This document shows, piece by piece, positions 1 through 64,000 of a DNA stretch of 64,000 nucleotides. The notes beneath the pieces were generated by a model that searched no databases, was not told where the DNA came from, and worked only from the letters and a program-made list of their open reading frames with translations. Source of the DNA: an uncultured Lachnospiraceae bacterium (GTDB lineage Bacteria > Bacillota > Clostridia > Lachnospirales > Lachnospiraceae); assembly GCA_902775485.1 (NCBI GenBank), contig CACYMJ010000003.1:45258-109257 (forward strand). The letters run 5' to 3'. Position numbers and translations under genes: made by a program. Positions within the stretch are counted from its first letter, which is position 1; every line of letters begins with the position of its first letter.

Positions 1-161
1 ACCAGGCATTCCTGACGCAGGAAGCGCTTACGAACATCGCAGATACAACGCTTAGCAATATTCGGCAGTATTTTGCGGACGGCAGGTGTGACAATGAGCT
101 GTGCTATAAATGCGAGAAGGTCGGGAAGTGCCCGCAGGAGCATAAAAAGCTCTGTTTTTAG
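1..161 (+). CDS. C-terminal fragment of an unidentified protein with a Cys-rich tail
   Basis: The open frame enters from the left edge (first full codon at 3) and ends at TAG 159-161, giving 52 residues. The last ~25 residues hold five cysteines, in CDNELCYKCEKVGKCP and then the terminal LCF, an arrangement that could bind metal or an Fe-S cluster. The start and most of the protein lie outside the window, so no family can be named. Coding is supported by the uninterrupted frame and the codon pattern. Confidence 0.5.
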   Translation, partial: QAFLTQEALTNIADTTLSNIRQYFADGRCDNELCYKCEKVGKCPQEHKKLCF

Positions 162-218
162 AAATGTTGAGAGCCTTGGATCCGTGTGGGTTTGGGGCTC
201 TGTTTATTGGTGTATATC

Positions 219-605
219 ATGGATGAGATGAAACTATACGAATATGCCGCATCTTTGTGTGAGCAGGCCGAGGAAGAGACGGGTGTGCTTGAAGAGTTTT
301 GGAACCGTATCAAGGCTTATCCCGAAATAATGAAGGAATTCGACTATTACAGGGAGCATAATGATTTTCTGTGCGAGCTGAAGGTCGAAGGGATCACGGT
401 TGCCGACATTCTTGTGTGGCAGATCGACAGGTTCAAGGCAGCACTTGATGAGGGTAAGTTTGCGCTCAAATACAACGGCCCCCACATGGTGCTTGGTGCA
501 TTTTATACGATGGCGGATGTCATCGAGAATCCTGCCAAATACACGAACCGCTTCCGCTCGGAGACTGGGAGCGATTACGAAGGTAAGAGCGGGTGCGTGG
601 ATTAG
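219..605 (+). CDS. Hypothetical protein, 128 aa
   Basis: I do not recognise the family. The protein is acidic, probably mostly helical, with no signal peptide or membrane segment. The start at 219 (MDEMKLYEYAASLCEQ) is preferred over upstream non-ATG options because the residues before it read like untranslated sequence; a second ATG at 228 is possible. Upstream there is only a weak GGGG-type ribosome binding site. It follows the partial gene by 57 bases in the same direction, so the two may be cotranscribed. Function unknown. Confidence 0.55.
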   Translation: MDEMKLYEYAASLCEQAEEETGVLEEFWNRIKAYPEIMKEFDYYREHNDFLCELKVEGITVADILVWQIDRFKAALDEGKFALKYNGPHMVLGAFYTMADVIENPAKYTNRFRSETGSDYEGKSGCVD

Positions 606-767
606 GTTAACTGTAAGGCTGCATGCTTTCCTGTTGACAAAGCATATGAGGTGGTATATCCTTTTGATACGGTTAAACACGACATTTCTTGGAACAAATC
701 CGGCGTCACATTTCGCCTTGTAATTCCAATGATGTGTAATCAGTTTAGTGGAAAGGAGGATGTGAGT

Positions 768-1112
768 ATGCATGTGACAGAAGAATTTGAAGACAGACTG
801 GTTAATCGGATCGTAGAAGCGCTGGAGCCGAAATTTGAAGCGATCGACAAAAGATTTGATGGTCATGACGAGAGATTTGATGGTATTGAATTAGAATTTG
901 CTGCAATCCGGGTCGAGATGCAAAGTGAGTCAAACAGAATATGCGAAAAGATTGATAATCTGGACAGGCGAGTTGGAAGACTTGAAACTGTCGCCCAGGC
1001 AAACTGGAATGTTCCGGAAATCAATATCAGATTGGGTGCCGCTGAAGAAGTCATAAAAAACCATACAGATCAGATCAGTAATCTGAACAGACAACTTGGA
1101 ATAGCCAATTGA
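768..1112 (+). CDS. Small coiled-coil protein, 114 aa
   Basis: Start chosen at ATG 768, which has a strong ribosome binding site (GGAAAGGAGG at 750-759). The protein is almost entirely helical: an N-terminal stretch with the near-repeats FEAIDKRFDGHDERFDGIE is followed by long amphipathic heptads (ICEKIDNLDRRVGRLE and IKNHTDQISNLNRQLG). This is the pattern of small coiled-coil proteins often found near mobile or phage-derived genes, but no enzyme motif is present. It is followed by a hairpin terminator. Function not assignable. Confidence 0.65.
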   Translation: MHVTEEFEDRLVNRIVEALEPKFEAIDKRFDGHDERFDGIELEFAAIRVEMQSESNRICEKIDNLDRRVGRLETVAQANWNVPEINIRLGAAEEVIKNHTDQISNLNRQLGIAN

Positions 1113-1118
1113 TAATTC

Positions 1119-1162
1119 AAACTCCCAAAGCAGATCGAGAGTGGTCGGTGCGGGAGTTTTTT
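1119..1162 (+). terminator. Probable intrinsic terminator
   Basis: AAACTCCC (1119-1126) pairs with GGGAGTTT (1152-1159) and is followed by a T-run. The loop is long (25 nt), so efficiency is uncertain. It lies 7 bases after the coiled-coil gene's stop codon. Confidence 0.55.
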
Positions 1163-1451
1163 GTTAAAGAGATACATGTTTTATGCCGATATACAATAAT
1201 GGAGACATTTATTACCGGCATGGATGCGTACAAGAGAAATTTGAGGCTGTCGCTGAAATGCGGCAGCAGTTTTTTATAGTAAAACAGACAACAGTATGTT
1301 GTACAAAGGCCCTAAGCAGTATACAATATAAGCAGGAAGTGGCTTATTTTATATATACACAAAACAATTGTATGCACGAGGGAATACGCATCCTCTTTTT
1401 AATTCGTTTCAGAGATGAACGCGCATATGATAATAAGGTCGGAAAGGATTT
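1163..1451. other. Gene-free stretch
   Basis: No convincing gene. A 92-codon frame at 1183-1461 has no ribosome binding site and unusual composition. The sequence is A+T-rich and probably is decayed upstream sequence belonging to the pseudogene that follows. A GGAAAGG at 1441-1447 looks like the old ribosome binding site of that pseudogene. Confidence 0.4.
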
Positions 1452-1739
1452 ATCAATATAGAAACAATCAAAAAGAAAGATAAGGTATTGGCAATAATAA
1501 TTCGAAATGATCATCAGTGCGATGGCGTTGATTTCATCACTCCGGATGAGTATTCTCAGTAGTTGGCATATATGCATCATGAGATGTGTTTTGACATATA
1601 CTGGGATGGAGCATGCAGCGCTGATAAGATAGTGGATTTTGCGCCTAAGGGTGTTCGGGGATTTGTTGTTGGAACTACGCTTCTTTTTGGCCATCGTCCA
1701 TATACCGAAGCAATACAGAGAATCAGGAATCTTATTTAG
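1452..1739 (+). pseudogene. Chimeric remnant: cupin-like sugar enzyme N-terminus joined to an epimerase-like C-terminus
   Basis: One frame reads through two unrelated pieces. The first ~37 codons (…VLAIIIRNDHQCDGVDFITP… then LAYMHH after an in-frame TAG at 1560-1562) resemble the N-terminus of small cupin proteins found in surface-sugar clusters. TAG sits where a Gln codon (CAG) would fit. Directly after LAYMHH the frame changes to a segment (FDIYWDGACSADKI, then KGVRGFVVGTTLLFG and PYTEAIQRIRNLI) resembling the end of a ribulose-phosphate 3-epimerase-like TIM barrel. The start codon is lost (ATC where ATG would be), 6 bases after GGAAAGG. I infer a deletion joined two genes of a glycan cluster; the intact glycosyltransferase downstream agrees with this. 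Family naming is from memory of motifs and is tentative. Confidence 0.55.
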
Positions 1740-1778
1740 AGCGAACGAAAGATAGTAAGACAAGATTATTCGAATATA

Positions 1779-2879
1779 ATGGCGGAATACATTTATATTG
1801 CCGGAGCAGCGTCCCGGGCGAGGACAACAAAAGAATATCTTGAGTATCTGAATCCTGAAATCAGGACTATAGCATATCTCGTTTCGCCTGAAATGACAGA
1901 TAATGAGGACAGTGTTGACGGTGTCCCGGTCATAAAGATACAGGCAGGTGCGGACGTTGATACCGCCTGTAAGGTATATCTCGGAACCCGCGGTGTTAAT
2001 CAAGGGAAGCTTGCAGGAGAACTTAGAGACATCGGATTTTCGGAAGAGTTGATAATCCCTGTTTCGGTTGAGCTTGATACGAAGCTTCGCAACGAATATG
2101 TGAAGAGGAAGTTTGCCGATGCGGGAAAATCATTCGTCAAGTTCAATGAGCATTCCCGAAGGAATGTCAATTCCGAAACAAGGGGACACTTAAGTGTATC
2201 CATATATATGGCATCCTCTGCTTTTGACGGAAAGCTTTCCGATCCGTATGTTCCGCTTGCTGAGGAAAAGATATTGCTGGTCGGTACTGCGCTCACGGAT
2301 AAGAGGCTGGGGGATGACGGTATATGCGATAACACAGGTGACAACATATCCGATAAGAACAAGCAGTTCTGCGAACTTACCGGACTGTACTGGATATGGA
2401 AGAACACAAGTGAGGATATTGTCGGACTCGTTCACTACAGGAGACATTTCCTGCTGCCGGAGAACTGGACGGAAATATTTGCATCTAACGAGGTTGACGT
2501 GATACTTCCGATACCGCTTTATGTTGCACCTTCCGTTGAAGAAAACTACAGGCAACGTCATGTTTCATCCGACTGGGATAATATGCTTGACTATCTGAAG
2601 GAACATTATCCGGAGGATTATGCCCCGGCATGTGTTTTTTTCAAAAACGGATTATACAGTCCCTGTAATATGCTAATCGCCAGAAAGCATGTTCTTGATG
2701 AACTGTGCAAGTGGATGTTTCCGATACTGTTTGCGATCGCCGATAAAGGAGGCGTGCGTGATGATGCATATCAGAACCGATATCCGGGATTTGTTTCCGA
2801 ACGTCTTATAACATACTTCTTTGAGAGCCGGCGCGACAGATATAAGGTCGTGTATGCTGACAAAAATTTCCTGGCTTGA
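1779..2879 (+). CDS. DUF4422 glycosyltransferase-like protein
   Basis: 366 residues. The C-terminal ~200 residues match the DUF4422 family, associated with capsule/exopolysaccharide glycosyl transfer: LTGLYWIWKNTSEDIVGLVHYRR (about 205-227, quoted in part here as GLVHYRRHF), then YSPCNMLIARK and a final FVSERLITYFFE. The first ~110 residues (YIYIAGAASRARTTKEYLE…) are Rossmann-like and precede the DUF4422 part. No signal peptide or membrane segment is present, so it is probably a cytosolic enzyme acting on a lipid- or nucleotide-linked sugar. There is no good ribosome binding site. Its neighbours are sugar-gene debris, so it may be a leftover of a glycan cluster. An intrinsic terminator starts 1 base after the stop. 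Confidence 0.75.
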   Translation: MAEYIYIAGAASRARTTKEYLEYLNPEIRTIAYLVSPEMTDNEDSVDGVPVIKIQAGADVDTACKVYLGTRGVNQGKLAGELRDIGFSEELIIPVSVELDTKLRNEYVKRKFADAGKSFVKFNEHSRRNVNSETRGHLSVSIYMASSAFDGKLSDPYVPLAEEKILLVGTALTDKRLGDDGICDNTGDNISDKNKQFCELTGLYWIWKNTSEDIVGLVHYRRHFLLPENWTEIFASNEVDVILPIPLYVAPSVEENYRQRHVSSDWDNMLDYLKEHYPEDYAPACVFFKNGLYSPCNMLIARKHVLDELCKWMFPILFAIADKGGVRDDAYQNRYPGFVSERLITYFFESRRDRYKVVYADKNFLA

Positions 2880-2880
2880 A

Positions 2881-2910
2881 ATTGTACTCCTGCGGGAGTA
2901 CAATTTTTTT
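2881..2910 (+). terminator. Perfect hairpin terminator abutting the next start codon
   Basis: ATTGTACTCC (2881-2890) pairs perfectly with GGAGTACAAT (2895-2904) around a TGCG loop and is followed by T7 ending at 2910. The ATG of the DUF3990 gene is at 2911. The only Shine-Dalgarno-like bases for that gene (CGGGAG, 2893-2898) lie in the 3' arm of the stem, so the hairpin can both end transcription and hide the ribosome binding site. Confidence 0.8.
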
Positions 2911-3585
2911 ATGAAAGAGGTATTGTATCACGGATCGGATAAGATCATAGAGGAGCCTAAATTCGGTTTCGGCAGGATAAACAACGACTACGGGTGTGGT
3001 TTCTACTGCACCGGTGATTTTGACCTTGCCGGTGAGTGGGCTGTGTCTCTGGACAGGGACGGGTATGTTAATGAGTATTCGCTCAATATGGAAGATCTTA
3101 GCGTGCTTGATCTTAACGGTCCGGAATACTGTATCTTGGACTGGCTCGTTATACTCCTTGAAAACAGGCGTTTTGATGTGCAGTCTGATTTCGGCAGTGA
3201 GGCTCAGCGGTATCTGAAGAATAATTTTAGCGTAGATTACAGATCGTTTGACATTATAAGGGGATATCGGGCGGATGATTCATATTTTTCATTCGCTCAG
3301 GATTTTCTGAACAATACGATCTCGCTGACTACATTGGAAAAGGCGCTTAAGCTTGGCGGGCTCGGAGAACAGACTGTTCTTGTAAGCAATAGGGCTTTTG
3401 GACAAATAGATTTTGTAAGACATTACAAAGCGCAGACAGCAGGGTATTATCCCGCAAAAGAGAATAGGGATAACAGGGCAAGAGACGAATATCGCAGACT
3501 GAGAAACGAACCTTGGAGAAAAGGCGAGTTGTACTTGATGCAGATTATTGACAGGGAGCTGAAACGTGATGATCTGTTCGTATAA
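2911..3585 (+). CDS. DUF3990 protein, probable ADP-ribosyltransferase-fold toxin
   Basis: 224 residues. It opens with LYHGSD (residues ~4-9) followed by YGCGFYCTGDFDLAGEWA, the conserved N-terminal pattern of DUF3990, a family placed in the ADP-ribosyltransferase clan; the YHG…GFY…E layout fits a transferase active site, and GLGEQTVLVS (~150) could hold the catalytic Glu. The C-terminus is charged and helical. The start is ATG 2911, immediately after the terminator hairpin; an upstream in-frame extension would overlap the glycosyltransferase and is rejected. The gene overlaps the next (XRE) gene by 20 bases, a translational coupling typical of toxin-antitoxin pairs. Toxin function is inferred from fold family and neighbour. 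Confidence 0.7.
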   Translation: MKEVLYHGSDKIIEEPKFGFGRINNDYGCGFYCTGDFDLAGEWAVSLDRDGYVNEYSLNMEDLSVLDLNGPEYCILDWLVILLENRRFDVQSDFGSEAQRYLKNNFSVDYRSFDIIRGYRADDSYFSFAQDFLNNTISLTTLEKALKLGGLGEQTVLVSNRAFGQIDFVRHYKAQTAGYYPAKENRDNRARDEYRRLRNEPWRKGELYLMQIIDRELKRDDLFV

Positions 3586-4195
3586 TGAAAATCTTTTATA
3601 TAAGGCACAGATATCCATGGCCCATATGCTTGATATTGCAGTGGGGTTATACGGTTATGACCTTGAGGAGTTCTATGATATGTTTCTTAGTTCCGACTAT
3701 CCGGCACGTATTGAACGCGGGGAGTCTACGGTGATAGCAGGTATGTCAGGACACGAGATGGCATATGACATTATAAGTGCTCACAGGGATATTGAACTGC
3801 GGGGAAATGATTTTACGGTTGACCGAAGCCCCGAGTATTGGATTGGTTGGAGCCTGTCATATTACCAGTGGGTGAGTTTGAAGACCTTTAGGCGTATCAA
3901 TGAACTTGTTTCTATTCCTTCGATGTACGGGATGTATCCTAAATATCATGAGATGGATATATCTCAGTTCGTTGATCGTGTAAATGAGATCGATGAAGAA
4001 CATAGTAAACAGGCCTTCAAGAGGCTGAGAAAGTATGCGGGTTTGAGTCAGAAGGAACTGGCTGACAAGGCCGGAATCCCTGTAAGAACGATACAGCAGT
4101 ATGAGCAGGGGCAGAAGAACCTGGCACATGCGCGGGCAGATGTGGTTGTCAGGTTGAGCAAAGCGTTGTATTGTAATGTTGAGGATATTCTGTGA
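3566..4195 (+). CDS. XRE-family protein, probable antitoxin partner of the DUF3990 protein
   Basis: 209 residues. The C-terminal ~60 residues form a standard helix-turn-helix of the Cro/C1 type (KRLRKYAGLSQKELADKAG, then VRTIQQYEQGQKNL). The first ~145 residues form a separate domain (AHMLDIAVGLYGYDLEEFYDMFLSS … RIERGES … MSGHEMAYDII … SPEYWIGWSLSYYQW) of the sort seen in antitoxins that neutralise a partner protein and use the HTH to repress the operon. The start at 3566 lies inside the toxin gene; two adjacent ATG codons are available. An antitoxin role is inference from overlap and architecture. Confidence 0.75.
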   Translation: MMICSYNENLLYKAQISMAHMLDIAVGLYGYDLEEFYDMFLSSDYPARIERGESTVIAGMSGHEMAYDIISAHRDIELRGNDFTVDRSPEYWIGWSLSYYQWVSLKTFRRINELVSIPSMYGMYPKYHEMDISQFVDRVNEIDEEHSKQAFKRLRKYAGLSQKELADKAGIPVRTIQQYEQGQKNLAHARADVVVRLSKALYCNVEDIL

Positions 4196-4229
4196 GCCGG
4201 TACAGATACGGAAATGGTAATTGCGATAT

Positions 4230-5279
4230 ATGAAAGCCTACGTAGTAACCGAAAATCAAAAACTTGAATACATCGATGTCAAAGATCCCTCGATAAAAGA
4301 TGACGAGGTTCTCATAGGAGTTATGTCAACCGGAATCTGCGGATCCGATATTCCGAGGATATATAACGGCGGTGCATATTTTTATCCGCTCATATGCGGA
4401 CATGAGTTTTCGGGAGTTGTTCGGGAGTGCGGAAAAGATGTTGATCCGGCGCTTAAGGGAAAGCGCGTCGGAGTATTTCCGCTTCTGCCGTGCCATAGAT
4501 GCGATCAGTGCCTGAAGGGAAAGTTCGAGCTGTGCAGGAAGTACGGATATCTCGGATCTAGGCAGGACGGCGGATTTGCGCAGTTTGTTGCGGTGCCGGC
4601 GTGGAATGTACTTGAGCTGCCTGATGATGCTGATTGTGATGCCAGTGCGATGATGGAGCCGATGTGTGTTGCGGTACACGCGATGAGGCGCGTTGATCCG
4701 GCAAAGGATGACAAAATAGTCGTATTCGGAGCGGGTACGATCGGACTCTTTCTGACAATGTTTCTGCTCGAGGCCGGATATGAGAATGTCTTTGTTGTCG
4801 GTAACAAGGAGCTTCAGAGGCAGAAAGCCATAGAACTCGGACTGGGAGCGGACGATTTTTGCGACAGCAGGAGCGTGGATGTATCCGAGTGGATCAGCGG
4901 AAAGACTGACAGTGCTGGTGCAAATGTGCTGTTTGAATGCGTCGGCAGGAACGATACGGTGAATCAGTGCCTTCAAAATGCTGCATATGAAGCGAAGGTC
5001 ATGTTTGTCGGAAATCCCGCATCGGACATGAATATCAGTAAAGCGGACCACTGGCTCATATTGCGCCGCCAGCTGACTGTCACGGGCACATGGAATTCGT
5101 CATTTACGCATTCGGATGATGATGACTGGCATTATGTGCTCAAGCGTCTTAATGCCGGCAGGATAGATCCCGGAGTTTTAATAACGCACAGACTTCCGTT
5201 TGAAGAACTGGGGAGCGGGTTCGAGATGATGCGTGATAAGAGCGAGGAATTTGTGAAGGTTATGGGAGACCTTTCCTGA
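4230..5279 (+). CDS. Zinc-dependent polyol/alcohol dehydrogenase (galactitol-1-phosphate dehydrogenase-like)
   Basis: 349 residues of the medium-chain dehydrogenase family. Catalytic zinc ligands appear in STGICGSDIPR (Cys ~36) and CGHEFSGVV (His/Glu ~58-59). The structural zinc loop is present as CHRCDQCLKGKFELC (~90-104). The NAD(P)-binding Rossmann motif is VVFGAGTIGLF (~165). The overall pattern is closest to galactitol-1-phosphate 5-dehydrogenases, which oxidise a polyol phosphate to tagatose 6-phosphate, but no phosphotransferase genes accompany it, so the substrate is open. Start is ATG 4230; a TTG 9 bases upstream is less likely. It lies 34 bases after the XRE gene but is probably a separate function. 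Confidence 0.85.
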   Translation: MKAYVVTENQKLEYIDVKDPSIKDDEVLIGVMSTGICGSDIPRIYNGGAYFYPLICGHEFSGVVRECGKDVDPALKGKRVGVFPLLPCHRCDQCLKGKFELCRKYGYLGSRQDGGFAQFVAVPAWNVLELPDDADCDASAMMEPMCVAVHAMRRVDPAKDDKIVVFGAGTIGLFLTMFLLEAGYENVFVVGNKELQRQKAIELGLGADDFCDSRSVDVSEWISGKTDSAGANVLFECVGRNDTVNQCLQNAAYEAKVMFVGNPASDMNISKADHWLILRRQLTVTGTWNSSFTHSDDDDWHYVLKRLNAGRIDPGVLITHRLPFEELGSGFEMMRDKSEEFVKVMGDLS

Positions 5280-5344
5280 ACAGGTTCAAATGTGACGTAT
5301 TGATAAGCTTTCAATAAAAACTATTTGCACATACTTTTCGAGAC

Positions 5345-5376
5345 AAAACGTACGTTATAGACATAACGTACGTTTT
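5345..5376. promoter_or_regulatory. Perfect 14-bp inverted repeat, candidate operator or terminator
   Basis: AAAACGTACGTTAT (5345-5358) and ATAACGTACGTTTT (5363-5376) are exact reverse complements around AGAC. Each arm also contains the palindrome ACGTACGT. The element lies between the dehydrogenase stop and the antitoxin start at 5409, so it can serve as an autoregulatory operator for the toxin-antitoxin locus, as a terminator (it ends in T5), or both. Confidence 0.6.
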
Positions 5377-5408
5377 TGCTATTCTTATATTAAGAAGGAG
5401 GATTTGGT

Positions 5409-5831
5409 ATGGATATATTAAATTCAACCGATGTCAGAAAGAACTGGTCTGTTACCCTTGATTCAGTCATTCATGAAAGACCGGCATATATTAAAAGAAC
5501 GAGAGATAATTTGGCACTCATCAATATGGACACGTTGGATGAGGTGCTGTCAGGGTACAGATTTTCTGTCCGCAAATATATAGAGGATGATGGGAGTACT
5601 ACACTTTCTGCAGATAACATTGATATAGTTGTAAATGCAAAAGATGAAAAAACGGCAAAAAAAGCACTTGCTGCAGATAAAAAAGAGTATGCTGAAGATT
5701 ATTATGAGCATTTTGCAATCTGGAGCGTATCCCCCAATCGCAGACATCATATCCCTTATATTCTCAAAGCTCTTTCACTTAATGAGAATGCCATTGAGGA
5801 GGAAATTGTATGCCGAAATGGAAAGAATTGA
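5409..5831 (+). CDS. Phd/YefM-like antitoxin, now without an intact toxin
   Basis: 140 residues. The N-terminus (NSTDVRKNWSVTLDSVIHE … AYIKRTRDNLALINMDTL) has the layout of prevent-host-death type antitoxins, which bind DNA and repress their operon. The middle part (SADNIDIVVNAKDEKTAKKALAAD) and the C-terminus make it longer than a minimal Phd. Strong ribosome binding site (GAAGGAGG, 5395-5402). Its 3' end overlaps by 22 bases a following ATG that starts a toxin remnant. Family assignment is by pattern; the antitoxin reading is well supported by the downstream remnant. Confidence 0.75.
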   Translation: MDILNSTDVRKNWSVTLDSVIHERPAYIKRTRDNLALINMDTLDEVLSGYRFSVRKYIEDDGSTTLSADNIDIVVNAKDEKTAKKALAADKKEYAEDYYEHFAIWSVSPNRRHHIPYILKALSLNENAIEEEIVCRNGKN

Positions 5832-5878
5832 AAAAACAGTTACAGGTATCACAGGAATATTTCAATAATCTGATCTGA
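5810..5878 (+). pseudogene. Internally deleted HicA-like toxin, 22 codons left
   Basis: ATG 5810, preceded by GAGGAGG, opens MPKWKELKKQLQVSQEYFNN and ends at TGA 5876. From family knowledge, HicA-like toxins paired with this kind of antitoxin begin with MPKWKEL-type sequence and end with a KKQL-VSQEYFN-type sequence, with the RNA-cleaving core in between. Here the two ends are fused in frame and the core is missing. A deletion between short A-rich repeats (GAATTGAAAAAA-like) is the simplest explanation. The product cannot be an active toxin. Confidence 0.65.
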
Positions 5879-5888
5879 TATTTCATCT

Positions 5889-6359
5889 TCAAATGATCAT
5901 CTCCATCCCGACCTTCTGCGGGACGAATCCCATTTTTTCATAGAAGCTCATGGCGCCGGGATTGCATGACCAGACGTTGAGCGTGATGTTGTAAAATCCC
6001 TGAGCAAGTGCGTATGAGCGCACATGATCGAAGAGCATCTTTCCGATGTGTTGTCCGCGTGCGTTCTCATCAACACATATATCGTCAACATACAATGTCC
6101 TGATATCGGTCAGGACATTATTGTTTATTTCCTGTTTATGGATGCAGAAAGCGTGGCCAAGTACTGCACCGTCATCATCGACGCATACGAAAACCGGCGA
6201 CGAGTCATCTGCCAGTATCGCATCAAGCTCGGCGGCGTCATATTTTGTCGCCGGACCCTTGAAAATATCGGGACGCCCCCTGTGGTGGACCATATCAACC
6301 TGAACGAGAAGTTCAAGTATTCCGGGAATATCATCTTTTTGTGCTCTTCGTACGATCAT
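5889..6359 (-). CDS. GNAT-family N-acetyltransferase
   Basis: 156 residues. It shows the GNAT order: N-terminal MIVRRAQKDDIPGILELL, a central strand LYVDDICVDENARGQHIGKMLFDHV (acetyl-CoA pyrophosphate loop RGQHIG, about 105-110), and a C-terminal LNVWSCNPGAMSFYEKMGF with the typical FYEKMGF ending. It transfers an acetyl group from acetyl-CoA to an unknown amine. The start is ATG at 6359, which has AGGAG 7 bases upstream; a GTG 15 bases further out is less likely. It is a single gene, convergent with the toxin-antitoxin remnant and divergent from the GGDEF gene. Confidence 0.85.
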   Translation of the reverse strand: MIVRRAQKDDIPGILELLVQVDMVHHRGRPDIFKGPATKYDAAELDAILADDSSPVFVCVDDDGAVLGHAFCIHKQEINNNVLTDIRTLYVDDICVDENARGQHIGKMLFDHVRSYALAQGFYNITLNVWSCNPGAMSFYEKMGFVPQKVGMEMII

Positions 6360-6464
6360 AACAGTGCTCCTCACAACGTATTATAACATGTTCAGCTATA
6401 TGTGCTATACTTATAAATGCGATAACGTGGAACAGATATTCCACTAACGTCCCGGAGGTTTTCA

Positions 6465-7448
6465 ATGAAGGATTTGACGGCATCGATCGATAATTCGATC
6501 CGTAGCCTGTTTCAGATGATAGCACTTGTAAGCGATGAGGACGGAAAGTGCAGCATCATCGATCATAACAGTGAACTTGCAAATATCGGTTTCGACGGCA
6601 GGAATGAGGAGAACACAGGACGGTTTGCGGCTCTTCGCAGAAGCCTTAAGAAGAACATATATCCGGAGGATCGGGGCGAATTTTCCGATTTTTTAGATCG
6701 CGATCTGTATGTGGAAAGGCTTTCGGAGCAGATATATCTGTCGATGGAGTGCAGATTAAGGCATGCCGACGGTAAATACTACTGGTCCGAGATGATCATC
6801 TGCAACTCAACGGCAGAGGACAGCACGGAGGGCAATGACATCATCTTTCTGATCCGTGACATCAATACAAGGAAAATGCAGGAGCTTGCCCGGGAAGCTG
6901 AGGATCAGGAGATCATAAGCGGCATGCGCTCTCAGTATGACGAACTGTTTGAGGAGAACATGACGGACCAGCAGACCGGATGCTACAACCGCAAGGGCAA
7001 GATATATTATTTTGATATCGTAAACGATGAGGCAAAGGCAGACAACTGCGATCTGTTTGTGTGCGTATCCGATCTTAACGGCCTGAAGCATTTGAACGAT
7101 ACATACGGACACGAGGCCGGAGACATTGCGATAAAGGCAGTTTCGGATGAACTGAAAAAGGCGGCGCCGACAGGCTCGAAGATCGTCAGGATAGGCGGAG
7201 ACGAATTCCTTCTTTTCGCGGCGGTTGAAAAGGGAAGCAGCGAGCCTGATGAGTTCGGAGGAAAGGTTGATGCCGGTGTTGCAGAGTATAACAGGATTGC
7301 CGATAACGTATTTGACGTCGGCGTAAGTTACGGATGGATACTGCGTCCGCCCGTGGATGATATGGATCAGTTCGAGGAATATATTAAAGAAGCGGACGCT
7401 AAGATGTATGAGATGCGCATGCTGCGCGATGAATACAGGAGAGATTAA
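6465..7448 (+). CDS. Diguanylate cyclase (PAS-like plus GGDEF)
   Basis: 327 residues, cytosolic. The first ~145 residues form a PAS-like sensor (…CRLRHADGKYYWSEMIIC … FLIRDINTRKMQE), followed by a short helical linker. A GGDEF domain occupies about 165-325, with LTDQQTGCYNRKG-type entry (TDQQTGCYNRKGKIYYF), DLNGLKHLNDTYGHEAGD and an intact IVRIGGDEFLLF catalytic loop. It should make cyclic di-GMP from two GTP. The product-inhibition RxxD site five residues before GGDEF is absent (PTGS there). The ribosome binding site CCGGAGG precedes ATG 6465. Its stop codon touches the ATG of the following HD hydrolase. Confidence 0.9.
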   Translation: MKDLTASIDNSIRSLFQMIALVSDEDGKCSIIDHNSELANIGFDGRNEENTGRFAALRRSLKKNIYPEDRGEFSDFLDRDLYVERLSEQIYLSMECRLRHADGKYYWSEMIICNSTAEDSTEGNDIIFLIRDINTRKMQELAREAEDQEIISGMRSQYDELFEENMTDQQTGCYNRKGKIYYFDIVNDEAKADNCDLFVCVSDLNGLKHLNDTYGHEAGDIAIKAVSDELKKAAPTGSKIVRIGGDEFLLFAAVEKGSSEPDEFGGKVDAGVAEYNRIADNVFDVGVSYGWILRPPVDDMDQFEEYIKEADAKMYEMRMLRDEYRRD

Positions 7449-8090
7449 ATGCCGGAAGATGGCGGGATGAGAGATCATAACAGTGATGCTTTGCATGACG
7501 AAAAGAGGATGTATTCGTTCGTGGAAGAGTTTGCGCGCTCCAAAGGCCTTGAGCAGACGCTTCGCGCTCTGCCGTATGTCCTTAAGATGCACGAGGGACA
7601 GTACAGGAAAGGAAGCCGGGCGGTGCCTTATGTCGTTCACCCGCTTATGATGACATGCCATGCCATATCTCTCGGGCTGTCTGATGATGATCTGCTTTGT
7701 GCTGCACTTCTGCATGATGTGTGTGAGGACTGCAATGTTCCTGTGCAGGACCTTCCCGCAGGGGATGCCGTAAGGTCTGCCGTGGCACTTGTTACGAAGG
7801 ATTTTGAAGCTCTCAGACGATCAGAGGATGAGCTTAAAGAATACTACAGCAGGATATCGGAAAACAGGATCGCCTGCATGGTCAAAGTGCTCGACCGGTG
7901 TAATAACATATCGGGCATGGCCGCGGCCTTTTCAGCCGATAAGATGAACGAATATATAGCCGAGACAGAGAAGTACATTTACCCTATGATGGATATGATC
8001 GCGGAAAAATATCCGGAGTATAAAAATGCGATCTTTCTTATCCGATACCATATGACAAGTGTTATCGAGACCGTAAAGCAGGGAATATGA
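7449..8090 (+). CDS. HD-domain hydrolase, RelA/SpoT-hydrolase-like
   Basis: 213 residues. HPLMMTCHAI, then LLCAALLHDVCEDC (HD pair ~ residues 83-85) and later VKVLDRCNNISG form the metal-binding pattern of the (p)ppGpp-hydrolase branch of the HD superfamily (H…HDxxED…D). No synthetase or TGS/ACT domain is present, so it resembles a small alarmone hydrolase; pyrophosphohydrolase activity on (p)ppGpp or another nucleotide is inferred. ATG 7449 directly follows the TAA of the GGDEF gene, implying translational coupling. Followed 1 base later by the VanX-like gene. Confidence 0.8.
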   Translation: MPEDGGMRDHNSDALHDEKRMYSFVEEFARSKGLEQTLRALPYVLKMHEGQYRKGSRAVPYVVHPLMMTCHAISLGLSDDDLLCAALLHDVCEDCNVPVQDLPAGDAVRSAVALVTKDFEALRRSEDELKEYYSRISENRIACMVKVLDRCNNISGMAAAFSADKMNEYIAETEKYIYPMMDMIAEKYPEYKNAIFLIRYHMTSVIETVKQGI

Positions 8091-8091
8091 C

Positions 8092-8724
8092 ATGAAAAAA
8101 GACGTAAACGATGCATCCGGATTTGTTCTTCTTGCGGACTTTATCCCCGCGATAGTTCAGGAGATCCGGTATTACACAACATATAATTTCGTCGGAGAGA
8201 GGATCGACGGCTACGAGGCTCCGGTGGCGCTTCTTAGCGTGGAAGCGGCAAGGGCACTCAGGAATGTGAGTAACCGTGCGAATGTCATGGGCTACAGGCT
8301 CAAGATCTTTGATGCTTACAGGCCGGTCTGTGCAGTCAAGCATTTCGTGCTCTGGGGGATCGAGGATCTTGATCAGAAGACAAAACCGTTCTTTTACCCC
8401 GATCTTGAGAAACAGGAGCTTTTTAAAAGAGGCTATATCGCCGCGCAGTCAAGCCACAGCCGCGGGAGCACAGTTGATTTGACGCTTCTGGATATGAGTA
8501 CGGGCATGGAGCTTGATATGGGAAGCCCGTTTGACTATTTTTCTGAAATCTCGCATCCGGATAATAAGGACATTACCGAACAGCAGTATGAGAACAGGAT
8601 GATCCTTCGCAACCTTATGATGCAAAACGGCTTTCTGCCGATAGACTGCGAGTGGTGGCATTTTACGCTTAAGGATGAACCTTATCCGGACACATATTTC
8701 GAATTTCCGGTCACACTTATATGA
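8092..8724 (+). CDS. D-Ala-D-Ala dipeptidase, VanX-like
   Basis: 210 residues, matching the peptidase M15D family. YRLKIFDAYRPV (about 64-75) is the substrate-side Arg motif, SSHSRGSTVDLTL (~119-131) gives the zinc ligands His and Asp, and DCEWWHF (~182-188) gives the general-base Glu and the third ligand His. It cleaves D-alanyl-D-alanine, either for wall recycling or glycopeptide tolerance. No vanH/vanA ligase genes are nearby, so a housekeeping role is likelier than vancomycin resistance. No signal peptide: cytosolic. It is the last gene of the GGDEF-HD-VanX row and ends before a strong terminator. Confidence 0.88.
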   Translation: MKKDVNDASGFVLLADFIPAIVQEIRYYTTYNFVGERIDGYEAPVALLSVEAARALRNVSNRANVMGYRLKIFDAYRPVCAVKHFVLWGIEDLDQKTKPFFYPDLEKQELFKRGYIAAQSSHSRGSTVDLTLLDMSTGMELDMGSPFDYFSEISHPDNKDITEQQYENRMILRNLMMQNGFLPIDCEWWHFTLKDEPYPDTYFEFPVTLI

Positions 8725-8810
8725 TGATGGCATCAAAAGGTCAATGAGCGATCAGGCTTTAGTGGACCGCTCTATGACATCTAAAGATTCAACCATGATA
8801 AGAATATATG

Positions 8811-8836
8811 AAAAACGGCCTTTTAGGGCCGTTTTT
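8811..8836 (+). terminator. Intrinsic terminator
   Basis: AAAAACGGCC (8811-8820) pairs with GGCCGTTTTT (8827-8836). The A-run on one side and T-run on the other make it usable on both strands. It separates the VanX-like gene from the TetR operon. Confidence 0.85.
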
Positions 8837-8840
8837 ATTA

Positions 8841-8914
8841 TTTTCGACTGACGGTCGAAAAAGTTGTTGACAAACAACCTGTTGAGGTTTAATATAAAAA
8901 CCGACCGATAGTCG
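8841..8914 (+). promoter_or_regulatory. TetR operon promoter flanked by two dyad operators
   Basis: The promoter is TTGACA (8867-8872), 17-bp spacer, TAATAT (8890-8895). Two copies of the dyad CGAC-N5-GTCG flank it: TTTTCGAC-TGACG-GTCGAAAA at 8841-8861, just upstream of the -35, and CGAC-CGATA-GTCG at 8902-8914, at the transcription start. This is the arrangement expected for autorepression by the TetR-family protein encoded next. Confidence 0.8.
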
Positions 8915-8932
8915 AAAAAGGAGAACATGTTC

Positions 8933-9526
8933 ATGAAAAAAGGGGAAAGACGTAAACAGGAACTTTTGCAGATAGCATACAGGATGTTCTTATCGAAGGG
9001 GTATGAGAACACGAGTGTTGATGAGATCATCGAGGAAGCCGGCATTGCAAAGGGAACCTACTATTATTATTTTCCGAGCAAGGAGCAGACACTTGAGGAA
9101 GTGATCGACATGATGCTCGATAAGGAAGAGGAATATGCAAGACGGATCCTTGAATCTGACCTGCCCATTTCTCAAAAACTGGTCGGTATCGTGGCATCGT
9201 TTCGCCCGGAGGCCGAGGAGATGACGATAAAGGACGCACTTCATGAAGCGGCAAATATCGTGATGCACGATAAGATCAAACATAAACTTATGGACAGACT
9301 CATACCGCTTCTGGCTAAGGTCGGAAGGCAGGGTGTTGACGAGGGTGTGTTTGCATGTTCTGACATTGAGGAGCGTGTGAAGATGATCGTCATACTGTCG
9401 AATGAGGTTTTTGATTCGGGAGATTACAGCGAAGCCGACGTAAGGGTTTTTATCGATACTATCGAGCGGATAATGTATGCGCAGCCGGGATCGATGGCGT
9501 TTATCGCAGACCTTGTCAAGCGATGA
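8933..9526 (+). CDS. TetR/AcrR-family transcriptional regulator
   Basis: 197 residues. The N-terminal HTH is typical: RRKQELLQIAYRMFLSKGYE, TSVDEIIEEAGIAKGTYYYYFPSKEQTLEEV (in part, GIAKGTYYYYFPSKEQ). The C-terminal ligand domain is divergent, as usual. ATG 8933 was chosen because AAGGAG (8918-8923) is then 9 bases away; ATG 8927 would leave only 3. It probably represses itself and the following CPBP and MFS genes through the paired CGAC-N5-GTCG sites. Its stop lies 53 bases before the CPBP start. Inducer unknown. Confidence 0.9.
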   Translation: MKKGERRKQELLQIAYRMFLSKGYENTSVDEIIEEAGIAKGTYYYYFPSKEQTLEEVIDMMLDKEEEYARRILESDLPISQKLVGIVASFRPEAEEMTIKDALHEAANIVMHDKIKHKLMDRLIPLLAKVGRQGVDEGVFACSDIEERVKMIVILSNEVFDSGDYSEADVRVFIDTIERIMYAQPGSMAFIADLVKR

Positions 9527-9576
9527 TCGTGTCGGATACCGGCACTATAAGACTGAATGATAACAGGAGGTTATAC

Positions 9577-10437
9577 ATGGAACACTACATATACAGACCA
9601 AAGAGATTTTACATAACCGTTCTTGCAACAACATGGGGTTTCTGGTTCCTGGCACTGGCATTTAAGGACAGGCCCATCATGTTTTTATTCATGCTGCTTG
9701 GCCTTATAATGCCTGCAACGGTCGCAGTAGTAACGATACTGACATCGGGAAACAAGATGCTAAAGGACGATCTTAAACGTAAGATCGTAGGAGCCTATCG
9801 CATAAGACCGGTGTATCTGCTGCTTGCGATCGCGGTATTTGCCGTCGCGGTCGCGGCCTCGATCGCAGTCTCGCTGCTGTTTGGAGGCTCACCCGATCAG
9901 TTCTCGTTCACCGAAGATTTTTCGTTTTCGATCGGAGGAACATCAGCACTTCTTACGATAGTGCTCGCATCCGTTATCGAGGAACTCGGGTGGAGAGGAT
10001 ACGGCGAAGACTCCGTTGGACAGTATTGCAGCTGGTTTAAGGAATCCCTTATATTTGCAACGATCTGGGCCGTCTGGCACGTGCCGCTTTTCTGGATCCC
10101 GGGTACATACCACTTCGGCCTGAAGGAGCTCGGGCCCATATACATGATCAATTTCCTGGTAAGCACGATACCGATGGATTTTATCCAGACATGGCTGTAT
10201 GTCAAAAACAGACGAAGCATGCTGGCAACGATCATATTCCATCTGTTCATCAATATCTTCCAGGAGAAGGTCGCGATGACGCCCGAGACGAAGATAATAG
10301 AGACCGGTGTCATGACAGTGGTTGCGGCGGTCATCGTTATCACAAATAAAAAGATGTTCTTCGAGACCGACCATATCGGAAGACTTCTGGAAATGCAGTC
10401 GGATGTATCGGGTTTAAAAGAGGAAGACGAAAGTTGA
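9577..10437 (+). CDS. CPBP-family intramembrane metalloprotease
   Basis: 286 residues with about eight hydrophobic segments. The Abi/CaaX-protease motifs are present: VIEELGWRGYGEDSV (~133-147) with the EExxxR signature, then a conserved WHVPLFW (~165-171), and HLFINIF near the end. In bacteria this family is linked with bacteriocin self-immunity and with processing of membrane proteins. Start is ATG 9577 with AGGAGG 6 bases upstream. It overlaps the MFS gene by 4 bases, so both act in one TetR-controlled operon. Confidence 0.85.
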   Translation: MEHYIYRPKRFYITVLATTWGFWFLALAFKDRPIMFLFMLLGLIMPATVAVVTILTSGNKMLKDDLKRKIVGAYRIRPVYLLLAIAVFAVAVAASIAVSLLFGGSPDQFSFTEDFSFSIGGTSALLTIVLASVIEELGWRGYGEDSVGQYCSWFKESLIFATIWAVWHVPLFWIPGTYHFGLKELGPIYMINFLVSTIPMDFIQTWLYVKNRRSMLATIIFHLFINIFQEKVAMTPETKIIETGVMTVVAAVIVITNKKMFFETDHIGRLLEMQSDVSGLKEEDES

Positions 10438-11657
10438 GTCGTAATTTTAAAAAGTTCATGCTGCTTTGGAGCGGGGAGCTGATATCCTCGATCGGAGGAG
10501 GGCTGACTTCCTTTGGCCTCGGAGTATACATATTTAATAAAACCGGAAGCGCAGCCGGCATGGCACTTGTAACGCTCCTCGGATTTCTGCCGACGCTTGT
10601 GCTCGGAGTGCCTGCCGGAGTGCTTGCCGACAGATATGACAGAAGACTATTGATGATGCTCGGCGACGGATGCTCGGCGCTTGGGATAATATACATACTC
10701 ATCTGCATGCTCTCAGGCGGGGCAAGTCTTGCACAGATATGTACGGGAGTGCTTGTAAGTTCGGTTTTCTCGGCTCTTCTTGAGCCGTCCTACAAGGCGA
10801 CGATCACGGATCTTCTTACAAAGGAGGAATTCTCGAAAGCCAGCGGTCTTGTGTCGGTGGCGGGCAGTGCGAGATACCTGTTTTCGCCCGTTATCGCCGG
10901 CCTTCTTCTGGGCGTAGCCGATGTAAAGCTTCTTCTCATAATAGACATATGCACGTTCTTTTTGACCGTGGCCGGTGCGGCGATAGTAAGGAAAGGTACG
11001 CCGTCAAATGCAACTGAAGATAATGAATCTTTTATAAGAAGCCTGAAGGATGGATGGAAGATACTTACAGAAAAACACGGAGTGCTCATGCTCGTTATCG
11101 TCTCATCATTCATCACGCTTTTTATGGGAATGTTTCAGATACTGGCGGAGCCGTTCATACTTTCATTTTCCGATGCGACCACGCTCGGGATAGCGGAAAC
11201 CGTATGTGCCAGCGGCATGCTTGTATCGGCAATATATCTTGGAATGCGCGGCATTAAAAGCGGTTATGCGCTCAAAATGGCTATCGCGCTTTCGGCTGCG
11301 GGTCTTTTCATGATCGGTTTTGGGGCAACGCTTAACATAGTTGTCATAGCGGTGTTCGGCTTTCTGTTTTTCGCTTCGCTTCCGGTCGCAAATAACTGTC
11401 TTGACTATCTTGTGCGTACCAACATCCCGAATGATGCGCAGGGAAGGGCATGGGGTCTTATAGGTCTTATTTCCCAGCTCGGCTATGTTGTGGCATATGC
11501 GCTTTCCGGAGTTGCTGCCGATGCCATCGGAGAAGGTACCGCTCTTGGCGTCGGGAGAGGTGCTGCGATAGTGATAATCGCTTCGGGGATATGTCTTGCC
11601 CTGATCGCGATCAGCATCGCATTTATCAGGAGCATACGCTCGCTTGAAAGCGTATGA
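10434..11657 (+). CDS. MFS transporter, drug-efflux-like
   Basis: 407 residues with about 12 membrane segments. The N-terminal half holds the MFS signature loop GVLADRYDRRLLMMLGD (~63-79) and the pattern ISSIGGGLTSFGLGVYIFNKTGSA typical of the macrolide-efflux (MefA/enterobactin exporter-like) branch. The start is TTG 10434, whose last two bases belong to the TGA of the CPBP gene. It is likely to export a toxic compound sensed by the TetR protein; the substrate cannot be read from sequence. Confidence 0.88.
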   Translation: MSRNFKKFMLLWSGELISSIGGGLTSFGLGVYIFNKTGSAAGMALVTLLGFLPTLVLGVPAGVLADRYDRRLLMMLGDGCSALGIIYILICMLSGGASLAQICTGVLVSSVFSALLEPSYKATITDLLTKEEFSKASGLVSVAGSARYLFSPVIAGLLLGVADVKLLLIIDICTFFLTVAGAAIVRKGTPSNATEDNESFIRSLKDGWKILTEKHGVLMLVIVSSFITLFMGMFQILAEPFILSFSDATTLGIAETVCASGMLVSAIYLGMRGIKSGYALKMAIALSAAGLFMIGFGATLNIVVIAVFGFLFFASLPVANNCLDYLVRTNIPNDAQGRAWGLIGLISQLGYVVAYALSGVAADAIGEGTALGVGRGAAIVIIASGICLALIAISIAFIRSIRSLESV

Positions 11658-11717
11658 GCAGGATCAGCCTGCAGAAACAGGCATCTGTATACGGAAGATA
11701 ACCGGGAACAAATAAGA

Positions 11718-11745
11718 TTGACAATAGTCATCCGAGCGATAATAA
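11718..11745 (+). promoter_or_regulatory. Promoter for the HD-GYP gene
   Basis: TTGACA (11718-11723), 16-bp spacer, TAATAA (11740-11745); TAATAT at 11743-11748 is an alternative -10 with a longer spacer. The following gene starts at 11769 with TTGGAG as ribosome binding site. Confidence 0.55.
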
Positions 11746-11768
11746 TATAGTGGCTTGGAGATTATTGC

Positions 11769-13826
11769 ATGGATAATAATAAGAAAAAAGGCATAACAAA
11801 AAGGACGGTATATATGATACTGGTCCTTATCACATATGCAGCGGCATCCGGTTTTATCGCCATCATTGCCAGATCCCATGAAACGATCCCGTTTATGGGA
11901 GGACAGATCCCGATATCAATGTTTACGGGTGTTCTGTCTTCGCTTTCAAACATCTGTATCATTTTCCTGGTGGTTTTTTTTAGAAAACCCGGTTTTATCA
12001 TCGCGCTAATACTTCTGCTCGTACAGTATCCCATGATGATCATGAGTTATATCAGGGGAGGCAACGTTGCGCCTCTTACCGGACTGTTTTCCAACGCTTT
12101 TACGATCGCCGCGATCATACTTATATACAGAAGGAACAAGAAGATCGTCCGCTATCAGAAGGATGAGGTCGATCATCTTCGTGAACAGCAGAGGGCCTCA
12201 AGGCGCCTGTTTGAACAGACGGCAACGGCTCTTGTAAATGCCATCGATGCAAAGGATGCATACTCTCACGGTCATTCGATAAGAGTTGCGGATTATTCCG
12301 AGATGATCGCCAGGATCCTCGGAAAGGATGAGGAGGAGTGCAGAAAGATCTATTATTCGGCGCTTCTTCATGATGTGGGAAAGATCGGCATCCCGAATGC
12401 CATCATTAATAAGAGGGGAAAGCTTACACCCGAGGAATATGATGTCATCAAGGAACATCCTGTAAAGGGAAATGCCATACTAAAGAGCATAGACGAATAT
12501 CCCTATCTTTCGATAGGAGCTCTTTCACATCACGAGCGTTATGACGGCAAGGGTTATCCGGAAGGGCTTAAGGGAGAGGATATCAATGAGATAGCCAGGA
12601 TAATCGCGGTCGCCGATGCTTATGATGCAATGTCATCAAACAGAAGTTACAGGAATACGCTTCCCCAGCAGATAGTACGCGAAGAGATCGTTAAGGGTGC
12701 CGGTACGCAGTTCGATCCGCAGATCGCTGTTATCATGCAGGAACTGATAGATGCCGACCCCGAATATACCATGCGGGAGCACAGCATTGTCAGTGAGCTC
12801 GGCGGCAGGAGTGAACTTGAATGCAGCGAGTACAGGAGCGACGTGTCTGACGGTATTCTTTTGACAAAGAATATCACAAGGATACATATGAGAGTCGTCA
12901 ATGGTGTGAGTGATGGTGCAGGTGCATCCCTTATACTGTTTGATTCGCTTGACGGCAGATATCATGAGGATGAAAAGACGGTTCGCGAACTCGTTTACTA
13001 TGAGTATTGCGAGATAAATCTTGAGGGTGGCGCGGTCAATAAGGGTGCCAGGGTAATTGAAACATCCTCAGCCGCACTTGCGCCCGGTCAGCGTCCGAAG
13101 GGTACTTACGATATAGAAGCGGTCAAGTTCAAGGATCACGTGAGGATCATGATAGATGACAACGAAAAATCAACCGTGATCACCGTTGCGCTTCCGGACA
13201 GCTCCAGATTTGCATATATAGGAATGACCGGAAGGGACTGCCGAATAAGCGATGTTTCCATCATAAAGGATGAGAATGAGGTGGATGAAGGTTATATAGA
13301 CAGGATCGCCGAAGAGATCAGTTATATCGATGGCCCAGAAGGAGATATCCCCAACGTACAGATCGACGGCCACAGGACCGCTTATTCACAGGGCATTAAA
13401 CTGTCCGAAAAGATGAATATAACATTCCATTCAATGAGCCTGCCTACGGCACGCCTTGTATGGCATTGTCCTTATTTTCTCATATACACTTCCAATGACG
13501 GGAAGATAGGATCAAAAGGATACAGGGAATACGCGCTCATCCGCCTTGACGGGGAGAGCGCGGATACATATGCCGGTGCGAAGAACACGCTTGTCACCAA
13601 GGTAAATGAAGGCTTTACCGGCTGGGATGCCTGGAAGGAGAGCAACAAAAAAGGATTCGATGCTTCGGTGTCGATAACAAGGAGCGGCAATGAGATATTC
13701 TTTACCACGGAAAATCTCGGGGTCAGCGTAAGAAATGATACGAAGCTTGAGAATGCTCCCGGGGAAATATATGTTGCACTAACAGGCGACCAGTGCGCAG
13801 TTTCCGATATCAGAATAAACAATTGA
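11769..13826 (+). CDS. Membrane HD-GYP phosphodiesterase with two tandem C-terminal beta-domains
   Basis: 685 residues. Four hydrophobic segments occupy about 12-120. A short coiled linker (RYQKDEVDHLREQQRASRR) leads to an HD-GYP domain (~150-330) with ALLHDVGKIGIP, HHERYDGKGYPEGL and ARIIAVADAYDAM, all catalytic residues present; it should hydrolyse cyclic di-GMP. The last ~320 residues are unusual: two segments end in matching motifs, AYIGMTGRDCRISDVSI (~485) and YVALTGDQCAVSDIRI (the C-terminus), so this part is an internal duplication. They look like concanavalin-type beta-sandwich domains, predicted to be cytosolic. Single-gene transcript. Confidence 0.85.
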   Translation: MDNNKKKGITKRTVYMILVLITYAAASGFIAIIARSHETIPFMGGQIPISMFTGVLSSLSNICIIFLVVFFRKPGFIIALILLLVQYPMMIMSYIRGGNVAPLTGLFSNAFTIAAIILIYRRNKKIVRYQKDEVDHLREQQRASRRLFEQTATALVNAIDAKDAYSHGHSIRVADYSEMIARILGKDEEECRKIYYSALLHDVGKIGIPNAIINKRGKLTPEEYDVIKEHPVKGNAILKSIDEYPYLSIGALSHHERYDGKGYPEGLKGEDINEIARIIAVADAYDAMSSNRSYRNTLPQQIVREEIVKGAGTQFDPQIAVIMQELIDADPEYTMREHSIVSELGGRSELECSEYRSDVSDGILLTKNITRIHMRVVNGVSDGAGASLILFDSLDGRYHEDEKTVRELVYYEYCEINLEGGAVNKGARVIETSSAALAPGQRPKGTYDIEAVKFKDHVRIMIDDNEKSTVITVALPDSSRFAYIGMTGRDCRISDVSIIKDENEVDEGYIDRIAEEISYIDGPEGDIPNVQIDGHRTAYSQGIKLSEKMNITFHSMSLPTARLVWHCPYFLIYTSNDGKIGSKGYREYALIRLDGESADTYAGAKNTLVTKVNEGFTGWDAWKESNKKGFDASVSITRSGNEIFFTTENLGVSVRNDTKLENAPGEIYVALTGDQCAVSDIRINN

Positions 13827-13829
13827 TCG

Positions 13830-13844
13830 AATTTTCTGATAATT
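13830..13844. promoter_or_regulatory. CodY-box-like site
   Basis: AATTTTCTGATAATT differs at one position from the CodY consensus AATTTTCWGAAAATT. It ends 4 bases before the -35 of the topA-codY promoter, suggesting feedback control by CodY in response to branched-chain amino acids and GTP. Confidence 0.6.
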
Positions 13845-13848
13845 CCCC

Positions 13849-13877
13849 TTGCTATCAAAAAAATTTTATTGTATAGT
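13849..13877 (+). promoter_or_regulatory. topA-codY promoter
   Basis: TTGCTA (13849-13854), 17-bp spacer, TATAGT (13872-13877). Just downstream, CGGGAC-GGTT-GTCCCG (13890-13905) can form a short leader hairpin before the ribosome binding site TGGAGG. Confidence 0.7.
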
Positions 13878-13930
13878 ATGGCTTGCTGACGGGACGGTTG
13901 TCCCGATTATTATCATGGAGGCATTTACGG

Positions 13931-16006
13931 ATGGCAAAATATCTTGTCATAGTGGAATCACCTGCTAAGGTAAAAACTATCAAAAAATTTCTGGGACCGA
14001 ACTACGAGGTCATGGCATCGATGGGACATGTACGCGACCTTCCCAAGAGCCAGATAGGCGTTAGCCCCGAAAACGATTTTGACCCCAAATACATTACAAT
14101 AAGAGGAAAAGGCGATCTGATCGCATCACTCAGAAAGGAAGCCAAAAAGGCTGAGAAGATCTATCTTGCTACCGACCCGGACCGAGAGGGAGAGGCGATC
14201 AGCTGGCATCTTACATATGCATTAAAGCTTGAAGGCAAGAAGGTTTACAGGATCACCTTCAACGAGATCACGAAAAACGCGGTCAAGGAGTCGCTAAAAC
14301 ATCCCCGCGAGATCGATATGGATCTTGTTGATGCACAGCAGGCAAGAAGAGTACTCGATCGAATGGTCGGATACGGGATCTCTCCGGTGCTTTGGGCAAA
14401 GGTTAAAAGAGGACTGTCTGCGGGACGTGTGCAGTCCGTGGCACTTAGGCTCATATGCGAGCGCGAGGATGAGATCGCAGCTTTTATTCCGGAAGAATAC
14501 TGGACAGTTGATGCGCTCCTTAACGCCAAGGGTGAGAAGAAGCCGCTGACGGCGCATTTTACCGGAGATGAGAACGGTAAGATAACCATAGGATCCGAGA
14601 AGGAAAAAAACAGGATAGTAGATGAAGTAAAAAAGGAAACCTTTGAGATCCTCGAGGTCAAAAAGGGAGAGCGGGCCAGAAAGGCACCGCTTCCGTTCAC
14701 TACGAGTACGCTTCAGCAGGAAGCAGGCAAGGTGCTTAACTTCTCGACACAGAAGACGATGCGTATCGCCCAGCAGTTATATGAAGGCATTGACATCAAG
14801 GGCGAGGGTACGATCGGTGTGATCACCTATCTTCGTACCGACAGTATCAGGATCGCAGATGAAGCGGTCGCTTCCGCAAAGGAATATATCACGGATAATT
14901 ACGGAAAACAGTATGCCAGGGATGACGTTCCCGAACAGAAGGGAAAATCGTCCAAGAAGATACAGGATGCTCATGAAGCGATCCGTCCGACCGATATAGC
15001 AAGGACTCCCACGGCCATTAAGGATTCGCTCTCAAGAGACCAGTTAAGGCTTTATACACTCATATGGAACAGATATACGGCATGCAGAATGTCCGATGCG
15101 GCATACGCGACAACGAACGTCAAGATAGGTGCCGGAAAATACAGATTTTCCGTATCAGCCTCAAAGTGCACGTTTGACGGTTTCATGAAAGTGTATAAGG
15201 AAAGCGATGAGAAGGAAGTTACCGACAATGTTATCCTGACGGATCTTGAAAAGGGAATGAAACTCTCGATCAAAGATATGGAAGATAAGCAGCATTTCAC
15301 CCAGCCGCCCGCACACTTTACGGAAAGTTCGCTTGTAAAGGCTCTTGAAGAGCAGGGAATCGGAAGGCCGAGTACATATGCTCCGACGATCACAACAATC
15401 ATCGCAAGAAGATATGTAATAAAGGAAGACCGGAATCTGTTCGTTACCGAAATGGGTGAGGCAGTAAACAAGATCATGAAGGAAGCTTTTCCGAGTATCG
15501 TTGATGTCCGGTTTACCGCCAATCTTGAGATGCTTCTCGATAACGTCGAAGAAGGTGAGATCAACTGGAAGACGATCATCAGGAATTTTTATCCGGATCT
15601 TGAAAGCGCGGTAAAGACTGCGGAAGAGGAACTTGCCAAGGTTGAGATAAAGGATGAGGTATCCGACGTCAAGTGCGATCAGTGCGGACGGATGATGGTC
15701 ATAAAATACGGACCTCACGGAAAATTCCTGGCATGTCCGGGCTTTCCCGAGTGCCGCAATACCAAGCCGTATCTTGAAAAGATCGGTGTTGCCTGTCCTG
15801 TCTGCGGCAAGGATATCGTGATACGCAAGACCAAGAAGGGACGTACGTTCTACGGCTGTGAATCAGGTGCCGACTGCACCTTCATGTCATGGCAAAGACC
15901 CGTCAACGTAAAGTGCGAAAAGTGCGGATCGCTGATGGTACGCAAAGGCAGCAAACTGATGTGCATGAATGAAGAATGTAAACACATTCAAGAGGACAAC
16001 AGATGA
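13931..16006 (+). CDS. topA: DNA topoisomerase I
   Basis: 691 residues, the normal length for Firmicute type IA topoisomerase. The TOPRIM domain has VESPAKVKTIKKFLG (~7-21) and TDPDREGEAISWHL (~82-95). The active-site Tyr is in GVITYLRTDSIRI (~300). Three C-terminal zinc ribbons are visible (CDQCGRMMVIKYG…, CPVCGKDIVIRK…, CEKCGSLMVRKGSK…). It relaxes negative supercoils behind RNA polymerase. ATG 13931 follows TGGAGG; earlier in-frame starts lie in the promoter and are rejected. Its TGA overlaps the codY ATG (ATGA), so the two are cotranscribed. Confidence 0.97.
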   Translation: MAKYLVIVESPAKVKTIKKFLGPNYEVMASMGHVRDLPKSQIGVSPENDFDPKYITIRGKGDLIASLRKEAKKAEKIYLATDPDREGEAISWHLTYALKLEGKKVYRITFNEITKNAVKESLKHPREIDMDLVDAQQARRVLDRMVGYGISPVLWAKVKRGLSAGRVQSVALRLICEREDEIAAFIPEEYWTVDALLNAKGEKKPLTAHFTGDENGKITIGSEKEKNRIVDEVKKETFEILEVKKGERARKAPLPFTTSTLQQEAGKVLNFSTQKTMRIAQQLYEGIDIKGEGTIGVITYLRTDSIRIADEAVASAKEYITDNYGKQYARDDVPEQKGKSSKKIQDAHEAIRPTDIARTPTAIKDSLSRDQLRLYTLIWNRYTACRMSDAAYATTNVKIGAGKYRFSVSASKCTFDGFMKVYKESDEKEVTDNVILTDLEKGMKLSIKDMEDKQHFTQPPAHFTESSLVKALEEQGIGRPSTYAPTITTIIARRYVIKEDRNLFVTEMGEAVNKIMKEAFPSIVDVRFTANLEMLLDNVEEGEINWKTIIRNFYPDLESAVKTAEEELAKVEIKDEVSDVKCDQCGRMMVIKYGPHGKFLACPGFPECRNTKPYLEKIGVACPVCGKDIVIRKTKKGRTFYGCESGADCTFMSWQRPVNVKCEKCGSLMVRKGSKLMCMNEECKHIQEDNR

Positions 16007-16782
16007 GTTCGGTAAGACTTCTCGACGATACACGTAAGATCAATTCCATATTGCATCGCAAAAACAGCGGCAAGGTTGCGTTCAATGACATCTGCGACGC
16101 AATGAGGGCGGTACTGTCTTCAAACGTTCTGGTCATCTCCAAAAAGGGAAAGATCCTCGGGATGGGAACGAGCGGGGATTTTGACGCCATCGGAAAACTG
16201 TCCGATCTTAAGGTCTCACAGTTTATCGATTCGAGACTCAATTCAAGACTTGCGGATATTCTCTCCACAAAGGAGAGTGTCAACTTGGAGACGCTTGGCA
16301 TTCCGGAAGATGAGAGCAGGGCATATCAGGCGATCATAACCCCGATCAATATAGCGGGACAGCGATACGGAACGCTTATCATATATAAGCCCAGAGAAGA
16401 TGCTTATTCGATAGAGGATATCATCCTGACGGAATACGGCGCGACCGTTGTCGGACTTGAAATGGTGCGTTCGGTGTCCGAAGAATCCGCGGAAGAGGAC
16501 AGAAGGGCGCAGGGTGTACAGGCTGCACTCTCCACGCTTTCCGCATCGGAAACGGAAGCGGTCATCCATATATTCGATGAACTTTCCGGCCTTGAGGGAG
16601 TGCTTGTCGCAAGCCGTATAGCGGACCGTGAAGGCATAACGAGATCCGTCATAGTCAATGCTCTTCGTAAACTTGAAAGCGCCGGCGTGATCGTTTCGAA
16701 ATCATCCGGTATGAAGGGTACATATATAAAGGTCACCAACGAACTCATCTATGATGAGATCGAGGAACTCAGGAAGAAATAG
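16003..16782 (+). CDS. codY: GTP- and branched-chain amino acid-sensing pleiotropic repressor CodY
   Basis: 259 residues. An N-terminal GAF-like effector domain (~1-155; ICDAMRAVLSSNVLVISKKGKILG) is followed by a linker and a C-terminal winged HTH (LVASRIADREGITRSVIVNALRKLESAG in part, then GMKGTYIKVTNE). In the family, isoleucine/valine/leucine bind the GAF domain and GTP increases DNA binding; targets include amino acid uptake and synthesis genes. A CodY-like box upstream of topA suggests autoregulation. Coupled to topA by a 4-base overlap. Confidence 0.96.
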   Translation: MSSVRLLDDTRKINSILHRKNSGKVAFNDICDAMRAVLSSNVLVISKKGKILGMGTSGDFDAIGKLSDLKVSQFIDSRLNSRLADILSTKESVNLETLGIPEDESRAYQAIITPINIAGQRYGTLIIYKPREDAYSIEDIILTEYGATVVGLEMVRSVSEESAEEDRRAQGVQAALSTLSASETEAVIHIFDELSGLEGVLVASRIADREGITRSVIVNALRKLESAGVIVSKSSGMKGTYIKVTNELIYDEIEELRKK

Positions 16783-16796
16783 AACGGTAATCCGGT

Positions 16797-17633
16797 TTGA
16801 ATAAAAAGATCAACAACGCAATGTCATATGCACTTGTCGCACTCGGTGCGATCCTTGCAAGCTTTTCGGTAGCATGCATTCTGCTTCCGAACGATGCTAT
16901 TGATTACGGTACCGCGGGTATCGCGATCATTATAAGCAAGCTGACGGATTTTAAACTTTCGGTGTGCGTGTTTGTTGTTTTTCTCCCGTTCATAATCGCC
17001 GGAGCATTTATGCTCGGAAAGCAGTTCGCCATTAAGGCGGCATTCGGTTCACTTGTTTATACGGTCGGGATCGATGTGTTCGAAGAGATCAGTTTCGAAC
17101 TCAATACCGAGCATTTTATAGCCGTTGCATTCGGCGGGGCGATACTCGGAGCCGGACTTGCACTCATACTGCGACAGGGCGGGTGTATCGACGGTTCGGA
17201 GATATTTGCAAACATAGTGATCAAGAAGATCTCCCAGCGCACCGGAAAAGATTTCAGTATGACATTTATTCTGATAGCATTCAATGCATGCGTGTATACG
17301 GCGGCTTTTTTCCTGATCAACCGTAATGCGGCACTCCTCAGCCTTCTTGTTTATGTTGTGGCATCTGCGGTGATAGACCACTTTACCGATCACTTCGAGG
17401 CTATCAAGCAGGTTACGATCATAACAAAGGATCCTGCACAGCTTGTCAAGTGTATCAAGGATGAGATGAACAAGACGTGTACGATCATGGATTCGTATGG
17501 TGCCATAAGCGGAGAGAACAAAACACTCATCTGTTATATTAACTATTTCGAACTGTCAAAGATGAAGGAGATAATATCCCGTCATAAGGGTACCTTCAGC
17601 ACGGTGACGACCATCGATGAGATATTGAGATAA
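16797..17633 (+). CDS. YitT-family membrane protein
   Basis: 278 residues with about five or six N-terminal hydrophobic segments and a cytosolic C-terminal DUF2179 domain (QVTIITKDPAQLVKCIKDEMNK … GAISGENKTLICYI … FSTVTTIDEIL). The signature GGAILGAGLALILRQGG and CIDGSEI is present. Its physiological role is unknown. The most likely start is TTG 16797 (NKKINNAMSYALVALGA); ATG 16821 is an alternative. It follows codY by 14 bases and lies 4 bases before the next gene, so it is in the same operon. Confidence 0.88.
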   Translation: MNKKINNAMSYALVALGAILASFSVACILLPNDAIDYGTAGIAIIISKLTDFKLSVCVFVVFLPFIIAGAFMLGKQFAIKAAFGSLVYTVGIDVFEEISFELNTEHFIAVAFGGAILGAGLALILRQGGCIDGSEIFANIVIKKISQRTGKDFSMTFILIAFNACVYTAAFFLINRNAALLSLLVYVVASAVIDHFTDHFEAIKQVTIITKDPAQLVKCIKDEMNKTCTIMDSYGAISGENKTLICYINYFELSKMKEIISRHKGTFSTVTTIDEILR

Positions 17634-17637
17634 TCTT

Positions 17638-18693
17638 ATGGGTAAAAAGAAAAACGAGATATGGTCTGCGGTCGCACTGCTGCTTGCAACTCTTTCTATA
17701 TGGGCGGTGGTACGTCAGGCGAAGAACTATTCTTTTGAAAACTTCAAAGAATTTTTCAGTAAATCCGATCCGTTCTGGGTCGCAATGGCGATACTGTGCA
17801 TGATCGCTTTCATTCTGTTTGAGGGACTTGCCCTTCTCGGCGTACTGAAGGCATTCGGATATAAAAGAAGTGTTAACAAAGGGATTGTGTATTCGGCGGC
17901 TGACATCTATTTTTCCGCGATCACTCCTTCCGCTACGGGGGGACAGCCGGCCTGTGCATATTATATGATGGCAGACGGTGTTCCGGCTGCGGTAAGTGCG
18001 GTCGCACTGCTCCTTAACCTCGTGATGTATACCGCATCGATAATGATGATCGGAATAATCGCGATCATCCTTCGACCGTCGATATTTATCAACTTCACAC
18101 CGTTTTCAAAATTCCTGATCGTGCTCGGATATGTCATTCAGGGAACGTTGATCACGCTGATAATCCTTCTTATCAAGCGGGAGGATTGGGTTCACGCGAT
18201 CGGAGTTTTTTTGATCAGGATACTTGATAAGATAAAGATCGTAAGGAATACGGAAAAGGTTCAGAAAAAACTGGACAGGATCACGAACGAGTACAGGGAT
18301 TGTGCGGAGATGATCGACGGCCACCGTGGAATGCTGGTCAAGTGCTTTATATTCAATTTCCTCCAGCGCGCACTGCAGATATGCGTATCCGTGATGCTGT
18401 TTTTTGCCGGAGGCGGAGCGCTGTCGGGCGGCATAAGCATCTGGGTCACACACGCCTTTTCGGTTATCGGATCGAACAGTATTCCCATTCCCGGAGCGAT
18501 GGGTGTTATCGACTATCTGCTTCTTGACGGCATGAAGGATCTGATGGACGAACAGTCAGCGATCACGCTTGAGCTTGCCAGCCGCGGCATCTCGTTTTAT
18601 GTCTGCGTGCTGACATGTATAGTAATTGTCATCATAGGACATTTCGCGATCAAACGAAGAACGATATCATTACAAAGTGAGGACGACGAATGA
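17638..18693 (+). CDS. Lysylphosphatidylglycerol-synthase-type (flippase-like) membrane protein
   Basis: 351 residues with about eight hydrophobic segments. The family signature is clear: YFSAITPSATGGQPACAYYM (~87-106) and SNSIPIPGAMGVIDYLLL (~280-297). This is the membrane part of the MprF/UPF0104 family without the tRNA-dependent aminoacyl transferase domain, so it probably moves a lipid between leaflets rather than modifying it. It overlaps pssA by 4 bases, which fits a phospholipid-related role. Confidence 0.85.
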   Translation: MGKKKNEIWSAVALLLATLSIWAVVRQAKNYSFENFKEFFSKSDPFWVAMAILCMIAFILFEGLALLGVLKAFGYKRSVNKGIVYSAADIYFSAITPSATGGQPACAYYMMADGVPAAVSAVALLLNLVMYTASIMMIGIIAIILRPSIFINFTPFSKFLIVLGYVIQGTLITLIILLIKREDWVHAIGVFLIRILDKIKIVRNTEKVQKKLDRITNEYRDCAEMIDGHRGMLVKCFIFNFLQRALQICVSVMLFFAGGGALSGGISIWVTHAFSVIGSNSIPIPGAMGVIDYLLLDGMKDLMDEQSAITLELASRGISFYVCVLTCIVIVIIGHFAIKRRTISLQSEDDE

Positions 18694-19382
18694 TAGGATA
18701 TTATAATTACACGGTCATACTTACGTATCTGTCGCTTGTGTCGGCAGGACTCGGGATAACCATCACGCTGATGGGTCAGGGACATCCGTTCCTCGGAACA
18801 TTCTTCCTGCTCTTCTGCGGACTATGCGATGCATTTGACGGAGAGGTTGCGCGCCGCAAGAAAAACAGGACGGAAGACGAGATCAAGTTCGGAGTTCAGA
18901 TCGATTCGCTTTCGGACCTTGTTGCATTCGGTGTTCTTCCTGCGATAATCGGCGAGGTGCTCGTATGGCAGAACCCGGAATTTTCAATGGTTCCGCGTCT
19001 TCATACCGGAGATGCGCTCGACATAATCGTGCCGATCCTGTGCATGCTCGTTATGATGCTTTACGTTCTCATGGCGATGATAAGGCTTGCGTACTTCAAT
19101 GTCATGGAAGATAAGAGACAGAAGGAAGAGGGCGGAAAGAGAAAATCGTACACCGGACTTCCGGTCACTTCGGCAGCACTGATCTTCCCGTTTGTAATGC
19201 TCTTACAGTTCATGACCCCGCTTGATATGACTGTTGTATATTACGGTGTCATGGTACTTGTAGGATACCTGTTCGTATCCAAGATAGAGATCAAAAAACC
19301 CGGAGTTAAGGGCGTTGTGATCATGTGTGTGATCGGAGCGCTCGAGTTTGCCATTATGCTGATCTTAAGATCTATGAGGTAA
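18690..19382 (+). CDS. pssA: CDP-diacylglycerol-serine O-phosphatidyltransferase
   Basis: 230 residues, integral membrane. The CDP-alcohol phosphatidyltransferase motif D-G-x2-A-R-x(n)-G-x3-D-x3-D reads LCDAFDGEVARRKKN…FGVQIDSLSDLVAFG (~43-78). Later segments are hydrophobic. It makes phosphatidylserine from CDP-diacylglycerol and serine. Assignment as serine-specific rests on the adjoining phosphatidylserine decarboxylase gene. Coupled to the upstream flippase-like gene by ATGA overlap. Confidence 0.92.
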   Translation: MIGYYNYTVILTYLSLVSAGLGITITLMGQGHPFLGTFFLLFCGLCDAFDGEVARRKKNRTEDEIKFGVQIDSLSDLVAFGVLPAIIGEVLVWQNPEFSMVPRLHTGDALDIIVPILCMLVMMLYVLMAMIRLAYFNVMEDKRQKEEGGKRKSYTGLPVTSAALIFPFVMLLQFMTPLDMTVVYYGVMVLVGYLFVSKIEIKKPGVKGVVIMCVIGALEFAIMLILRSMR

Positions 19383-19385
19383 GGT

Positions 19386-20210
19386 TTGCTGCTTGATTTT
19401 TTGTATGATACTTTTCCGGGAAGGGTGCTTTTAAAGACTCTGACAAAACCGGCCATATCAAAAGCATGCGGCGCTTTTTTGGAAACGAGGTTTTCAAAGG
19501 TGCTGATCCCGCCGTTTGTCTATGCGAACGCGATAGATCTGTCGGAATGCTTTGCAAGCGATTTTAAATGCTTTAATGACTGCTTTGCAAGGCGCATGCG
19601 TCCGGGAAAGAGAGTGTTCGATATGAATCCGTCGGCATTCTGCGCGCCATGCGACGGACTGCTTACGGTGTATGAGATCACACCCGATCTTGAGATAAGC
19701 GTCAAACATTCGCGTTATGATCTTGTAAGACTTTTGCATTCAAGGAAACTTGCAGACCGGTATGCCGGCGGGTATTGTCTTGTGTTCAGGCTGTGTGTTG
19801 ACAATTATCACAGATATTCATATATCGATAAAGGTTCAAAGGGTGCGAATCATTTCATACCGGGGAAGCTTCATACCGTACAACCGATAGCTCTTGAAAG
19901 AGTTCCCGTTTTTACGGAAAACAGCAGGGAGTTTACGGTTATGAATACTGAAAACTTCGGCAAGATCGTTCAGATGGAGGTCGGAGCGATGCTCGTCGGA
20001 AAGATACATAACCATCACGGACGCCACACTTTCCTGCGCGGACAGGAGAAGGGATTTTTCAAGTACGGAGGATCGACCATCATCGTGCTCGTCGAAAAGG
20101 GCAGGGTAGTACTCGATGATAAGATATTAAAGGCATCGGCCGGAGTGGTGGAAACACCTGTAAGGCTTGGCGAGAAGATAGGAAACGGCTGGTCGCTGTT
20201 TAGAAGATAA
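19386..20210 (+). CDS. psd: Phosphatidylserine decarboxylase
   Basis: 274 residues. The catalytic pattern includes YRYSYID-type YHRYSYID (~ 140), FTVMNTENFGKIVQMEVGAMLVGKI and the self-cleavage site FKYGGSTIIVLVEKG (~232-246), where the Ser of GGST becomes the pyruvoyl cofactor. It converts phosphatidylserine to phosphatidylethanolamine at the membrane, completing the step begun by pssA. Start is TTG 19386, with GAGGTAAGG just upstream. Its 3' end overlaps the convergent azlD gene by 11 bases. Confidence 0.93.
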   Translation: MLLDFLYDTFPGRVLLKTLTKPAISKACGAFLETRFSKVLIPPFVYANAIDLSECFASDFKCFNDCFARRMRPGKRVFDMNPSAFCAPCDGLLTVYEITPDLEISVKHSRYDLVRLLHSRKLADRYAGGYCLVFRLCVDNYHRYSYIDKGSKGANHFIPGKLHTVQPIALERVPVFTENSREFTVMNTENFGKIVQMEVGAMLVGKIHNHHGRHTFLRGQEKGFFKYGGSTIIVLVEKGRVVLDDKILKASAGVVETPVRLGEKIGNGWSLFRR

Positions 20211-20505
20211 ACTCGACGATAAGCACTGCCAGACAACATACGACGGCAGTTTCAAAAAGATTTTTACGAAACCATGCGACAATTATCCCGACGATGAGGG
20301 CAAGATACCCCGCGGCGGGATTTTTTGTTGCCTCCGTAATGGCGGGAAATGTCATGACGGAGAGTGTGACATATGGAACGTAGTACAAAAACGACCTTAC
20401 GAATCTGTTCGTGATCTGGCGGCGCAGTATCGTGGTCGGAAGCGCTCTTATCAGAAGGCTTACAAGTGCGGCTATCAGGATGTAGATAAATATGCTGTGG
20501 TTCAT
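20200..20505 (-). CDS. azlD: Branched-chain amino acid export subunit AzlD
   Basis: 101 residues, with four hydrophobic segments. LLIRALPTTILRRQ and RSFLYYVPYVTLSVMTFPAI are typical of AzlD. With AzlC it forms a two-part exporter for branched-chain amino acids and analogues. ATG 20505 overlaps the azlC stop (ATGA) and has AGGAGG upstream. Proximity to codY, which senses the same amino acids, is notable. Confidence 0.88.
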   Translation of the reverse strand: MNHSIFIYILIAALVSLLIRALPTTILRRQITNRFVRSFLYYVPYVTLSVMTFPAITEATKNPAAGYLALIVGIIVAWFRKNLFETAVVCCLAVLIVEFIF

Positions 20506-21239
20506 TCATCTGCCTCCTTTCTCGGGAACAGGAGGGCAGCCGCAACACTTATAGCAACCGTTAGAATGATGGTCCGGGTGCCTGCATCCATTCCGAGCTT
20601 ATCGGAAAAAGCGGTCAACAGATAACTTGCCGCAAAGCATACGATGATCAGAATGCCTATGATCTTCTCTTCCCTGGCGGGAGGAATGATGATCGCAAGG
20701 AACATACCGAAGAGTGCCACGGATAATGCGCTCACGATCCTCTCGGGCATGATCCCGCCGGAAAAACAACCTATGGCGGATCCCGCAGCCCACATGGGTA
20801 TTGCAACGATCATGCCGCCGTACATATAGTTCGGATTGAGCATTCCCGGACGGGCGATCGAGATCGCAAAGAGTTCGTCTGTAATGCCGAATCCCATGGC
20901 AAGCCTGTGGCCGAACGACAGATCGGGATGCATCCTCTGGCTCATGGCGCAGCTCATCAGCAGATATCTTGCGTTGGCGATAAAGATCATGATCGCCATC
21001 TCAACGTACGTCGCGTTGGCGCCTATCATGGAGTAGACCGCATATTCGCCCGCCGAGGCATGGCAGAGTACGCTTGTGATCATACATGTTATGGGGCCGA
21101 GTCCTATTGCCTTGGCCGTTATGCCGAGTGAGAATGCAACGGCGAAATACCCCAGACCTATCGGAATACCGTCCCGCATGCCCTTAAGGAGCATGTCACG
21201 GTTGCTTTCATGTTTTAATGAATAGTCGATTTTGCACAT
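20502..21239 (-). CDS. azlC: Branched-chain amino acid exporter AzlC
   Basis: 245 residues with about six or seven membrane segments. Family motifs: GIPIGLGYFAVAFSLGITA, SVLCHASAGEYAVYSMIGANA, ANARYLLMSCAMSQ and GITDELFAI. It exports leucine/isoleucine/valine together with AzlD. No Shine-Dalgarno precedes ATG 21239, and a good promoter (TTGCCA-17-TAAAAT, read on this strand, -10 ending at 21245) would place the transcript start at or next to the ATG, so translation may be leaderless. A downstream in-frame ATG at 21194 also lacks a clear ribosome binding site. Confidence 0.9.
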   Translation of the reverse strand: MCKIDYSLKHESNRDMLLKGMRDGIPIGLGYFAVAFSLGITAKAIGLGPITCMITSVLCHASAGEYAVYSMIGANATYVEMAIMIFIANARYLLMSCAMSQRMHPDLSFGHRLAMGFGITDELFAISIARPGMLNPNYMYGGMIVAIPMWAAGSAIGCFSGGIMPERIVSALSVALFGMFLAIIIPPAREEKIIGILIIVCFAASYLLTAFSDKLGMDAGTRTIILTVAISVAAALLFPRKEADE

Positions 21240-21244
21240 AGGAC

Positions 21245-21290
21245 CATTTTAACACTATCCGTGCGTTTGGCAATGGATAGTGGTAAAATG
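21245..21290. promoter_or_regulatory. Near-perfect 16-bp inverted repeat between azlC and the pseudouridine synthase gene
   Basis: CATTTTAACACTATCC (21245-21260) and GGATAGTGGTAAAATG (21275-21290) are reverse complements with one mismatch, around a 14-base centre. Each arm contains TAAAAT on one strand. On the minus strand TTGCCA (21273-21268) and TAAAAT (21250-21245) make a 17-spaced promoter for azlC. On the plus strand no matching -35 is seen. Confidence 0.55.
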
Positions 21291-21296
21291 ATCGCT

Positions 21297-21986
21297 ATGA
21301 GACTTGATCAATTTCTGGTAAAATCGGATATCGGCTCAAGGAGCGAGGTCAAAAAACTGGTAAAGGCGGGGCGCGTATGTGTCGGTGATGCGGTTGTGCG
21401 CGATCCGTCCGTTCATATCGATGAGAATACCGACGCTGTCACGCTTGACGGAGCTGCGGTAGTATATGAGAAGTTCAGATACTACATGCTCAACAAGCCT
21501 GCGGGATACGTGAGCGCCACGCAGGACGGACAGTGTGCGACCGTGATCGATCTTCTTGACGGCGTATGTAAAAAGGACCTGTTTCCCGTAGGCCGTCTTG
21601 ATAAGGATACGGAAGGCCTGCTTCTGATAACCAATAACGGAAAGCTATCCCATGAGCTTTTGTCGCCAAGCCATCATGTGGATAAAAAATATTATGTTTG
21701 CACCGACAGGATGATCGGGGCCGAAGAGAAGAAGGCATTCGAGAAAGGTCTTGATATAGGCGATGATAAGCCGACACTTCCCGCGAATATAGAAGAGACG
21801 GATAACGGTTATATCGTTACGATCCGCGAGGGAAGGTTTCATCAGATAAAGCGGATGTTTAGTGCTCTCGGCGCCGAGGTCACCTTCTTAAAACGGTTGT
21901 CCATGGGAGGACTTGTGCTTGACGAAAGCCTTCTGCCGGGACAGTTTCGACCGCTTACGGCCGATGAGATCAAAAATCTCTTTTAA
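21297..21986 (+). CDS. 16S rRNA pseudouridine synthase, RsuA family
   Basis: 229 residues. An N-terminal S4 RNA-binding domain (RLDQFLVKSDIGSRSEVKKLVKAG in part) is followed by the catalytic domain with FPVGRLDKDTEGLLLITN (~97-114; the Asp of GRLD is the nucleophile) and the closing REGRFHQIKRMFSALG. This matches RsuA, which makes pseudouridine 516 in 16S rRNA; RluB/E/F relatives cannot be excluded. ATG 21297 gives the canonical MRLDQFL start; ATGs at 21273 and 21288 are in frame and possible. Confidence 0.9.
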   Translation: MRLDQFLVKSDIGSRSEVKKLVKAGRVCVGDAVVRDPSVHIDENTDAVTLDGAAVVYEKFRYYMLNKPAGYVSATQDGQCATVIDLLDGVCKKDLFPVGRLDKDTEGLLLITNNGKLSHELLSPSHHVDKKYYVCTDRMIGAEEKKAFEKGLDIGDDKPTLPANIEETDNGYIVTIREGRFHQIKRMFSALGAEVTFLKRLSMGGLVLDESLLPGQFRPLTADEIKNLF

Positions 21987-22049
21987 TTATTTACGACGTG
22001 TTATATAGTTAGTTTGCATTTATTTTTTACAATGAAAAGGAGAAAAATC

Positions 22050-23027
22050 ATGGCAGATCTGCGTCCCGAATCACTCAAAAGGATCACTGACTCCGCTGCT
22101 GCAAAGGCTTTTATCGATGATCAGGTAAGAGCGATCAAAGAGCAGGTAGGAGACGACAAGGTATTGCTCGCACTTTCGGGAGGAGTTGATTCCTCTGTTG
22201 TTGCGGCACTTCTGATCAAGGCTATCGGCAAAAATCTCGTGTGCGTACACGTTAATCACGGACTTCTTCGTAAGGGAGAACCCGAACAGGTCATCGAGGT
22301 ATTCAGGGGGCAGATGGATGCGAACCTTATATATGTCGATGCAGTCGACAGATTCCTTGACAAGCTTGCCGGCGTATCGGATCCTGAAACAAAACGTAAG
22401 ATAATCGGAAAAGAGTTCATCGATGTGTTTGCGGAGGAAGCCGCAAAACAGGATGGTATCAAGTTCCTTGCACAGGGAACGATATATCCCGATATCCTTG
22501 AATCGGACGGCGTAAAGGCTCACCACAACGTTGGCGGACTTCCGCCCGAACTTGATTTCGAGCTTGTAGAGCCGGTCAAGTACCTTTATAAGGATGAGGT
22601 CAGAGTTGTCGGAAAGGAACTCGGCCTTCCGGATAACATGGTATATCGTCAGCCGTTCCCGGGTCCGGGACTTGGCGTGCGCACCCCCGGTGCGATCACC
22701 AGAGACCGTCTCGAGGCTGTCCGCGAATCGGATGCGATCCTTCGCGAGGAGTTTGCCTTGGCAGGACTTGAAGGCAAGGTATGGCAGTACTTTACGGTCG
22801 TACCTCCGTTCACATCAACAGGTATCAAGGACGGAAAGCGTACTGATGACTGGATGGTCATCATCCGTGCCGTCAACTCCGTTGACGCAACAAGCGCAAC
22901 GATCGAAGAGATCCCGTATGAGCTTCTCAAGAAGATACGCGATCGTATCTTTGCTGAAGTTGCGGGTGTGAACCGCGTGCTCTACGACCTTTCAACCAAA
23001 GGTCCCGCAACTATCGAATACGAATAA
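22050..23027 (+). CDS. guaA: GMP synthase ATP-pyrophosphatase subunit, lacking the glutaminase domain
   Basis: 325 residues, matching only the C-terminal part of standard GuaA (~525 residues in E. coli). The PP-loop is LLALSGGVDSSVVAALL (~41-57), followed by CVHVNHGLLRKGEPEQV, AQGTIYPDILES, SHHNVGGLP-type AHHNVGGLPPEL, the PFPGPGLGVR loop, and the dimerisation domain ending KGPATIEYE. It aminates XMP to GMP with ATP. The amidotransferase half that frees ammonia from glutamine is absent here and not encoded next to it, so it either uses a separate GuaA glutaminase subunit elsewhere (as in archaea) or free ammonia. ATG 22050 follows AAAAGGAGA. The preceding sequence does not encode the missing domain. 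Confidence 0.9.
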   Translation: MADLRPESLKRITDSAAAKAFIDDQVRAIKEQVGDDKVLLALSGGVDSSVVAALLIKAIGKNLVCVHVNHGLLRKGEPEQVIEVFRGQMDANLIYVDAVDRFLDKLAGVSDPETKRKIIGKEFIDVFAEEAAKQDGIKFLAQGTIYPDILESDGVKAHHNVGGLPPELDFELVEPVKYLYKDEVRVVGKELGLPDNMVYRQPFPGPGLGVRTPGAITRDRLEAVRESDAILREEFALAGLEGKVWQYFTVVPPFTSTGIKDGKRTDDWMVIIRAVNSVDATSATIEEIPYELLKKIRDRIFAEVAGVNRVLYDLSTKGPATIEYE

Positions 23028-23043
23028 TGTGTCGAGTGTGTCG

Positions 23044-23100
23044 AGGGGACGGTTCTTTTGACACATTTTTTGCAAAAATGTGTCAAAAGAACCGTCCCCT
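23044..23100. repeat. Perfect 27-bp inverted repeat (dispersed-repeat or terminator-like element)
   Basis: The arms at 23044-23070 and 23074-23100 are exact reverse complements around TGC; the left arm reads AGGGGACGGTTCTTTTGACA and ends in CATTTTT. Flanking bases include a tandem TGTGTCGAG duplicate on the left and TGTCACAC on the right. Repeats with the core GGGGACGGTTCTTTTGACA occur in many clostridial genomes, so this may be a small dispersed element; it can also end guaA transcription. Confidence 0.75.
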
Positions 23101-23120
23101 TGTCACACTAATTTGGAAAT

Positions 23121-24770
23121 ATGTTTAAAAGATCATTTGTTAAAAAAAGAATTAAGACGGCGCTTATCATACTGGTCATGTCGGTACTGCCCTTGTGCGG
23201 ATGCGATGAAAGCTGGGATGATGAGGATTGGGAGACCGAAACCGAAGAGGTGACGGTCGAAGAGACGCAGGAAGAGAGCGCAGATACAGCGAGTACGTCT
23301 GATCATAATGATGATAACGGCAATATCGGCGTGGAGCCGGTAAGTGTGGACAGCAATGCAAAATCGGCAACGATCCTCGTTTATATGAACGGCTCCGACC
23401 TTGAGACGAAGGCCGGTGAAGCCACGTCTGATATAGCCGAGATGGTCAATACTCCGATAGGCGAAAATGTTAACGTGATCATCCAGACAATGGGAACGAA
23501 GCGTTGGCATGATTACGGCATATCTTCAAAAACTTCACAGATATACAGGGTCAAGGACGGAGATCTGGAACTTCTCGAGGATGATCTCGGACAGCTTGAC
23601 TGTACGATATCAAAAACGCTGTCCGATTTCATAGATTACGGAAAGAGAAATTATCCGGCCGACAGGTATATGCTGATTTTCTGGGACCACGGCGGTGGAC
23701 CCGTGTACGGATTCGGCTACGATGAATGGCAGGATGATTCATCGGCGCTGACACTTGATGAGATACAAAAAGCTCTCCGGGATAACTCGGACATCAACTT
23801 TGATATCATCGGAATGGATTGCTGTATAATGGCCAATCTCGAGACATGCTATGTTCTGGCTCCGTTTTGCAAATATGCCGTGCTATCCGAAGATTTTGAG
23901 TCGGGAATAGGCTGGGAATATACCAATTGGATGAAGCTGTTCGAAGAAAATCCGGGCATTTCCACGCCGCTTCTCGGGAAAAAGATCATAGACGGAGTCA
24001 TTGAAGCAAATGAGAACGATTTCGAAGAAGGCGGTTCATCAACTCTTATACTTGTGAACGAAAAGGCCGTTCCCGAGCTCATGGGCAGGTGGACGGATTA
24101 TGCGTATCACAATTCCGAAAAACTTCTCGGAGCCAACTACAGTAAGCTGCACAAAGCGATCGGAAAGGGATTGCTGGACACGCTTTTTGACCTGTGGGAA
24201 GATGACGGAAGCGATGTTACAATGGACGATTTTTACGTCAGTGACATGATGTCGATCGTTGAGAGCGTCGGAGAAGAGGGAAAACAAACAGATGATCTTC
24301 GATCATCACTGACAAACTGTGTGGCATATTTCGGACATACATCCGATAAGAATGAACTGACGGGACTGGCTGTCTCACTTCCGTACGGTGACAGAGATTA
24401 TTACGATCAGCTGGTTGAAGTGTATTCCAAGTGCGGATTTGACAAGGCATATATCGACTGGCTCGAGGGATTTGTCGGTGCGTTAGGAAGCGAAGACTAC
24501 TGTGATTACAGCGAATTTGAAGATTCGTGGTGCGGCTGGGGAACGTATGAGAGCGGATGGAACAGCTGCCCGACCGACGAGGATTCCGATGACTGGCAGT
24601 ACGATTACGAGGATGAGATATGGTATCTTGTCGAAGACGGCAATATCTACCTGTACGACGATGAGAGCGACATGATGTTCCTCTATGATGAGTATGAAGA
24701 CGAGATATACTACTATGATGAGGAAGACGATGACTGGTATGTAGTGGATGAGTCGGAGTGGGAGGATTAA
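23121..24770 (+). CDS. Clostripain-family (C11) cysteine peptidase lipoprotein
   Basis: 549 residues. A lipoprotein signal (LVMSVLPLCGC, Cys ~30) is followed by an acidic low-complexity linker. The peptidase domain has ATILVYMNGSDLE, the catalytic His in LIFWDHGGGPVYGFG (~190) and the catalytic Cys region IIGMDCCIMANLETC (~234), where the more usual DAC is DCC. From about residue 460 the protein becomes an acidic Asp/Glu/Tyr/Trp-rich tail to the end (for example EDEIYYYDEEDDDWYVV). It is expected to be anchored outside the cell. The ribosome binding site is poor. Its stop is 1 base before the uxaC start, so the two could be cotranscribed. Confidence 0.85.
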   Translation: MFKRSFVKKRIKTALIILVMSVLPLCGCDESWDDEDWETETEEVTVEETQEESADTASTSDHNDDNGNIGVEPVSVDSNAKSATILVYMNGSDLETKAGEATSDIAEMVNTPIGENVNVIIQTMGTKRWHDYGISSKTSQIYRVKDGDLELLEDDLGQLDCTISKTLSDFIDYGKRNYPADRYMLIFWDHGGGPVYGFGYDEWQDDSSALTLDEIQKALRDNSDINFDIIGMDCCIMANLETCYVLAPFCKYAVLSEDFESGIGWEYTNWMKLFEENPGISTPLLGKKIIDGVIEANENDFEEGGSSTLILVNEKAVPELMGRWTDYAYHNSEKLLGANYSKLHKAIGKGLLDTLFDLWEDDGSDVTMDDFYVSDMMSIVESVGEEGKQTDDLRSSLTNCVAYFGHTSDKNELTGLAVSLPYGDRDYYDQLVEVYSKCGFDKAYIDWLEGFVGALGSEDYCDYSEFEDSWCGWGTYESGWNSCPTDEDSDDWQYDYEDEIWYLVEDGNIYLYDDESDMMFLYDEYEDEIYYYDEEDDDWYVVDESEWED

Positions 24771-24771
24771 A

Positions 24772-26217
24772 GTGAGCGGGACTGCGAAGCGTTTTATGGA
24801 TGATGATTTCCTGCTGGATAACGATACTGCAAAGCATCTGTTTCATGACCATGCCGAAAATCTTCCGATAATAGACTACCACTGCCATTTGTCCCCGAAA
24901 GAGATATATGAGGATATACGGTTTGATAATCTTGCCGATCTGTGGCTCGGCGGGCAGGAGGCCGGCGGCGCCTGTTCGGGCGATCATTATAAGTGGAGAC
25001 TGATGCGTGCCAACGGGATGCCGGAAGATCTTGTTACCGGAAGGGATAACGGACTTGCAAGATTTACGGGATTTACCGGGGCAGTAAGCCTTGCCATCGG
25101 AAACCCCATGTATCACTGGTGTAATCTTGAACTTAAAAAATACTTCGGGATCGATGAGCCGCTTTTGCCATCAAATGCTGAAGATATCTGGAATAAGTGC
25201 AATGACATTCTCAGAAACGATCCGCGGATGAGCGCAAGGGGTCTTATCAGACTCAGCAATGTCGAATATGTCGGCACGACGGACGATCCGGCTGACGATC
25301 TTATCTGGCATAAAAAACTCTCGGATGATCCGGATACCGCCTTTACGGTAAGACCTTCGTTTCGTCCGGATAACGCTCTTGACATAACAGGAAAGGGATT
25401 CGCCGGTTATATCGAAACACTTGCCCGGTCTGTGGGAAAGGATAATCTCGACAGCATAGATGATGTTGCCGATGCTCTTCTTGAGCGGCTGGAATATTTT
25501 GTAAAGTGCGGCTGCCTCGCTTCTGATCACGGCTTTGAAAAAATCCCGTTCAACATCATCTCTGCCGCCGAATGCAACAGGATATACAAAAAAGCCATGG
25601 CATCGGAGTCAGTAAGTGAGGATGAAGCGGAAGCGTACCGGACATATCTGCTCCTTATACTTGCACGTGCCTATCACAAATACGGCATAGTCATGGAACT
25701 TCATTATTCATGCGTCAGAAACGTAAACGAACGGATGGGGAAAATGCTCGGGCCCAACACGGGTTATGACATGATCCTGCGCGGATCATGCGGTCAAAAA
25801 CTTCCGCAGCTTCTGTCCGAACTTGATAAGACCGATGAACTTCCGAAGACAGTCATCTTTTCACTCGATCCTTCTGATAACGATCAGATAGGGACCCTCA
25901 TCGGATGCTTTCAGGGAAACAGTATTCCGGGCAGGATCCAGCACGGGGCGGCATGGTGGTTTAATGACAGCAAAACCGGAATGGAAAAACAGATGCGTGC
26001 CCTTGCGAGCCACGGTATACTCGGCAATTTCATCGGAATGCTTACCGATTCAAGATCGTTTCTGTCGTATGCAAGACATGATTATTTCAGAAGGATAATG
26101 TGCAATATGATCGGAACGTGGGTTAAAAACGGAGAGTATCCTGACGATGAAGAGATGCTTAAAAAGATAGTTTCCGGAATATCGTATTACAATGCAAAGC
26201 GGTATTTTGGAATCTGA
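24772..26217 (+). CDS. uxaC: Glucuronate isomerase
   Basis: 481 residues. Family features: RFMDDDFLLDNDTAKHLFHDHA near the start, IIDYHCHLSPKEIYEDIRFDN (metal-binding HxH, ~33), GDHYKWRLMRANG (~70), AAWWFNDSKTGMEKQM and FIGMLTDSRSFLSYARHDYFRR (~430) at the end. It interconverts glucuronate/fructuronate (or galacturonate/tagaturonate). The start is GTG 24772, with GGGAGG 7 bases upstream; the protein then reads VSGTAKRFMDDDF. It begins an operon with uxuA and uxuB that feeds glucuronate to 2-keto-3-deoxygluconate. Confidence 0.93.
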   Translation: MSGTAKRFMDDDFLLDNDTAKHLFHDHAENLPIIDYHCHLSPKEIYEDIRFDNLADLWLGGQEAGGACSGDHYKWRLMRANGMPEDLVTGRDNGLARFTGFTGAVSLAIGNPMYHWCNLELKKYFGIDEPLLPSNAEDIWNKCNDILRNDPRMSARGLIRLSNVEYVGTTDDPADDLIWHKKLSDDPDTAFTVRPSFRPDNALDITGKGFAGYIETLARSVGKDNLDSIDDVADALLERLEYFVKCGCLASDHGFEKIPFNIISAAECNRIYKKAMASESVSEDEAEAYRTYLLLILARAYHKYGIVMELHYSCVRNVNERMGKMLGPNTGYDMILRGSCGQKLPQLLSELDKTDELPKTVIFSLDPSDNDQIGTLIGCFQGNSIPGRIQHGAAWWFNDSKTGMEKQMRALASHGILGNFIGMLTDSRSFLSYARHDYFRRIMCNMIGTWVKNGEYPDDEEMLKKIVSGISYYNAKRYFGI

Positions 26218-26257
26218 GAGGACAGATAGTACGATCACAGTTTCGGGGGACTGAAAA

Positions 26258-27334
26258 ATGGAAATGACCATGAGATGGTTCGGGACCGGATACGATACGG
26301 TCACGCTCGAACAGATAAGACAGGTTCCCGGGGTTACGGGAGTTATCACAACGCTTTATGACACAACGCCGGGCGAAGTATGGAGTCCGGATAAGATAAG
26401 TGCCCTGAAGCAGGAAGTTGAGGATGCGGGCCTTCATATCTCAGGGATCGAATCGGTAAATATACATGATGCGATAAAAACAGGCTCGGGTGACCGCGAT
26501 GTATATATAGATAACTATATACAGACGCTTGAAAATCTCGGCAGAGAGGACATACATCTGGTCTGTTACAACTTCATGCCGGTATTTGACTGGACCAGGA
26601 CCGAGCTTGCAAGAAGGCGGCCGGACGGTTCCACAGTGCTTGCATATTCGCAGAAGGCCATAGATGCCCTTGATCCCGAAACGATATTCGACTCAATAAA
26701 AAACGATGCAAACGGAGCCGTCCTTCCCGGATGGGAGCCCGAGAGGATGGCTGTCATCAGGCAGCTTTTTGAAGACTATAAGGACGTGACGGAAGAAAAG
26801 CTTTTTGATAACCTGAAGTATTTTCTCGAGAGGATAATGCCCGTATGCAATAAATATGATATCAATATGGCTATACATCCCGACGATCCGGCCTGGAGCG
26901 TATTCGGACTTCCGAGGATAATAATCAACCTTGAGAATATCAGACGCATGATGAAAATGGTAGATGATCCCCATAACGGCGTGACGTTCTGTTCGGGATC
27001 GTACGGGACAAACAGACAGAACAACCTTCCGGAGATGATAAGGGCGCTTAAGGGAAGGATTCACTTCGCACACGTTCGAAATCTTAAGTTCAATTCAGAT
27101 GATGATTTTGAGGAAGCATCGCATCTGTCACGCGACGGAGATTTCGATCTGTATGAGATCATGAAAGCGCTTTATGACATCGGATTTTCCGGACCGATCC
27201 GTCCGGATCACGGAAGGATGATATGGGGCGAGAAGGCTATGCCGGGATACGGCCTTTATGACCGGGCACTTGGTGCGGCATATTTAAACGGTCTGTGGGA
27301 AGCCATAGACAAAAACGCAAGATCAGCCAGATGA
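26258..27334 (+). CDS. uxuA: Mannonate dehydratase
   Basis: 358 residues, TIM-barrel (xylose isomerase-like) family. MRWFGTGYDTVTLEQIRQVPG opens the protein, VTGVITTLYD and GEVW follow, IHPDDPAWSVFGLPRI (~208) and GVTFCSGSYGTNRQNN (~244) contain metal-binding residues, then IHFAHVRNL and IRPDHGRMIWGE (~310). It dehydrates D-mannonate to 2-keto-3-deoxygluconate. Located 40 bases after uxaC and ending just before uxuB, in pathway order. Confidence 0.95.
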   Translation: MEMTMRWFGTGYDTVTLEQIRQVPGVTGVITTLYDTTPGEVWSPDKISALKQEVEDAGLHISGIESVNIHDAIKTGSGDRDVYIDNYIQTLENLGREDIHLVCYNFMPVFDWTRTELARRRPDGSTVLAYSQKAIDALDPETIFDSIKNDANGAVLPGWEPERMAVIRQLFEDYKDVTEEKLFDNLKYFLERIMPVCNKYDINMAIHPDDPAWSVFGLPRIIINLENIRRMMKMVDDPHNGVTFCSGSYGTNRQNNLPEMIRALKGRIHFAHVRNLKFNSDDDFEEASHLSRDGDFDLYEIMKALYDIGFSGPIRPDHGRMIWGEKAMPGYGLYDRALGAAYLNGLWEAIDKNARSAR

Positions 27335-27354
27335 TCTGCGTAGAGGATCGAATC

Positions 27355-28926
27355 GTGAGACTTATTCAGATAAATGATGAAAAAATAAGACAAGAGTTTA
27401 TCAACAAAGGTTATACTCTTCCGGAATATGACAGGGATCGGCTCAGGCAGCAAACGCGTAAGGCACCCGTATGGATACATTTCGGAACCGGTAATATATT
27501 CAGAGCGTTTCCGGCCGCCGTGCTCGACGGACTGCTTAACGAAGGCGCATATGATAAAGGCATCATAGCCGTGGAGGGTTTTGATTATGAAATAATCGAC
27601 AGGGCCTATAAGCCGTTTGATGACTTAAGTCTTGCAGTCACGCTAAAGAGTGACGGTGCAGTCAAAAAACGGATAATAGGATCCGTCACGGATTCGCTCA
27701 CAGCCGATTTTAACAGACGGGATGATCTTGAAACCCTGAAAAACCTGTTCGGTTCTCCTTCGCTTCAGGTAATAAGCTTTACCATAACCGAAAAGGGATA
27801 CTCGGTAAGGAAGGATTCGGATAAAGAACACTTTCCGGTTGATATCATGGGAAAGGTAACATCCCTTTTGTATGAACGATTCCTTGCAGGTGCGTTTCCG
27901 ATAACCATGCTGAGCATGGACAACTGCTCACACAACGGAGACAGGCTGAAGGAAGCAGTGCTTTTCTATGCCGACAGCATGGCATGGCAGGGGCTGTATG
28001 ACAGTGCATTTACTGATTATCTTCGTGATGAGGATAAAGTTTCCTTCCCGCTTACAATGATCGATAAGATCACACCACGTCCGGATGAGGCTGTTGTAGA
28101 TATTCTGCGACGGGATGGTTTCGAGGATACCGACATCATAATCACCGATAAGAACACATATACCGCGGCATTTGTTAACGCAGAGGAAACACAGTATCTC
28201 GTTATCGAGGACAGGTTCCCGAACGGAAGGCCTCCGCTTGAAAAACAGGGCGTGTATTTTACCGACAGGGATACCGTTGACAAAGCGGAGAAAATGAAGG
28301 TGTGCACATGCCTTAATCCGCTTCATACGGCGCTTGCCATTTTCGGATGTCTCCTGTCATATGACCTGATATGGAAGGAAATGCAGGATGAAGATCTGGC
28401 ATCATTTGTTCGAAACATGGCTTATTCCGAAGGCATGCCCGTTGTCACAGATCCGGGGATCATAAGTCCTGAAGCGTTTGCCGACGAGGTATTGAACAGG
28501 CGACTGGTCAATCCGTTCATGCCGGACACGCCGCAGAGGATCGCATGTGATACATCGCAGAAACTGCCGATAAGATTCGGCGTAACGCTTAAGGCATATA
28601 TAAAAAAGGGAGCCGATCTTACAAAGCTTCGTTATATCCCGACGGTTTTGGCGGGATATTTAAGATATCTGCTCGGCGTTGATGATAACGGAAATGATTT
28701 TACTCCCAGTCCGGATCCGCTTCTTGACGAACTTGCCGCCGTGATGAGAGACTTCAGAGGATTTAAGAGCGCAACGGCGGATGCGCTGCGCCCGGTACTG
28801 TCAAGAGAGGATGTATTCGGAGTCGATCTGTATAAAGCAGGTCTTGCGGATATGATAACCGACAGGTTTAATGAGATGAACAAACGCCCGGGAATGGTAA
28901 GGGAAGTACTGAAAAACATGAGGTGA
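27355..28926 (+). CDS. uxuB: Fructuronate reductase (mannitol dehydrogenase family)
   Basis: 523 residues. The NAD-binding domain begins with VWIHFGTGNIFRAFPAAVLDGLL (~34-56), later EKGYSV (~140), LSMDNCSHNGDRLKEAV (~188-204), the conserved ITPRPDE, and CLNPLHTALAIFG (~320). It reduces D-fructuronate to D-mannonate, linking uxaC to uxuA. GTG 27355 is preferred because AGAGGA lies 7 bases upstream; ATG 27331, overlapping the uxuA stop, would add 8 residues but has no ribosome binding site. Confidence 0.92.
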   Translation: MRLIQINDEKIRQEFINKGYTLPEYDRDRLRQQTRKAPVWIHFGTGNIFRAFPAAVLDGLLNEGAYDKGIIAVEGFDYEIIDRAYKPFDDLSLAVTLKSDGAVKKRIIGSVTDSLTADFNRRDDLETLKNLFGSPSLQVISFTITEKGYSVRKDSDKEHFPVDIMGKVTSLLYERFLAGAFPITMLSMDNCSHNGDRLKEAVLFYADSMAWQGLYDSAFTDYLRDEDKVSFPLTMIDKITPRPDEAVVDILRRDGFEDTDIIITDKNTYTAAFVNAEETQYLVIEDRFPNGRPPLEKQGVYFTDRDTVDKAEKMKVCTCLNPLHTALAIFGCLLSYDLIWKEMQDEDLASFVRNMAYSEGMPVVTDPGIISPEAFADEVLNRRLVNPFMPDTPQRIACDTSQKLPIRFGVTLKAYIKKGADLTKLRYIPTVLAGYLRYLLGVDDNGNDFTPSPDPLLDELAAVMRDFRGFKSATADALRPVLSREDVFGVDLYKAGLADMITDRFNEMNKRPGMVREVLKNMR

Positions 28927-28932
28927 CGTATT

Positions 28933-29496
28933 ATGGAAAAGATCAGCTGGAAACCGGGGAACATGCTTTACCCCCTGCCTGCCGTTATGGTCAGTTGTAA
29001 GAGGGGGAGTGAAAAACCGAATATCATCACCGTGGCATGGGCCGGAACGATATGTTCCGATCCTGCGATGGTATCAATATCGGTCCGCCCGGAGCGCTAT
29101 TCATACGATATCATAAAGGAGAGCGGACAGTTCGTGATAAATCTTGTAACGCAGCAACTCGTAAGAGCATGTGACTGGTGCGGCGTACGATCGGGAAGGG
29201 ATCATGACAAGTTTTCGGAGCAGAAACTGACGGAATATGTTTCAGAGTACATGGATACACCGGCGATCAGCGAAAGTCCCGTCAATATCTACTGTAAGGT
29301 AAAGGACGTGGTACCGCTGGGATCGCACGACATGTTCATCGGTGAAGTTGCCGGAATAACCGTTGACGAAAAATACATGGACGAGTCCGGAAAGTTCGAT
29401 CTTAATGCCACGGGACTGATAACGTACTCGCACGGTGAATACTACAGTCTGGGAGAAAATCTCGGAAAATTCGGATTCTCGGTAAAAAAGAAGTGA
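28933..29496 (+). CDS. Flavin reductase-like FMN-binding protein
   Basis: 187 residues. The family pattern is PLPAVMVSCKRGSEKPNIITVAWAGTICSDPAMVSISVRPERYS (about 15-58; here only described) with the later FVINLVTQQLVRACDWCGV (~75) and a closing GLITYSHGEYYSLGENLGKFGF. These split-barrel proteins bind FMN and reduce flavins or act as small oxidoreductases. Position, 6 bases after uxuB, suggests cotranscription, but a link with uronate use is not known. Confidence 0.85.
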   Translation: MEKISWKPGNMLYPLPAVMVSCKRGSEKPNIITVAWAGTICSDPAMVSISVRPERYSYDIIKESGQFVINLVTQQLVRACDWCGVRSGRDHDKFSEQKLTEYVSEYMDTPAISESPVNIYCKVKDVVPLGSHDMFIGEVAGITVDEKYMDESGKFDLNATGLITYSHGEYYSLGENLGKFGFSVKKK

Positions 29497-29497
29497 C

Positions 29498-30235
29498 TTA
29501 CAGTCTGTCGAGGATGCCCATTACGCTTATATCCTGATGGGTCAGATACATTCTCGTGACTTTTTCTATAAATGCGGCTTCAGCGCCGGTTTTCTTTTGG
29601 ATCCGGGCGGTATCGACACCTTTGTCGACGAGCCGCGTGATCTTAACTATCAGTTTATACATATCTTTATCAGGCATGGCAGGCTCTGCGCCGGTTGAAA
29701 GTTCGGCAGTTTTGGCATGACCGTAGTAAACCCTTTTGGGGGACAGCGAAAAGATTTTTTTCCAGCTGTCTTCGATGAGTGTGCCGCTATGCAGTTCCAG
29801 TTCATACAGCGGATTTAGATCTCCGACAAATATCTCGCCCGTATCCAGACACAGTGAGATGCTGTCATCGCTGTGCCCCGGTGTATGGATGATCTGTCCG
29901 TCTATCCCCAGACTTTTAAGAAAATCCCTGCTGTCTGCCGTCTTCAACATTCTGATCTTTTCCGGTTCGCATCCGACTGATCGTGCATCCTGAACATCCG
30001 CAACAAGCAGGGTGGGTCCGTAAGAGATGATCTCTTTTGCGATCCCCATATGGTCGGGATGATAGTGTGATATCAGTATGTAATCGATATCCTGAACCGG
30101 GATCTTCATATCGCCCATGCATGAACAAAAAGAGCGAAACGAACCTTCAAGTCCGGTGTCAAACAGGATACTTCCGTGGCTGCCTTCAATAAGATATGTG
30201 TTTGTACATGAATATTTCATCTCGTGTATTTTCAT
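29498..30235 (-). CDS. MBL-fold metallo-hydrolase
   Basis: 245 residues. The metal-binding pattern of the metallo-beta-lactamase fold is complete: LISHYHPDHMGIAKE (HxHxDH, ~54-59), IIHTPGHSDDSISLCL (His ~115), IFVGDLNP (Asp) and VYYGHAKT (last His). The fold covers thioesterases, glyoxalase II and lactonases, so the substrate is open. A short C-terminal helical domain follows. It is transcribed toward, and ends 1 base after, the flavin reductase gene. Confidence 0.88.
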   Translation of the reverse strand: MKIHEMKYSCTNTYLIEGSHGSILFDTGLEGSFRSFCSCMGDMKIPVQDIDYILISHYHPDHMGIAKEIISYGPTLLVADVQDARSVGCEPEKIRMLKTADSRDFLKSLGIDGQIIHTPGHSDDSISLCLDTGEIFVGDLNPLYELELHSGTLIEDSWKKIFSLSPKRVYYGHAKTAELSTGAEPAMPDKDMYKLIVKITRLVDKGVDTARIQKKTGAEAAFIEKVTRMYLTHQDISVMGILDRL

Positions 30236-30310
30236 AACCGCACTTTATTATACCCGCATTTGGATCTTTTGAAAATCCGGCGTGTTTTCGGAATGTGCCT
30301 GCACCCGGGA

Positions 30311-30339
30311 TTGTACCGGAACATCCGCCATGATAAAAT
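30311..30339 (+). promoter_or_regulatory. Promoter for the GH16 gene
   Basis: TTGTAC (30311-30316), 17-bp spacer, TAAAAT (30334-30339). The GH16 start at 30388 has CAGGGAG as ribosome binding site. Confidence 0.55.
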
Positions 30340-30387
30340 AAACACAGTTGTTTTAGCAGTTTATGAAGGTTCAGGGAGAATATAAAA

Positions 30388-31824
30388 ATGAAAAAACCCC
30401 TTATATTGATCACGGGATTGATAACGGCATGTATGCTTGCGGGATGTCAGGGAGCGCTGCAAAGTGCCCCGGCACAGCCTGATGCAAAACAGGCGGATGA
30501 TACAACAGAGGAAACGCAGACCGAAGAGACCGGAAAGACCACGGAAGATATGGAGATACCGGAGGGTTATCATCTTGTATGGGCCGATGAGTTTGACGGT
30601 GACGGCTTAAGTGATGATGACTGGAACTATGAGACTCACGAAGTGGGATGGGTCAATCATGAACTTCAGGAATATGTTCCGAGCGAGGAATATGCGTTTG
30701 TTAAGGACGGCGAGCTTGTTATCCGACCCGTTAAGATCGAAAAGGACGGACTGGTTGCCTATAAGTCCGGAAGAGTGAACACACAGAATAAACACGATTA
30801 CAAGTACGGACGATTTGAGGCAAAGCTGAAAGTGCCGAAGGGCAAAGGTTTTCTTCCGGCATTCTGGATGATGCCGCAGGAGGAAGATCATTACGGACAG
30901 TGGCCTAAGTGTGGTGAGATAGATATCATGGAAGTTCTCGGGGACAACACAAAGGTCAATTACGGAACGCTTCACTACGGAGAGCCTCACAGACAGAGCC
31001 AGGGAATGTATAATCTGTCGTCGGGTGATTTTTCCGAAGAGTATCATGTGTTCGCCGTAGAGTGGGAACCCGGAGAGATAAGATGGTATTGCGACGGGCA
31101 GCAGTATCACTCGGAAAACGACTGGTTTTCCGCTGTTGCCGGGGAAGAGGAAAAACCGTATCCGGCACCCTTTGATCAGCCGTTCCACGTTATCTTAAAT
31201 GTGGCAGTCGGAGGAGACTGGCCCGGAGATCCGGATGCGAGTACGGTTTTTGACGACAGGGCATGCATGTATGTTGATTATGTTCGTATATTCCAGAAGG
31301 ATTCATACGATGAGAACGTTCAAAAGCCCGTTAAGGAAGTGATACTCCGTGATGCTGATGATAGCGGGAATCTGGTGTATAACGGCGATTTTTCCGAGAA
31401 GGAAGATCTTAGTGATGATGAGAACTGGAAATTCCTGCTGTTTAACGGAGGAGAAGGACAGGCGGAGATAGGCGATAACGAGATCATCATCAGTTCAACA
31501 AATGAGGGCACGGAGGAATACTCCGTTCAGCTTGTTCAGCCTGATATGCCGATGGAACAGGGCAGCTCATATGAGTTTTCGTTCGAAGCATATGCCGACG
31601 AGCCGCGCACGATCAAACCCGCGATAACGGCTCCGGATGTTGACTGGATCAGATATCTTCAGGACACACCGGTCGATCTGACAGGGGACTGGCAGACGTA
31701 TACATTTGATATTGATATGACGGATGAAACGGATCCGAACGGCAGGGTTGAGTTCAACATGGGCAAGCAGGGATCGACGGCAACGGTACATATCAGGAAC
31801 GTTAAGCTTGTAAAAACGAAATAG
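30388..31824 (+). CDS. GH16 beta-glucanase lipoprotein with a C-terminal carbohydrate-binding module
   Basis: 478 residues. Lipoprotein signal LITACMLAGC (Cys ~20), then a Thr/Glu-rich linker. The GH16 domain (~55-305) begins YHLVWADEFDGDGLS and contains the catalytic motif CGEIDIMEVLG (~178-188; Glu, Asp, Glu intact) and FHVILNVAVGGDWPGDP near its end. A second domain (~330-478: NLVYNGDFS … FSFEAYADEPRTIKPAI … VHIRNVKLVKTK) resembles CBM4/9 beta-sandwich modules. It should cleave beta-1,3/1,4-glucans on the cell surface. Confidence 0.92.
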   Translation: MKKPLILITGLITACMLAGCQGALQSAPAQPDAKQADDTTEETQTEETGKTTEDMEIPEGYHLVWADEFDGDGLSDDDWNYETHEVGWVNHELQEYVPSEEYAFVKDGELVIRPVKIEKDGLVAYKSGRVNTQNKHDYKYGRFEAKLKVPKGKGFLPAFWMMPQEEDHYGQWPKCGEIDIMEVLGDNTKVNYGTLHYGEPHRQSQGMYNLSSGDFSEEYHVFAVEWEPGEIRWYCDGQQYHSENDWFSAVAGEEEKPYPAPFDQPFHVILNVAVGGDWPGDPDASTVFDDRACMYVDYVRIFQKDSYDENVQKPVKEVILRDADDSGNLVYNGDFSEKEDLSDDENWKFLLFNGGEGQAEIGDNEIIISSTNEGTEEYSVQLVQPDMPMEQGSSYEFSFEAYADEPRTIKPAITAPDVDWIRYLQDTPVDLTGDWQTYTFDIDMTDETDPNGRVEFNMGKQGSTATVHIRNVKLVKTK

Positions 31825-31861
31825 CGTTGTGATCCGATAAGGGAAGGGAAAGGAGATCATT

Positions 31862-32593
31862 ATGAAAAAGAAAATCATACCGGGAATCGCTGTGGCAGTT
31901 CTGATATCCGCTGCGATGATGGCGGGATGTTCACGCGTACAGACAGATACGGAAAAACCGGCTGCTGATCCGACACCGGTTGCGGAAGATACCGCGCAGG
32001 AAGAGACCGAAGAAGAGGTCGAAGAAACATCAACCGCCAAGGAGGGCGAAAAAGTCCGCGAGGAGCCTTTGCAGGCGGAAGAAGATCAGGATGTATCTGA
32101 GGAGGCCGAAACAGAAGAGGAGCAGGAAGCTGCAGAGGAGGCCAACAGCGGCCTTACCGGATGTGTGGTTTATGACGGGGAGCAAAAAGAGGTGTCGCTG
32201 GCAAAGATCGTTTCACAAAATAAAGTTACCATGCTCAATTTCTGGGGCACGTTTTGCGGACCGTGCATACAGGAGATGCCGGATCTTGCCGATATTGAAA
32301 GAGACTATAAGGACAAAGGTTTCGAGATAGTGGGCATTACGGTAGATGCCGTTGATTATAACACCGGAAAACTGGATGCTCATGTAATACAGGATGCGGA
32401 GGATATCATGAAGGATACGGGTGTTGAATATCCGGTCGTATATGCCGGAAACGATATTCTTGAGTATGCCGAGATATCCGTGGTTCCGACAACCTTTTTT
32501 GTGGATGCAAAGGGAAATATCATCGCAGGCCCCATCCCGGGTTCAAACAGCCGGTCGGGATGGGAAAAGATCATTAACGAACTTATGAAATAA
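31862..32593 (+). CDS. TlpA-like thioredoxin-fold lipoprotein
   Basis: 243 residues. The lipoprotein signal ends ISAAMMAGC (Cys ~23). Residues ~30-95 are a long Glu-rich linker (EEETEEEVEETS-like). The thioredoxin domain has FWGTFCGPCIQEMPDL, with the CGPC redox site (~136-139), GITVDAVDY and the cis-Pro region SVVPTTFFVDAKGNI (~ 205). It is expected to reduce or exchange disulfides of extracytoplasmic proteins. Strong ribosome binding site GAAAGGAGA. It lies 37 bases after the GH16 gene and 91 before the small peptide gene. Confidence 0.88.
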   Translation: MKKKIIPGIAVAVLISAAMMAGCSRVQTDTEKPAADPTPVAEDTAQEETEEEVEETSTAKEGEKVREEPLQAEEDQDVSEEAETEEEQEAAEEANSGLTGCVVYDGEQKEVSLAKIVSQNKVTMLNFWGTFCGPCIQEMPDLADIERDYKDKGFEIVGITVDAVDYNTGKLDAHVIQDAEDIMKDTGVEYPVVYAGNDILEYAEISVVPTTFFVDAKGNIIAGPIPGSNSRSGWEKIINELMK

Positions 32594-32684
32594 TCGTTTA
32601 TGCTGTGACGCTTTTGTGACATCGGAAGTAGTATAACAAAATCACAGGAGGGGAGTACAGGAAGGTTTAAAGGAGGCGGATACC

Positions 32685-32942
32685 ATGAAAAAGGAAACGA
32701 TCAGCGAAGAGGAACTTAGGAAAGTAAACGGAGCACTTATTTTTAACGCAACATATATCATCGGATCTGACCCGGCAAGACCGTGGGAAGTGATAGATAA
32801 TTATAACGGCAATGTACTTGCAAGATTTTCAACACAGGCTGAGGCTGTAGCAAACGCAGCACAGTACGGACCGAATCCTTACAACACAATGGAGGTTGAC
32901 TGGAATACGGTACAGAATCTTCGCAACTGCCCGCTCGGGTAG
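32685..32942 (+). CDS. Small peptide with a bacteriocin/RiPP-type leader, 85 aa
   Basis: The N-terminus MKKETISEEELRKVNGA looks like a double-glycine-type leader (…EEEL-x-x-V-x-G-[GA]), with Gly-Ala at 16-17 where Gly-Gly is usual. The rest is a small polar domain (PWEVIDNYNGNVLARFSTQA, then YGPNPYNTMEVDWN) ending CPLG. Ribosome binding site AAAGGAGG. Its own promoter-like sequence lies upstream (TATAAC near 32632) and a strong terminator downstream. No modification enzyme or peptidase-containing ABC exporter is adjacent. Either a secreted peptide precursor or a small unknown protein; moderate support for the former. Confidence 0.7.
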   Translation: MKKETISEEELRKVNGALIFNATYIIGSDPARPWEVIDNYNGNVLARFSTQAEAVANAAQYGPNPYNTMEVDWNTVQNLRNCPLG

Positions 32943-32966
32943 ATAAGAATATTAGATGCGCACCTG

Positions 32967-32999
32967 AAGATCCCGGAGATATGATCCGGGATCTTTTTT
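32967..32999 (+). terminator. Strong intrinsic terminator
   Basis: AAGATCCCGG (32967-32976) pairs perfectly with CCGGGATCTT (32986-32995), followed by a T-run. It ends the small-peptide transcript and touches the 3' end of the convergent methyltransferase gene. Confidence 0.9.
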
Positions 33000-33810
33000 A
33001 CTTTGAAAAGAGTTCATAAAGTGCTACCGCAGATGATGCTGCAACGTTTAACGAATCCACGTTGTTGTGCATGGGTATTATCGCGACATGATCGCTTTTT
33101 GAAAGCGTCTTATCACAGAGCCCTGCACCTTCCGAGCCGAATATCACGGCTCTTTTTCGGGCGCTCTTAAGGACCGGATCGTTTATCGGTATCGCGTCTT
33201 CGGTCAGCGCCATGGATATCACGGTAAAATCATGACTGTGGAGCAGATCGACGGTATCTGTTCCGTCATGTATATACGTCCACGGTATCTGAAAAACTGT
33301 GCCCATCGAAACTCTTGCCGCTCTTCTGTAATACGGATCGGATGATCCGGAGGTAAGCAGTACGCACTGCGCAGAGAGCGCGGCGGCCGATCTGAATATC
33401 GCACCGATGTTTGTCGGATTGACTATATCTTCAAGTACAACGATGTTTTTGCAAGACGAAAGTAAATCATCCGGATCCGGAAGAGGCGGCCGAAGAAATG
33501 CGGCAAGAACACCTCTTGTAAGATTAAATCCCGTGATATCGTTTATCACATCAAGAGGTGCGGTAAAAACATCAGGTTCTCCGGCACGTTTTAAGAGGTT
33601 TTGTATATCGTCTCTTTCGAGATTCTTATCTTCAACAAAAAACGAGAGAGGTTTTGCACCTGCTTCAAGCGCCCGCTCGATGACCATCGGAGTCTCAGCG
33701 ATAAATACACCGGGTGCAGGCTCGTTAATATGAAGGAGCTGGGGCTCGTTGTAACCGATATAAAGCGACAGGCGTTCGTCACTTAAGCTTTCTATGGGGA
33801 TGATGTTCAT
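32998..33810 (-). CDS. TrmH/SpoU-family RNA methyltransferase
   Basis: 270 residues. The SPOUT motifs are clear: VVLEDIVNPTNIGAIFRSAAAL (motif 1, ~128-149), VIFGSEGAGLCDKTL (motif 2, ~222) and IPMHNNVDSLNVAASSAVALYE (motif 3, ~243-264), forming the trefoil-knot S-adenosylmethionine site. The N-terminal ~110 residues are a substrate-binding domain (LLHINEPAPGVFIAETPMVIERAL). The target is probably a ribose 2'-O in tRNA or rRNA; which one is not clear. It marks the left boundary of the A+T-rich island. Confidence 0.9.
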   Translation of the reverse strand: MNIIPIESLSDERLSLYIGYNEPQLLHINEPAPGVFIAETPMVIERALEAGAKPLSFFVEDKNLERDDIQNLLKRAGEPDVFTAPLDVINDITGFNLTRGVLAAFLRPPLPDPDDLLSSCKNIVVLEDIVNPTNIGAIFRSAAALSAQCVLLTSGSSDPYYRRAARVSMGTVFQIPWTYIHDGTDTVDLLHSHDFTVISMALTEDAIPINDPVLKSARKRAVIFGSEGAGLCDKTLSKSDHVAIIPMHNNVDSLNVAASSAVALYELFSK

Positions 33811-34057
33811 GTGGCTCGTTCCGTTCCTGTGAGGTATGTATTAAATTATAGCACAGAACTGCTTTTTAGTACTTGCGACTGCTTTAATGTGATGTTATCA
33901 TAGCATTACTAAAGAAGTCGTTTCTGTTTACGGAATATCGTAACAAATCTGTGTTTCATATCACGCAAACACGTTTTATTGAAATTCCTGCTTTTCAATT
34001 ACATATCGGTATAGCAGGAAAGAGATGTTCATGTTTTCCTGCGTCTTGTTTCATTTC

Positions 34058-34338
34058 ATGGAGGTAAACATGACGAAAAGACGAGGGTTATAAAGATGAG
34101 TATATTATATGAATACGACGAGAAGAAACAGAGAAGACTCGATTGGGAAGAAGGCATAGAGATTGGAGAAGAGACAAGATTGATCGCTCAGGTTCATAAG
34201 AAGATCTCAAAGAACAGGTCGATCGAGATCATAGCGGAAGAGTTGGAAACAACGGTTGATGATATTAAGCCAATTTATGAAGCAGTAAAAGATGCTCCGG
34301 CTGATGCTGATCCGATGGAGATATACTTGAATCTTTAG
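34058..34338 (+). pseudogene. Remnant resembling a PD-(D/E)XK (Rpn-type) transposase/nuclease, C-terminal tail only
   Basis: A start region (ATG 34058 or 34070, MTKRRGL then TAA at 34091) is followed in another frame by an 80-codon open frame from ATG 34096: SILYEYDEKKQRRLDWEEGI and a helical end. The YEYDEKK-R-EEG-E pattern is typical of the C-termini of recombination-promoting nuclease proteins; the nuclease core is missing. The 80-residue piece could still be expressed as a small helical protein. The preceding 33811-34057 holds no gene that I can see. Confidence 0.45.
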
Positions 34339-34351
34339 CCATAGGTCAATA

Positions 34352-35686
34352 ATGGCTAATAATGAGCAAGAAAATGATGGACAGAAGGTACAAGAAGATA
34401 TGGGAATAAGTGCAGTTGGACGGAATACAATAAAACTGTGGTCAGTACAAAGCAGAGCAGTTCTGGATATGATTAAAAATAGCGGCATATATATTCCAGA
34501 CAATAGGAAAAGTTTTTTTGTCAGCGAAAATCCGGAACTTATTAAATTGTACGATTTTGTGACAGATTCATTTAATAAGGTAAATGGAACAGATTATAAA
34601 GGGTTGATCTTTTCTTTTATGTATGCGACTCCTGATCAGTCAGGAATCGGAGAATTCAGTAATTACGAAGATTTCAAATTATTTCTCATGAATATAGGCA
34701 GGAATGCTGTTGAAACCTTTTGGGAAAAGGCTGTACAAAATGATTCCGTGGTTTTTGAATTGGAGTATGAGAAGAACTTTAATCCAATATTAATCGATAT
34801 CAATGATTTTCAATTCTTGATGCCTCCCGTGCTTTTTTTTCCTCCGTATCAGCAATCAGATGTTTATGATATACAATCATGCTTAAGTATAGGGGAGTAT
34901 AGTCTGCCTGTTTTACCAAGTATGCTTGTTCAAGCGCACTCAGGATACATAAGGATGGAGAATATTGTTAATGTATACGACATTTTTGATATTGCCTCCG
35001 GAAAGCCAATAAAAAGAAAGAACAAATGGGAAGATATGGATTATGTTCTAAAACAAGCAAAACAGGATGAACGGGTGCTTGAGCATGCTGATAAAAAACT
35101 GTGGCATAAAAAAGAATTTGTAAAAGAAGCAGTTAGGATCAATGGGTTTGTTTTGAAATATGCCGTAGAAGAATTACGGGCTGACAGGGAGATTGTTTTG
35201 GAGGCTGTAAAAAATAGCGGGTGTGCAATTGCGTTTGCTGCAAAGGAAATGCAGTGGGATAAAGAAATAGTCATGGAAGCTGTAAAGCAGAGCTATGCCG
35301 CTCTCAAAGATGTGGGAGAAGCGTGGCGTGGTAATAAGGGAATTGTGCTTGAAGCTGTTAGGAGAAATGGAAAAGCATTGATGTATGCTGATGAGACCCT
35401 GAGAGACGATAAAGAAGTTGTTCTGGAGGCTGTAAAGCAGAATGGATATGCCCTGCAATATGCCGGTAAAGACTTGCTAAATGACAAAGAAACAGTGATC
35501 GAAGCTATCAAGCAGAGTCCCAGATCGTTCATGTATGCAGACACGAGACTTCACAATGATCGAAAGTTTGTATATGAGGCAATAAAGATAGGGGGCAATG
35601 AAGTGTTGACCTGCGCGAGCGATACTCTAAGAATGGATGAGGAACTTATGGCAGAGGCGAAATTGATATCAGAAAGAAAAGAATAA
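34352..35686 (+). CDS. DUF4116 repeat protein with a DUF3841-like N-terminal domain
   Basis: 444 residues. Residues ~27-210 (IKLWSVQSRAVLDMIKNSGI … VVFELEYEKNFNPILIDIND) resemble DUF3841, whose members start with a KIW-x-Q-S motif. From ~225 to the end come about eight ~24-residue repeats of the DUF4116 type (DKEVVLEAVKQNGYALQYAG, with variants), predicted to be paired helices forming a solenoid. Such repeat tails commonly mediate protein binding. No catalytic residues recognised with certainty. A weak ribosome binding site precedes ATG 34352. Function unknown; A+T-rich codon use sets it apart from core genes. Confidence 0.75.
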   Translation: MANNEQENDGQKVQEDMGISAVGRNTIKLWSVQSRAVLDMIKNSGIYIPDNRKSFFVSENPELIKLYDFVTDSFNKVNGTDYKGLIFSFMYATPDQSGIGEFSNYEDFKLFLMNIGRNAVETFWEKAVQNDSVVFELEYEKNFNPILIDINDFQFLMPPVLFFPPYQQSDVYDIQSCLSIGEYSLPVLPSMLVQAHSGYIRMENIVNVYDIFDIASGKPIKRKNKWEDMDYVLKQAKQDERVLEHADKKLWHKKEFVKEAVRINGFVLKYAVEELRADREIVLEAVKNSGCAIAFAAKEMQWDKEIVMEAVKQSYAALKDVGEAWRGNKGIVLEAVRRNGKALMYADETLRDDKEVVLEAVKQNGYALQYAGKDLLNDKETVIEAIKQSPRSFMYADTRLHNDRKFVYEAIKIGGNEVLTCASDTLRMDEELMAEAKLISERKE

Positions 35687-35726
35687 TGAAGAGTTTTCAT
35701 TTGTAACAGGTTTTTGAAATTGGGTA

Positions 35727-35755
35727 TTGATTTTTTAATTTGATGCCGATATAAT
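35727..35755 (+). promoter_or_regulatory. Promoter of the island RNA
   Basis: TTGATT (35727-35732), 17-bp spacer, TATAAT (35750-35755). Predicted transcript start near 35762, directly upstream of a terminator-ended structured segment. Confidence 0.75.
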
Positions 35756-35761
35756 AGGCGT

Positions 35762-35851
35762 CAGAAAATTTAAAAGAGTTGATATATGAAGCAAATGACG
35801 GAGAGCGCTATAAGTGCGCAGTTCCGGGCTTCATATATCGGCTCTTTTTTT
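35762..35851 (+). ncRNA. Candidate ~90-nt small RNA or attenuator with its own promoter and terminator
   Basis: GAGTTGATATATGAAGC (35776-35792) pairs with GCTTCATATATCGGCTC (35828-35844) along all 17 positions, counting two G-U pairs, and T7 follows (35845-35851). The 35-nt interior can fold further (GGA…TCC enclosing GCGC-TATAAGT-GCGC). The promoter at 35727-35755 places the start just before this stem, so the whole unit is one short RNA, or a terminator-type attenuator for the downstream genes. A short open frame across it (35786 onward) has no ribosome binding site and is rejected. Confidence 0.55.
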
Positions 35852-35889
35852 CGTGCCTTGCACCTTGACAAAGGCAACACGGTATATCG

Positions 35890-35974
35890 CCCTCCCGCCG
35901 GCATACGGCCATCCCGGGGAAGCATTCGCCATGACCTGCGAAAGCAGCGAGCGTGCCATGGATGCAGGGAGGGG
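35890..35974 (+). ncRNA. Structured leader upstream of the 168-residue gene, class unknown
   Basis: CCCTCCC (35890-35896) can pair with GGGAGGG (35967-35973), closing a multibranch structure: GCCG/CGGC (35897-35900/35906-35909), GCAT/ATGC (35922-35925/35962-35965), CATG/CATG (35930-35933/35957-35960) and the hairpin CTGC-GAAA-GCAG (35936-35947) with a GNRA tetraloop. The segment is much richer in G+C than the rest of the island. It sits 48 bases before ATG 36022. No match to a riboswitch class that I know. Confidence 0.45.
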
Positions 35975-36021
35975 AAAAACGTAACTGTTAACAGCAACGC
36001 TTTGAAAGAGAGGTATTTGCT

Positions 36022-36528
36022 ATGGGTAACAAAACAAACGTTAACTTCGTAAATCTTGACCTTAACGGTGTGGATATTTCCGGAAGGAATCCGCTTGAGA
36101 GCCTGCTCAGAAATGAGTATGCCCTCTATAAGGCAATGACTGAACAGTTTGCCTCCGTCGACTGCCGCTCGATGTGTATCGGTGTACTGGAAATGTACTT
36201 TAGCGAACTTCCTCACAGGAAGAAAAAAAACGATGACTCCAATCGTCCGGAGAAATCGCGCATTACGCAGGAGTCAACTCTTGATGCGATGCGAAAGCTC
36301 ATCAGTCGTGATGTGATCGGAAAGATCAACTTCCCGATGATGAACATCTGTCGTGTTGAAGTATGTACCATTCCTAAAGAGGATGGGAGCCACACGTTCG
36401 TGTTCTCTGACGGGATATACTCATTCACTCTTCGCCTTGAGATGGGCAAGTCCCGGCCCAGGCGCATACTGTTGACCCGCGAGGGTGATACCGATACAAT
36501 AAATATGCCGCGCGAAGGCACGGCATAG
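36022..36528 (+). CDS. Hypothetical protein, 168 aa, first gene of the helicase row
   Basis: No family recognised. Soluble, with a charged lysine-rich segment in the middle (PHRKKKNDDSNRPEKS, ~66-81) between a helical N-terminal half (LESLLRNEYALYKAMTEQFA) and a C-terminal half predicted to be mostly beta strand (ICRVEVCTIPKEDGSHTFVF, then YSFTLRLEMGKSRPRRILL). Ribosome binding site AGAGAGG precedes ATG 36022. It ends 26 bases before the giant helicase gene and shares its orientation, so it is likely to be cotranscribed and a partner of that protein. Confidence 0.65.
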   Translation: MGNKTNVNFVNLDLNGVDISGRNPLESLLRNEYALYKAMTEQFASVDCRSMCIGVLEMYFSELPHRKKKNDDSNRPEKSRITQESTLDAMRKLISRDVIGKINFPMMNICRVEVCTIPKEDGSHTFVFSDGIYSFTLRLEMGKSRPRRILLTREGDTDTINMPREGTA

Positions 36529-36554
36529 ATTGGACCGGTAGAGGAGATTTGACT

Positions 36555-39500
36555 ATGGCTGAAAAAAAAGAAAAGACAATAGTATTTGTTGATCTTGAGG
36601 TGCATAAAAGGCCGGAAAAAATATATGAGATCGGAGCCATAAAGGCGACCGTGGAATACACTCCTGAATATAAATCCATAGAGCTATGTGAACCGGATAA
36701 TAACGGTAAATTCCATCGTAAGATAGAGAATTCAACGAATTTATATGATAAGGAAGTAGATAGTATTCTGAATGACTTTTATGAATACGTCAAAAACTGT
36801 AAAGCAGACTATATCTGCGGACATAATATCATAGCTTTTGACAGTAAATATCTTGAGGAAGGAAAGAAGATAAAGGACAAGGCTGGTTATAAATATATAG
36901 ATACACTTACAATATCTCCGTTTTTGAGAGCGGAATACCCGTATCATAAACTTGAAAAGGGTTATAAATATGCTGAATTATGTAATGATCCCGTTGAGGA
37001 CGTAAAAGAGTGTCATGAACGATTAAAAGACGAAATAGAAAGGTTTCTGGAGATGAGAGATAATAAAGAGGATAAAGTTATCCTTGACATTATCGCATCT
37101 TTGCTTAAGCGCAAAGATGAATCATTCCAACCCGAATCTAAACTGGACTATGAAGAGTTATGGGAGCAGGAAAACCATTTCTTTGAATTGGTTGGGTTTA
37201 AGGTTCCTGAAGAATATGATGGTGAAGATGAAAAGATCATTAATAATATAACTGAAAAGATAATGGAACTATATCGCGGTGAGATGTGTGAATCTGCGCG
37301 TGATGCTGTAAAAGAATACGTCAAGGAAACCCCTCGAGCCCTGGGGTATTACCTGGCAAATATATTTGTTAACATGAAAATGAATAATTCGGAACAGGAT
37401 CATCACCGTCATGTATCACTTCCTCCTTATGTGGAGAGATGCTTTATGGGAATTGATGAGCTTAACCGGACGCTTAGGGGGGCGAAATGTAATAAAGACA
37501 ACTGCAGCTATTGCAAAAAGATGTTTGATACTGGTGCAGCATTACGGCGTATTTTTCCGGACAAAGAGGGATTCCTGACCATAAATGAAGATGGAAAAGA
37601 AAGAAGTCTTCAGGAAGAAGGCGTAGAACTTGCCTTAAAAAATGAAAGCATATTTGCGATTTTTCCGACCGGAGGAGGAAAATCTCTGACATTTCAAATG
37701 CCTGCGATCATGCAATGGGAACAGATGGGCGCACTGACGGTTGTAATTTCGCCGCTTCAATCGCTTATGAACGATCAGATAAAGGAATACGAAAAAAATC
37801 AAATAGGTGAAATAGTTACCATAAACGGCTCTCAAACTGACCGGGAGAGGAAAGACAGTATTGAGATGGTAAGGAGCGGCCAGGCATCCGTACTTGAGAT
37901 TTCTCCCGAAATACTCAGATCAAGGAGGATCCACGCACTTCTTCGAGCCCGGATGATCGCCAGATTTGTGATAGATGAGGCTCACTGTTTTTCAAGTTGG
38001 GGACAGGAATTTCGACCTGATTATCTGTATATAGGCAAAATACTTGAAAGGCTAAAAGAATGCAAAGGACTTAACAGTAATATTCCGGTTTCATGTTTTA
38101 CCGCTACGGCCAACGAAAACGTCATCAATGATATAAATAAATATTTTGCAAATGAAAAATGGAAATATGAACTTAAAGATTGTATGACCAAAGCGCAAAG
38201 GAATAATCTGAGCTATGAGGTTAGACTGGTAAAAACCGATGCCAAGATGACGGACAACAGAGATACGATCCGGGAAAAGTGCGAAGAAGCGAAGAAGACA
38301 GAATTACTAAATCTGCTTGATAGGATATTGAATTCTGATGAAAAGCGTCTGGATGGTTCTATAATTGTTTTTGCTGCATACACAAAGAGTACGGAAGCTC
38401 TTGCAGGTGCTATAAACGATAAATTTGGGGCTAAAACAGCGCGATTCTTTCATGGAGATTTGCCAAGGGAGGAGAAAAAAACCGCCCAGGACAGTTTTAT
38501 GAAAGGTGAATGCAAGATCATGGTATCGACGTCTGCGTTTGGAATGGGAGTTGATAAGAAGGATGTCAGATATGTGATCCATTATGACATATCTCAGTCA
38601 TTTGAGGATTACGTTCAGGAAGCCGGAAGAGCGGGCCGGGATGGCAGACCTGCAAAATGTATCATACTGTACTCGGAAGGCGACTATGATCTGGATACTA
38701 TAGACAATTTACAGAAAGTTTCCCAAATAACCTTAAGGGATATTAATACTGTCTGGAATTATATCCGTAGTATCAAAAGAAAAGAGACCGATGTTCTTAC
38801 TTCGTTTAGGGTTCTGTCATCAAAGATCAGAACAAAAAAGACTGCAAATAAGAATAAGGACAGTGCCGAAAACAAAGCGCGTGCAATAATCCAACTACTT
38901 GAAAATACCGGCTATTTAGAACGAAATGACGATATTACGCGTTCTTATTGTGTAGCTAAGAATATTAAGAATCGGGAAGAAATACTTAGCACATTGACGG
39001 ATGAGACGGATAAAGTATGGATGAACTGTATCATTGATTACATGAATGATCATCGATTTGATCCAGATTGTGTGGATATTATAAGACTTAGAAATGAGAC
39101 GGCTGTGCTTGTTGAAGGATCAAAAAAGTATGAAAAAATAAAAAATGTCTTTGAAAACAGACGAAAGGATGTCAGGTCTTTTAAAAAGCTGCTAAGACTT
39201 TTGAATGACAAATCGGCTGTGATGACGGACTCTGATGTTCGACTGTCACTGGAAACAGAAAAGACGGCTGTTGATTCAAAGCCTAACGAGATTTATGACG
39301 AAGAAAAAAGAATGTTAGACGTCCTGAAAGAAAAAAGCGGAGTCCTTGATTTTAGCAAAGATAAAGGTAAATATACCCGTAAGATCCTTATGATCTGGAG
39401 ATACGACGGATATGTGGATAAATATAACAGCCTCGAAACTCTTAAATGCAGAATGAGGCATGAGGAAGATGTCAAATGGATCGAAGAATGCATTAAGAGG

Positions 39501-42014
39501 AGGCACGAAGTTGTTAATATACTATGGAATGAAGTAGAAAAAAAGGGTGTATTAGAGTTTAAGAAAAGCGTTTTTCTTAATAACAACAGTAAATTTTCTT
39601 CGACTGATCTTGACAGTGCATTACGGTTCTTTTCGTATATGAAATTGCTTGATGTGAGGGATGAGACGCTGGTGTTTGAGAGGTCGATAAGCCTTACAGT
39701 AAAAAAAGATGAAGAGTTTAAGGAAGATGATTATTCTGATATGACGAATTACTATTCCAGAAAGGATTATCAGAAGATCATACTTAAAAAGTTTGTTGAT
39801 ATCGTAAGCGGCGAGTCTGATTCTGATTTAGAGGGATCCGCAACAAAAATGATAAGTGATTATTTTTCATGTAAATGGAATGTTTTCCTTAAGGACTATG
39901 AAATAGTAGAGGAAAAGAATAAGAGCGAAAGTAAGAAAAATGATTCATATCACTATTATAAGGGTAGAGAATTAAATGAAGAACAGATAAAAGTTGTGGA
40001 TGAGGGAGTGGGCCAAAAGGCTCATCCGATCGTTCATGTGACAGCCGGACCGGGAAGCGGAAAAACGACGGTCATGGTCAAAAAGGTCGCATCCCTTATC
40101 GGAAGAGAGGATTATGAACCTCGGGATATTCTGATATTAAGCCATACTAACGCGACAAATGATGAAATACTCTCAAGGATAGTAGATGAGGTCGGGTCCG
40201 ATGCGTACAGGATGGAGATCAGAACCTTTCATTCTTTTGCCAATGCTGTTAATGATGCTCTCGAAATGGATGAGAGGAGCACAGGACAATATGATTGTAA
40301 GTGTTTTGCTGCTTTGGCGAATAAGTTACGGGAGTCAAAAAAATCCGGGGCATATCAGGAGAATGTAATTTACAGGAAAAAAGTCCTAATACTTGATGAA
40401 GCCCAGGATCTCAATGAGTACATGTATGAGTTTATCTGCGGACTGATGGCTGTGAATTATGATGATGAAAATAACTATTTAAGGGTCATTATGGTTGCAG
40501 ATGAAAATCAGCTGATACATGATTTTCTGCGTGATGGTGATTCAGACAAAAAAAACAGAGCCAGTGCCGATAATATACAAAAACTTAAGAGAACAGATAA
40601 AAAGGGGAAAGAATTAGAAAATAAAATCAGAAGTGTTGGAGAGTACTATCTTACCTTCAACTACAGAAGTAAAGCCCGAATCGTTTATTATTCTCAGAAT
40701 TATAAAGAATACTTTATTTCGAATAAAACGGGAAAAGCTAAAGAGGAAATAGAGAAAGAGCGCATGAAGCCGATTACTGATATAAAAGGAGAGATCTACT
40801 GGTGTATTCCCCGGGAGAGCCCCATTCTTCCATGCGTAGCTGAAAGAATAGCTAAGGATGTTGATGAATGGCTGAAAACCAAACATACCACTACGTTGTC
40901 AATTGGAGTCTTGACGGATAAAAAAGACTACATGACCGATATTGCTGGTTTTATAAAAAACGCTATGAGTAAGTATGATATAGTGAAACCTCTGGAGGAA
41001 AAGGTTAAGTTTAACATTGTCAACGGGGGAGATAATTATTTCTCTATTCTTTATCTTGATGAGTTTCATGCAATAATGCGAAGGTTGGATGAAGTATCTT
41101 TCGATGACGGAACTGTTACTTCTGATATCCTGAATGAACGCTTGGAGGACTTTAAGAAGGCCTATGATAATAGCAGATACCGTGACGTGGCGATACGTTT
41201 TGTAAAAGAAATGTCTGACGAATCGGGAATAAACATTTATGAACTGAAAAACAGACTGAGTTTGATAACCTTTGATGAATTTGCAGATAAGTATTGTGAA
41301 CAGAAAGATTCGGATCCCGTATCAAAACCTATTGTTGAGATCAACCTGGTGAACATTCACAAAGCTAAGGGGGCAGAGTTTGAATGGGTATACATGTATG
41401 CTCCCAACTCAAACAGTCGCTTTAATAATATTGAAAGAATGCGATATGTTGCAATGACACGCGCAAGGGACAGACTGTGTGTATTTGAGGATAATAAGGA
41501 AAAACTGAAAAAAAAGTATGGTCCGATGATAGAGGATATAGAAGAAATAACTGTGGATAATCAAATAGCATATCGTGAGACTGATTCGGTTTGTTTTGAG
41601 ATAACAAATGGAAATCTGTGGCCAAAAGCTGATAGATGTGGATCCGGTTATGCAAATGGAGATGATCTATTTAACGAATATAATAAGCAGTTTAAGACAT
41701 ACTATACTGAAGAAGAATTTATCAGTAATAACGGATATTTTACGGATACTCCTCCTGAATATCAGGCCGGCACCTGTAAGGGATGTATTAAAGAATGGTG
41801 GCCAGGTAAGAAAAATCTATCGACTCGTCATGGGACGTTTTATGTCAATGGCATAGAAAGAGAGAACGTGAAATATTATCACGGGCCGGATAAAAAAGGC
41901 GAAGTACCGGTAAAAGCAGTATTCATTAAAGATTTTACATATAATGGAACTTATTCCAATTTTTTGAAATACGGTCAACATTATTATAAAAAGTGTATGC
42001 TCCCGGATATTTGA
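36555..42014 (+). CDS. Giant DEDD exonuclease - RecQ helicase - UvrD helicase fusion, 1819 aa
   Basis: Three nucleic-acid engines in one chain. Residues ~8-160: DEDD-type 3'-5' exonuclease (VFVDLEVHKRPEKIYEIGAI; CGHNIIAFDSKYL; final DPVEDVKECHERL). About 310-325: a Cys cluster (CNKDNCSYCKKM), perhaps metal-binding. About 350-800: RecQ-type superfamily 2 helicase with Walker A FPTGGGKSLTF (~371), FVIDEAHCFSSWGQEFRPDY (~470), FGMGVDKKDVRYVIHYD and QEAGRAGRDGRP. About 1140-1660: superfamily 1 UvrD/Rep-type helicase with TAGPGSGKTTVMV (~1164), LILDEAQDLNEY (~1280), LTFNYRSKARIV, NIHKAKGAEFEWVYMYAP and YVAMTRARDRLCVF. All nucleotide-binding motifs look intact. ATG 36555 has GAGGAG 8 bases upstream. 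It should unwind and degrade DNA; a defence or repair role is inference from its place in an A+T-rich island. Confidence 0.88.
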   Translation: MAEKKEKTIVFVDLEVHKRPEKIYEIGAIKATVEYTPEYKSIELCEPDNNGKFHRKIENSTNLYDKEVDSILNDFYEYVKNCKADYICGHNIIAFDSKYLEEGKKIKDKAGYKYIDTLTISPFLRAEYPYHKLEKGYKYAELCNDPVEDVKECHERLKDEIERFLEMRDNKEDKVILDIIASLLKRKDESFQPESKLDYEELWEQENHFFELVGFKVPEEYDGEDEKIINNITEKIMELYRGEMCESARDAVKEYVKETPRALGYYLANIFVNMKMNNSEQDHHRHVSLPPYVERCFMGIDELNRTLRGAKCNKDNCSYCKKMFDTGAALRRIFPDKEGFLTINEDGKERSLQEEGVELALKNESIFAIFPTGGGKSLTFQMPAIMQWEQMGALTVVISPLQSLMNDQIKEYEKNQIGEIVTINGSQTDRERKDSIEMVRSGQASVLEISPEILRSRRIHALLRARMIARFVIDEAHCFSSWGQEFRPDYLYIGKILERLKECKGLNSNIPVSCFTATANENVINDINKYFANEKWKYELKDCMTKAQRNNLSYEVRLVKTDAKMTDNRDTIREKCEEAKKTELLNLLDRILNSDEKRLDGSIIVFAAYTKSTEALAGAINDKFGAKTARFFHGDLPREEKKTAQDSFMKGECKIMVSTSAFGMGVDKKDVRYVIHYDISQSFEDYVQEAGRAGRDGRPAKCIILYSEGDYDLDTIDNLQKVSQITLRDINTVWNYIRSIKRKETDVLTSFRVLSSKIRTKKTANKNKDSAENKARAIIQLLENTGYLERNDDITRSYCVAKNIKNREEILSTLTDETDKVWMNCIIDYMNDHRFDPDCVDIIRLRNETAVLVEGSKKYEKIKNVFENRRKDVRSFKKLLRLLNDKSAVMTDSDVRLSLETEKTAVDSKPNEIYDEEKRMLDVLKEKSGVLDFSKDKGKYTRKILMIWRYDGYVDKYNSLETLKCRMRHEEDVKWIEECIKRRHEVVNILWNEVEKKGVLEFKKSVFLNNNSKFSSTDLDSALRFFSYMKLLDVRDETLVFERSISLTVKKDEEFKEDDYSDMTNYYSRKDYQKIILKKFVDIVSGESDSDLEGSATKMISDYFSCKWNVFLKDYEIVEEKNKSESKKNDSYHYYKGRELNEEQIKVVDEGVGQKAHPIVHVTAGPGSGKTTVMVKKVASLIGREDYEPRDILILSHTNATNDEILSRIVDEVGSDAYRMEIRTFHSFANAVNDALEMDERSTGQYDCKCFAALANKLRESKKSGAYQENVIYRKKVLILDEAQDLNEYMYEFICGLMAVNYDDENNYLRVIMVADENQLIHDFLRDGDSDKKNRASADNIQKLKRTDKKGKELENKIRSVGEYYLTFNYRSKARIVYYSQNYKEYFISNKTGKAKEEIEKERMKPITDIKGEIYWCIPRESPILPCVAERIAKDVDEWLKTKHTTTLSIGVLTDKKDYMTDIAGFIKNAMSKYDIVKPLEEKVKFNIVNGGDNYFSILYLDEFHAIMRRLDEVSFDDGTVTSDILNERLEDFKKAYDNSRYRDVAIRFVKEMSDESGINIYELKNRLSLITFDEFADKYCEQKDSDPVSKPIVEINLVNIHKAKGAEFEWVYMYAPNSNSRFNNIERMRYVAMTRARDRLCVFEDNKEKLKKKYGPMIEDIEEITVDNQIAYRETDSVCFEITNGNLWPKADRCGSGYANGDDLFNEYNKQFKTYYTEEEFISNNGYFTDTPPEYQAGTCKGCIKEWWPGKKNLSTRHGTFYVNGIERENVKYYHGPDKKGEVPVKAVFIKDFTYNGTYSNFLKYGQHYYKKCMLPDI

Positions 42015-42096
42015 ACCTTTTTATCATATAGCATTGTCTTTACCATATGATGCCGGGTGATAACGAAAACAAGAGTCGAACTGTGAAGGAGATAAT

Positions 42097-42651
42097 ATGA
42101 GCAGATTTTTTGTGAAGAATATCAGAAGTAAAAAATTGTGGGATGAGGTCGGAGACGTGTACGGCTATATGACGCTTATCGTTTCGATAGAGTACCAAAA
42201 GGACGGTGGCAATTCCGGGTGGTTAACTGTCGTTAAGGCAGACGATGCATATCTCGGAATTCCGAGCTTTTTTACGGATGATGAGGATCGATTCGAGAAG
42301 TACGTGGATCACTATGACGATTCTAAAACGTTTACAGATAAAGAAGGGGGAATACAGGCTGATCCTGACTTCAAACCGGTACGTGTTGATTCTTTCGAGG
42401 GCATCGATCTGAATTTTGATGACAGCTTTGACGAGCACGATGACATGTATTACGGTTTATATGACCGGATATTAAACAGTAAACGCGATAATGAAGCAGC
42501 TCAGTTCCTCCGGTTTGTCATTGCACTTATCACTTCCGGGGAAAATGAGGCCGATGAACTTATCGAACTTGCAAAGGACCGGTATATAGATGAAATAGAT
42601 ATTCCGGTTTGTGAAATGGAAAGAAGATATCTTAACAGGTCTGTAAATTGA
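42097..42651 (+). CDS. Hypothetical acidic protein, 184 aa, last gene of the helicase row
   Basis: No family recognised. Acidic, soluble; the N-terminal part (FFVKNIRSKKLWDEVGDVYG … LIVSIEYQKDGG) looks beta-rich. The middle is very rich in Asp (NFDDSFDEHDDMYYGLYD), and the end is helical (FLRFVIALITSGENEADELI). The ribosome binding site GAAGGAG precedes ATG 42097. It lies 82 bases after the giant helicase gene, same strand. A strongly acidic partner of a nuclease-helicase could be a DNA mimic or regulator, but that is speculation. Confidence 0.6.
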   Translation: MSRFFVKNIRSKKLWDEVGDVYGYMTLIVSIEYQKDGGNSGWLTVVKADDAYLGIPSFFTDDEDRFEKYVDHYDDSKTFTDKEGGIQADPDFKPVRVDSFEGIDLNFDDSFDEHDDMYYGLYDRILNSKRDNEAAQFLRFVIALITSGENEADELIELAKDRYIDEIDIPVCEMERRYLNRSVN

Positions 42652-42709
42652 TAATAAGATGCAGACAGGATTGATCCGAAATATTTAATGGAGATAAACA
42701 ACATATCTT

Positions 42710-42880
42710 AAGGAACTCGGATACACTGAGTGGAAACAGTTGGATAATGGCAAAAAAGCAACCATTGTGACGGATAAAGGTAAAGAGATCGGGATATTTG
42801 CGTTAAAAAGCAGTGAAAAAAGCATGCCTACTATGTATAAGGCTTTCACCTTGAATGAAAAAATACCAAAAATTTTGTGA
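42710..42880 (+). pseudogene. C-terminal remnant of an unidentified protein
   Basis: A 56-codon frame reads KELGYTEWKQLDNGKKATIV… and ends FTLNEKIPKIL before TGA 42878. It has clear protein character but no start codon; the adjacent frame upstream (DPKYLMEINNI) ends at TAA, so a frameshift probably split the gene. Marks the right end of the island, next to the histidine kinase 3' end. Confidence 0.45.
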
Positions 42881-42927
42881 GAATTATGCACCTTTCAGAG
42901 CAAGTCTGAAAAGATTTCCGAATCAGG

Positions 42928-45132
42928 TCAGATGATCTTTTCGGCCGGAAGATACTGCCTGACGGTATCTTCCAGGTCGCGGCCGCGGATGGGTTTTGAC
43001 AGATATCCGGCAAATCCGATCCGTATGTATTCTTCCTCGGCGCCGCTGACAACATTTGCAGTCAGCATGATCACGGGAACGCCGGTATTCATCCCGCCGG
43101 AGCGTATCATGTGAAATGTTGCGATACCATCGGGATCGGGCATTCTGTGATCGAGAAATATAAGATCGTATTTATTCTCTCTGCACAATTCAACCGCCTG
43201 CATACCGCCGTCAGCCGTATCGATCGCTATCTGTGTTTTTCGAAGAAGCGCCTTGACTACCTTCAGGTTCATTGACGAATCATCTACAACGAGAATGTGG
43301 GCATCGGGTGCCCGGAAGCTTTCCCTGTATTCATCTTTTGTGGTCGGGACGTGCTTGACAAACGGACCGGAAGATTTTGCATCAACGATCTTTTGCGGTA
43401 TGACGACCGTAAATGTACTGCCTTTTCCAACCTCGCTTACAACATCGATCGTACCGCCAAGCAGCGTTACGAGCTCGTGAGTGATGGCGAGCCCCAGTCC
43501 GGTACCCTGTATGCTTGCGTTTTCTTTTTCGTTGACCCGTTTGAAAGCATCGAAGAGATAAGGTATGTCATCCTTTGCTATGCCGAGTCCGGTATCGCTT
43601 ACGGAAACGGTAAGATCATATGTATCATCGGCCGATGTTTTTCCGGACATGTTGATGGAAATACCGCCTTCCTTCGTATACTTGACAGCATTTGAGATGA
43701 TATTTGTCATGATCTGCGCAAGGAGCCTGCGGTCGCATGAGAGCATCGACGGGATCTCTTCATCGCACGTGGTGCGGATATACAGGTCCTTCGCATCAGC
43801 CATCTGTTCAAAGTGAATGAGCATATCGCGAAGCAGATCATGTGGCGCATAACCGGATAAAACAACATCCACCTTACGGGCTTCGATCTTGGAAAAATCA
43901 AGTATATCACTGATAAGCCCCAAAAGTGTTTCGCCTGATATCTTTATGTTCTCTGCATATTCACGAAGCGCGGGATCATCGGTTGTGCGAAGTATCATCT
44001 CGTTCATTCCGATGACGGAATTGAGCGGCGTACGGATCTCGTGGGACATGTGGGCAAGAAAAGTAGACTTTGCACTGCTGGCCTCATTGGCAGCATCCCT
44101 TGCGGCGCTGATCTCATCAAGATAGTGCACCTGTTCCGTATTGTCCTCTATCAGAAAATACGATCCTATGCGTCTGTTCTTTGTGTCGTTTAACAGATTG
44201 TAACGCATTATATAATGCGATTTTTCATCACCGTCGGCTCGGCAGTAGGTTTCCTTGCCGGAGGATAATCCCTTTTTGTTAAGTGATCTGATGATGCCGG
44301 CAAGAGGTTCGCATGTCAGATCAAAATTGTCAGGGTCGATATCAAAACGTTTCCTCGCGAAAGCATTTGCGTATATGCAGTTGTCCTGAATGTCGAACAG
44401 GATAAGACCTTCATTCATGTCATCCACAACACGTCCGATGGATGATGTCATCAGACTTTGAGGAACGAATGTCTGTATGGAAAAATAGATCAGGGTTCCC
44501 GCGATGGCGTAGAAGATGACCGAGGCATCGAGCGGCAGGGAGAACATCATGTAAGCTACGTTAAGCAATACGACGAGTAACAACACTGACAGAATGATCA
44601 CGTACTTGACGCGGTAAAAGCTGTATGATCTTACTATACGGAAGATAATGAAGAAAAATGCAACCGCAACGGATATATAGTCGATCGCAAGATGAATGTA
44701 ATACGGAAGGAGAAAACCCGTCTGATAGAAAACAACACCGGAAGAGTCGGTTATGGAATATACAGTGAACGCATGACCGAAGACGGGATTGAGAAGTATC
44801 GAGAGTGTATCGAGCCCAATGATGACGGCGGCCGGATATTTCAGGATATCAAGCGCACGGCGGTGCTCCGTATAGTCAAGACAGAAGCCGACAAGAAAAT
44901 ACAATACCCAGTCTATGGCGGAAAAATATAAACAGAAGGCAACATCGGCAAATTGCGGTGATACGGAAAGAGCTAAAAGGATATTTGTAAAGATCGCGAT
45001 CACACCGACAAACAAAGTTGTGCCAAGCCACCACCCGTAACTTTTGGTGATCCGTTTTGATGCCTTATAAGTTAAATAGAGCGTGACAATGGCAAGAACA
45101 TCGATCACGACAAAGATAAATTTCATATACAT
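42928..45132 (-). CDS. Hybrid histidine kinase with 7TM sensor, PAS, HATPase and receiver
   Basis: 734 residues. About seven N-terminal membrane segments (1-225) form a 7TM-type sensor. A PAS domain follows (~240-340; EGLILFDIQDNCIYANAFARKRFDID). The HisKA box is FLAHMSHEIRTPLNSVIGMNEM (~361, phosphorylated His), the N box is QIMTNIISNAVKYTKEGG (~475), and glycine boxes are DTGLGIAKDDIPYLF and GTGLGLAIT. A receiver domain ends the protein (ILVVDDSSMNLKVVKALLRK; phosphoacceptor Asp in LIFLDHRMPDPDG, ~660). No output domain, so it signals through phosphotransfer or protein contact. The GGDEF gene lies upstream on the same strand, suggesting joint function. Confidence 0.92.
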   Translation of the reverse strand: MYMKFIFVVIDVLAIVTLYLTYKASKRITKSYGWWLGTTLFVGVIAIFTNILLALSVSPQFADVAFCLYFSAIDWVLYFLVGFCLDYTEHRRALDILKYPAAVIIGLDTLSILLNPVFGHAFTVYSITDSSGVVFYQTGFLLPYYIHLAIDYISVAVAFFFIIFRIVRSYSFYRVKYVIILSVLLLVVLLNVAYMMFSLPLDASVIFYAIAGTLIYFSIQTFVPQSLMTSSIGRVVDDMNEGLILFDIQDNCIYANAFARKRFDIDPDNFDLTCEPLAGIIRSLNKKGLSSGKETYCRADGDEKSHYIMRYNLLNDTKNRRIGSYFLIEDNTEQVHYLDEISAARDAANEASSAKSTFLAHMSHEIRTPLNSVIGMNEMILRTTDDPALREYAENIKISGETLLGLISDILDFSKIEARKVDVVLSGYAPHDLLRDMLIHFEQMADAKDLYIRTTCDEEIPSMLSCDRRLLAQIMTNIISNAVKYTKEGGISINMSGKTSADDTYDLTVSVSDTGLGIAKDDIPYLFDAFKRVNEKENASIQGTGLGLAITHELVTLLGGTIDVVSEVGKGSTFTVVIPQKIVDAKSSGPFVKHVPTTKDEYRESFRAPDAHILVVDDSSMNLKVVKALLRKTQIAIDTADGGMQAVELCRENKYDLIFLDHRMPDPDGIATFHMIRSGGMNTGVPVIMLTANVVSGAEEEYIRIGFAGYLSKPIRGRDLEDTVRQYLPAEKII

Positions 45133-45153
45133 AATTTACTGCCTGTTGTAACT

Positions 45154-46503
45154 TTATTTCTGATCGGAATAAAAAGTGTAGGTATTCTTTCCGCTTTTCT
45201 TGGATTGGTACATAGCCTCATCAGACATCTCAAATATCTTTGAAGTGTCAGTCACATCCCTGCCGTTTACTATTCCGGCACTTATCGATACGCCGGGCAG
45301 ACCGTCATCGGTATTTGAAAGCTCGATGCTTATCTGCTCAAGCTTTGATTCGATGAGTCTTTGCGGCATGCTTCCCGAATGTACCATGAACACAACAAAT
45401 TCATCACCGCCTATACGGCATATGCAGTCATCGTCACGGAATACGGATTTTAACGTATTGACAAGTTTGATAAGTATCTTATCACCGGTCTCGTGACCGT
45501 ATGTGTCATTGACTGTTTTGAAATTGTCGACGTCAAAGAGCATCATGTAAGTTGAAGAAATGTCGAGCGATGAGAGAAGAAAATCATATCCGACACGGTT
45601 ATATGCGCCTGTCAGTTCATCGTGGGATGCCTTGTAATTAAGATGCTCAATGCTTGACTTGTTTTTCTCGTACATCACGTTATAAGCATGAGCCAGATAT
45701 ACGAATTCTTTTGAACCGGTCTCTTTTACGGGCTGGCCTGATTCGATCTGATCGATCGCACTGATAACGGGATTGATAGCAAGCTTTGTTGTAAGCAGGA
45801 GCAGTGAGAAGATCATGGCTGCCTGGATAAGTACCAATATACGTATGATCACAAGTTCGCGGTCAAGAAAATCAAGTTCCGACCTTACTATTCCGTCTCC
45901 GAGCTTTTCGACTTCGACAAGACAGTCCTGCATGTCGGTGCGGATACGGTCTTTCAGTTCGTAATACTCGTCGCCAAGCACGATCTTTGTTGCAAGCCTG
46001 ATCTTTTCATCGGCGGAAAGTGCTGCATCATCGTCGGTAAGCTTTACGTCATTAAGAAGATCAGGATATTCCGTGTAGCCTTTGGCTTCGATAACAAGAC
46101 GCATGGCATAGTATTCAAGGTCCATGAGCTTTACGGAATTGTTCATGGCCGACTCAAGCTGCGCATATGCATTTGCAGCCCTGCTGTCGGTCTTCATGAT
46201 GGACAGGGCTTCCTCACGTCTTTTTGATTCAAATGCTTCGGTGAAATATCGTTCAAGAAAACGAAGGTCTCCGTTGCTCGTAAAGCGCTGGACCTGTTCG
46301 GTCAGATAGTCCGATGCGTTCATCAGTTCATGAGCGGCCTTCTGAAGATCCTGACTCTGACGGGAAGCTTCCGTTATACGGTCGACCGTCGCAGTAAGAC
46401 GGAACGAAAAATAGACCACGGTACTCGAAAAGATCACTATTACGAGTACCAGCCACAGATGCACGATTCGATGGCTTATTCCTTTTTTAATACTCCCTGA
46501 CAA
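45154..46503 (-). CDS. Membrane diguanylate cyclase (GGDEF)
   Basis: 449 residues. Two membrane segments (~15-40 and ~220-240) enclose a ~180-residue helical extracytoplasmic sensor, similar to four-helix-bundle chemoreceptor-type sensors. A HAMP-like linker is followed by GGDEF (~290-449): SHDELTGAYNRVGYDFLL, DVDNFKTVNDTYGHETGDK and CRIGGDEFVVFM. The inhibitory site RDDD is present five residues before GGDEF, so product feedback is expected. The start is TTG at 46503 with CGGAGG 6 bases upstream; a GTG 30 bases earlier would place that ribosome binding site inside the gene. Confidence 0.88.
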   Translation of the reverse strand: MSGSIKKGISHRIVHLWLVLVIVIFSSTVVYFSFRLTATVDRITEASRQSQDLQKAAHELMNASDYLTEQVQRFTSNGDLRFLERYFTEAFESKRREEALSIMKTDSRAANAYAQLESAMNNSVKLMDLEYYAMRLVIEAKGYTEYPDLLNDVKLTDDDAALSADEKIRLATKIVLGDEYYELKDRIRTDMQDCLVEVEKLGDGIVRSELDFLDRELVIIRILVLIQAAMIFSLLLLTTKLAINPVISAIDQIESGQPVKETGSKEFVYLAHAYNVMYEKNKSSIEHLNYKASHDELTGAYNRVGYDFLLSSLDISSTYMMLFDVDNFKTVNDTYGHETGDKILIKLVNTLKSVFRDDDCICRIGGDEFVVFMVHSGSMPQRLIESKLEQISIELSNTDDGLPGVSISAGIVNGRDVTDTSKIFEMSDEAMYQSKKSGKNTYTFYSDQK

Positions 46504-46692
46504 TTTGAACCTCCGAAAAAAATCACATTTCACGCGACATTATATCACAAATGTGACATAAATGACAGTAAATATGCGGTTTAATCAAACAGCAGATGCT
46601 CCAAATGGCGCAAATACAATAAAAACGGATAAAAAAAACAGACGGCAAAGTATCAAACAGAGTATAATAAAGGTATTAACGGGGGATATCAT

Positions 46693-46944
46693 ATGAACAG
46701 TGAGATAAAAATGAGCGTGTCAACCATGACACGAAATAAGGACAATAAAGCGGTATATGTACTGTTCGAGGACGCGGACAAGAAGGCGGAGTTTGCGCTG
46801 CCCGAGGGACGGCTTGTAAGAAATACGGGATTTTCGGATGATGAGATCGATCAGCTTATCGAATACATTGACAATGAAAAAGATTCGATAATGGATGTTG
46901 CCAAAAAGATCAATCCCATGAGATCGTTTCTCGGTAAAGAGTGA
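46693..46944 (+). CDS. Small hypothetical protein, 83 aa
   Basis: Not recognised. Soluble, with a strand-rich first half (SVSTMTRNKDNKAVYVLFED, then FALPEGRLVRNTGF) and a helical second half (FSDDEIDQLIEYIDNEKDSI). Ribosome binding site ACGGGGGA precedes ATG 46693 and a TATAAT-type -10 lies near 46661. It stands alone between the divergent GGDEF gene and the Fe-S operon. Good codon use supports a real gene. Confidence 0.7.
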   Translation: MNSEIKMSVSTMTRNKDNKAVYVLFEDADKKAEFALPEGRLVRNTGFSDDEIDQLIEYIDNEKDSIMDVAKKINPMRSFLGKE

Positions 46945-47001
46945 TCACAGACGATCCCACGTTCCGTTTTGTGTAAAATCGTATACATCGATCAAAAAGA
47001 G

Positions 47002-47050
47002 TTGACCGTAGAAGATTAAACGGCTATAATACCTATCAGAAAGGTAGGTA
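47002..47050 (+). promoter_or_regulatory. Fe-S operon promoter with a candidate Rrf2 operator
   Basis: TTGACC (47002-47007), 17-bp spacer, TATAAT (47025-47030). The dyad TACCTA (47030-47035) - 9 bases - TAGGTA (47045-47050) overlaps the -10 and the transcription start, where a repressor such as the Rrf2 protein encoded at the end of this operon could act. Confidence 0.65.
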
Positions 47051-47056
47051 ATAAAA

Positions 47057-48241
47057 ATGGATCACAGGATCTATCTTGATAATGCGGCAACCACAAGGAT
47101 GTTGCCCGGGGTGTTCGAGGCGATGCGGCCGTTTTTCTGTGAAGATTATGCCAATCCTTCAAGCGCGTATTCATTCGCCGGCGAAGTGGCTAAAAAGGTG
47201 TCTGATGCCCGTTCGGTGATAGCGGGAGCGATCGGTGCGGATGGGAAGGAGATATTTTTCACGAGCGGCGGAAGCGAGTCGGATAACTGGGCTATCAAGG
47301 GCGTTGCCGACAGTCTTCGCGATAAGGGAAATCATATCATCACTACAACGATAGAGCATCATGCGGTATTAAACACATGTGCTTTCCTTGAAAAGGACGG
47401 CTTTGAAGTCACATATCTTCCCGTGGGTGAAAACGGGCTGGTAAGTCCCGACGAGCTTGAAAAAGTGATCAGGCCGTCAACGATACTGATATCGGTTATG
47501 TTTGCGAACAATGAGATCGGAACGATCGAACCGGTTGCAAAGATCGGTCAGATCGCGCACAAACACGGAGTGCTCTTTCATACGGATGCGGTGCAGGCAT
47601 TCGGACATGTGCCGATAGATGTCGGCAGCATGAACATCGATCTGCTCTCGGCAAGCGCACATAAGATTAACGGGCCGAAGGGCATTGGAATACTGTATGT
47701 CAGATCCGGGATCAGACTGTCAAACCTGATCCACGGCGGGGCACAGGAACACGGTAAGAGAGCGGGAACGACAAACGCTCCGGCTGTTATCGGATTTGCC
47801 GAGGCAGTAAGGATCGCTCTCGGGAAAATGGATAAAAGGATCTCATATGAAACCGGACTTCGAGACAGGCTGATAGATCGTGTGCTTGAGGAGATCCCCT
47901 ATACGAAACTTAACGGGGACCGCCGGATGAGACTTCCGAACAATGCCAACTTCAGCTTCAGGTTTGTTGAGGGAGAATCGCTTCTTATCATGCTCGACCG
48001 CAAAGGGATATGCGCATCATCCGGATCGGCGTGCACTTCGGGCTCTCTTGATCCCTCGCATGTACTGCTTGCGATAGGACTGCCCCACGAGATCGCACAC
48101 GGTTCGGTAAGGATAACGCTTTCGGATGAGACAAGCGAAGAGGATATCAATCTTACCGTCGACGCCCTGAGGGAAACGGTTGAGCGTCTTAGGGGAATGT
48201 CTCCGCTTTATGAGGATTTTGTCACAAAACAGAAAGGATAG
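47057..48241 (+). CDS. nifS: Cysteine desulfurase
   Basis: 394 residues, pyridoxal-phosphate dependent. Key sites: IYLDNAATTRMLPGV (~3-17), TTTIEHHAVL (~95-104), FHTDAVQAFGHVP (~174), SASAHKINGPKGIGILY with the PLP-binding Lys (~197-213), and the catalytic Cys loop SGSACTSGSLDPSHVLLAIG (~320-339). It takes sulfur from cysteine as a persulfide and hands it to the scaffold protein encoded 3 bases downstream. It could also serve tRNA thiolation. iscS is an equally valid name. Confidence 0.95.
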   Translation: MDHRIYLDNAATTRMLPGVFEAMRPFFCEDYANPSSAYSFAGEVAKKVSDARSVIAGAIGADGKEIFFTSGGSESDNWAIKGVADSLRDKGNHIITTTIEHHAVLNTCAFLEKDGFEVTYLPVGENGLVSPDELEKVIRPSTILISVMFANNEIGTIEPVAKIGQIAHKHGVLFHTDAVQAFGHVPIDVGSMNIDLLSASAHKINGPKGIGILYVRSGIRLSNLIHGGAQEHGKRAGTTNAPAVIGFAEAVRIALGKMDKRISYETGLRDRLIDRVLEEIPYTKLNGDRRMRLPNNANFSFRFVEGESLLIMLDRKGICASSGSACTSGSLDPSHVLLAIGLPHEIAHGSVRITLSDETSEEDINLTVDALRETVERLRGMSPLYEDFVTKQKG

Positions 48242-48244
48242 GAT

Positions 48245-48712
48245 ATGAGTCAGGTTACTGAATACAGCGAAAAGGTTCTCGATCATTTCTCGAATCCGAG
48301 AAACGTCGGTCAGATCGAAAACGCTTCCGGCGTCGGAACGGTAGGAAACGCAAAATGCGGAGATATCATGAGGATGTATCTTGATATCGATGAGAATAAT
48401 ATCGTCAGGGATGCCAGGTTTAAAACGTTCGGGTGCGGCGCGGCGATCGCCACAAGCTCGATGGCAACAGAACTTGTTAAGGGTAAAACCGTTGAGGAAG
48501 CACTTAAGGTGACGAATAAGGCCGTTATGGAGGCGCTTGACGGACTGCCTCCGGTAAAGATACACTGTTCGCTTCTCGCCGAGGAGGCAATACATGCTGC
48601 CCTGTGGGATTATGCTCAGAAAAATGGTATAATGATAGAGGGTCTCAAACCTCCCGTTAACGATATTGAGGAAACGGAAGAATTTTATACTATGCAGGGT
48701 GAAGGAAAATGA
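48245..48712 (+). CDS. iscU: Fe-S cluster scaffold protein, IscU/NifU N-terminal type
   Basis: 155 residues. YSEKVLDHFSNPRNVG (~7-22) is the family start. The three cluster-binding Cys appear in VGNAKCGDIMRMYLDID (~39), FKTFGCGAAIATSSMATEL (~66) and PPVKIHCSLLAEEAIHAAL (~109), with the conserved Asp after the first Cys. It assembles an Fe-S cluster using sulfur from the desulfurase encoded upstream. The ending carries ~20 extra acidic residues. Its TGA overlaps the ATG of the Rrf2 gene. Confidence 0.95.
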   Translation: MSQVTEYSEKVLDHFSNPRNVGQIENASGVGTVGNAKCGDIMRMYLDIDENNIVRDARFKTFGCGAAIATSSMATELVKGKTVEEALKVTNKAVMEALDGLPPVKIHCSLLAEEAIHAALWDYAQKNGIMIEGLKPPVNDIEETEEFYTMQGEGK

Positions 48713-49107
48713 TCTCAACACGAGGACGATATGCACTGCGAGTCATGCTGGATATCGCAGCCAACCAGGAAGACGGATACGTTCCGATGAAGGACGTGGC
48801 ACAGCGTCAGGAACTATCATTAAAATATCTTGAACAGATCCTGCCGGCACTTACCAAAAACGGTCTTGTAAAGGGAATACAGGGAAAGGGCGGAGGATAC
48901 CGACTGACAAGGGAGCCGAAGGATTATAAGATAGGAGAGATATTAAGGGTAACAGAGAACAATCTGGCACCGGTCAGCTGTCTTGCTGAAGGCGCACCGA
49001 AATGCGAACGAAGAGACAAGTGTCTGACCATAGATTTCTGGCAGGGCCTTGATGAGGTCGTGACCCAATATGTGGATTCCAAAACTCTTGCGGATCTGAT
49101 GGTCTGA
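48709..49107 (+). CDS. Rrf2-family regulator, IscR-like
   Basis: 132 residues. Winged HTH at the N-terminus (STRGRYALRVMLDIAANQ; QELSLKYLEQILPALTKNGL; GKGGGYRLTREP). Three Cys (CLAEGAPKCERRDKC, ~90-104) match the [2Fe-2S] ligands of IscR-type proteins. It probably senses cluster status and represses the operon through the dyad at the nifS promoter. It is the last gene of nifS-iscU-rrf2, overlapping iscU by 4 bases; in many bacteria this regulator comes first, so the order is a small variation. Confidence 0.92.
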   Translation: MISTRGRYALRVMLDIAANQEDGYVPMKDVAQRQELSLKYLEQILPALTKNGLVKGIQGKGGGYRLTREPKDYKIGEILRVTENNLAPVSCLAEGAPKCERRDKCLTIDFWQGLDEVVTQYVDSKTLADLMV

Positions 49108-49132
49108 GCCTTGATGATACATAGTGATATAC

Positions 49133-49167
49133 AACTCCCGTTTGCCGTAAGGGCAGCGGGAGTTTTT
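49133..49167 (+). terminator. Terminator of the Fe-S operon
   Basis: AACTCCCG (49133-49140) pairs with CGGGAGTT (49157-49164), followed by T5. Lies 26 bases after the Rrf2 stop. Confidence 0.85.
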
Positions 49168-49243
49168 GTATTCATGCGGTTGATAATGCCAAATGGATCT
49201 GATTGGGTTATAATGAGAACAATAATCATCAAAGGAAGTAAAA

Positions 49244-50176
49244 ATGCCAAACAGTATCATCAATCTGAATCATCCGCTGATGAAGACGCTCAAGATCGTC
49301 AATTCCGTTTCGGGAAGGTCTCTTACGGAAGCGGATCTTAAGAGACATCGTGCAGCCATGGAACGTGCCGGAAAAATAGCGGCTCCGAAGGGCGACGTTA
49401 AGATAAGCGATTTTCATGTCGGGGATATTTCGTGTGAACAGATAGTTCCGGAATTTGCCCATAATCCCGGTTATGCGATAATGTATGCGCACGGCGGCGG
49501 GTATGTTTCGGGATCGCTTTCATATGCGAGGATACTTGCGGCCAAGCTTGCATGCGCCACCGGTTTTACGACATATTCTTTTGATTACCGGCTTGCTCCG
49601 GAAAGTCCGTATCCGGCGGCACTTGATGATGCGCTTGCGGTATGGTCGCATCTGACGCAGAACGGCTATGATGCCGGCAGGATATTTCTTGCCGGAGAAT
49701 CAGCCGGAGGAAATCTTGTATTGTGCCTTGCGCAGTCGCTCATAAAACAGGAGAGGGCACTTCCGTTCGGACTGCTGCTGTTCAGCCCTTGGACGGATAT
49801 GACATCTTCTTCGGATTCGTATGAGGTCTACAGTGAACTTGATCCGATACTTACGAAGGATTACGTGACCGAAGCGGCAAAGGTATATATAGGCGGCGCG
49901 GGATCCCCGGATGATCCGAGGTTTTCTCCGCTTTTCGGACTGATGGAAAAAATGCCGCCAACATTTATCATGGCGGGAAGAAATGAGATCCTTCTCGATG
50001 ACAGCATAAAACTTCGGGATAAGATCGCAGCCTCGGGCGGAAAGGCCGAGCTTGATATAGAAGAGGACGGCTGGCATGTTTATCAGCAGATGCCCGTTCC
50101 GATCGCACATCGTGCGATGAAGCGAGTGAGCGCATATGTTACTTTGCAAGTTTACGGAGAAAGCGATGGAAGATAA
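49244..50176 (+). CDS. Alpha/beta hydrolase, hormone-sensitive-lipase type
   Basis: 310 residues. The oxyanion-hole motif is YAHGGGYVSGS (~78-88), the nucleophile elbow is LAGESAGGNLVL (Ser ~151), and the family ends with the catalytic Asp (NEILLDDSIKLRD) and His (EDGWHVYQQMP). These are carboxylesterases acting on small esters. ATG 49244 follows AAAGGAAG. It overlaps the next gene by 11 bases, and a third gene is joined in turn, giving a tight three-gene operon that may handle esters or acetylated alcohols. Confidence 0.9.
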   Translation: MPNSIINLNHPLMKTLKIVNSVSGRSLTEADLKRHRAAMERAGKIAAPKGDVKISDFHVGDISCEQIVPEFAHNPGYAIMYAHGGGYVSGSLSYARILAAKLACATGFTTYSFDYRLAPESPYPAALDDALAVWSHLTQNGYDAGRIFLAGESAGGNLVLCLAQSLIKQERALPFGLLLFSPWTDMTSSSDSYEVYSELDPILTKDYVTEAAKVYIGGAGSPDDPRFSPLFGLMEKMPPTFIMAGRNEILLDDSIKLRDKIAASGGKAELDIEEDGWHVYQQMPVPIAHRAMKRVSAYVTLQVYGESDGR

Positions 50177-51413
50177 CTGGTACAAGGTAGACAACGTGGC
50201 AAAGGTTTTTCTGGCTACGCTTTCAAAAAGGGATACGAAAACGCTGCGGGTAAGCTGTACTCTTTATGAGGAGATCGATCCGGAGCTGCTGCAGGCTGCG
50301 CTGCTCTCGGCGATACAGGACAGACCGCAGGTCCAGATGAGGATCCGCAGAGGACTGTTCTGGCATTACATGGAAAATACGGATATAACTCCGACGGTCA
50401 CGCAGGAGCATGACAGAATGTGTCCGCTTTTGTATATACCCGCGAAGGCGATGCTGCATTATCAGGTCACATATTTTAAGAACCGGATCAATCTTGATAT
50501 ATTCCACGCTCTGACCGACGGTACGGGTGCACTTGAGTTTCTGAACATAATAGTTCTTGATTACCTTCGGCTTCGCTATCCCGGAAAATATGATGATGTT
50601 ACGATCCATTCGGGAGCATCGGCTGATGATCTGAGTCAGGACAGCTACAGACAGTTCTTCGGTAACATGGCTCTTTCAAATGTTACGTTCTCAAAGAGGG
50701 CATATCATCCGGGCGGACTGAAACTTCCGTATCAGCAGCTGCAGTTTTTCGAGATACATCTTCCGACGGATCAGGTGTTAAAAAGGGCTAAGCAGATCGG
50801 AGTATCACTGACAAGTTATTTCGGGGCGGCATGGATGCTGGCGATCCGTGACGACATGCCCCGCCGCAGAAGGAATCTTCCGGTTGTCATCACGCTTCCG
50901 GTAAACCTTCGCAACTACTATCCGTCCCAGACCGGACGCAACTTTTTTAATAACGTGAATGTCTCGCATGTTTTTGATGATGATATTACACTTGAGGATC
51001 TGGCAGTAGAATTTGATGAGGCATTAAAGTCGCAGCTTTCCGAAGAGAACATCAAAAAACAGATGGACAGTTTCGAGACGATGGAAAATGTTGCGCTCGT
51101 GCGTACGGTCCCGCTTTTTATCAAGCAGCTTGTTGTATGTCATGCCAAAAAACTGGCCGACAGGAAGGTGTCAATGGTATTGTCAAATCTCGGGGTCAGA
51201 AAGCCGCCTGAGGAGATAGGGGATCTGATCGCCAATTACAGCGCATTCTGCTCAAGCGAGCATCTCTTCTCGACGATGTCCAGTTACGACGGAGATCTGT
51301 CGCTCGGAGTGTCGTCGCCTTATCAGAGTACAACGGTGATCAAAAATCTTGTCAGAAGATTTTCGCATGACGGTGTTAACATCCGGGTATTTGCAACGGA
51401 GGTGATCGGCTGA
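50166..51413 (+). CDS. Condensation/alcohol-acetyltransferase-like protein
   Basis: 415 residues. It resembles the chloramphenicol-acetyltransferase/condensation fold: IFHALTDGTGALEFLNIIVLDYL (~112-134), where H-x3-D-G takes the place of the usual HHxxxDG, plus a late strand SMVLSNLGVRKPPEE (~340) and a phenylalanine-rich core. Proteins with this look are annotated as alcohol acetyltransferases. The reaction is probably acyl transfer from a CoA thioester. ATG 50166 with CGGAG upstream; the start lies inside the hydrolase gene. An acyltransferase next to an esterase suggests paired making and breaking of an ester. Confidence 0.75.
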   Translation: MEDNWYKVDNVAKVFLATLSKRDTKTLRVSCTLYEEIDPELLQAALLSAIQDRPQVQMRIRRGLFWHYMENTDITPTVTQEHDRMCPLLYIPAKAMLHYQVTYFKNRINLDIFHALTDGTGALEFLNIIVLDYLRLRYPGKYDDVTIHSGASADDLSQDSYRQFFGNMALSNVTFSKRAYHPGGLKLPYQQLQFFEIHLPTDQVLKRAKQIGVSLTSYFGAAWMLAIRDDMPRRRRNLPVVITLPVNLRNYYPSQTGRNFFNNVNVSHVFDDDITLEDLAVEFDEALKSQLSEENIKKQMDSFETMENVALVRTVPLFIKQLVVCHAKKLADRKVSMVLSNLGVRKPPEEIGDLIANYSAFCSSEHLFSTMSSYDGDLSLGVSSPYQSTTVIKNLVRRFSHDGVNIRVFATEVIG

Positions 51414-52081
51414 TGAAAAATTGTCCTTACTGTCAGATAGAGGTCGGAGGAGATCTGAAGAAGTGTCCGCTGTGTCAGAGCAAGCTGTCGGGCCAGTCGG
51501 CCGGACCGTATTTTCCGAAACAGACAACGCAGAAGATCAGATCGTTTTTGTATAAACTGCAGTTGTTCATCATATGGACGGTGATCATTGCCGGACTTGG
51601 CATCGATTTTCTGTTTAACGTGAGAATACCTTATTTTCCGCAGGTGCGTTGGAGCCTGATACTTGCCATGTGGCTTATCGCATTTGAATTCGGAATGATG
51701 AGACAGTTCACAAAGGGTACGGGTTCGTCGAGAAAAGTGACCATGATGGTGTTCATAATACTTGCGCTCACGCTTGTAACGTCATATTACTTCGGAGTGC
51801 TTCAGTTTGCGCTTGACTGGATCGCACCGATCGTCATAACCGGAACGATGATAGCCAATTTCGTTCTGGCCATGATCGATAAAAAAGGGAATGCGATGGT
51901 CTATCTGCTGACGATACTTCTGGTCGGCGTGCTTCCGTATATAGTGCTTCATTTCAGGCACAAGGAAACGCCGGCGACATGGATAATATGCATGCTCTCA
52001 AGCATCATATTGTTTGTCGGGTCGGTCATTTTCAAGGGCAGAAGCGTTGCGGCGGAGATCAGAAGAAGACTCAGTGTGTAG
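51413..52081 (+). CDS. DUF6320-type membrane protein with an N-terminal zinc ribbon
   Basis: 222 residues. CPYCQIEVGGDLKKCPLC (~4-21) is a four-Cys zinc ribbon, followed from ~45 by about six membrane segments. The layout matches the uncharacterised DUF6320 family. ATG 51413 shares its first base with the previous gene's stop (TGATGA), so translation is coupled. Its steady company of a hydrolase and an acyltransferase suggests a membrane-linked pathway; no direct function can be given. Confidence 0.75.
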   Translation: MKNCPYCQIEVGGDLKKCPLCQSKLSGQSAGPYFPKQTTQKIRSFLYKLQLFIIWTVIIAGLGIDFLFNVRIPYFPQVRWSLILAMWLIAFEFGMMRQFTKGTGSSRKVTMMVFIILALTLVTSYYFGVLQFALDWIAPIVITGTMIANFVLAMIDKKGNAMVYLLTILLVGVLPYIVLHFRHKETPATWIICMLSSIILFVGSVIFKGRSVAAEIRRRLSV

Positions 52082-52155
52082 GTTTTGCGGAATGATTGGA
52101 CAGATAAACATTTTTTAATATAATATACAAAAACAGACATAAAAGAGAGGTATAG

Positions 52156-52824
52156 ATGAAAAAGATTAAGACCGTATCAGTTTTCATGCTTGCGGCGGCA
52201 TTTGCCGTGACATTTTCGGTACATGCATTTGCACTTACCGGGGGCGGCGGAGCAAGTATTCCCGGTGTCGGGATACTTACATCGGTTGTTCCGTGCCCTG
52301 TTTCGAGTGTGACGATAAATACCGCAACGGAGCAGGTGATCGCGTATGACCTTCAGGGTAAGCCCATACAGGTTTTTGCATGCTCAACGGGAAAGCACGG
52401 AAATACAGTTGTCGGAACTTACAAGACAACTAATTATTATGACTGGCACTTGATGAACGGCGGTGTCTATTCCAGATATGCGGTCAGGTTCAACAATCAT
52501 GAGCTTATGCACTCGGTTCCGTATTACCGCCATTCGCCCGACTCTCTTGAATACAGGCAGTTTAACAAGCTCGGATCTCCGGCATCAGCGGGATGCTGCA
52601 GAATGGCACTTGCAGATGCGAAATGGATATACGACAACACCGTACCGGGAACTGTAGTAAATGTCGTAAAGGACCCGAATCTTGTGTATCCTCTTACACG
52701 CCCGATCATAAGAGTTGATGAGACCAATACGGCAACACGCGGATGGGATCCTACGGATACGGATCCGAGATCGCCGTATAATGCGATGCAGCCGGGTGCG
52801 GCAGCTGCCGACCAGTTTATGTGA
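52156..52824 (+). CDS. L,D-transpeptidase (YkuD) with signal peptide
   Basis: 222 residues. The signal peptide spans ~1-28 (MLAAAFAVTFSVHAFA). The YkuD domain starts VSSVTINTATEQVIAYDLQG, and its active site is the His in HELMHSVPYYR (~115) together with SPASAGCCRMALADAKWIYD (~140-159), where S-x-G-C-x-R holds the catalytic Cys. It forms 3-3 cross-links or attaches proteins in peptidoglycan outside the membrane. A Pro/Asn-rich end follows. Ribosome binding site AGAGAGG. Single gene. Confidence 0.9.
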   Translation: MKKIKTVSVFMLAAAFAVTFSVHAFALTGGGGASIPGVGILTSVVPCPVSSVTINTATEQVIAYDLQGKPIQVFACSTGKHGNTVVGTYKTTNYYDWHLMNGGVYSRYAVRFNNHELMHSVPYYRHSPDSLEYRQFNKLGSPASAGCCRMALADAKWIYDNTVPGTVVNVVKDPNLVYPLTRPIIRVDETNTATRGWDPTDTDPRSPYNAMQPGAAAADQFM

Positions 52825-52891
52825 TATAAACTGTAACATACGTAAAAACAGGGACCTGCCGATGCGCGGGTCCTTTGATTTGGACAGGGTG

Positions 52892-52920
52892 TTGACAATA
52901 CGGGCGGCCTGTTATATACT
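52892..52920 (+). promoter_or_regulatory. Aromatic operon promoter
   Basis: TTGACA (52892-52897), 17-bp spacer, TATACT (52915-52920), 43 bases before the DAHP synthase start. No T-box or tryptophan-type attenuator is visible in the short leader. Confidence 0.8.
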
Positions 52921-52963
52921 TTAGCAGTTAAAAGCGTTAAAGCGCGAAAGTGAGGAAACAAAA

Positions 52964-53974
52964 ATGATCATTATCTTAAAACCGAATGCCGACGAACAGA
53001 AGTACAAACGGCTTGAAAAATGGATAAAGGAGGATCTCGGACTGGAGATCCATTACAGCCGCGGTGAGAAATCCACCATCCTCGGTCTCGTCGGTGACAC
53101 ATCAAAGGTCGATATAGACGCGGTCAGTGCACTTGACATAGTCGAAAACGTAAAGCGCATCCAGGAACCGTATAAGGCGGCAAACAGAAAGTTTCACCCG
53201 CTGGATACCGTCATAACGGTAGGAGATGTGAAGATCGGCGGAGGAAATTTCGTAAAGATCGCCGGCCCCTGCTCGGTCGAGACGATCGACCAGATCACGG
53301 GAATAGCAAAGGATGTCAAGGCAGCGGGCGCACACATGCTTCGCGGCGGCGCATTCAAGCCAAGGACTTCGCCGTATGCTTTCCAGGGACTCGGGAAAAC
53401 GGGAATAGAGTATCTGCTTGAAGCCAAGAAGGCAACAGGTCTTCCGATAGTAACGGAGATCATGGAACTGACAGATCTTGATCTGTTTGACGAAGTTGAC
53501 GTCATTCAGGTCGGCGCGAGAAACATGCAGAACTTCAGACTGCTCAAGGAACTCGGAACGATAGACAAACCGATCCTGTTAAAGCGCGGTCTTGCAAATA
53601 CGGTCGCGGAACTGCTCATGAGCGCCGAGTACATCATGGCCGGAGGAAACGAAAAGGTCATTTTGTGCGAGCGCGGTATCAGAACATTTGAGACATCCAC
53701 GAGAAACAGCCTTGATATTTCGGTCATACCCGTACTCAAGGAAAAGACCCATCTTCCCGTCATCGTGGATCCTTCGCATTCAACCGGTTTTTCAAAGTAC
53801 GTAAAGGATGTCACATATGCCGCAACGGCAGCGGGCGCTGACGGTATCATCGTTGAGGTTCATAACGATCCCGAGAACGCATGGTGCGATGGACAGCAAT
53901 CGATCACACCCGAGGCTTTTGCAAAGATCTCGGTCGGAATGGATAAGATCAGAGAGGTCGTGACGAATCTGTGA
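52964..53974 (+). CDS. aroF: 3-deoxy-7-phosphoheptulonate synthase (DAHP synthase, type I-beta)
   Basis: 336 residues. A short N-terminal ferredoxin-like regulatory domain (~1-70; MIIILKPNADEQKY, HYSRGEKSTILGLVG) precedes the barrel: KIAGPCSVETIDQ (~100), MLRGGAFKPRTSPYAFQG (~125), QVGARNMQNFRLL (~180), LCERGIRTFE and PVIVDPSHSTGFSKYV (~265). It condenses phosphoenolpyruvate with erythrose 4-phosphate, the entry step of the shikimate pathway. The N-terminal domain in this class often confers feedback inhibition by an aromatic amino acid. First gene of a five-gene aromatic operon. Confidence 0.95.
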   Translation: MIIILKPNADEQKYKRLEKWIKEDLGLEIHYSRGEKSTILGLVGDTSKVDIDAVSALDIVENVKRIQEPYKAANRKFHPLDTVITVGDVKIGGGNFVKIAGPCSVETIDQITGIAKDVKAAGAHMLRGGAFKPRTSPYAFQGLGKTGIEYLLEAKKATGLPIVTEIMELTDLDLFDEVDVIQVGARNMQNFRLLKELGTIDKPILLKRGLANTVAELLMSAEYIMAGGNEKVILCERGIRTFETSTRNSLDISVIPVLKEKTHLPVIVDPSHSTGFSKYVKDVTYAATAAGADGIIVEVHNDPENAWCDGQQSITPEAFAKISVGMDKIREVVTNL

Positions 53975-54828
53975 AAGCAATAGGAATAATAGGCCTTGGC
54001 CTTATCGGGGGATCGATGGCAAAAGCCATAACCAAACATACCGATTGTAAAGTCTATGCATCAAACAGGACCGCAAAAACGGTTGAGGATGCCATTGCGG
54101 ACGGTACGGTTTCCGGAAAACTTGAGGAGCATTTTGACGAGATAGATATGCTGCTTGTCGCGCTTTATCCGGCTGATGTCGTAAGAGTCATACTTGAGAT
54201 TGCACCGAAGCTTCCGAAGGGATGTATAGTTATCGACTGTACCGGCGTAAAGACGGTGATAAACAGGGAACTGTCGGAAAAACTTGCATCGATGGACCTT
54301 TGCTTTATCGGTGGACATCCGATGGCAGGCAAGGAAGTGGCCGGATATACGAATGCCTGCGATGATCTGTATGAGGGAGCCTCGATGATATTGTGCCGGG
54401 ATAAATATACCGATGATGAGGCAATGCATGCTGCTGAGGAATTTTTCCCGAAACTCGGATTTTCACAGGTTAAGGTAACGACACCGGAAGAGCATGACAG
54501 CGTGATCGCATACACATCACAGCTGGCCCATGTTGTTTCATCGGCATATATCAAGAGTCCGACTCTTGAGAAAAGATACGGATTCTCGGCGGGATCATTT
54601 AAGGATATGACAAGAGTTGCCAAACTGAATGAGGAAATGTGGGCGGATCTGTTCATGGCAAACGACAATGCACTTGTTTCCGAGATCGATCATATAGTCG
54701 GACATCTTATGGAATTCGCCAATGCGATAGATGCACATGACCGCGACAGGCTTGTTTCGCTCCTTCGCGAGGGACGTATAAGAAAAGAAGAAGACACACA
54801 AAAGGAACAGTCTACGGATAAACGATAG
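53971..54828 (+). CDS. tyrA: Prephenate dehydrogenase
   Basis: 285 residues. The NAD-binding motif GIIGLGLIGGSMAKAI (~4-19) is followed by VIDCTGVKTVI, GGHPMAGKEVAGYTNA (~111-126) with the conserved HPMAG motif, and the helical dimerisation domain (SQLAHVVSSAYIKS; SFKDMTRVAKLNEEMWADLF, ~210-229). It converts prephenate to 4-hydroxyphenylpyruvate for tyrosine. No ACT domain is attached. GTG 53971 overlaps the aroF stop (GTGA). Confidence 0.93.
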   Translation: MKAIGIIGLGLIGGSMAKAITKHTDCKVYASNRTAKTVEDAIADGTVSGKLEEHFDEIDMLLVALYPADVVRVILEIAPKLPKGCIVIDCTGVKTVINRELSEKLASMDLCFIGGHPMAGKEVAGYTNACDDLYEGASMILCRDKYTDDEAMHAAEEFFPKLGFSQVKVTTPEEHDSVIAYTSQLAHVVSSAYIKSPTLEKRYGFSAGSFKDMTRVAKLNEEMWADLFMANDNALVSEIDHIVGHLMEFANAIDAHDRDRLVSLLREGRIRKEEDTQKEQSTDKR

Positions 54829-56115
54829 ATGGATATTATTCTGAAAAAAGGAACCGCAAGGCAAAACCGCGTCGAGGCGATATCGTCGAAATCATATGTG
54901 CACAGACTGCTTATAGCAGCATCCCTGTGCGATCGTCCTGTCAGTGTCAGGACGAATATCGTCTCGAAAGACATGGAAGCAACGATGAATGCCGTAAAGA
55001 AGATAAAAGAGGCGGGCCCGAATATAATAGACTGTAATGAGAGCGGGTCTACCGCAAGATTTATACTGCCCCTGGCAGCGCTTTTATCTCCGGGTTCAAC
55101 GCTTACGGGTTCGGGAAAGCTTCCCGAGCGTCCGATGGGACCGCTTTGCGATGTGCTAAAAAGCGCCGGAGTTGATGTTTCCGATGACCATCTTCCGATA
55201 ACCGTAAACGGAAAACCTCATGCGGGAATATATGAGATCGCCGGAAACGTATCATCGCAGTTCATATCCGGACTGCTGTTCATGCTCCCTCTTCTTGAAG
55301 GAGATTCCCATCTTGTGATAAAGGGAGATCTTGAATCTGCCGCTTACGTTGACATGACAACGGATGTCCTGTCACGCTTTGGCATCAGGATCAGAAAAAC
55401 AGAAGACGGTTTTGACATTCCGGGATCGCAAAGATATGAATATATGGAAGAGGGCACCGAGATAGCCGCTGAGGGCGACTGGTCAAACGGTGCATATCTT
55501 ATGACGATAGGAACGCTCGGCTGCGGCAGGGTTTTTGACTGCCTTACGGTTACGGGACTTGACCCCGCCTCCATACAGGGAGACCGTGAAGTTATCGATA
55601 TATTTAAGCAGTTCGGGATCACGGTAAACGTCGATAGCAGTCCTACAGAAAAGGGAGCGGATATTACAGTTACAGGCGCTCCTGAGCATCCCGTCAACAT
55701 ACAGTGTTCGCAGATCCCGGATCTTGTTCCGGCTCTTGCTGTTATAGCGGCATTTACGGAAGGCGACAGCATTTTCGGCAATATCGGAAGGCTTCGCATG
55801 AAGGAATGTGACAGGGTCGAAGCCGTAAAGTCTATGCTGAATGCCATAGGAGTTGAGGTTGACATAACTCGAGACGGCGATATTGAGAACATGACTGTAC
55901 ACGGCAGGAGACGCGAGAGTTTTTCCGGTCTTTCAAGCGATGAACCGGTGAGGGTGGATTCATGCAACGACCACCGTATCGCAATGGCGGCCGCAGCGAT
56001 CGCTTTTGCCGTTGACCGGCCGGTGCTGATAAAGGATGCAATGGCTGTCGACAAATCATATCCCGGTTTTTACGAAGTGATCGAAAAACTGGGAATGGAT
56101 CATGAAGGAGTATGA
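54829..56115 (+). CDS. aroA: 3-phosphoshikimate 1-carboxyvinyltransferase (EPSP synthase)
   Basis: 428 residues. ISSKSYVHRLLIAASLC (~19-35) is the substrate-binding start, ESGSTARFILPLAALL (~66-81) and LPERPMGPLCDVLKSAG (~95) follow, SSQFISGLLFMLPLL marks the second half, and the closing RVDSCNDHRIAMAAAAIAF (~370-388) carries active-site residues. It joins shikimate 3-phosphate with phosphoenolpyruvate. The classical glyphosate-binding region has Ala-Arg (STARF) rather than the Thr-Ala-x-x-Pro details that I could classify with confidence. ATG 54829 directly follows the tyrA stop. Confidence 0.95.
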   Translation: MDIILKKGTARQNRVEAISSKSYVHRLLIAASLCDRPVSVRTNIVSKDMEATMNAVKKIKEAGPNIIDCNESGSTARFILPLAALLSPGSTLTGSGKLPERPMGPLCDVLKSAGVDVSDDHLPITVNGKPHAGIYEIAGNVSSQFISGLLFMLPLLEGDSHLVIKGDLESAAYVDMTTDVLSRFGIRIRKTEDGFDIPGSQRYEYMEEGTEIAAEGDWSNGAYLMTIGTLGCGRVFDCLTVTGLDPASIQGDREVIDIFKQFGITVNVDSSPTEKGADITVTGAPEHPVNIQCSQIPDLVPALAVIAAFTEGDSIFGNIGRLRMKECDRVEAVKSMLNAIGVEVDITRDGDIENMTVHGRRRESFSGLSSDEPVRVDSCNDHRIAMAAAAIAFAVDRPVLIKDAMAVDKSYPGFYEVIEKLGMDHEGV

Positions 56116-56116
56116 A

Positions 56117-57181
56117 ATGTCGTTCACACTCGGAAAAAACGTAAAAATGACCGTAAGCGGTGCATCGCATTCGGAGTCCATAGACGTTCGTATCGAGGGA
56201 CTTACTGCAGGTGAGGTTATAGACCTTGATGCTGTCAGGGAGCTTCTGCTTAGGCGTCAGGGCGGAAATGCGGTATATACAACGGCCCGGAAGGAGAAGG
56301 ACGAGCCGGTGATCATATCGGGGATGTCGGGAAATACTCTTACGGGTGAGCCGCTTATCGCAAAGTTTATTAACGAAAATGCCAGATCCGGCGACTATAA
56401 GAAGATGCGAAAGATCCCGAGACCGTCACATGCGGATTATGTCGCACATGTAAAATACGGCGATAGTATCGATATGTCGGGCGGAGGATTCTTCTCGGGA
56501 AGGATGACTCTTCCGATGTGCTTTGCCGGGGCGGTATGCATGCAGATATTAAAAAAACGCGGAGTCGGTATTGCCGCACATATTCTTCAGACCGGAGATG
56601 CTTTTGATGACAGGTTCGATCCGGTATCGCAGGATCTGCAGCCTTATGCGGCGCATGTTCTGCCGGTGCTGTCAGCCGAAGCAGGGGATAAGATGATCGC
56701 GTGTATGGAAGATGCCGCCTCACACGGCGATTCTGTCGGCGGATGCGTTGAATGCAAGGTTACCGGGATCGCTGCCGGATACGGAGATCCGATATATGAC
56801 AGTGTTGAATCGGTACTTTCCTTTGCAATGTTCGGTATTCCCGCGATCAAGGGAATAGAGTTCGGCGAGGGATTCGGAGTCTGCTCCGATCACGGATCGT
56901 CAAGCAATGACCCGTTTCGTATCAGGGACGGAGCGGTAACATGTCTTACCAATAATTCGGGCGGCATACAGGGAGGGATCACAAACGGTATGCCGGTCAT
57001 ATTCAGGGTCGCGGTAAAGCCGACGCCGTCAATATACAAGCCGCAGCTGTCCGTAAATCTCGAGACGATGGAAGACTGCGAACTGGTGATAGAGGGAAGA
57101 CACGATGCCTGCATAGTACCGCGCGTCGTGCCGTGCGTTGAGGCTATGACGGCCCTTGTGATGGCAGATCTGATGCTTTGA
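56117..57181 (+). CDS. aroC: Chorismate synthase
   Basis: 354 residues. The protein opens FTLGKNVKMTVSGASHSESI (~3-22), a variant of the usual GESHG start. Later motifs: RQGGNAVYTTARKEKDEPVI (~45-64), RPSHADYVAHVKYG (~103), GGGFFSGRMTLPMCFAG (~124), GDSVGGCVECKVTG (~205) and RDGAVTCLTNNSGGIQGGI (~270). It removes phosphate from EPSP to give chorismate and needs reduced FMN. ATG 56117 was chosen because GGAG lies 6 bases upstream. The aroA and aroC genes are separated by one base. Confidence 0.95.
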   Translation: MSFTLGKNVKMTVSGASHSESIDVRIEGLTAGEVIDLDAVRELLLRRQGGNAVYTTARKEKDEPVIISGMSGNTLTGEPLIAKFINENARSGDYKKMRKIPRPSHADYVAHVKYGDSIDMSGGGFFSGRMTLPMCFAGAVCMQILKKRGVGIAAHILQTGDAFDDRFDPVSQDLQPYAAHVLPVLSAEAGDKMIACMEDAASHGDSVGGCVECKVTGIAAGYGDPIYDSVESVLSFAMFGIPAIKGIEFGEGFGVCSDHGSSSNDPFRIRDGAVTCLTNNSGGIQGGITNGMPVIFRVAVKPTPSIYKPQLSVNLETMEDCELVIEGRHDACIVPRVVPCVEAMTALVMADLML

Positions 57182-57218
57182 GGTTATACCGGTTTTGCCC
57201 GGGGATCATGAGGATAAC

Positions 57219-58985
57219 ATGGGAAACAGGAATGGTAAAAATGACAGATACGGTCTTGTAGGGGAGAAGCTCGGCCACAGTTTTTCGCCGCTTCTTCATG
57301 CGCAGTTTGCATCTTATGAATACAGGCTCATTGAGGTCGACGGCAGCAGTATAGACGATTTTTTCAAAAAGGCTGATTTTGACGGAGTCAATGTTACGAT
57401 ACCGTACAAGGAAAAAGCGATGCACTATTGCCGTGCGGATGAGAACGCGTCGGCAATAGGGTGTGTAAATACGCTTGTAAATACAACCGAAGGGTTAATG
57501 GGGTATAACACGGATACTTACGGCTTCGAGTATATGGCACGGCGCGCCGGGATTGATTTCGGAGGCAGGACCGTTGCGATACTCGGCAGCGGCGGAACGT
57601 GCAGGACAGCCGCGTATACGGCTGCAAGACTCGGCTCATCCCAGATCACGGTAGTATCAAGAGATCCGAAAAACATGGGCATGGCGCTTGCATGTCCGGT
57701 CAGGTACGTATCATATACCGATCGTTTTGATGATTGCGAGATACTGATAAATACGACGCCGGTAGGTATGTATCCCGAAATAAAAGGCATTCCGATAGAC
57801 ATAAATAATGGTTATGTTAACCTAAAAGCTGTCATTGATGTAATATATAATCCGCTTACAACACGACTGGTTTACAGGGCAAAAAAACGCGGGATAGCAG
57901 CTACATGCGGCCTGCCGATGCTTGTTGCCCAGGGATTTTTTGCATCAAAGCTCTTTAAGGGAAAAAACCTCGGCGCAGATCCCGTGGGAACACTGAAGGA
58001 ATCGGACAGAAAAAAGATAGAGGATGTGATAGGCTATATCACACAGACTTCCGGAAACATCGTGCTTACGGGCATGCCCGGCAGCGGAAAATCAACGGTT
58101 GGAAAGCTTCTGGCGCAAAAGTGCGGTTTGAAGTTTGTCGATACCGATGAGATATTCGAAAAGGATAACGGGATCAGCCCTTCAAAGTGCATTAAGGAAC
58201 AGGGGGAGAGTGCTTTCAGGGCGCTTGAGAAGGATGCTGTTGCACAGGCTGCATTAAAGGGCGGCAGAGTGATCGCGACCGGCGGAGGCGTAGTGCTCGA
58301 CCCGGAGAATATCGAACTTCTGGCTCTTAACGGTACGATTGTTTATCTACACAGAAAACTATCGGAACTTGCAACGGGAGGCAGACCGCTGTCAAAGGGA
58401 AAAGAGAATCTGAAAGCCATGTATTATCTGAGGCTTCCGATATATCTGTCAAATGCCGACCTGTCTGTGGTTGTTAAGGATGGAGTGGCAAAAACCGTTG
58501 ATGAGGTGATCGCCGGTTTACATAATCAGGGCAGAAGAAAACTGCATCTGCTCATTGTTAACGGCCCGAATCTTAATATGCTCGGAATAAGAGAACCGGA
58601 TCTGTATGGCCGCGAAACCTATGCGGACCTGATAAACCTGTGCAGAGAAAAAGCCGGAGAGCTCGGTGTTGAAGTGGAGTTTTTCCAGAGTAATCACGAG
58701 GGGGAACTGGTTGACATAATACAGCAATCATACGGCGTAACCGACGGCATAGTGATCAATCCCGGGGCATACACGCATACATCGGTCGCTCTTCTTGACG
58801 CATTAAAAAGCGTCGGGATTCCGACGATAGAGGTGCATATAACGGATGTTGACAGCAGGGAAGAGTTCAGACGGATCAGTTATATCCGTTCCGCAGCCCT
58901 GCAGACGATAGCAGGGCACGGACTTGCCGGATATACCGAAGCCATGGAAAAGCTTACTGAGCATTTGAACGGCCCGGATCTTTGA
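57219..58985 (+). CDS. aroEKQ: Trifunctional shikimate dehydrogenase - shikimate kinase - 3-dehydroquinate dehydratase II
   Basis: 588 residues with three complete enzymes in series. AroE (~1-265): GLVGEKLGHSFSPLLHAQF, VNVTIPYKEKAMHYC (catalytic Lys ~64), GYNTDTYGFEYM and the NADP motif VAILGSGGTCRTAAYTAA. AroK (~285-435): LTGMPGSGKSTVGKLLAQKC, FVDTDEIFEKD, GESAFRALEKDAV, ATGGGVVLD and GGRPLSKGKENL. AroQ (~443-588): LLIVNGPNLNMLGIREPDLY, FFQSNHEGELVDIIQ, INPGAYTHTSVALLDAL and EVHITDVDSREEFRRIS. The chain covers dehydration of 3-dehydroquinate, reduction to shikimate and its phosphorylation. ATG 57219 has GAGG 5 bases upstream. AroB is not in this window. The 3' end overlaps the convergent riboflavin transporter gene by 32 bases. 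Confidence 0.93.
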   Translation: MGNRNGKNDRYGLVGEKLGHSFSPLLHAQFASYEYRLIEVDGSSIDDFFKKADFDGVNVTIPYKEKAMHYCRADENASAIGCVNTLVNTTEGLMGYNTDTYGFEYMARRAGIDFGGRTVAILGSGGTCRTAAYTAARLGSSQITVVSRDPKNMGMALACPVRYVSYTDRFDDCEILINTTPVGMYPEIKGIPIDINNGYVNLKAVIDVIYNPLTTRLVYRAKKRGIAATCGLPMLVAQGFFASKLFKGKNLGADPVGTLKESDRKKIEDVIGYITQTSGNIVLTGMPGSGKSTVGKLLAQKCGLKFVDTDEIFEKDNGISPSKCIKEQGESAFRALEKDAVAQAALKGGRVIATGGGVVLDPENIELLALNGTIVYLHRKLSELATGGRPLSKGKENLKAMYYLRLPIYLSNADLSVVVKDGVAKTVDEVIAGLHNQGRRKLHLLIVNGPNLNMLGIREPDLYGRETYADLINLCREKAGELGVEVEFFQSNHEGELVDIIQQSYGVTDGIVINPGAYTHTSVALLDALKSVGIPTIEVHITDVDSREEFRRISYIRSAALQTIAGHGLAGYTEAMEKLTEHLNGPDL

Positions 58986-59565
58986 GAACCCTCGTGAGAG
59001 GTTTGTATATCGGTATTGATACAAGAACACAGGCTAAGCCCTTTACAATTGTGAAGGGCATGTTGAATATGATCAGGCACTGCAGAACGTTCTTAACAGC
59101 CGGCATTATTGCCTGATATGCCGAAAGAACGACCTCTTCGGGCATATAAGCTTTGTAATAGAAGGGATATACTATCCACTGATTTGACGGGATGCTCACG
59201 ATACCCATGATGATCGCACCGATGATACCGCCTATTATGGCGGTCTTTTTCGTCTTGTTTATCTTGTAGATGAACCCGGCAGTACCTGCGAAAGCCGCAC
59301 CCAGTAGGAAGTTTGATAACTCACCGACTGTAGCTGATTTTGTGATCGCACAATGGATAAGGTTTTTGATCAGTTCGATTATTACCCCGGCAAGCGGACC
59401 GTAAGCATAAGCGCCTATAAGGGCCGGAAGGTCGGAAAAATCGAATTTGATGAACGGGGGTATCAGCATCGGGAGCGGAAAATCAAGATACTGAAGAATG
59501 ACCGATACAGCGGTCAGCATGGCAATACCTGCCATAACACGAGTTGAGATTTTTTGTTTTTGCAT
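58954..59565 (-). CDS. ribU: ECF transporter S component for riboflavin
   Basis: 203 residues with about five or six membrane segments. Typical S-component sequence: ISTRVMAGIAMLTAVSVILQ near the start, FPLPMLIPPFIKFDFSDLPALIGAYAYGP (in part IKFDFSDLPALIGAYAYGPL, ~40-59), and FLLGAAFAGTAGFIY. It binds riboflavin and needs the shared EcfA/EcfA'/EcfT module, which is not in this window. ATG 59565 has AAGGAG upstream; longer starts would run into the riboswitch. Specificity is set by the FMN riboswitch in its leader. The 3' end overlaps the aroEKQ gene by 32 bases on the opposite strand. Confidence 0.93.
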   Translation of the reverse strand: MQKQKISTRVMAGIAMLTAVSVILQYLDFPLPMLIPPFIKFDFSDLPALIGAYAYGPLAGVIIELIKNLIHCAITKSATVGELSNFLLGAAFAGTAGFIYKINKTKKTAIIGGIIGAIIMGIVSIPSNQWIVYPFYYKAYMPEEVVLSAYQAIMPAVKNVLQCLIIFNMPFTIVKGLACVLVSIPIYKPLTRVLKDPGRSNAQ

Positions 59566-59577
59566 TTTTTTGTCTCC

Positions 59578-59702
59578 TTCTTTCATCCGGACTGTACCGT
59601 CGGTTCCGGATTCATACCGGATCCACCGCACTTTATGCGGGTTGCGGACTTACAGCAGATGCTGAACACCGCCGGTCGGGAATCTCACCCTGCCTACGAA
59701 GC
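59578..59702 (-). promoter_or_regulatory. FMN riboswitch (RFN element)
   Basis: Read on the minus strand, the conserved blocks are in order: GGCAGGGTGAGATTCCCGAC, CGGCGGT, AGTCCGC, GTGGATCCGGTATGAATCCG and GACGGTACAGTCCGGATGAA. The P1 ends are CTTCG and GAAAGAAG. It lies directly in front of ribU, with the element's 3' end adjoining the ribosome binding site, so FMN probably blocks translation (or transcription) of the transporter. A TTGACA -35 on this strand is at 59740-59735. Confidence 0.95.
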
Positions 59703-59741
59703 GTCCATATAATGTTATACCTCCCTATATATAATGTCAAC

Positions 59742-59771
59742 AAAAAGGCTCCGGATCTCCGGAGCCTTTTT
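59742..59771 (-). terminator. Perfect 14-bp hairpin terminator
   Basis: AAAAAGGCTCCGGA (59742-59755) and TCCGGAGCCTTTTT (59758-59771) are exact reverse complements. It ends the small gene at 59773-59979 on the minus strand and separates it from the riboswitch. Confidence 0.9.
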
Positions 59772-59772
59772 G

Positions 59773-59979
59773 CTACGCTATATGCTTAAATGCATGGTTT
59801 ACGTTCGCCCCCGCCCAGACGATGTCGTATCCCGGTGCGTATCTGCCGGTGCTGTCATCATGTACCGTGCAGAAGTGCTTGTCGCATTCATCCATTTTAT
59901 CAAAACATTCCATCATCTCATCGAATGAAGCGAAATACAGGGTTTCCTTTCCTCTCTGTTTGATGTAAAAGTCTCTCAT
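59773..59979 (-). CDS. Small hypothetical protein, 68 aa
   Basis: Reads MRDFYIKQRGKETLYFASFD, then an acidic Met/Cys-rich helix (EMMECFDKMDECDKHFC) and a short C-terminal part (YAPGYDIVWAGANVNHAF). ATG 59979 has AAGGAAGG 6 bases upstream (GATTGG between); a longer frame starting at 60045 lacks a ribosome binding site. The gene has its own terminator. Family not recognised. An operator-like dyad lies 75 bases upstream. Confidence 0.7.
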   Translation of the reverse strand: MRDFYIKQRGKETLYFASFDEMMECFDKMDECDKHFCTVHDDSTGRYAPGYDIVWAGANVNHAFKHIA

Positions 59980-60053
59980 CCAATCCCTTCCTTTCTTTAT
60001 CTCCTCCACACAGCCGGCTCCCACGGATAAAAATGCACTCCTCATTACATTCT

Positions 60054-60090
60054 GTTGTGTCCGAAAACGTTTTCGAAAAACGGATACAAC
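60054..60090. promoter_or_regulatory. LacI-type operator-like dyad
   Basis: CGAAAACGTTTTCG (60062-60075) is a perfect palindrome with the central CG of LacI/CcpA-family sites. It sits inside a larger dyad, GTTGTGTCCG (60054-60063) and CGGATACAAC (60081-60090), with one mismatch. It lies between the divergent small gene and the BMP transporter operon. A second palindrome, ATAACATGTTAT, is at 60122-60133. No LacI gene is in the window. Confidence 0.55.
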
Positions 60091-60216
60091 TATATCTATG
60101 GTTTTGGACTGTAACCATATGATAACATGTTATTGGTAAATGTCAACAATTTCGAGGATACAAAACTGTACTTTCTGACGAACAATTAAATAACATATAG
60201 ATTTATTTATTTGCCA

Positions 60217-60245
60217 TTGACGAAACGCTTTCAACAATATATTGT
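60217..60245 (+). promoter_or_regulatory. BMP transporter promoter with a possible cre half-site
   Basis: TTGACG (60217-60222), 17-bp spacer, TATTGT (60240-60245). The spacer contains GAAACGCTTTCA (60222-60233), which partly matches the CcpA catabolite-response consensus. The leader then has TAGTCA and TGACTA as a small dyad before GGGAGG. Confidence 0.5.
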
Positions 60246-60304
60246 ATATGGGTACATTGAAATAGTCATATATTGTGACTAATTTATTTTTCGGGAGGAT
60301 GAAA

Positions 60305-61528
60305 ATGAAAAAGTTAATTTCGTTGCTTCTGGCAACAGCAATGACATTCACTCTCTGTGCATGCGGCGGTGCAGCTCCGGCAGCAGGCGGCGATGCAGCG
60401 GGTGAAACATCTGAGAAGGTCAATATCAAAGCAGGTTTTATCTGCCTTCACGATGAGAATTCAACTTATGATCTTAACTTCATAACCGCCGCCAAGCAGG
60501 CTTGCGAAAAGCTCGGTGTTGAGGCTGTTATCAAGACAAATATCCCCGAAGGCCAGGAATGCTACGATGCAGCCTGTGAACTTGTTGATCAGGGATGCGG
60601 TTACATATTCGCAGATTCCTTCGGACATGAGGATTACATGATCGAAGCTGCCAAGGAATATCCCGATGTGCAGTTCTGTCATGCAACCGGTACCCGCGCT
60701 CATACAGAGAACCTTGCAAACTTCCACAATGCATTTGCTTCAATATATGAAGGCCGTTACCTTTCAGGTATCGCTGCAGGAATGAAGCTTAATGAGATGA
60801 TCGAAGAGGGCAAGATCACTGCAGACCAGGCAAAGATCGGTTACATCGGTGCTTTCACATATGCAGAGGTTATCAGCGGTTACACATCATATTTCCTCGG
60901 TGCCCGCAGCGTTTGTCCTACGGCTACGATGGAAGTTACATTTACAGGTTCATGGTATGACGAGACAGCAGAGAAGGAAGGCGCTACAAAGCTCATCTCT
61001 GACGGTTGTGTACTCATCTCCCAGCATGCCGATTCAATGGGAAGCCCTACGGCATGTGAGAACGCAGGCGTTCCGAACAGCTCATACAACGGACCTACCG
61101 ATGCAGCATGTCCCGAGACTTACATCTCATATTGTAAGATAGACTGGACTCCTTACTTTGAGGATTCCATCGTAAAGGCTGCAAAGGGTGAAACCATTCC
61201 TACGGATTACACCGGAACGCTTGAGACGGGTTCGGTCGTTATCGATCATTTCGGCAAGAATGCCGCAAAGGGAACCGAGGAAGCTGTTGAGGCTGCAAAG
61301 GCTGATATCATTGCAGGCAAGGTTCACGTATTTGACACCAAGACATTTACGGTTGAGGGCAACGAGCTTACAACATACATGGCAGATGTTGATACGGATG
61401 CCAATTACGAAGGCGATCATGAGGCCATCAAGGACGGTTACTTCAACGAATCCGGCGAAGGCATGAGAAGTGCACCTTACTTCGATCTCCAGATCGATGG
61501 TATTACACTTCTGGATACTGCATTCTGA
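60305..61528 (+). CDS. BMP-family ABC transporter substrate-binding lipoprotein
   Basis: 407 residues. Lipoprotein signal LLATAMTFTLCACGG (Cys ~17-19). The binding domain matches the PnrA/BMP (basic membrane protein) family: KAGFICLHDENSTYDLNF near the start, GCGYIFADSFGHEDYM, FCHATGTRAHTENLANFHNAFASIYEGRYLSGIAAGM (in part EGRYLSGIAAGMKLN), IGYIGAFTYAEVISGYTSYFLG and ISQHADSMGSPTACENAG. Members bind purine nucleosides or related ligands. ATG 60305 is 6 bases from GGGAGG; ATG 60299 touches it and is rejected. The ATPase and permease genes follow. Confidence 0.92.
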   Translation: MKKLISLLLATAMTFTLCACGGAAPAAGGDAAGETSEKVNIKAGFICLHDENSTYDLNFITAAKQACEKLGVEAVIKTNIPEGQECYDAACELVDQGCGYIFADSFGHEDYMIEAAKEYPDVQFCHATGTRAHTENLANFHNAFASIYEGRYLSGIAAGMKLNEMIEEGKITADQAKIGYIGAFTYAEVISGYTSYFLGARSVCPTATMEVTFTGSWYDETAEKEGATKLISDGCVLISQHADSMGSPTACENAGVPNSSYNGPTDAACPETYISYCKIDWTPYFEDSIVKAAKGETIPTDYTGTLETGSVVIDHFGKNAAKGTEEAVEAAKADIIAGKVHVFDTKTFTVEGNELTTYMADVDTDANYEGDHEAIKDGYFNESGEGMRSAPYFDLQIDGITLLDTAF

Positions 61529-61555
61529 TCGGGGATTTATCCGGGAGATAAGCAA

Positions 61556-63091
61556 TTGGAGAACAGAGAAACCGTGCTAAGCATGCGCGGTATCAGTAAA
61601 AGATTTGATCAGAAACAGGCAAATACCAATGTGGATTTTGACCTGTATAAGGGTGAGATCGTATCACTTCTGGGCGAGAACGGGAGCGGTAAGACGACCC
61701 TTATGAATATGCTCGCCGGGATATACTATCCCGACGAGGGGCAGATATACGTAAACGGCAGGGAAGTCTCTATAGGCTCCCCTGCCGAAGCCCATGCCCT
61801 GGGGATCGGTATGGTCCATCAGCATTTTAAACTGGTGGATGTTTTTACCGCCTGGGAAAACATCATACTCGGAGAAGAGGGCAAATACGACGTCGTCGCT
61901 GCCAGGGAGAGGATCAGGCAGATATGCGACAGATACGGTTTTGTCGTTGATCCCGACAAGAAGATCTATAACATGACGGTATCCGAAAAACAGACCGTCG
62001 AGATCGTAAAGGTAATATTCCGCGGAGCCGAGGTACTGATCCTTGATGAGCCTACGGCAGTTCTGACACCGCAGGAGACAGAGCGTCTGTTTGATGTTAT
62101 GCGTAACATGAGACAGGACGGCAAATCCATAATAATAATCACACACAAACTGAATGAAGTCATGGCCATATCGGACCGCGTTGTCGTTTTGCGGCGTGGA
62201 CAGTACGTGGGCCAGCTGGAGACTGCATCCACGAATCCGCAGGAGATGACGGACATGATGGTGGGACGTGCCGTAAGGCTTGATATCGAAAGGCCCGAGC
62301 CCGTCAATCCGGAGAAGAGACTCGTCATCAGCAACATAAACGTTACGGATGCAGAGGGAGTACAGAAGGTTAAGAATGTCAGCTTTTACATGAATTCCGG
62401 TGAGATCCTAGGGATCGCCGGTATATCGGGAAGCGGACAGAAGGAACTGCTCGAAGCGATCGCGGGAATACAGAAGACCGATTCGGGTTCCGTCTTATAC
62501 ATAGATGAAAACGGCAAGGAAACAGAACTGATCGGAATGCATCCGAGGGACATAAGGGAGCTCGGTGTCGCTCTTTCGTTTGTCCCCGAGGACAGACTCG
62601 GAATGGGACTTGTCGGTAACATGAACATTTCCGAAAACATGATGCTGCGTACTTTCGGTGAGAGTCACAAGTGGTTTACCGACCGCGAGAAACCGAAGAA
62701 GATCGCCAAAAATGTTGTCAGTACACTTGAGGTTTCAACACCGGGACTTGATACCCCGGTAAGGCGTCTGTCGGGAGGAAACATACAGAAGATACTCGTG
62801 GGACGTGAGATATCATCAAATCCCAAGGTACTGCTTACGGCATATGCAGTCAGGGGACTTGATATCAACAGTTCCTACAAGATATACGAGCTTATCAATG
62901 AGCAGAAGAAAAAGGGAGTTGCCGTTCTCTTTGTCGGCGAGGATCTTGATGTTCTGATGCAGATAAGCGATAAGATCATGGTATTGTGTGACGGACAGGT
63001 CAGCGATATCGTTGATGCAAAGAAGGTTACAAAGAACGAGATAGGCCTTCTTATGACAAGCCTGGAAGGAGCGCACAGCGGTGAGCACTAA
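61556..63091 (+). CDS. Nucleoside/sugar ABC transporter ATP-binding protein (two ABC domains)
   Basis: 511 residues with two ATPase domains. First: Walker A LLGENGSGKTTLMN (~38-51), MVHQHFKLVDVFTAWENI and Walker B VLILDEPTAVLTPQE (~160-174). Second: IAGISGSGQKELLEAIAGI (~285), LSGGNIQKILVGREI (~402) and a degenerate Walker B VLLTAYAVRGLDI (~423), as usual for the second domain of this CUT2-like family. It powers uptake of the ligand bound by the BMP lipoprotein. Start is TTG 61556 with GGGAG upstream. It overlaps the permease gene by 11 bases. Confidence 0.93.
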   Translation: MENRETVLSMRGISKRFDQKQANTNVDFDLYKGEIVSLLGENGSGKTTLMNMLAGIYYPDEGQIYVNGREVSIGSPAEAHALGIGMVHQHFKLVDVFTAWENIILGEEGKYDVVAARERIRQICDRYGFVVDPDKKIYNMTVSEKQTVEIVKVIFRGAEVLILDEPTAVLTPQETERLFDVMRNMRQDGKSIIIITHKLNEVMAISDRVVVLRRGQYVGQLETASTNPQEMTDMMVGRAVRLDIERPEPVNPEKRLVISNINVTDAEGVQKVKNVSFYMNSGEILGIAGISGSGQKELLEAIAGIQKTDSGSVLYIDENGKETELIGMHPRDIRELGVALSFVPEDRLGMGLVGNMNISENMMLRTFGESHKWFTDREKPKKIAKNVVSTLEVSTPGLDTPVRRLSGGNIQKILVGREISSNPKVLLTAYAVRGLDINSSYKIYELINEQKKKGVAVLFVGEDLDVLMQISDKIMVLCDGQVSDIVDAKKVTKNEIGLLMTSLEGAHSGEH

Positions 63092-64000
63092 AACAAGAGA
63101 GCCATTTATACATCTTACAAAGCGCGGCGCCATCCCGGCACATAAGGCGATGATCATAAGAATTACCGCGGTCATAGCCGCACTTATAGTATGCGCGATC
63201 GTTACCGGTATCACAACGGGCATCAATCCGCTTGAAGTATACTCATCGATCGTTGCGGGTGCATTCGGATCAGCCAGAAAGGCCTGGATAACGTTTCAGG
63301 ACATTTCGATACTGCTGATAATCGCGTTGGCACTTACGATCGCATTCCGCATGCGGTTTTGGAACATCGGAGGCGAGGGACAGGTACTTATGGGGGCACT
63401 TGGTGCCGCTGCGTGCATGATCTGCCTTGACGGAAAACTTCCGAATGCCGTCGTAATGATCCTTATGGTGATCGCATCCATCGGACTCGGAGCGCTGTGG
63501 GGATTTATTCCGGCACTGTGCAAGTCACTGTGGAATACCAATGAGACGCTCTCGACCCTTATGATGAACTACATTGCCACCCAGCTCGTTCTTTTCTTTA
63601 CGATACGCTGGGAGGTTCCGAAGGGATCGGGCAAGATCGGCATCATCAATCAGGATTCGCATACCGGATGGCTTCCGCAGCTGTTCGGCTCCAAGTATAT
63701 GCTTCCGATATTCGTTGCCGTTATAGTCACGGTATTTACGTATGTTTACATCAAATATACCAAGCACGGATATGAGATAAGAGTCGTGGGTGAATCACCG
63801 AAAACTTCCGTTTACGTCGGCATCAATGTCAGCAAGGTCTTCATCCGTACGATGCTCCTCTCCGGTGCGCTTTGCGGTCTGGCAGGCCTCCTGCTTGTGG
63901 GCGGTATCAACCATACACTCACATCCACGATCTCGGACGGGCGCGGTTTTACGGCCGTACTTGTATCATGGATGGCTCAGTTCAATCCTTTTGCGATGAT
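63081..64000 (+). CDS. ABC transporter permease, first of the BMP importer (cut by window end)
   Basis: Open from GTG 63081 to the window edge, 306 codons without a stop. AAGGAG lies 8 bases before the GTG. Multiple membrane segments; the family motif is FRMRFWNIGGEGQVLMGALG (~92-111), characteristic of nucleoside/simple-sugar permeases of the NupP/YufP type. Later segments: LMMNYIATQLVLFF, YEIRVVGESPKTSVYVGINV (cytosolic coupling region) and SGALCGLAGLLLVGG. A second permease gene is expected just beyond the window. Confidence 0.9.
   Translation, partial: MSTKTREPFIHLTKRGAIPAHKAMIIRITAVIAALIVCAIVTGITTGINPLEVYSSIVAGAFGSARKAWITFQDISILLIIALALTIAFRMRFWNIGGEGQVLMGALGAAACMICLDGKLPNAVVMILMVIASIGLGALWGFIPALCKSLWNTNETLSTLMMNYIATQLVLFFTIRWEVPKGSGKIGIINQDSHTGWLPQLFGSKYMLPIFVAVIVTVFTYVYIKYTKHGYEIRVVGESPKTSVYVGINVSKVFIRTMLLSGALCGLAGLLLVGGINHTLTSTISDGRGFTAVLVSWMAQFNPFAM

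Follow-up and report, generated by a model that had tools for sequence, protein, structure and literature searches.

Processive antitermination is known from rrn leaders, put, EAR, conAn and canT. According to PMC10250234, the antitermination elements of rrn leaders follow one another in the order boxB, boxA, boxC. conAn of pLS20 and canT of Tn916, the latter a 452-nt cis RNA, are described in PMC8955417 and PMC11658703 as antitermination RNAs opening mobile-element operons. Among DNA-processing enzymes, WRN carries an exonuclease-type domain ahead of a RecQ core, and Staphylococcus aureus DinG combines a DEDD exonuclease with an SF2 helicase.

The locus described here, found in a 64,000-nt stretch of DNA from an uncultured Lachnospiraceae bacterium (the window), can be compared with both groups. 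Its leader contains a hairpin, a boxA-like site and a further conserved element in the same order as an rrn leader; in contrast to rrn leaders, it heads accessory and mobile genes, and its core sequence differs from the boxC given in PMC10250234. With conAn and canT, compared by description only, it shares the position of an RNA at the start of a mobile-element operon. Downstream, a protein of 1819 aa has, like WRN, an exonuclease-type domain before the RecQ core, and its RecQ part matches WRN with E 2.6e-35; unlike WRN, it adds a UvrD helicase and has Asn at the position of the catalytic His, and neither HRDC nor the RecQ zinc family (RecQ_Zn_bind) is among its Pfam matches. DinG resembles it in the exonuclease region, but the DinG helicase is of the XPD type, whereas the fusion has RecQ and UvrD. 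The same order of exonuclease-like domain, four Cys, RecQ and UvrD is found in proteins of 1550-1900 aa annotated as 'RecQ family ATP-dependent DNA helicase'. The best plasmid relatives, for instance WP_022275194.1 from a Bacteroides finegoldii plasmid and one from Allochromatium vinosum pALVIN01, are 29-34% identical to the fusion; compared with them, the window's protein is longer, very divergent, and alone placed behind the leader. The literature that we covered, mostly outside subscription papers and including PMC9122126, PMC5512222, PMC5704561 and PMC4807359, contained no description of the fusion or of the leader.

The three-gene row delineated in the initial annotation is accurate in its lengths, coordinates, shared strand and short gaps (26 nt between the 168-aa gene and the fusion, 82 nt between the fusion and the 184-aa gene; Table 1). 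An alternative TTG start 6 nt upstream of the ATG would extend the fusion to 1821 aa. The A+T-rich island was also correctly recognized: across 36-42 kb, taken in three blocks of 2 kb, G+C ranges from 0.367 to 0.414, and it is 0.397 at 34-36 kb, against 0.433-0.501 in the rest of the window. The fusion region is a variable insertion, as had been supposed, no full-length fusion having been found among 36 further genomes from the genus; in one of these (G007) the two genes that flank the insertion here are separated by an unrelated 748-aa SH3/amidase/NlpC gene in place of the fusion.

Table 1. Features of the locus, in window coordinates
Feature	Position	Strand	Basis or remark
Promoter-like site TTGATT-17-TATAAT	35727..35755	+	consensus scan, 10/12
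Long terminator-like hairpin and T-run, first leader element	35772..35852	+	folding energy
boxA-like site CCTTGACAA	35863..35871	+	spacing ahead of core copies
Outer stem, 5' arm	35890..35896	+	7 pairs with 35967-35973
Conserved RNA core, hairpin with K-turn-like internal loop	35914..35961	+	models R1, R2; covariation
Outer stem, 3' arm	35967..35973	+	7 pairs with 35890-35896
168-aa gene	36022..36528	+	first gene after leader; genus- or family-restricted family
1819-aa fusion, whole gene	36555..42014	+	start ATG
DEDD-type exonuclease-like domain, ~residues 1-170	36555..37064	+	conserved residues, predicted fold; Asn144 at catalytic His position
Four conserved Cys (245, 312, 317, 320), before RecQ	37287..37514	+	76-row alignment
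RecQ-type SF2 helicase core, residues 350-714	37602..38696	+	Pfam, NCBIfam
UvrD-type SF1 helicase, ~residues 1139-1650	39969..41504	+	Pfam
184-aa acidic gene	42097..42651	+	without known relatives

The fusion protein

The joining of RecQ and UvrD helicases in one protein is confirmed, since both halves exceed the Pfam cut-offs (DEAD 9e-28 and Helicase_C 5e-24; UvrD-helicase 3e-21) and their motifs are legible in the sequence. The N- and C-terminal UvrD families are both recognized (PF00580, 76.6 bits with a cut-off of 23; PF13361, 33.8 with 25.6), as is the RecQ helicase family (TIGR00614, 249 bits, cut-off 220). The housekeeping RecQ equivalog is missed (TIGR01389, 264 bits, cut-off 640), and scores against the uvrD and pcrA equivalog models of NCBIfam lie under both cut-offs.

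The DEDD exonuclease of the initial annotation stands in its acidic residues and predicted fold, but not in its catalytic His. The assignment rests on D13, E15, H90, N91, D96 and D149, conserved in homologues, together with the fold (mean pLDDT 86.8); the four DEDD acidic residues D13, E15, D96 and D149 are present in 75 of the 76 alignment rows, the remaining one being gapped. No exonuclease family was found for the fusion in the Pfam search, and the His of the DEDDh catalytic motif HxxxxD is replaced by N144. Neither this His nor the Tyr of DEDDy enzymes was found in the family alignment, where the position holds N in 71 of the 76 rows, S in 4 and a gap in 1; lacking the catalytic His, the domain may not trim DNA. 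Among solved structures, S. aureus DinG matches the exonuclease model best (E 1.4e-5, with a TM of only 0.35 over the 345-residue query); family B polymerases are among those ranked after it. Ahead of RecQ, Cys 245, 312, 317 and 320 are invariant across the 76 rows and, judging from the sequence, probably form a metal site.

A separate observation concerns another genome of the genus (G011, locus L035), where three consecutive genes encode an SF1 helicase, a small DEDDh-like protein and a RecQ-like C3a193 protein, next to an FtsK-type gene matching SspH. The small DEDDh-like protein does not reach its Pfam cut-off, and two members of the triad show no sequence similarity to the fusion. At three further sites a relative of the RecQ-like gene was found but the triad was not; two of these are plasmids, which carry a sigma-70-like gene instead, and the third, locus L222, has only a weak SF1 match. 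That the triad is a split counterpart of the fusion is hinted at, and only that.

A lone-gene family and two small genes

The exonuclease and RecQ parts recur in 85 of the 112 loci examined, UvrD being detected in 73, and the family spans seven phyla, as taken from record titles. Among phage records 23 match the exonuclease-RecQ stretch, none over more than 80% of the query, and the best 12 of the 23 match RecQ only. The window's copy is very divergent, with an end branch of 2.61 in the family tree.

No recurrent defence set was seen among the scanned neighbours of fusion homologues. No family occurs beside them in more than 5 of 114 loci, and PADLOC families occur in at most 2, both in the count over 112 loci and in that over 114, taken without a control set in a scan of 226/231 neighbours whose tally does not count defence genes per locus. 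Most neighbours are unrelated household genes, and an ordinary recQ gene adjoins the homologue in two loci of one family. These facts, together with the clades that partly track phyla, would suit an enzyme of DNA repair or recombination that has spread horizontally, comparable in bacteria to exonuclease-helicases of the WRN type and with no role in defence, and we give this reading a little under even confidence. It has to contend with a very patchy distribution (homologues in 12 of the 391 other genomes examined in the order), with homologues on plasmids and, in 13 loci, on viral contigs, and with the variable insertion in this genus.

Both small genes are as unrecognizable as first described, having no match in Pfam, PADLOC, NCBIfam (E up to 1) or PHROGs (E up to 0.1). 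The initial annotation took them for accessory subunits of the fusion, and the corresponding reading is a self-contained three-gene anti-phage system in which both proteins are subunits or regulators. The shared strand, the short gaps and the accessory character of the insertion agree with this, as do matches of the helicase parts to the defence models DpdF (1e-82), PsyrT, C3a193 and GajB, which reflect shared helicase cores and are expected for any RecQ or UvrD. However, neither small gene was matched in any of the 112 fusion-homologue loci, among ORFs of at least 60 aa with overlapping ORFs removed, a filter that could hide a small gene lying under a longer ORF on the opposite strand; tblastn gave no match in 17 of these loci either. 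Seven of 36 further genomes from the genus carry homologues of the 168-aa protein, and none of the seven has the full-length fusion; no recurrent defence neighbour was seen in the scan. For the 184-aa gene, a search of 60 other genomes gave nothing, its own being the only one of the 61 in which a copy was found. The proposal had been made to depend on the small genes standing beside fusion homologues; they were not found there, the three-subunit system was rejected on that ground, and the three-gene anti-phage reading is highly improbable. Identity with a known defence system was discarded separately, since the matches reflect helicase cores and the DpdF equivalog of NCBIfam reaches 189 bits with a cut-off of 550. 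The fusion is an accessory gene of a widespread lone-gene family, found elsewhere without the small genes.

The leader RNA

The leader RNA is structured, as had been noted at the outset (-46.8 kcal/mol, z -7.3; none of 200 shuffles reached this stability), and its core is conserved with covariation. Promoter-like sites in this region are not above chance (29 found, 28.2 expected). The core is present in 24 copies in 23 genomes, namely 8 of 37 genomes of the genus, 7 others among 392 of the order and 8 others among 391 of the class; the window's copy matches models R1 and R2 with E 1.1e-13 and 1.2e-12. Changes on both sides affect 8 of 14 pairs, with 95.4% of cells paired, in an alignment that had been fitted to the structure; slid controls gave at most 3 pairs, and 0 of 500 shuffles scored as high. 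The boxA-like site, which we take to resemble rrn boxA, lies 35-51 nt before 20 of 23 core copies and was met in 92 of 4600 random stretches, the pattern having been derived from some of the same copies. For comparison with the organisms' own rrn boxA, a 16S gene was sought in ten genomes of the genus and not found. The outer stem has a shuffle fraction of 0.06 in the window and of at most 0.03 in 9 of the 24 copies, the other 15 having no significant stem.

The leader is a conserved RNA whose companions are the 168-aa gene and genes of replication, recombinase and conjugation-like kinds, not the fusion. Eleven of the 24 copies head or just precede replication, recombinase, mobilisation or VirD4-like genes, classed by reading translations without a family search, and in one plasmid record the core is followed by replication initiator A and a recombinase. 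Of the window's 168-aa gene and its homologues, eight in all, five have the core upstream; for two of the other three the contig offers no upstream sequence, and in genome G034 the core was not found ahead of the homologue. In genome G036 it is about 340 nt away from a homologue that contains a stop, and only a part of the core copies are followed by a gene for the 168-aa protein. The leader does not travel with the fusion: none of 84 fusion-homologue loci, 1.43 Mb in all, contains the core. The pattern of the core has no match in viral contigs. At gathering score, Rfam recognizes only an FMN riboswitch in the window; at the leader it gives only six sub-threshold, chance-like matches, in ten other loci only a tmRNA, and in four loci at E 0.5 no match. 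The RNA is apparently not yet catalogued.

A strong hairpin abutting a T-run lies ahead of 15 of the 24 cores, as expected of an attenuator or ligand-sensing riboswitch with the first hairpin as switched terminator. Yet the other 9 copies have no such hairpin, the conserved core sits after the T-run and not before it, and the genes behind the core are mutually unrelated, a poor fit to one metabolite, which leaves this reading unlikely. Covariation alone is equally compatible with a DNA hairpin, and a position inside or close to mobile elements, which make use of hairpins in single-stranded DNA, would suit a transfer origin, recombination or replication site that merely resembles RNA; with the orientation fixed toward the downstream gene and the boxA-like site at constant spacing, we consider a DNA site very unlikely.

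A proposed expression module and its cargo

The explanation that we favour, with somewhat better than even confidence, is that the row combines two independent things on one strand, a mobile-type antitermination module and a lone-gene fusion carried as cargo. The module would begin with a promoter and the long terminator-like hairpin, continue through the boxA-like site to the covarying hairpin RNA, and have the 168-aa gene after them; the cargo would be the exonuclease-like/RecQ/UvrD protein, one of a widespread family, with the orphan 184-aa gene behind it. By analogy with known antitermination systems, the boxA-like site and the core may load Nus factors onto RNA polymerase, and this would allow processive read-through of the long A+T-rich operon. 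The fusion could serve as a motor opening DNA ends or branched DNA by means of two 3'-5' helicases, with the DEDD-like domain trimming or gripping the displaced strand, and its targets would most likely be invading or damaged DNA. As cargo it would process DNA ends, probably against foreign DNA, a tie to defence suggested by general patterns only.

More tentatively, and at a little less than even confidence, we propose that the leader belongs to a new kind of processive-antitermination RNA, marked by a boxA-like site and a K-turn-like core. Integrative, mobilisable and conjugative elements throughout the bacterial class, probably Clostridia, would use it; the protein of 168 aa could be an optional partner, and the fusion would be an uncharacterised anti-invader enzyme that a module of this sort is able to carry. 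If true, a compact, class-wide RNA leader of mobile elements would make the polymerase ignore terminators, which would explain the expression of long foreign operons, and the core would be a marker for the starts of mobile operons and their cargo. The fusion family, with its seven phyla, bland RecQ annotation and changed active site in the exonuclease part, clearly invites biochemical study.

Architecture and spread of the fusion protein

The three genes are located where the initial annotation placed them. The N-to-C order in the fusion is a DEDD-type exonuclease-like domain, four conserved cysteines, a RecQ core and a UvrD-type helicase. Among 76 aligned rows of fusion homologues, the DEDD acidic residues are kept in 75, the remaining row being gapped; the catalytic histidine position is occupied by asparagine in 71 rows and serine in four, with a gap in one, and His131, near this position in the sequence, is invariant and may stand in for the absent base. 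The AlphaFold model of residues 1-830 (mean pLDDT 79.8) matched RecQ helicases among solved structures, human RECQL5 being the top hit (E 1.7e-19), with a low whole-query TM. The model of residues 1-345 (mean pLDDT 86.8) had only four solved-structure matches at E <=0.001, the best of them S. aureus DinG (E 1.4e-5, TM 0.35).

Features discussed in the text (window positions unless another locus or the protein is named)
Feature	Position	Strand
444-aa DUF4116 protein	34352-35686	+
Conserved core of the leader	35914-35961	
168-aa gene	36022-36528	
Fusion gene (1819 aa)	36555-42014	+
RecQ core	fusion residues 350-714	
UvrD-type helicase	fusion residues about 1139-1650	
184-aa gene	42097-42651	
Short open stretch	about 42700-42881	
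FMN riboswitch	59571-59704	-
Unfused row, locus L035 (G011:C151)	794-7163	
Fusion and recQ, locus L028	6111-13048	
Fusion and recQ, locus L031	2870-9291	
Leader copy, plasmid L221	6001-6280	
Core copies, locus L195 (G426:C4)	1490 and 5650	

Exonuclease and RecQ parts occur together in one protein in 85 of 112 loci, a set made up of 17 loci from order genomes and plasmids (two genus loci among them being RecQ-only), 15 viral contigs and the best 80 genome-contig matches, 16 of which proved plain RecQ, and the counts are not frequencies. The UvrD part was detected by blastp in 73 of these 85 proteins; of the other 12, five are truncated at a contig end, this part failed to align in the full-length L024, L130 and L149, L026 consists of two ORFs, and L086, L105 and L108 stop early. 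By record title, the family spans seven phyla; in a quick tree of 76 rows, the window's protein sits on an exceptionally long branch, on the side with Bacteroidota and Bacillota. Matches were found in 12 of 391 other order genomes (E 1e-60), full-length ones in none of 36 other genus genomes, many of them incomplete; 907 plasmid records match at E 1e-5, one covering >80% of the query. The fusion is an accessory gene. In two genomes of one family (L028, L031) it and an ordinary recQ gene are arranged head to head.

Neighbours and insertion site

The proposal that the three genes make up one DNA-processing system was not upheld, as neither small protein matched any ORF of the 112 loci by blastp; tblastn against 17 of these loci also gave no match. 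Of 231 nearest neighbours listed, 226 were scanned, and no Pfam family recurs in >4 of 112 or >5 of 114, nor any PADLOC family in >2 of 112 or of 114. Single loci lie near type I restriction, VapC or Cas6 genes and others lack such defence or addiction genes, these being raw, uncontrolled observations. The fusion family is broadly distributed, and its genes stand alone, without fixed partners. In another genome of the window's genus, an unfused row of an SF1 helicase gene, a small DEDDh-like gene and a RecQ-like C3a193 gene (L035) adjoins an FtsK/SspH-like gene.

The fusion region is a variable site. In genome G007 the window's methylase and histidine-kinase flanks enclose, where the window has its 34-42.9 kb stretch, a 748-aa SH3/amidase/NlpC gene, with no DNA shared between the flanks; among 18 stretches fetched, G007 alone has both immediate flanks together. 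Just upstream of the leader, within the A+T-rich stretch that also holds the three genes, is a protein with seven DUF4116 repeats that matches a phage family (5.9e-33). Downstream of the 184-aa gene and before the kinase gene, a short open stretch resembles, by eye, the 3' remnant of a gene that has been lost.

The leader RNA and its company

A search with the leader DNA across 37 genus genomes revealed a 48-nt block conserved among several of them, preceding 168-aa-gene homologues or other genes, with upstream hairpins of different sequence and similar shape. Seven copies of this core yielded a structure with compensatory changes. The core was detected in 8 of 37 genomes within the genus, in 8 of 392 order genomes by search model R1 and in 9 of 391 class genomes by model R2 (own genome included in both), giving 24 copies in 23 genomes. 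In a 15-copy alignment, which was fitted to the structure, 95.4% of cells are paired and both-side changes occur in 8 of 14 core pairs, the corresponding figure being 0-3 for slid controls and 3.6 for shuffles; an independent consensus fold of this alignment recovers 10 of the core pairs. By eye, the internal loop reads as K-turn-like. A boxA-like CCTTGAnAA lies 35-51 nt upstream of the core in 20 of 23 copies versus 92 of 4600 random 120-nt stretches, the pattern having been drawn up from some of the copies scored. In 15 of 24 copies a strong hairpin that adjoins a T-run lies ahead of the core, and outer arms around the core pair better than shuffles (<=0.03) in nine of 24, the window copy scoring 0.06. 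The sole Rfam match in the window at gathering score is an FMN riboswitch (89.8 bits).

The core was not found in any of 84 loci that carry fusion homologues, namely 81 of the 85 exonuclease-RecQ loci and three others. It lies upstream of the 168-aa family in five of eight loci, the window's own included; it is absent from the 1.2 kb available upstream in G034, the corresponding DNA of G023 and G032 is beyond the contig, and in G036 it lies about 340 nt from a homologue that has a stop. As judged by reading translations, replication, recombinase, mobilisation or VirD4-like genes follow 11 of the 24 copies, an AAA ATPase follows three, and the 168-aa family only follows five more; the remainder precede other genes or a contig end. 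Locus L195 has two copies 4.2 kb apart, one ahead of ClpP-like and VirD4-like genes and the other ahead of a 168-aa homologue. Close copies of the leader occur in four plasmid records; in the one examined, a Pusillibacter plasmid (L221), replication initiator A and a recombinase are among the annotated downstream genes, and the record has no annotation for the RNA, its stretch being partly annotated as a cysteine-rich VLP coding gene. Two exact patterns did not find the core in viral contigs.

Possible roles

PMC10250234 gives the element order of rrn leaders as boxB, boxA, boxC, and the window leader has a like order of hairpin, boxA-like site and further element. According to PMC8955417 and PMC11658703, the conAn and canT RNAs head conjugation operons and act as antiterminators. 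Because of this rrn-like order and the conAn/canT precedent, the leader is taken as a putative signal for processive antitermination in a mobile module, whose further parts here would be the 168-aa gene and, behind it as cargo, the fusion of 5.5 kb. This enzyme would use two 3'-5' motors to act on ends or branches of DNA. Since its distribution is patchy and mobile, a defensive role against invading DNA is slightly favoured over one in repair. The leader RNA, mentioned only in passing by the initial annotation, is the most interesting part of the region.
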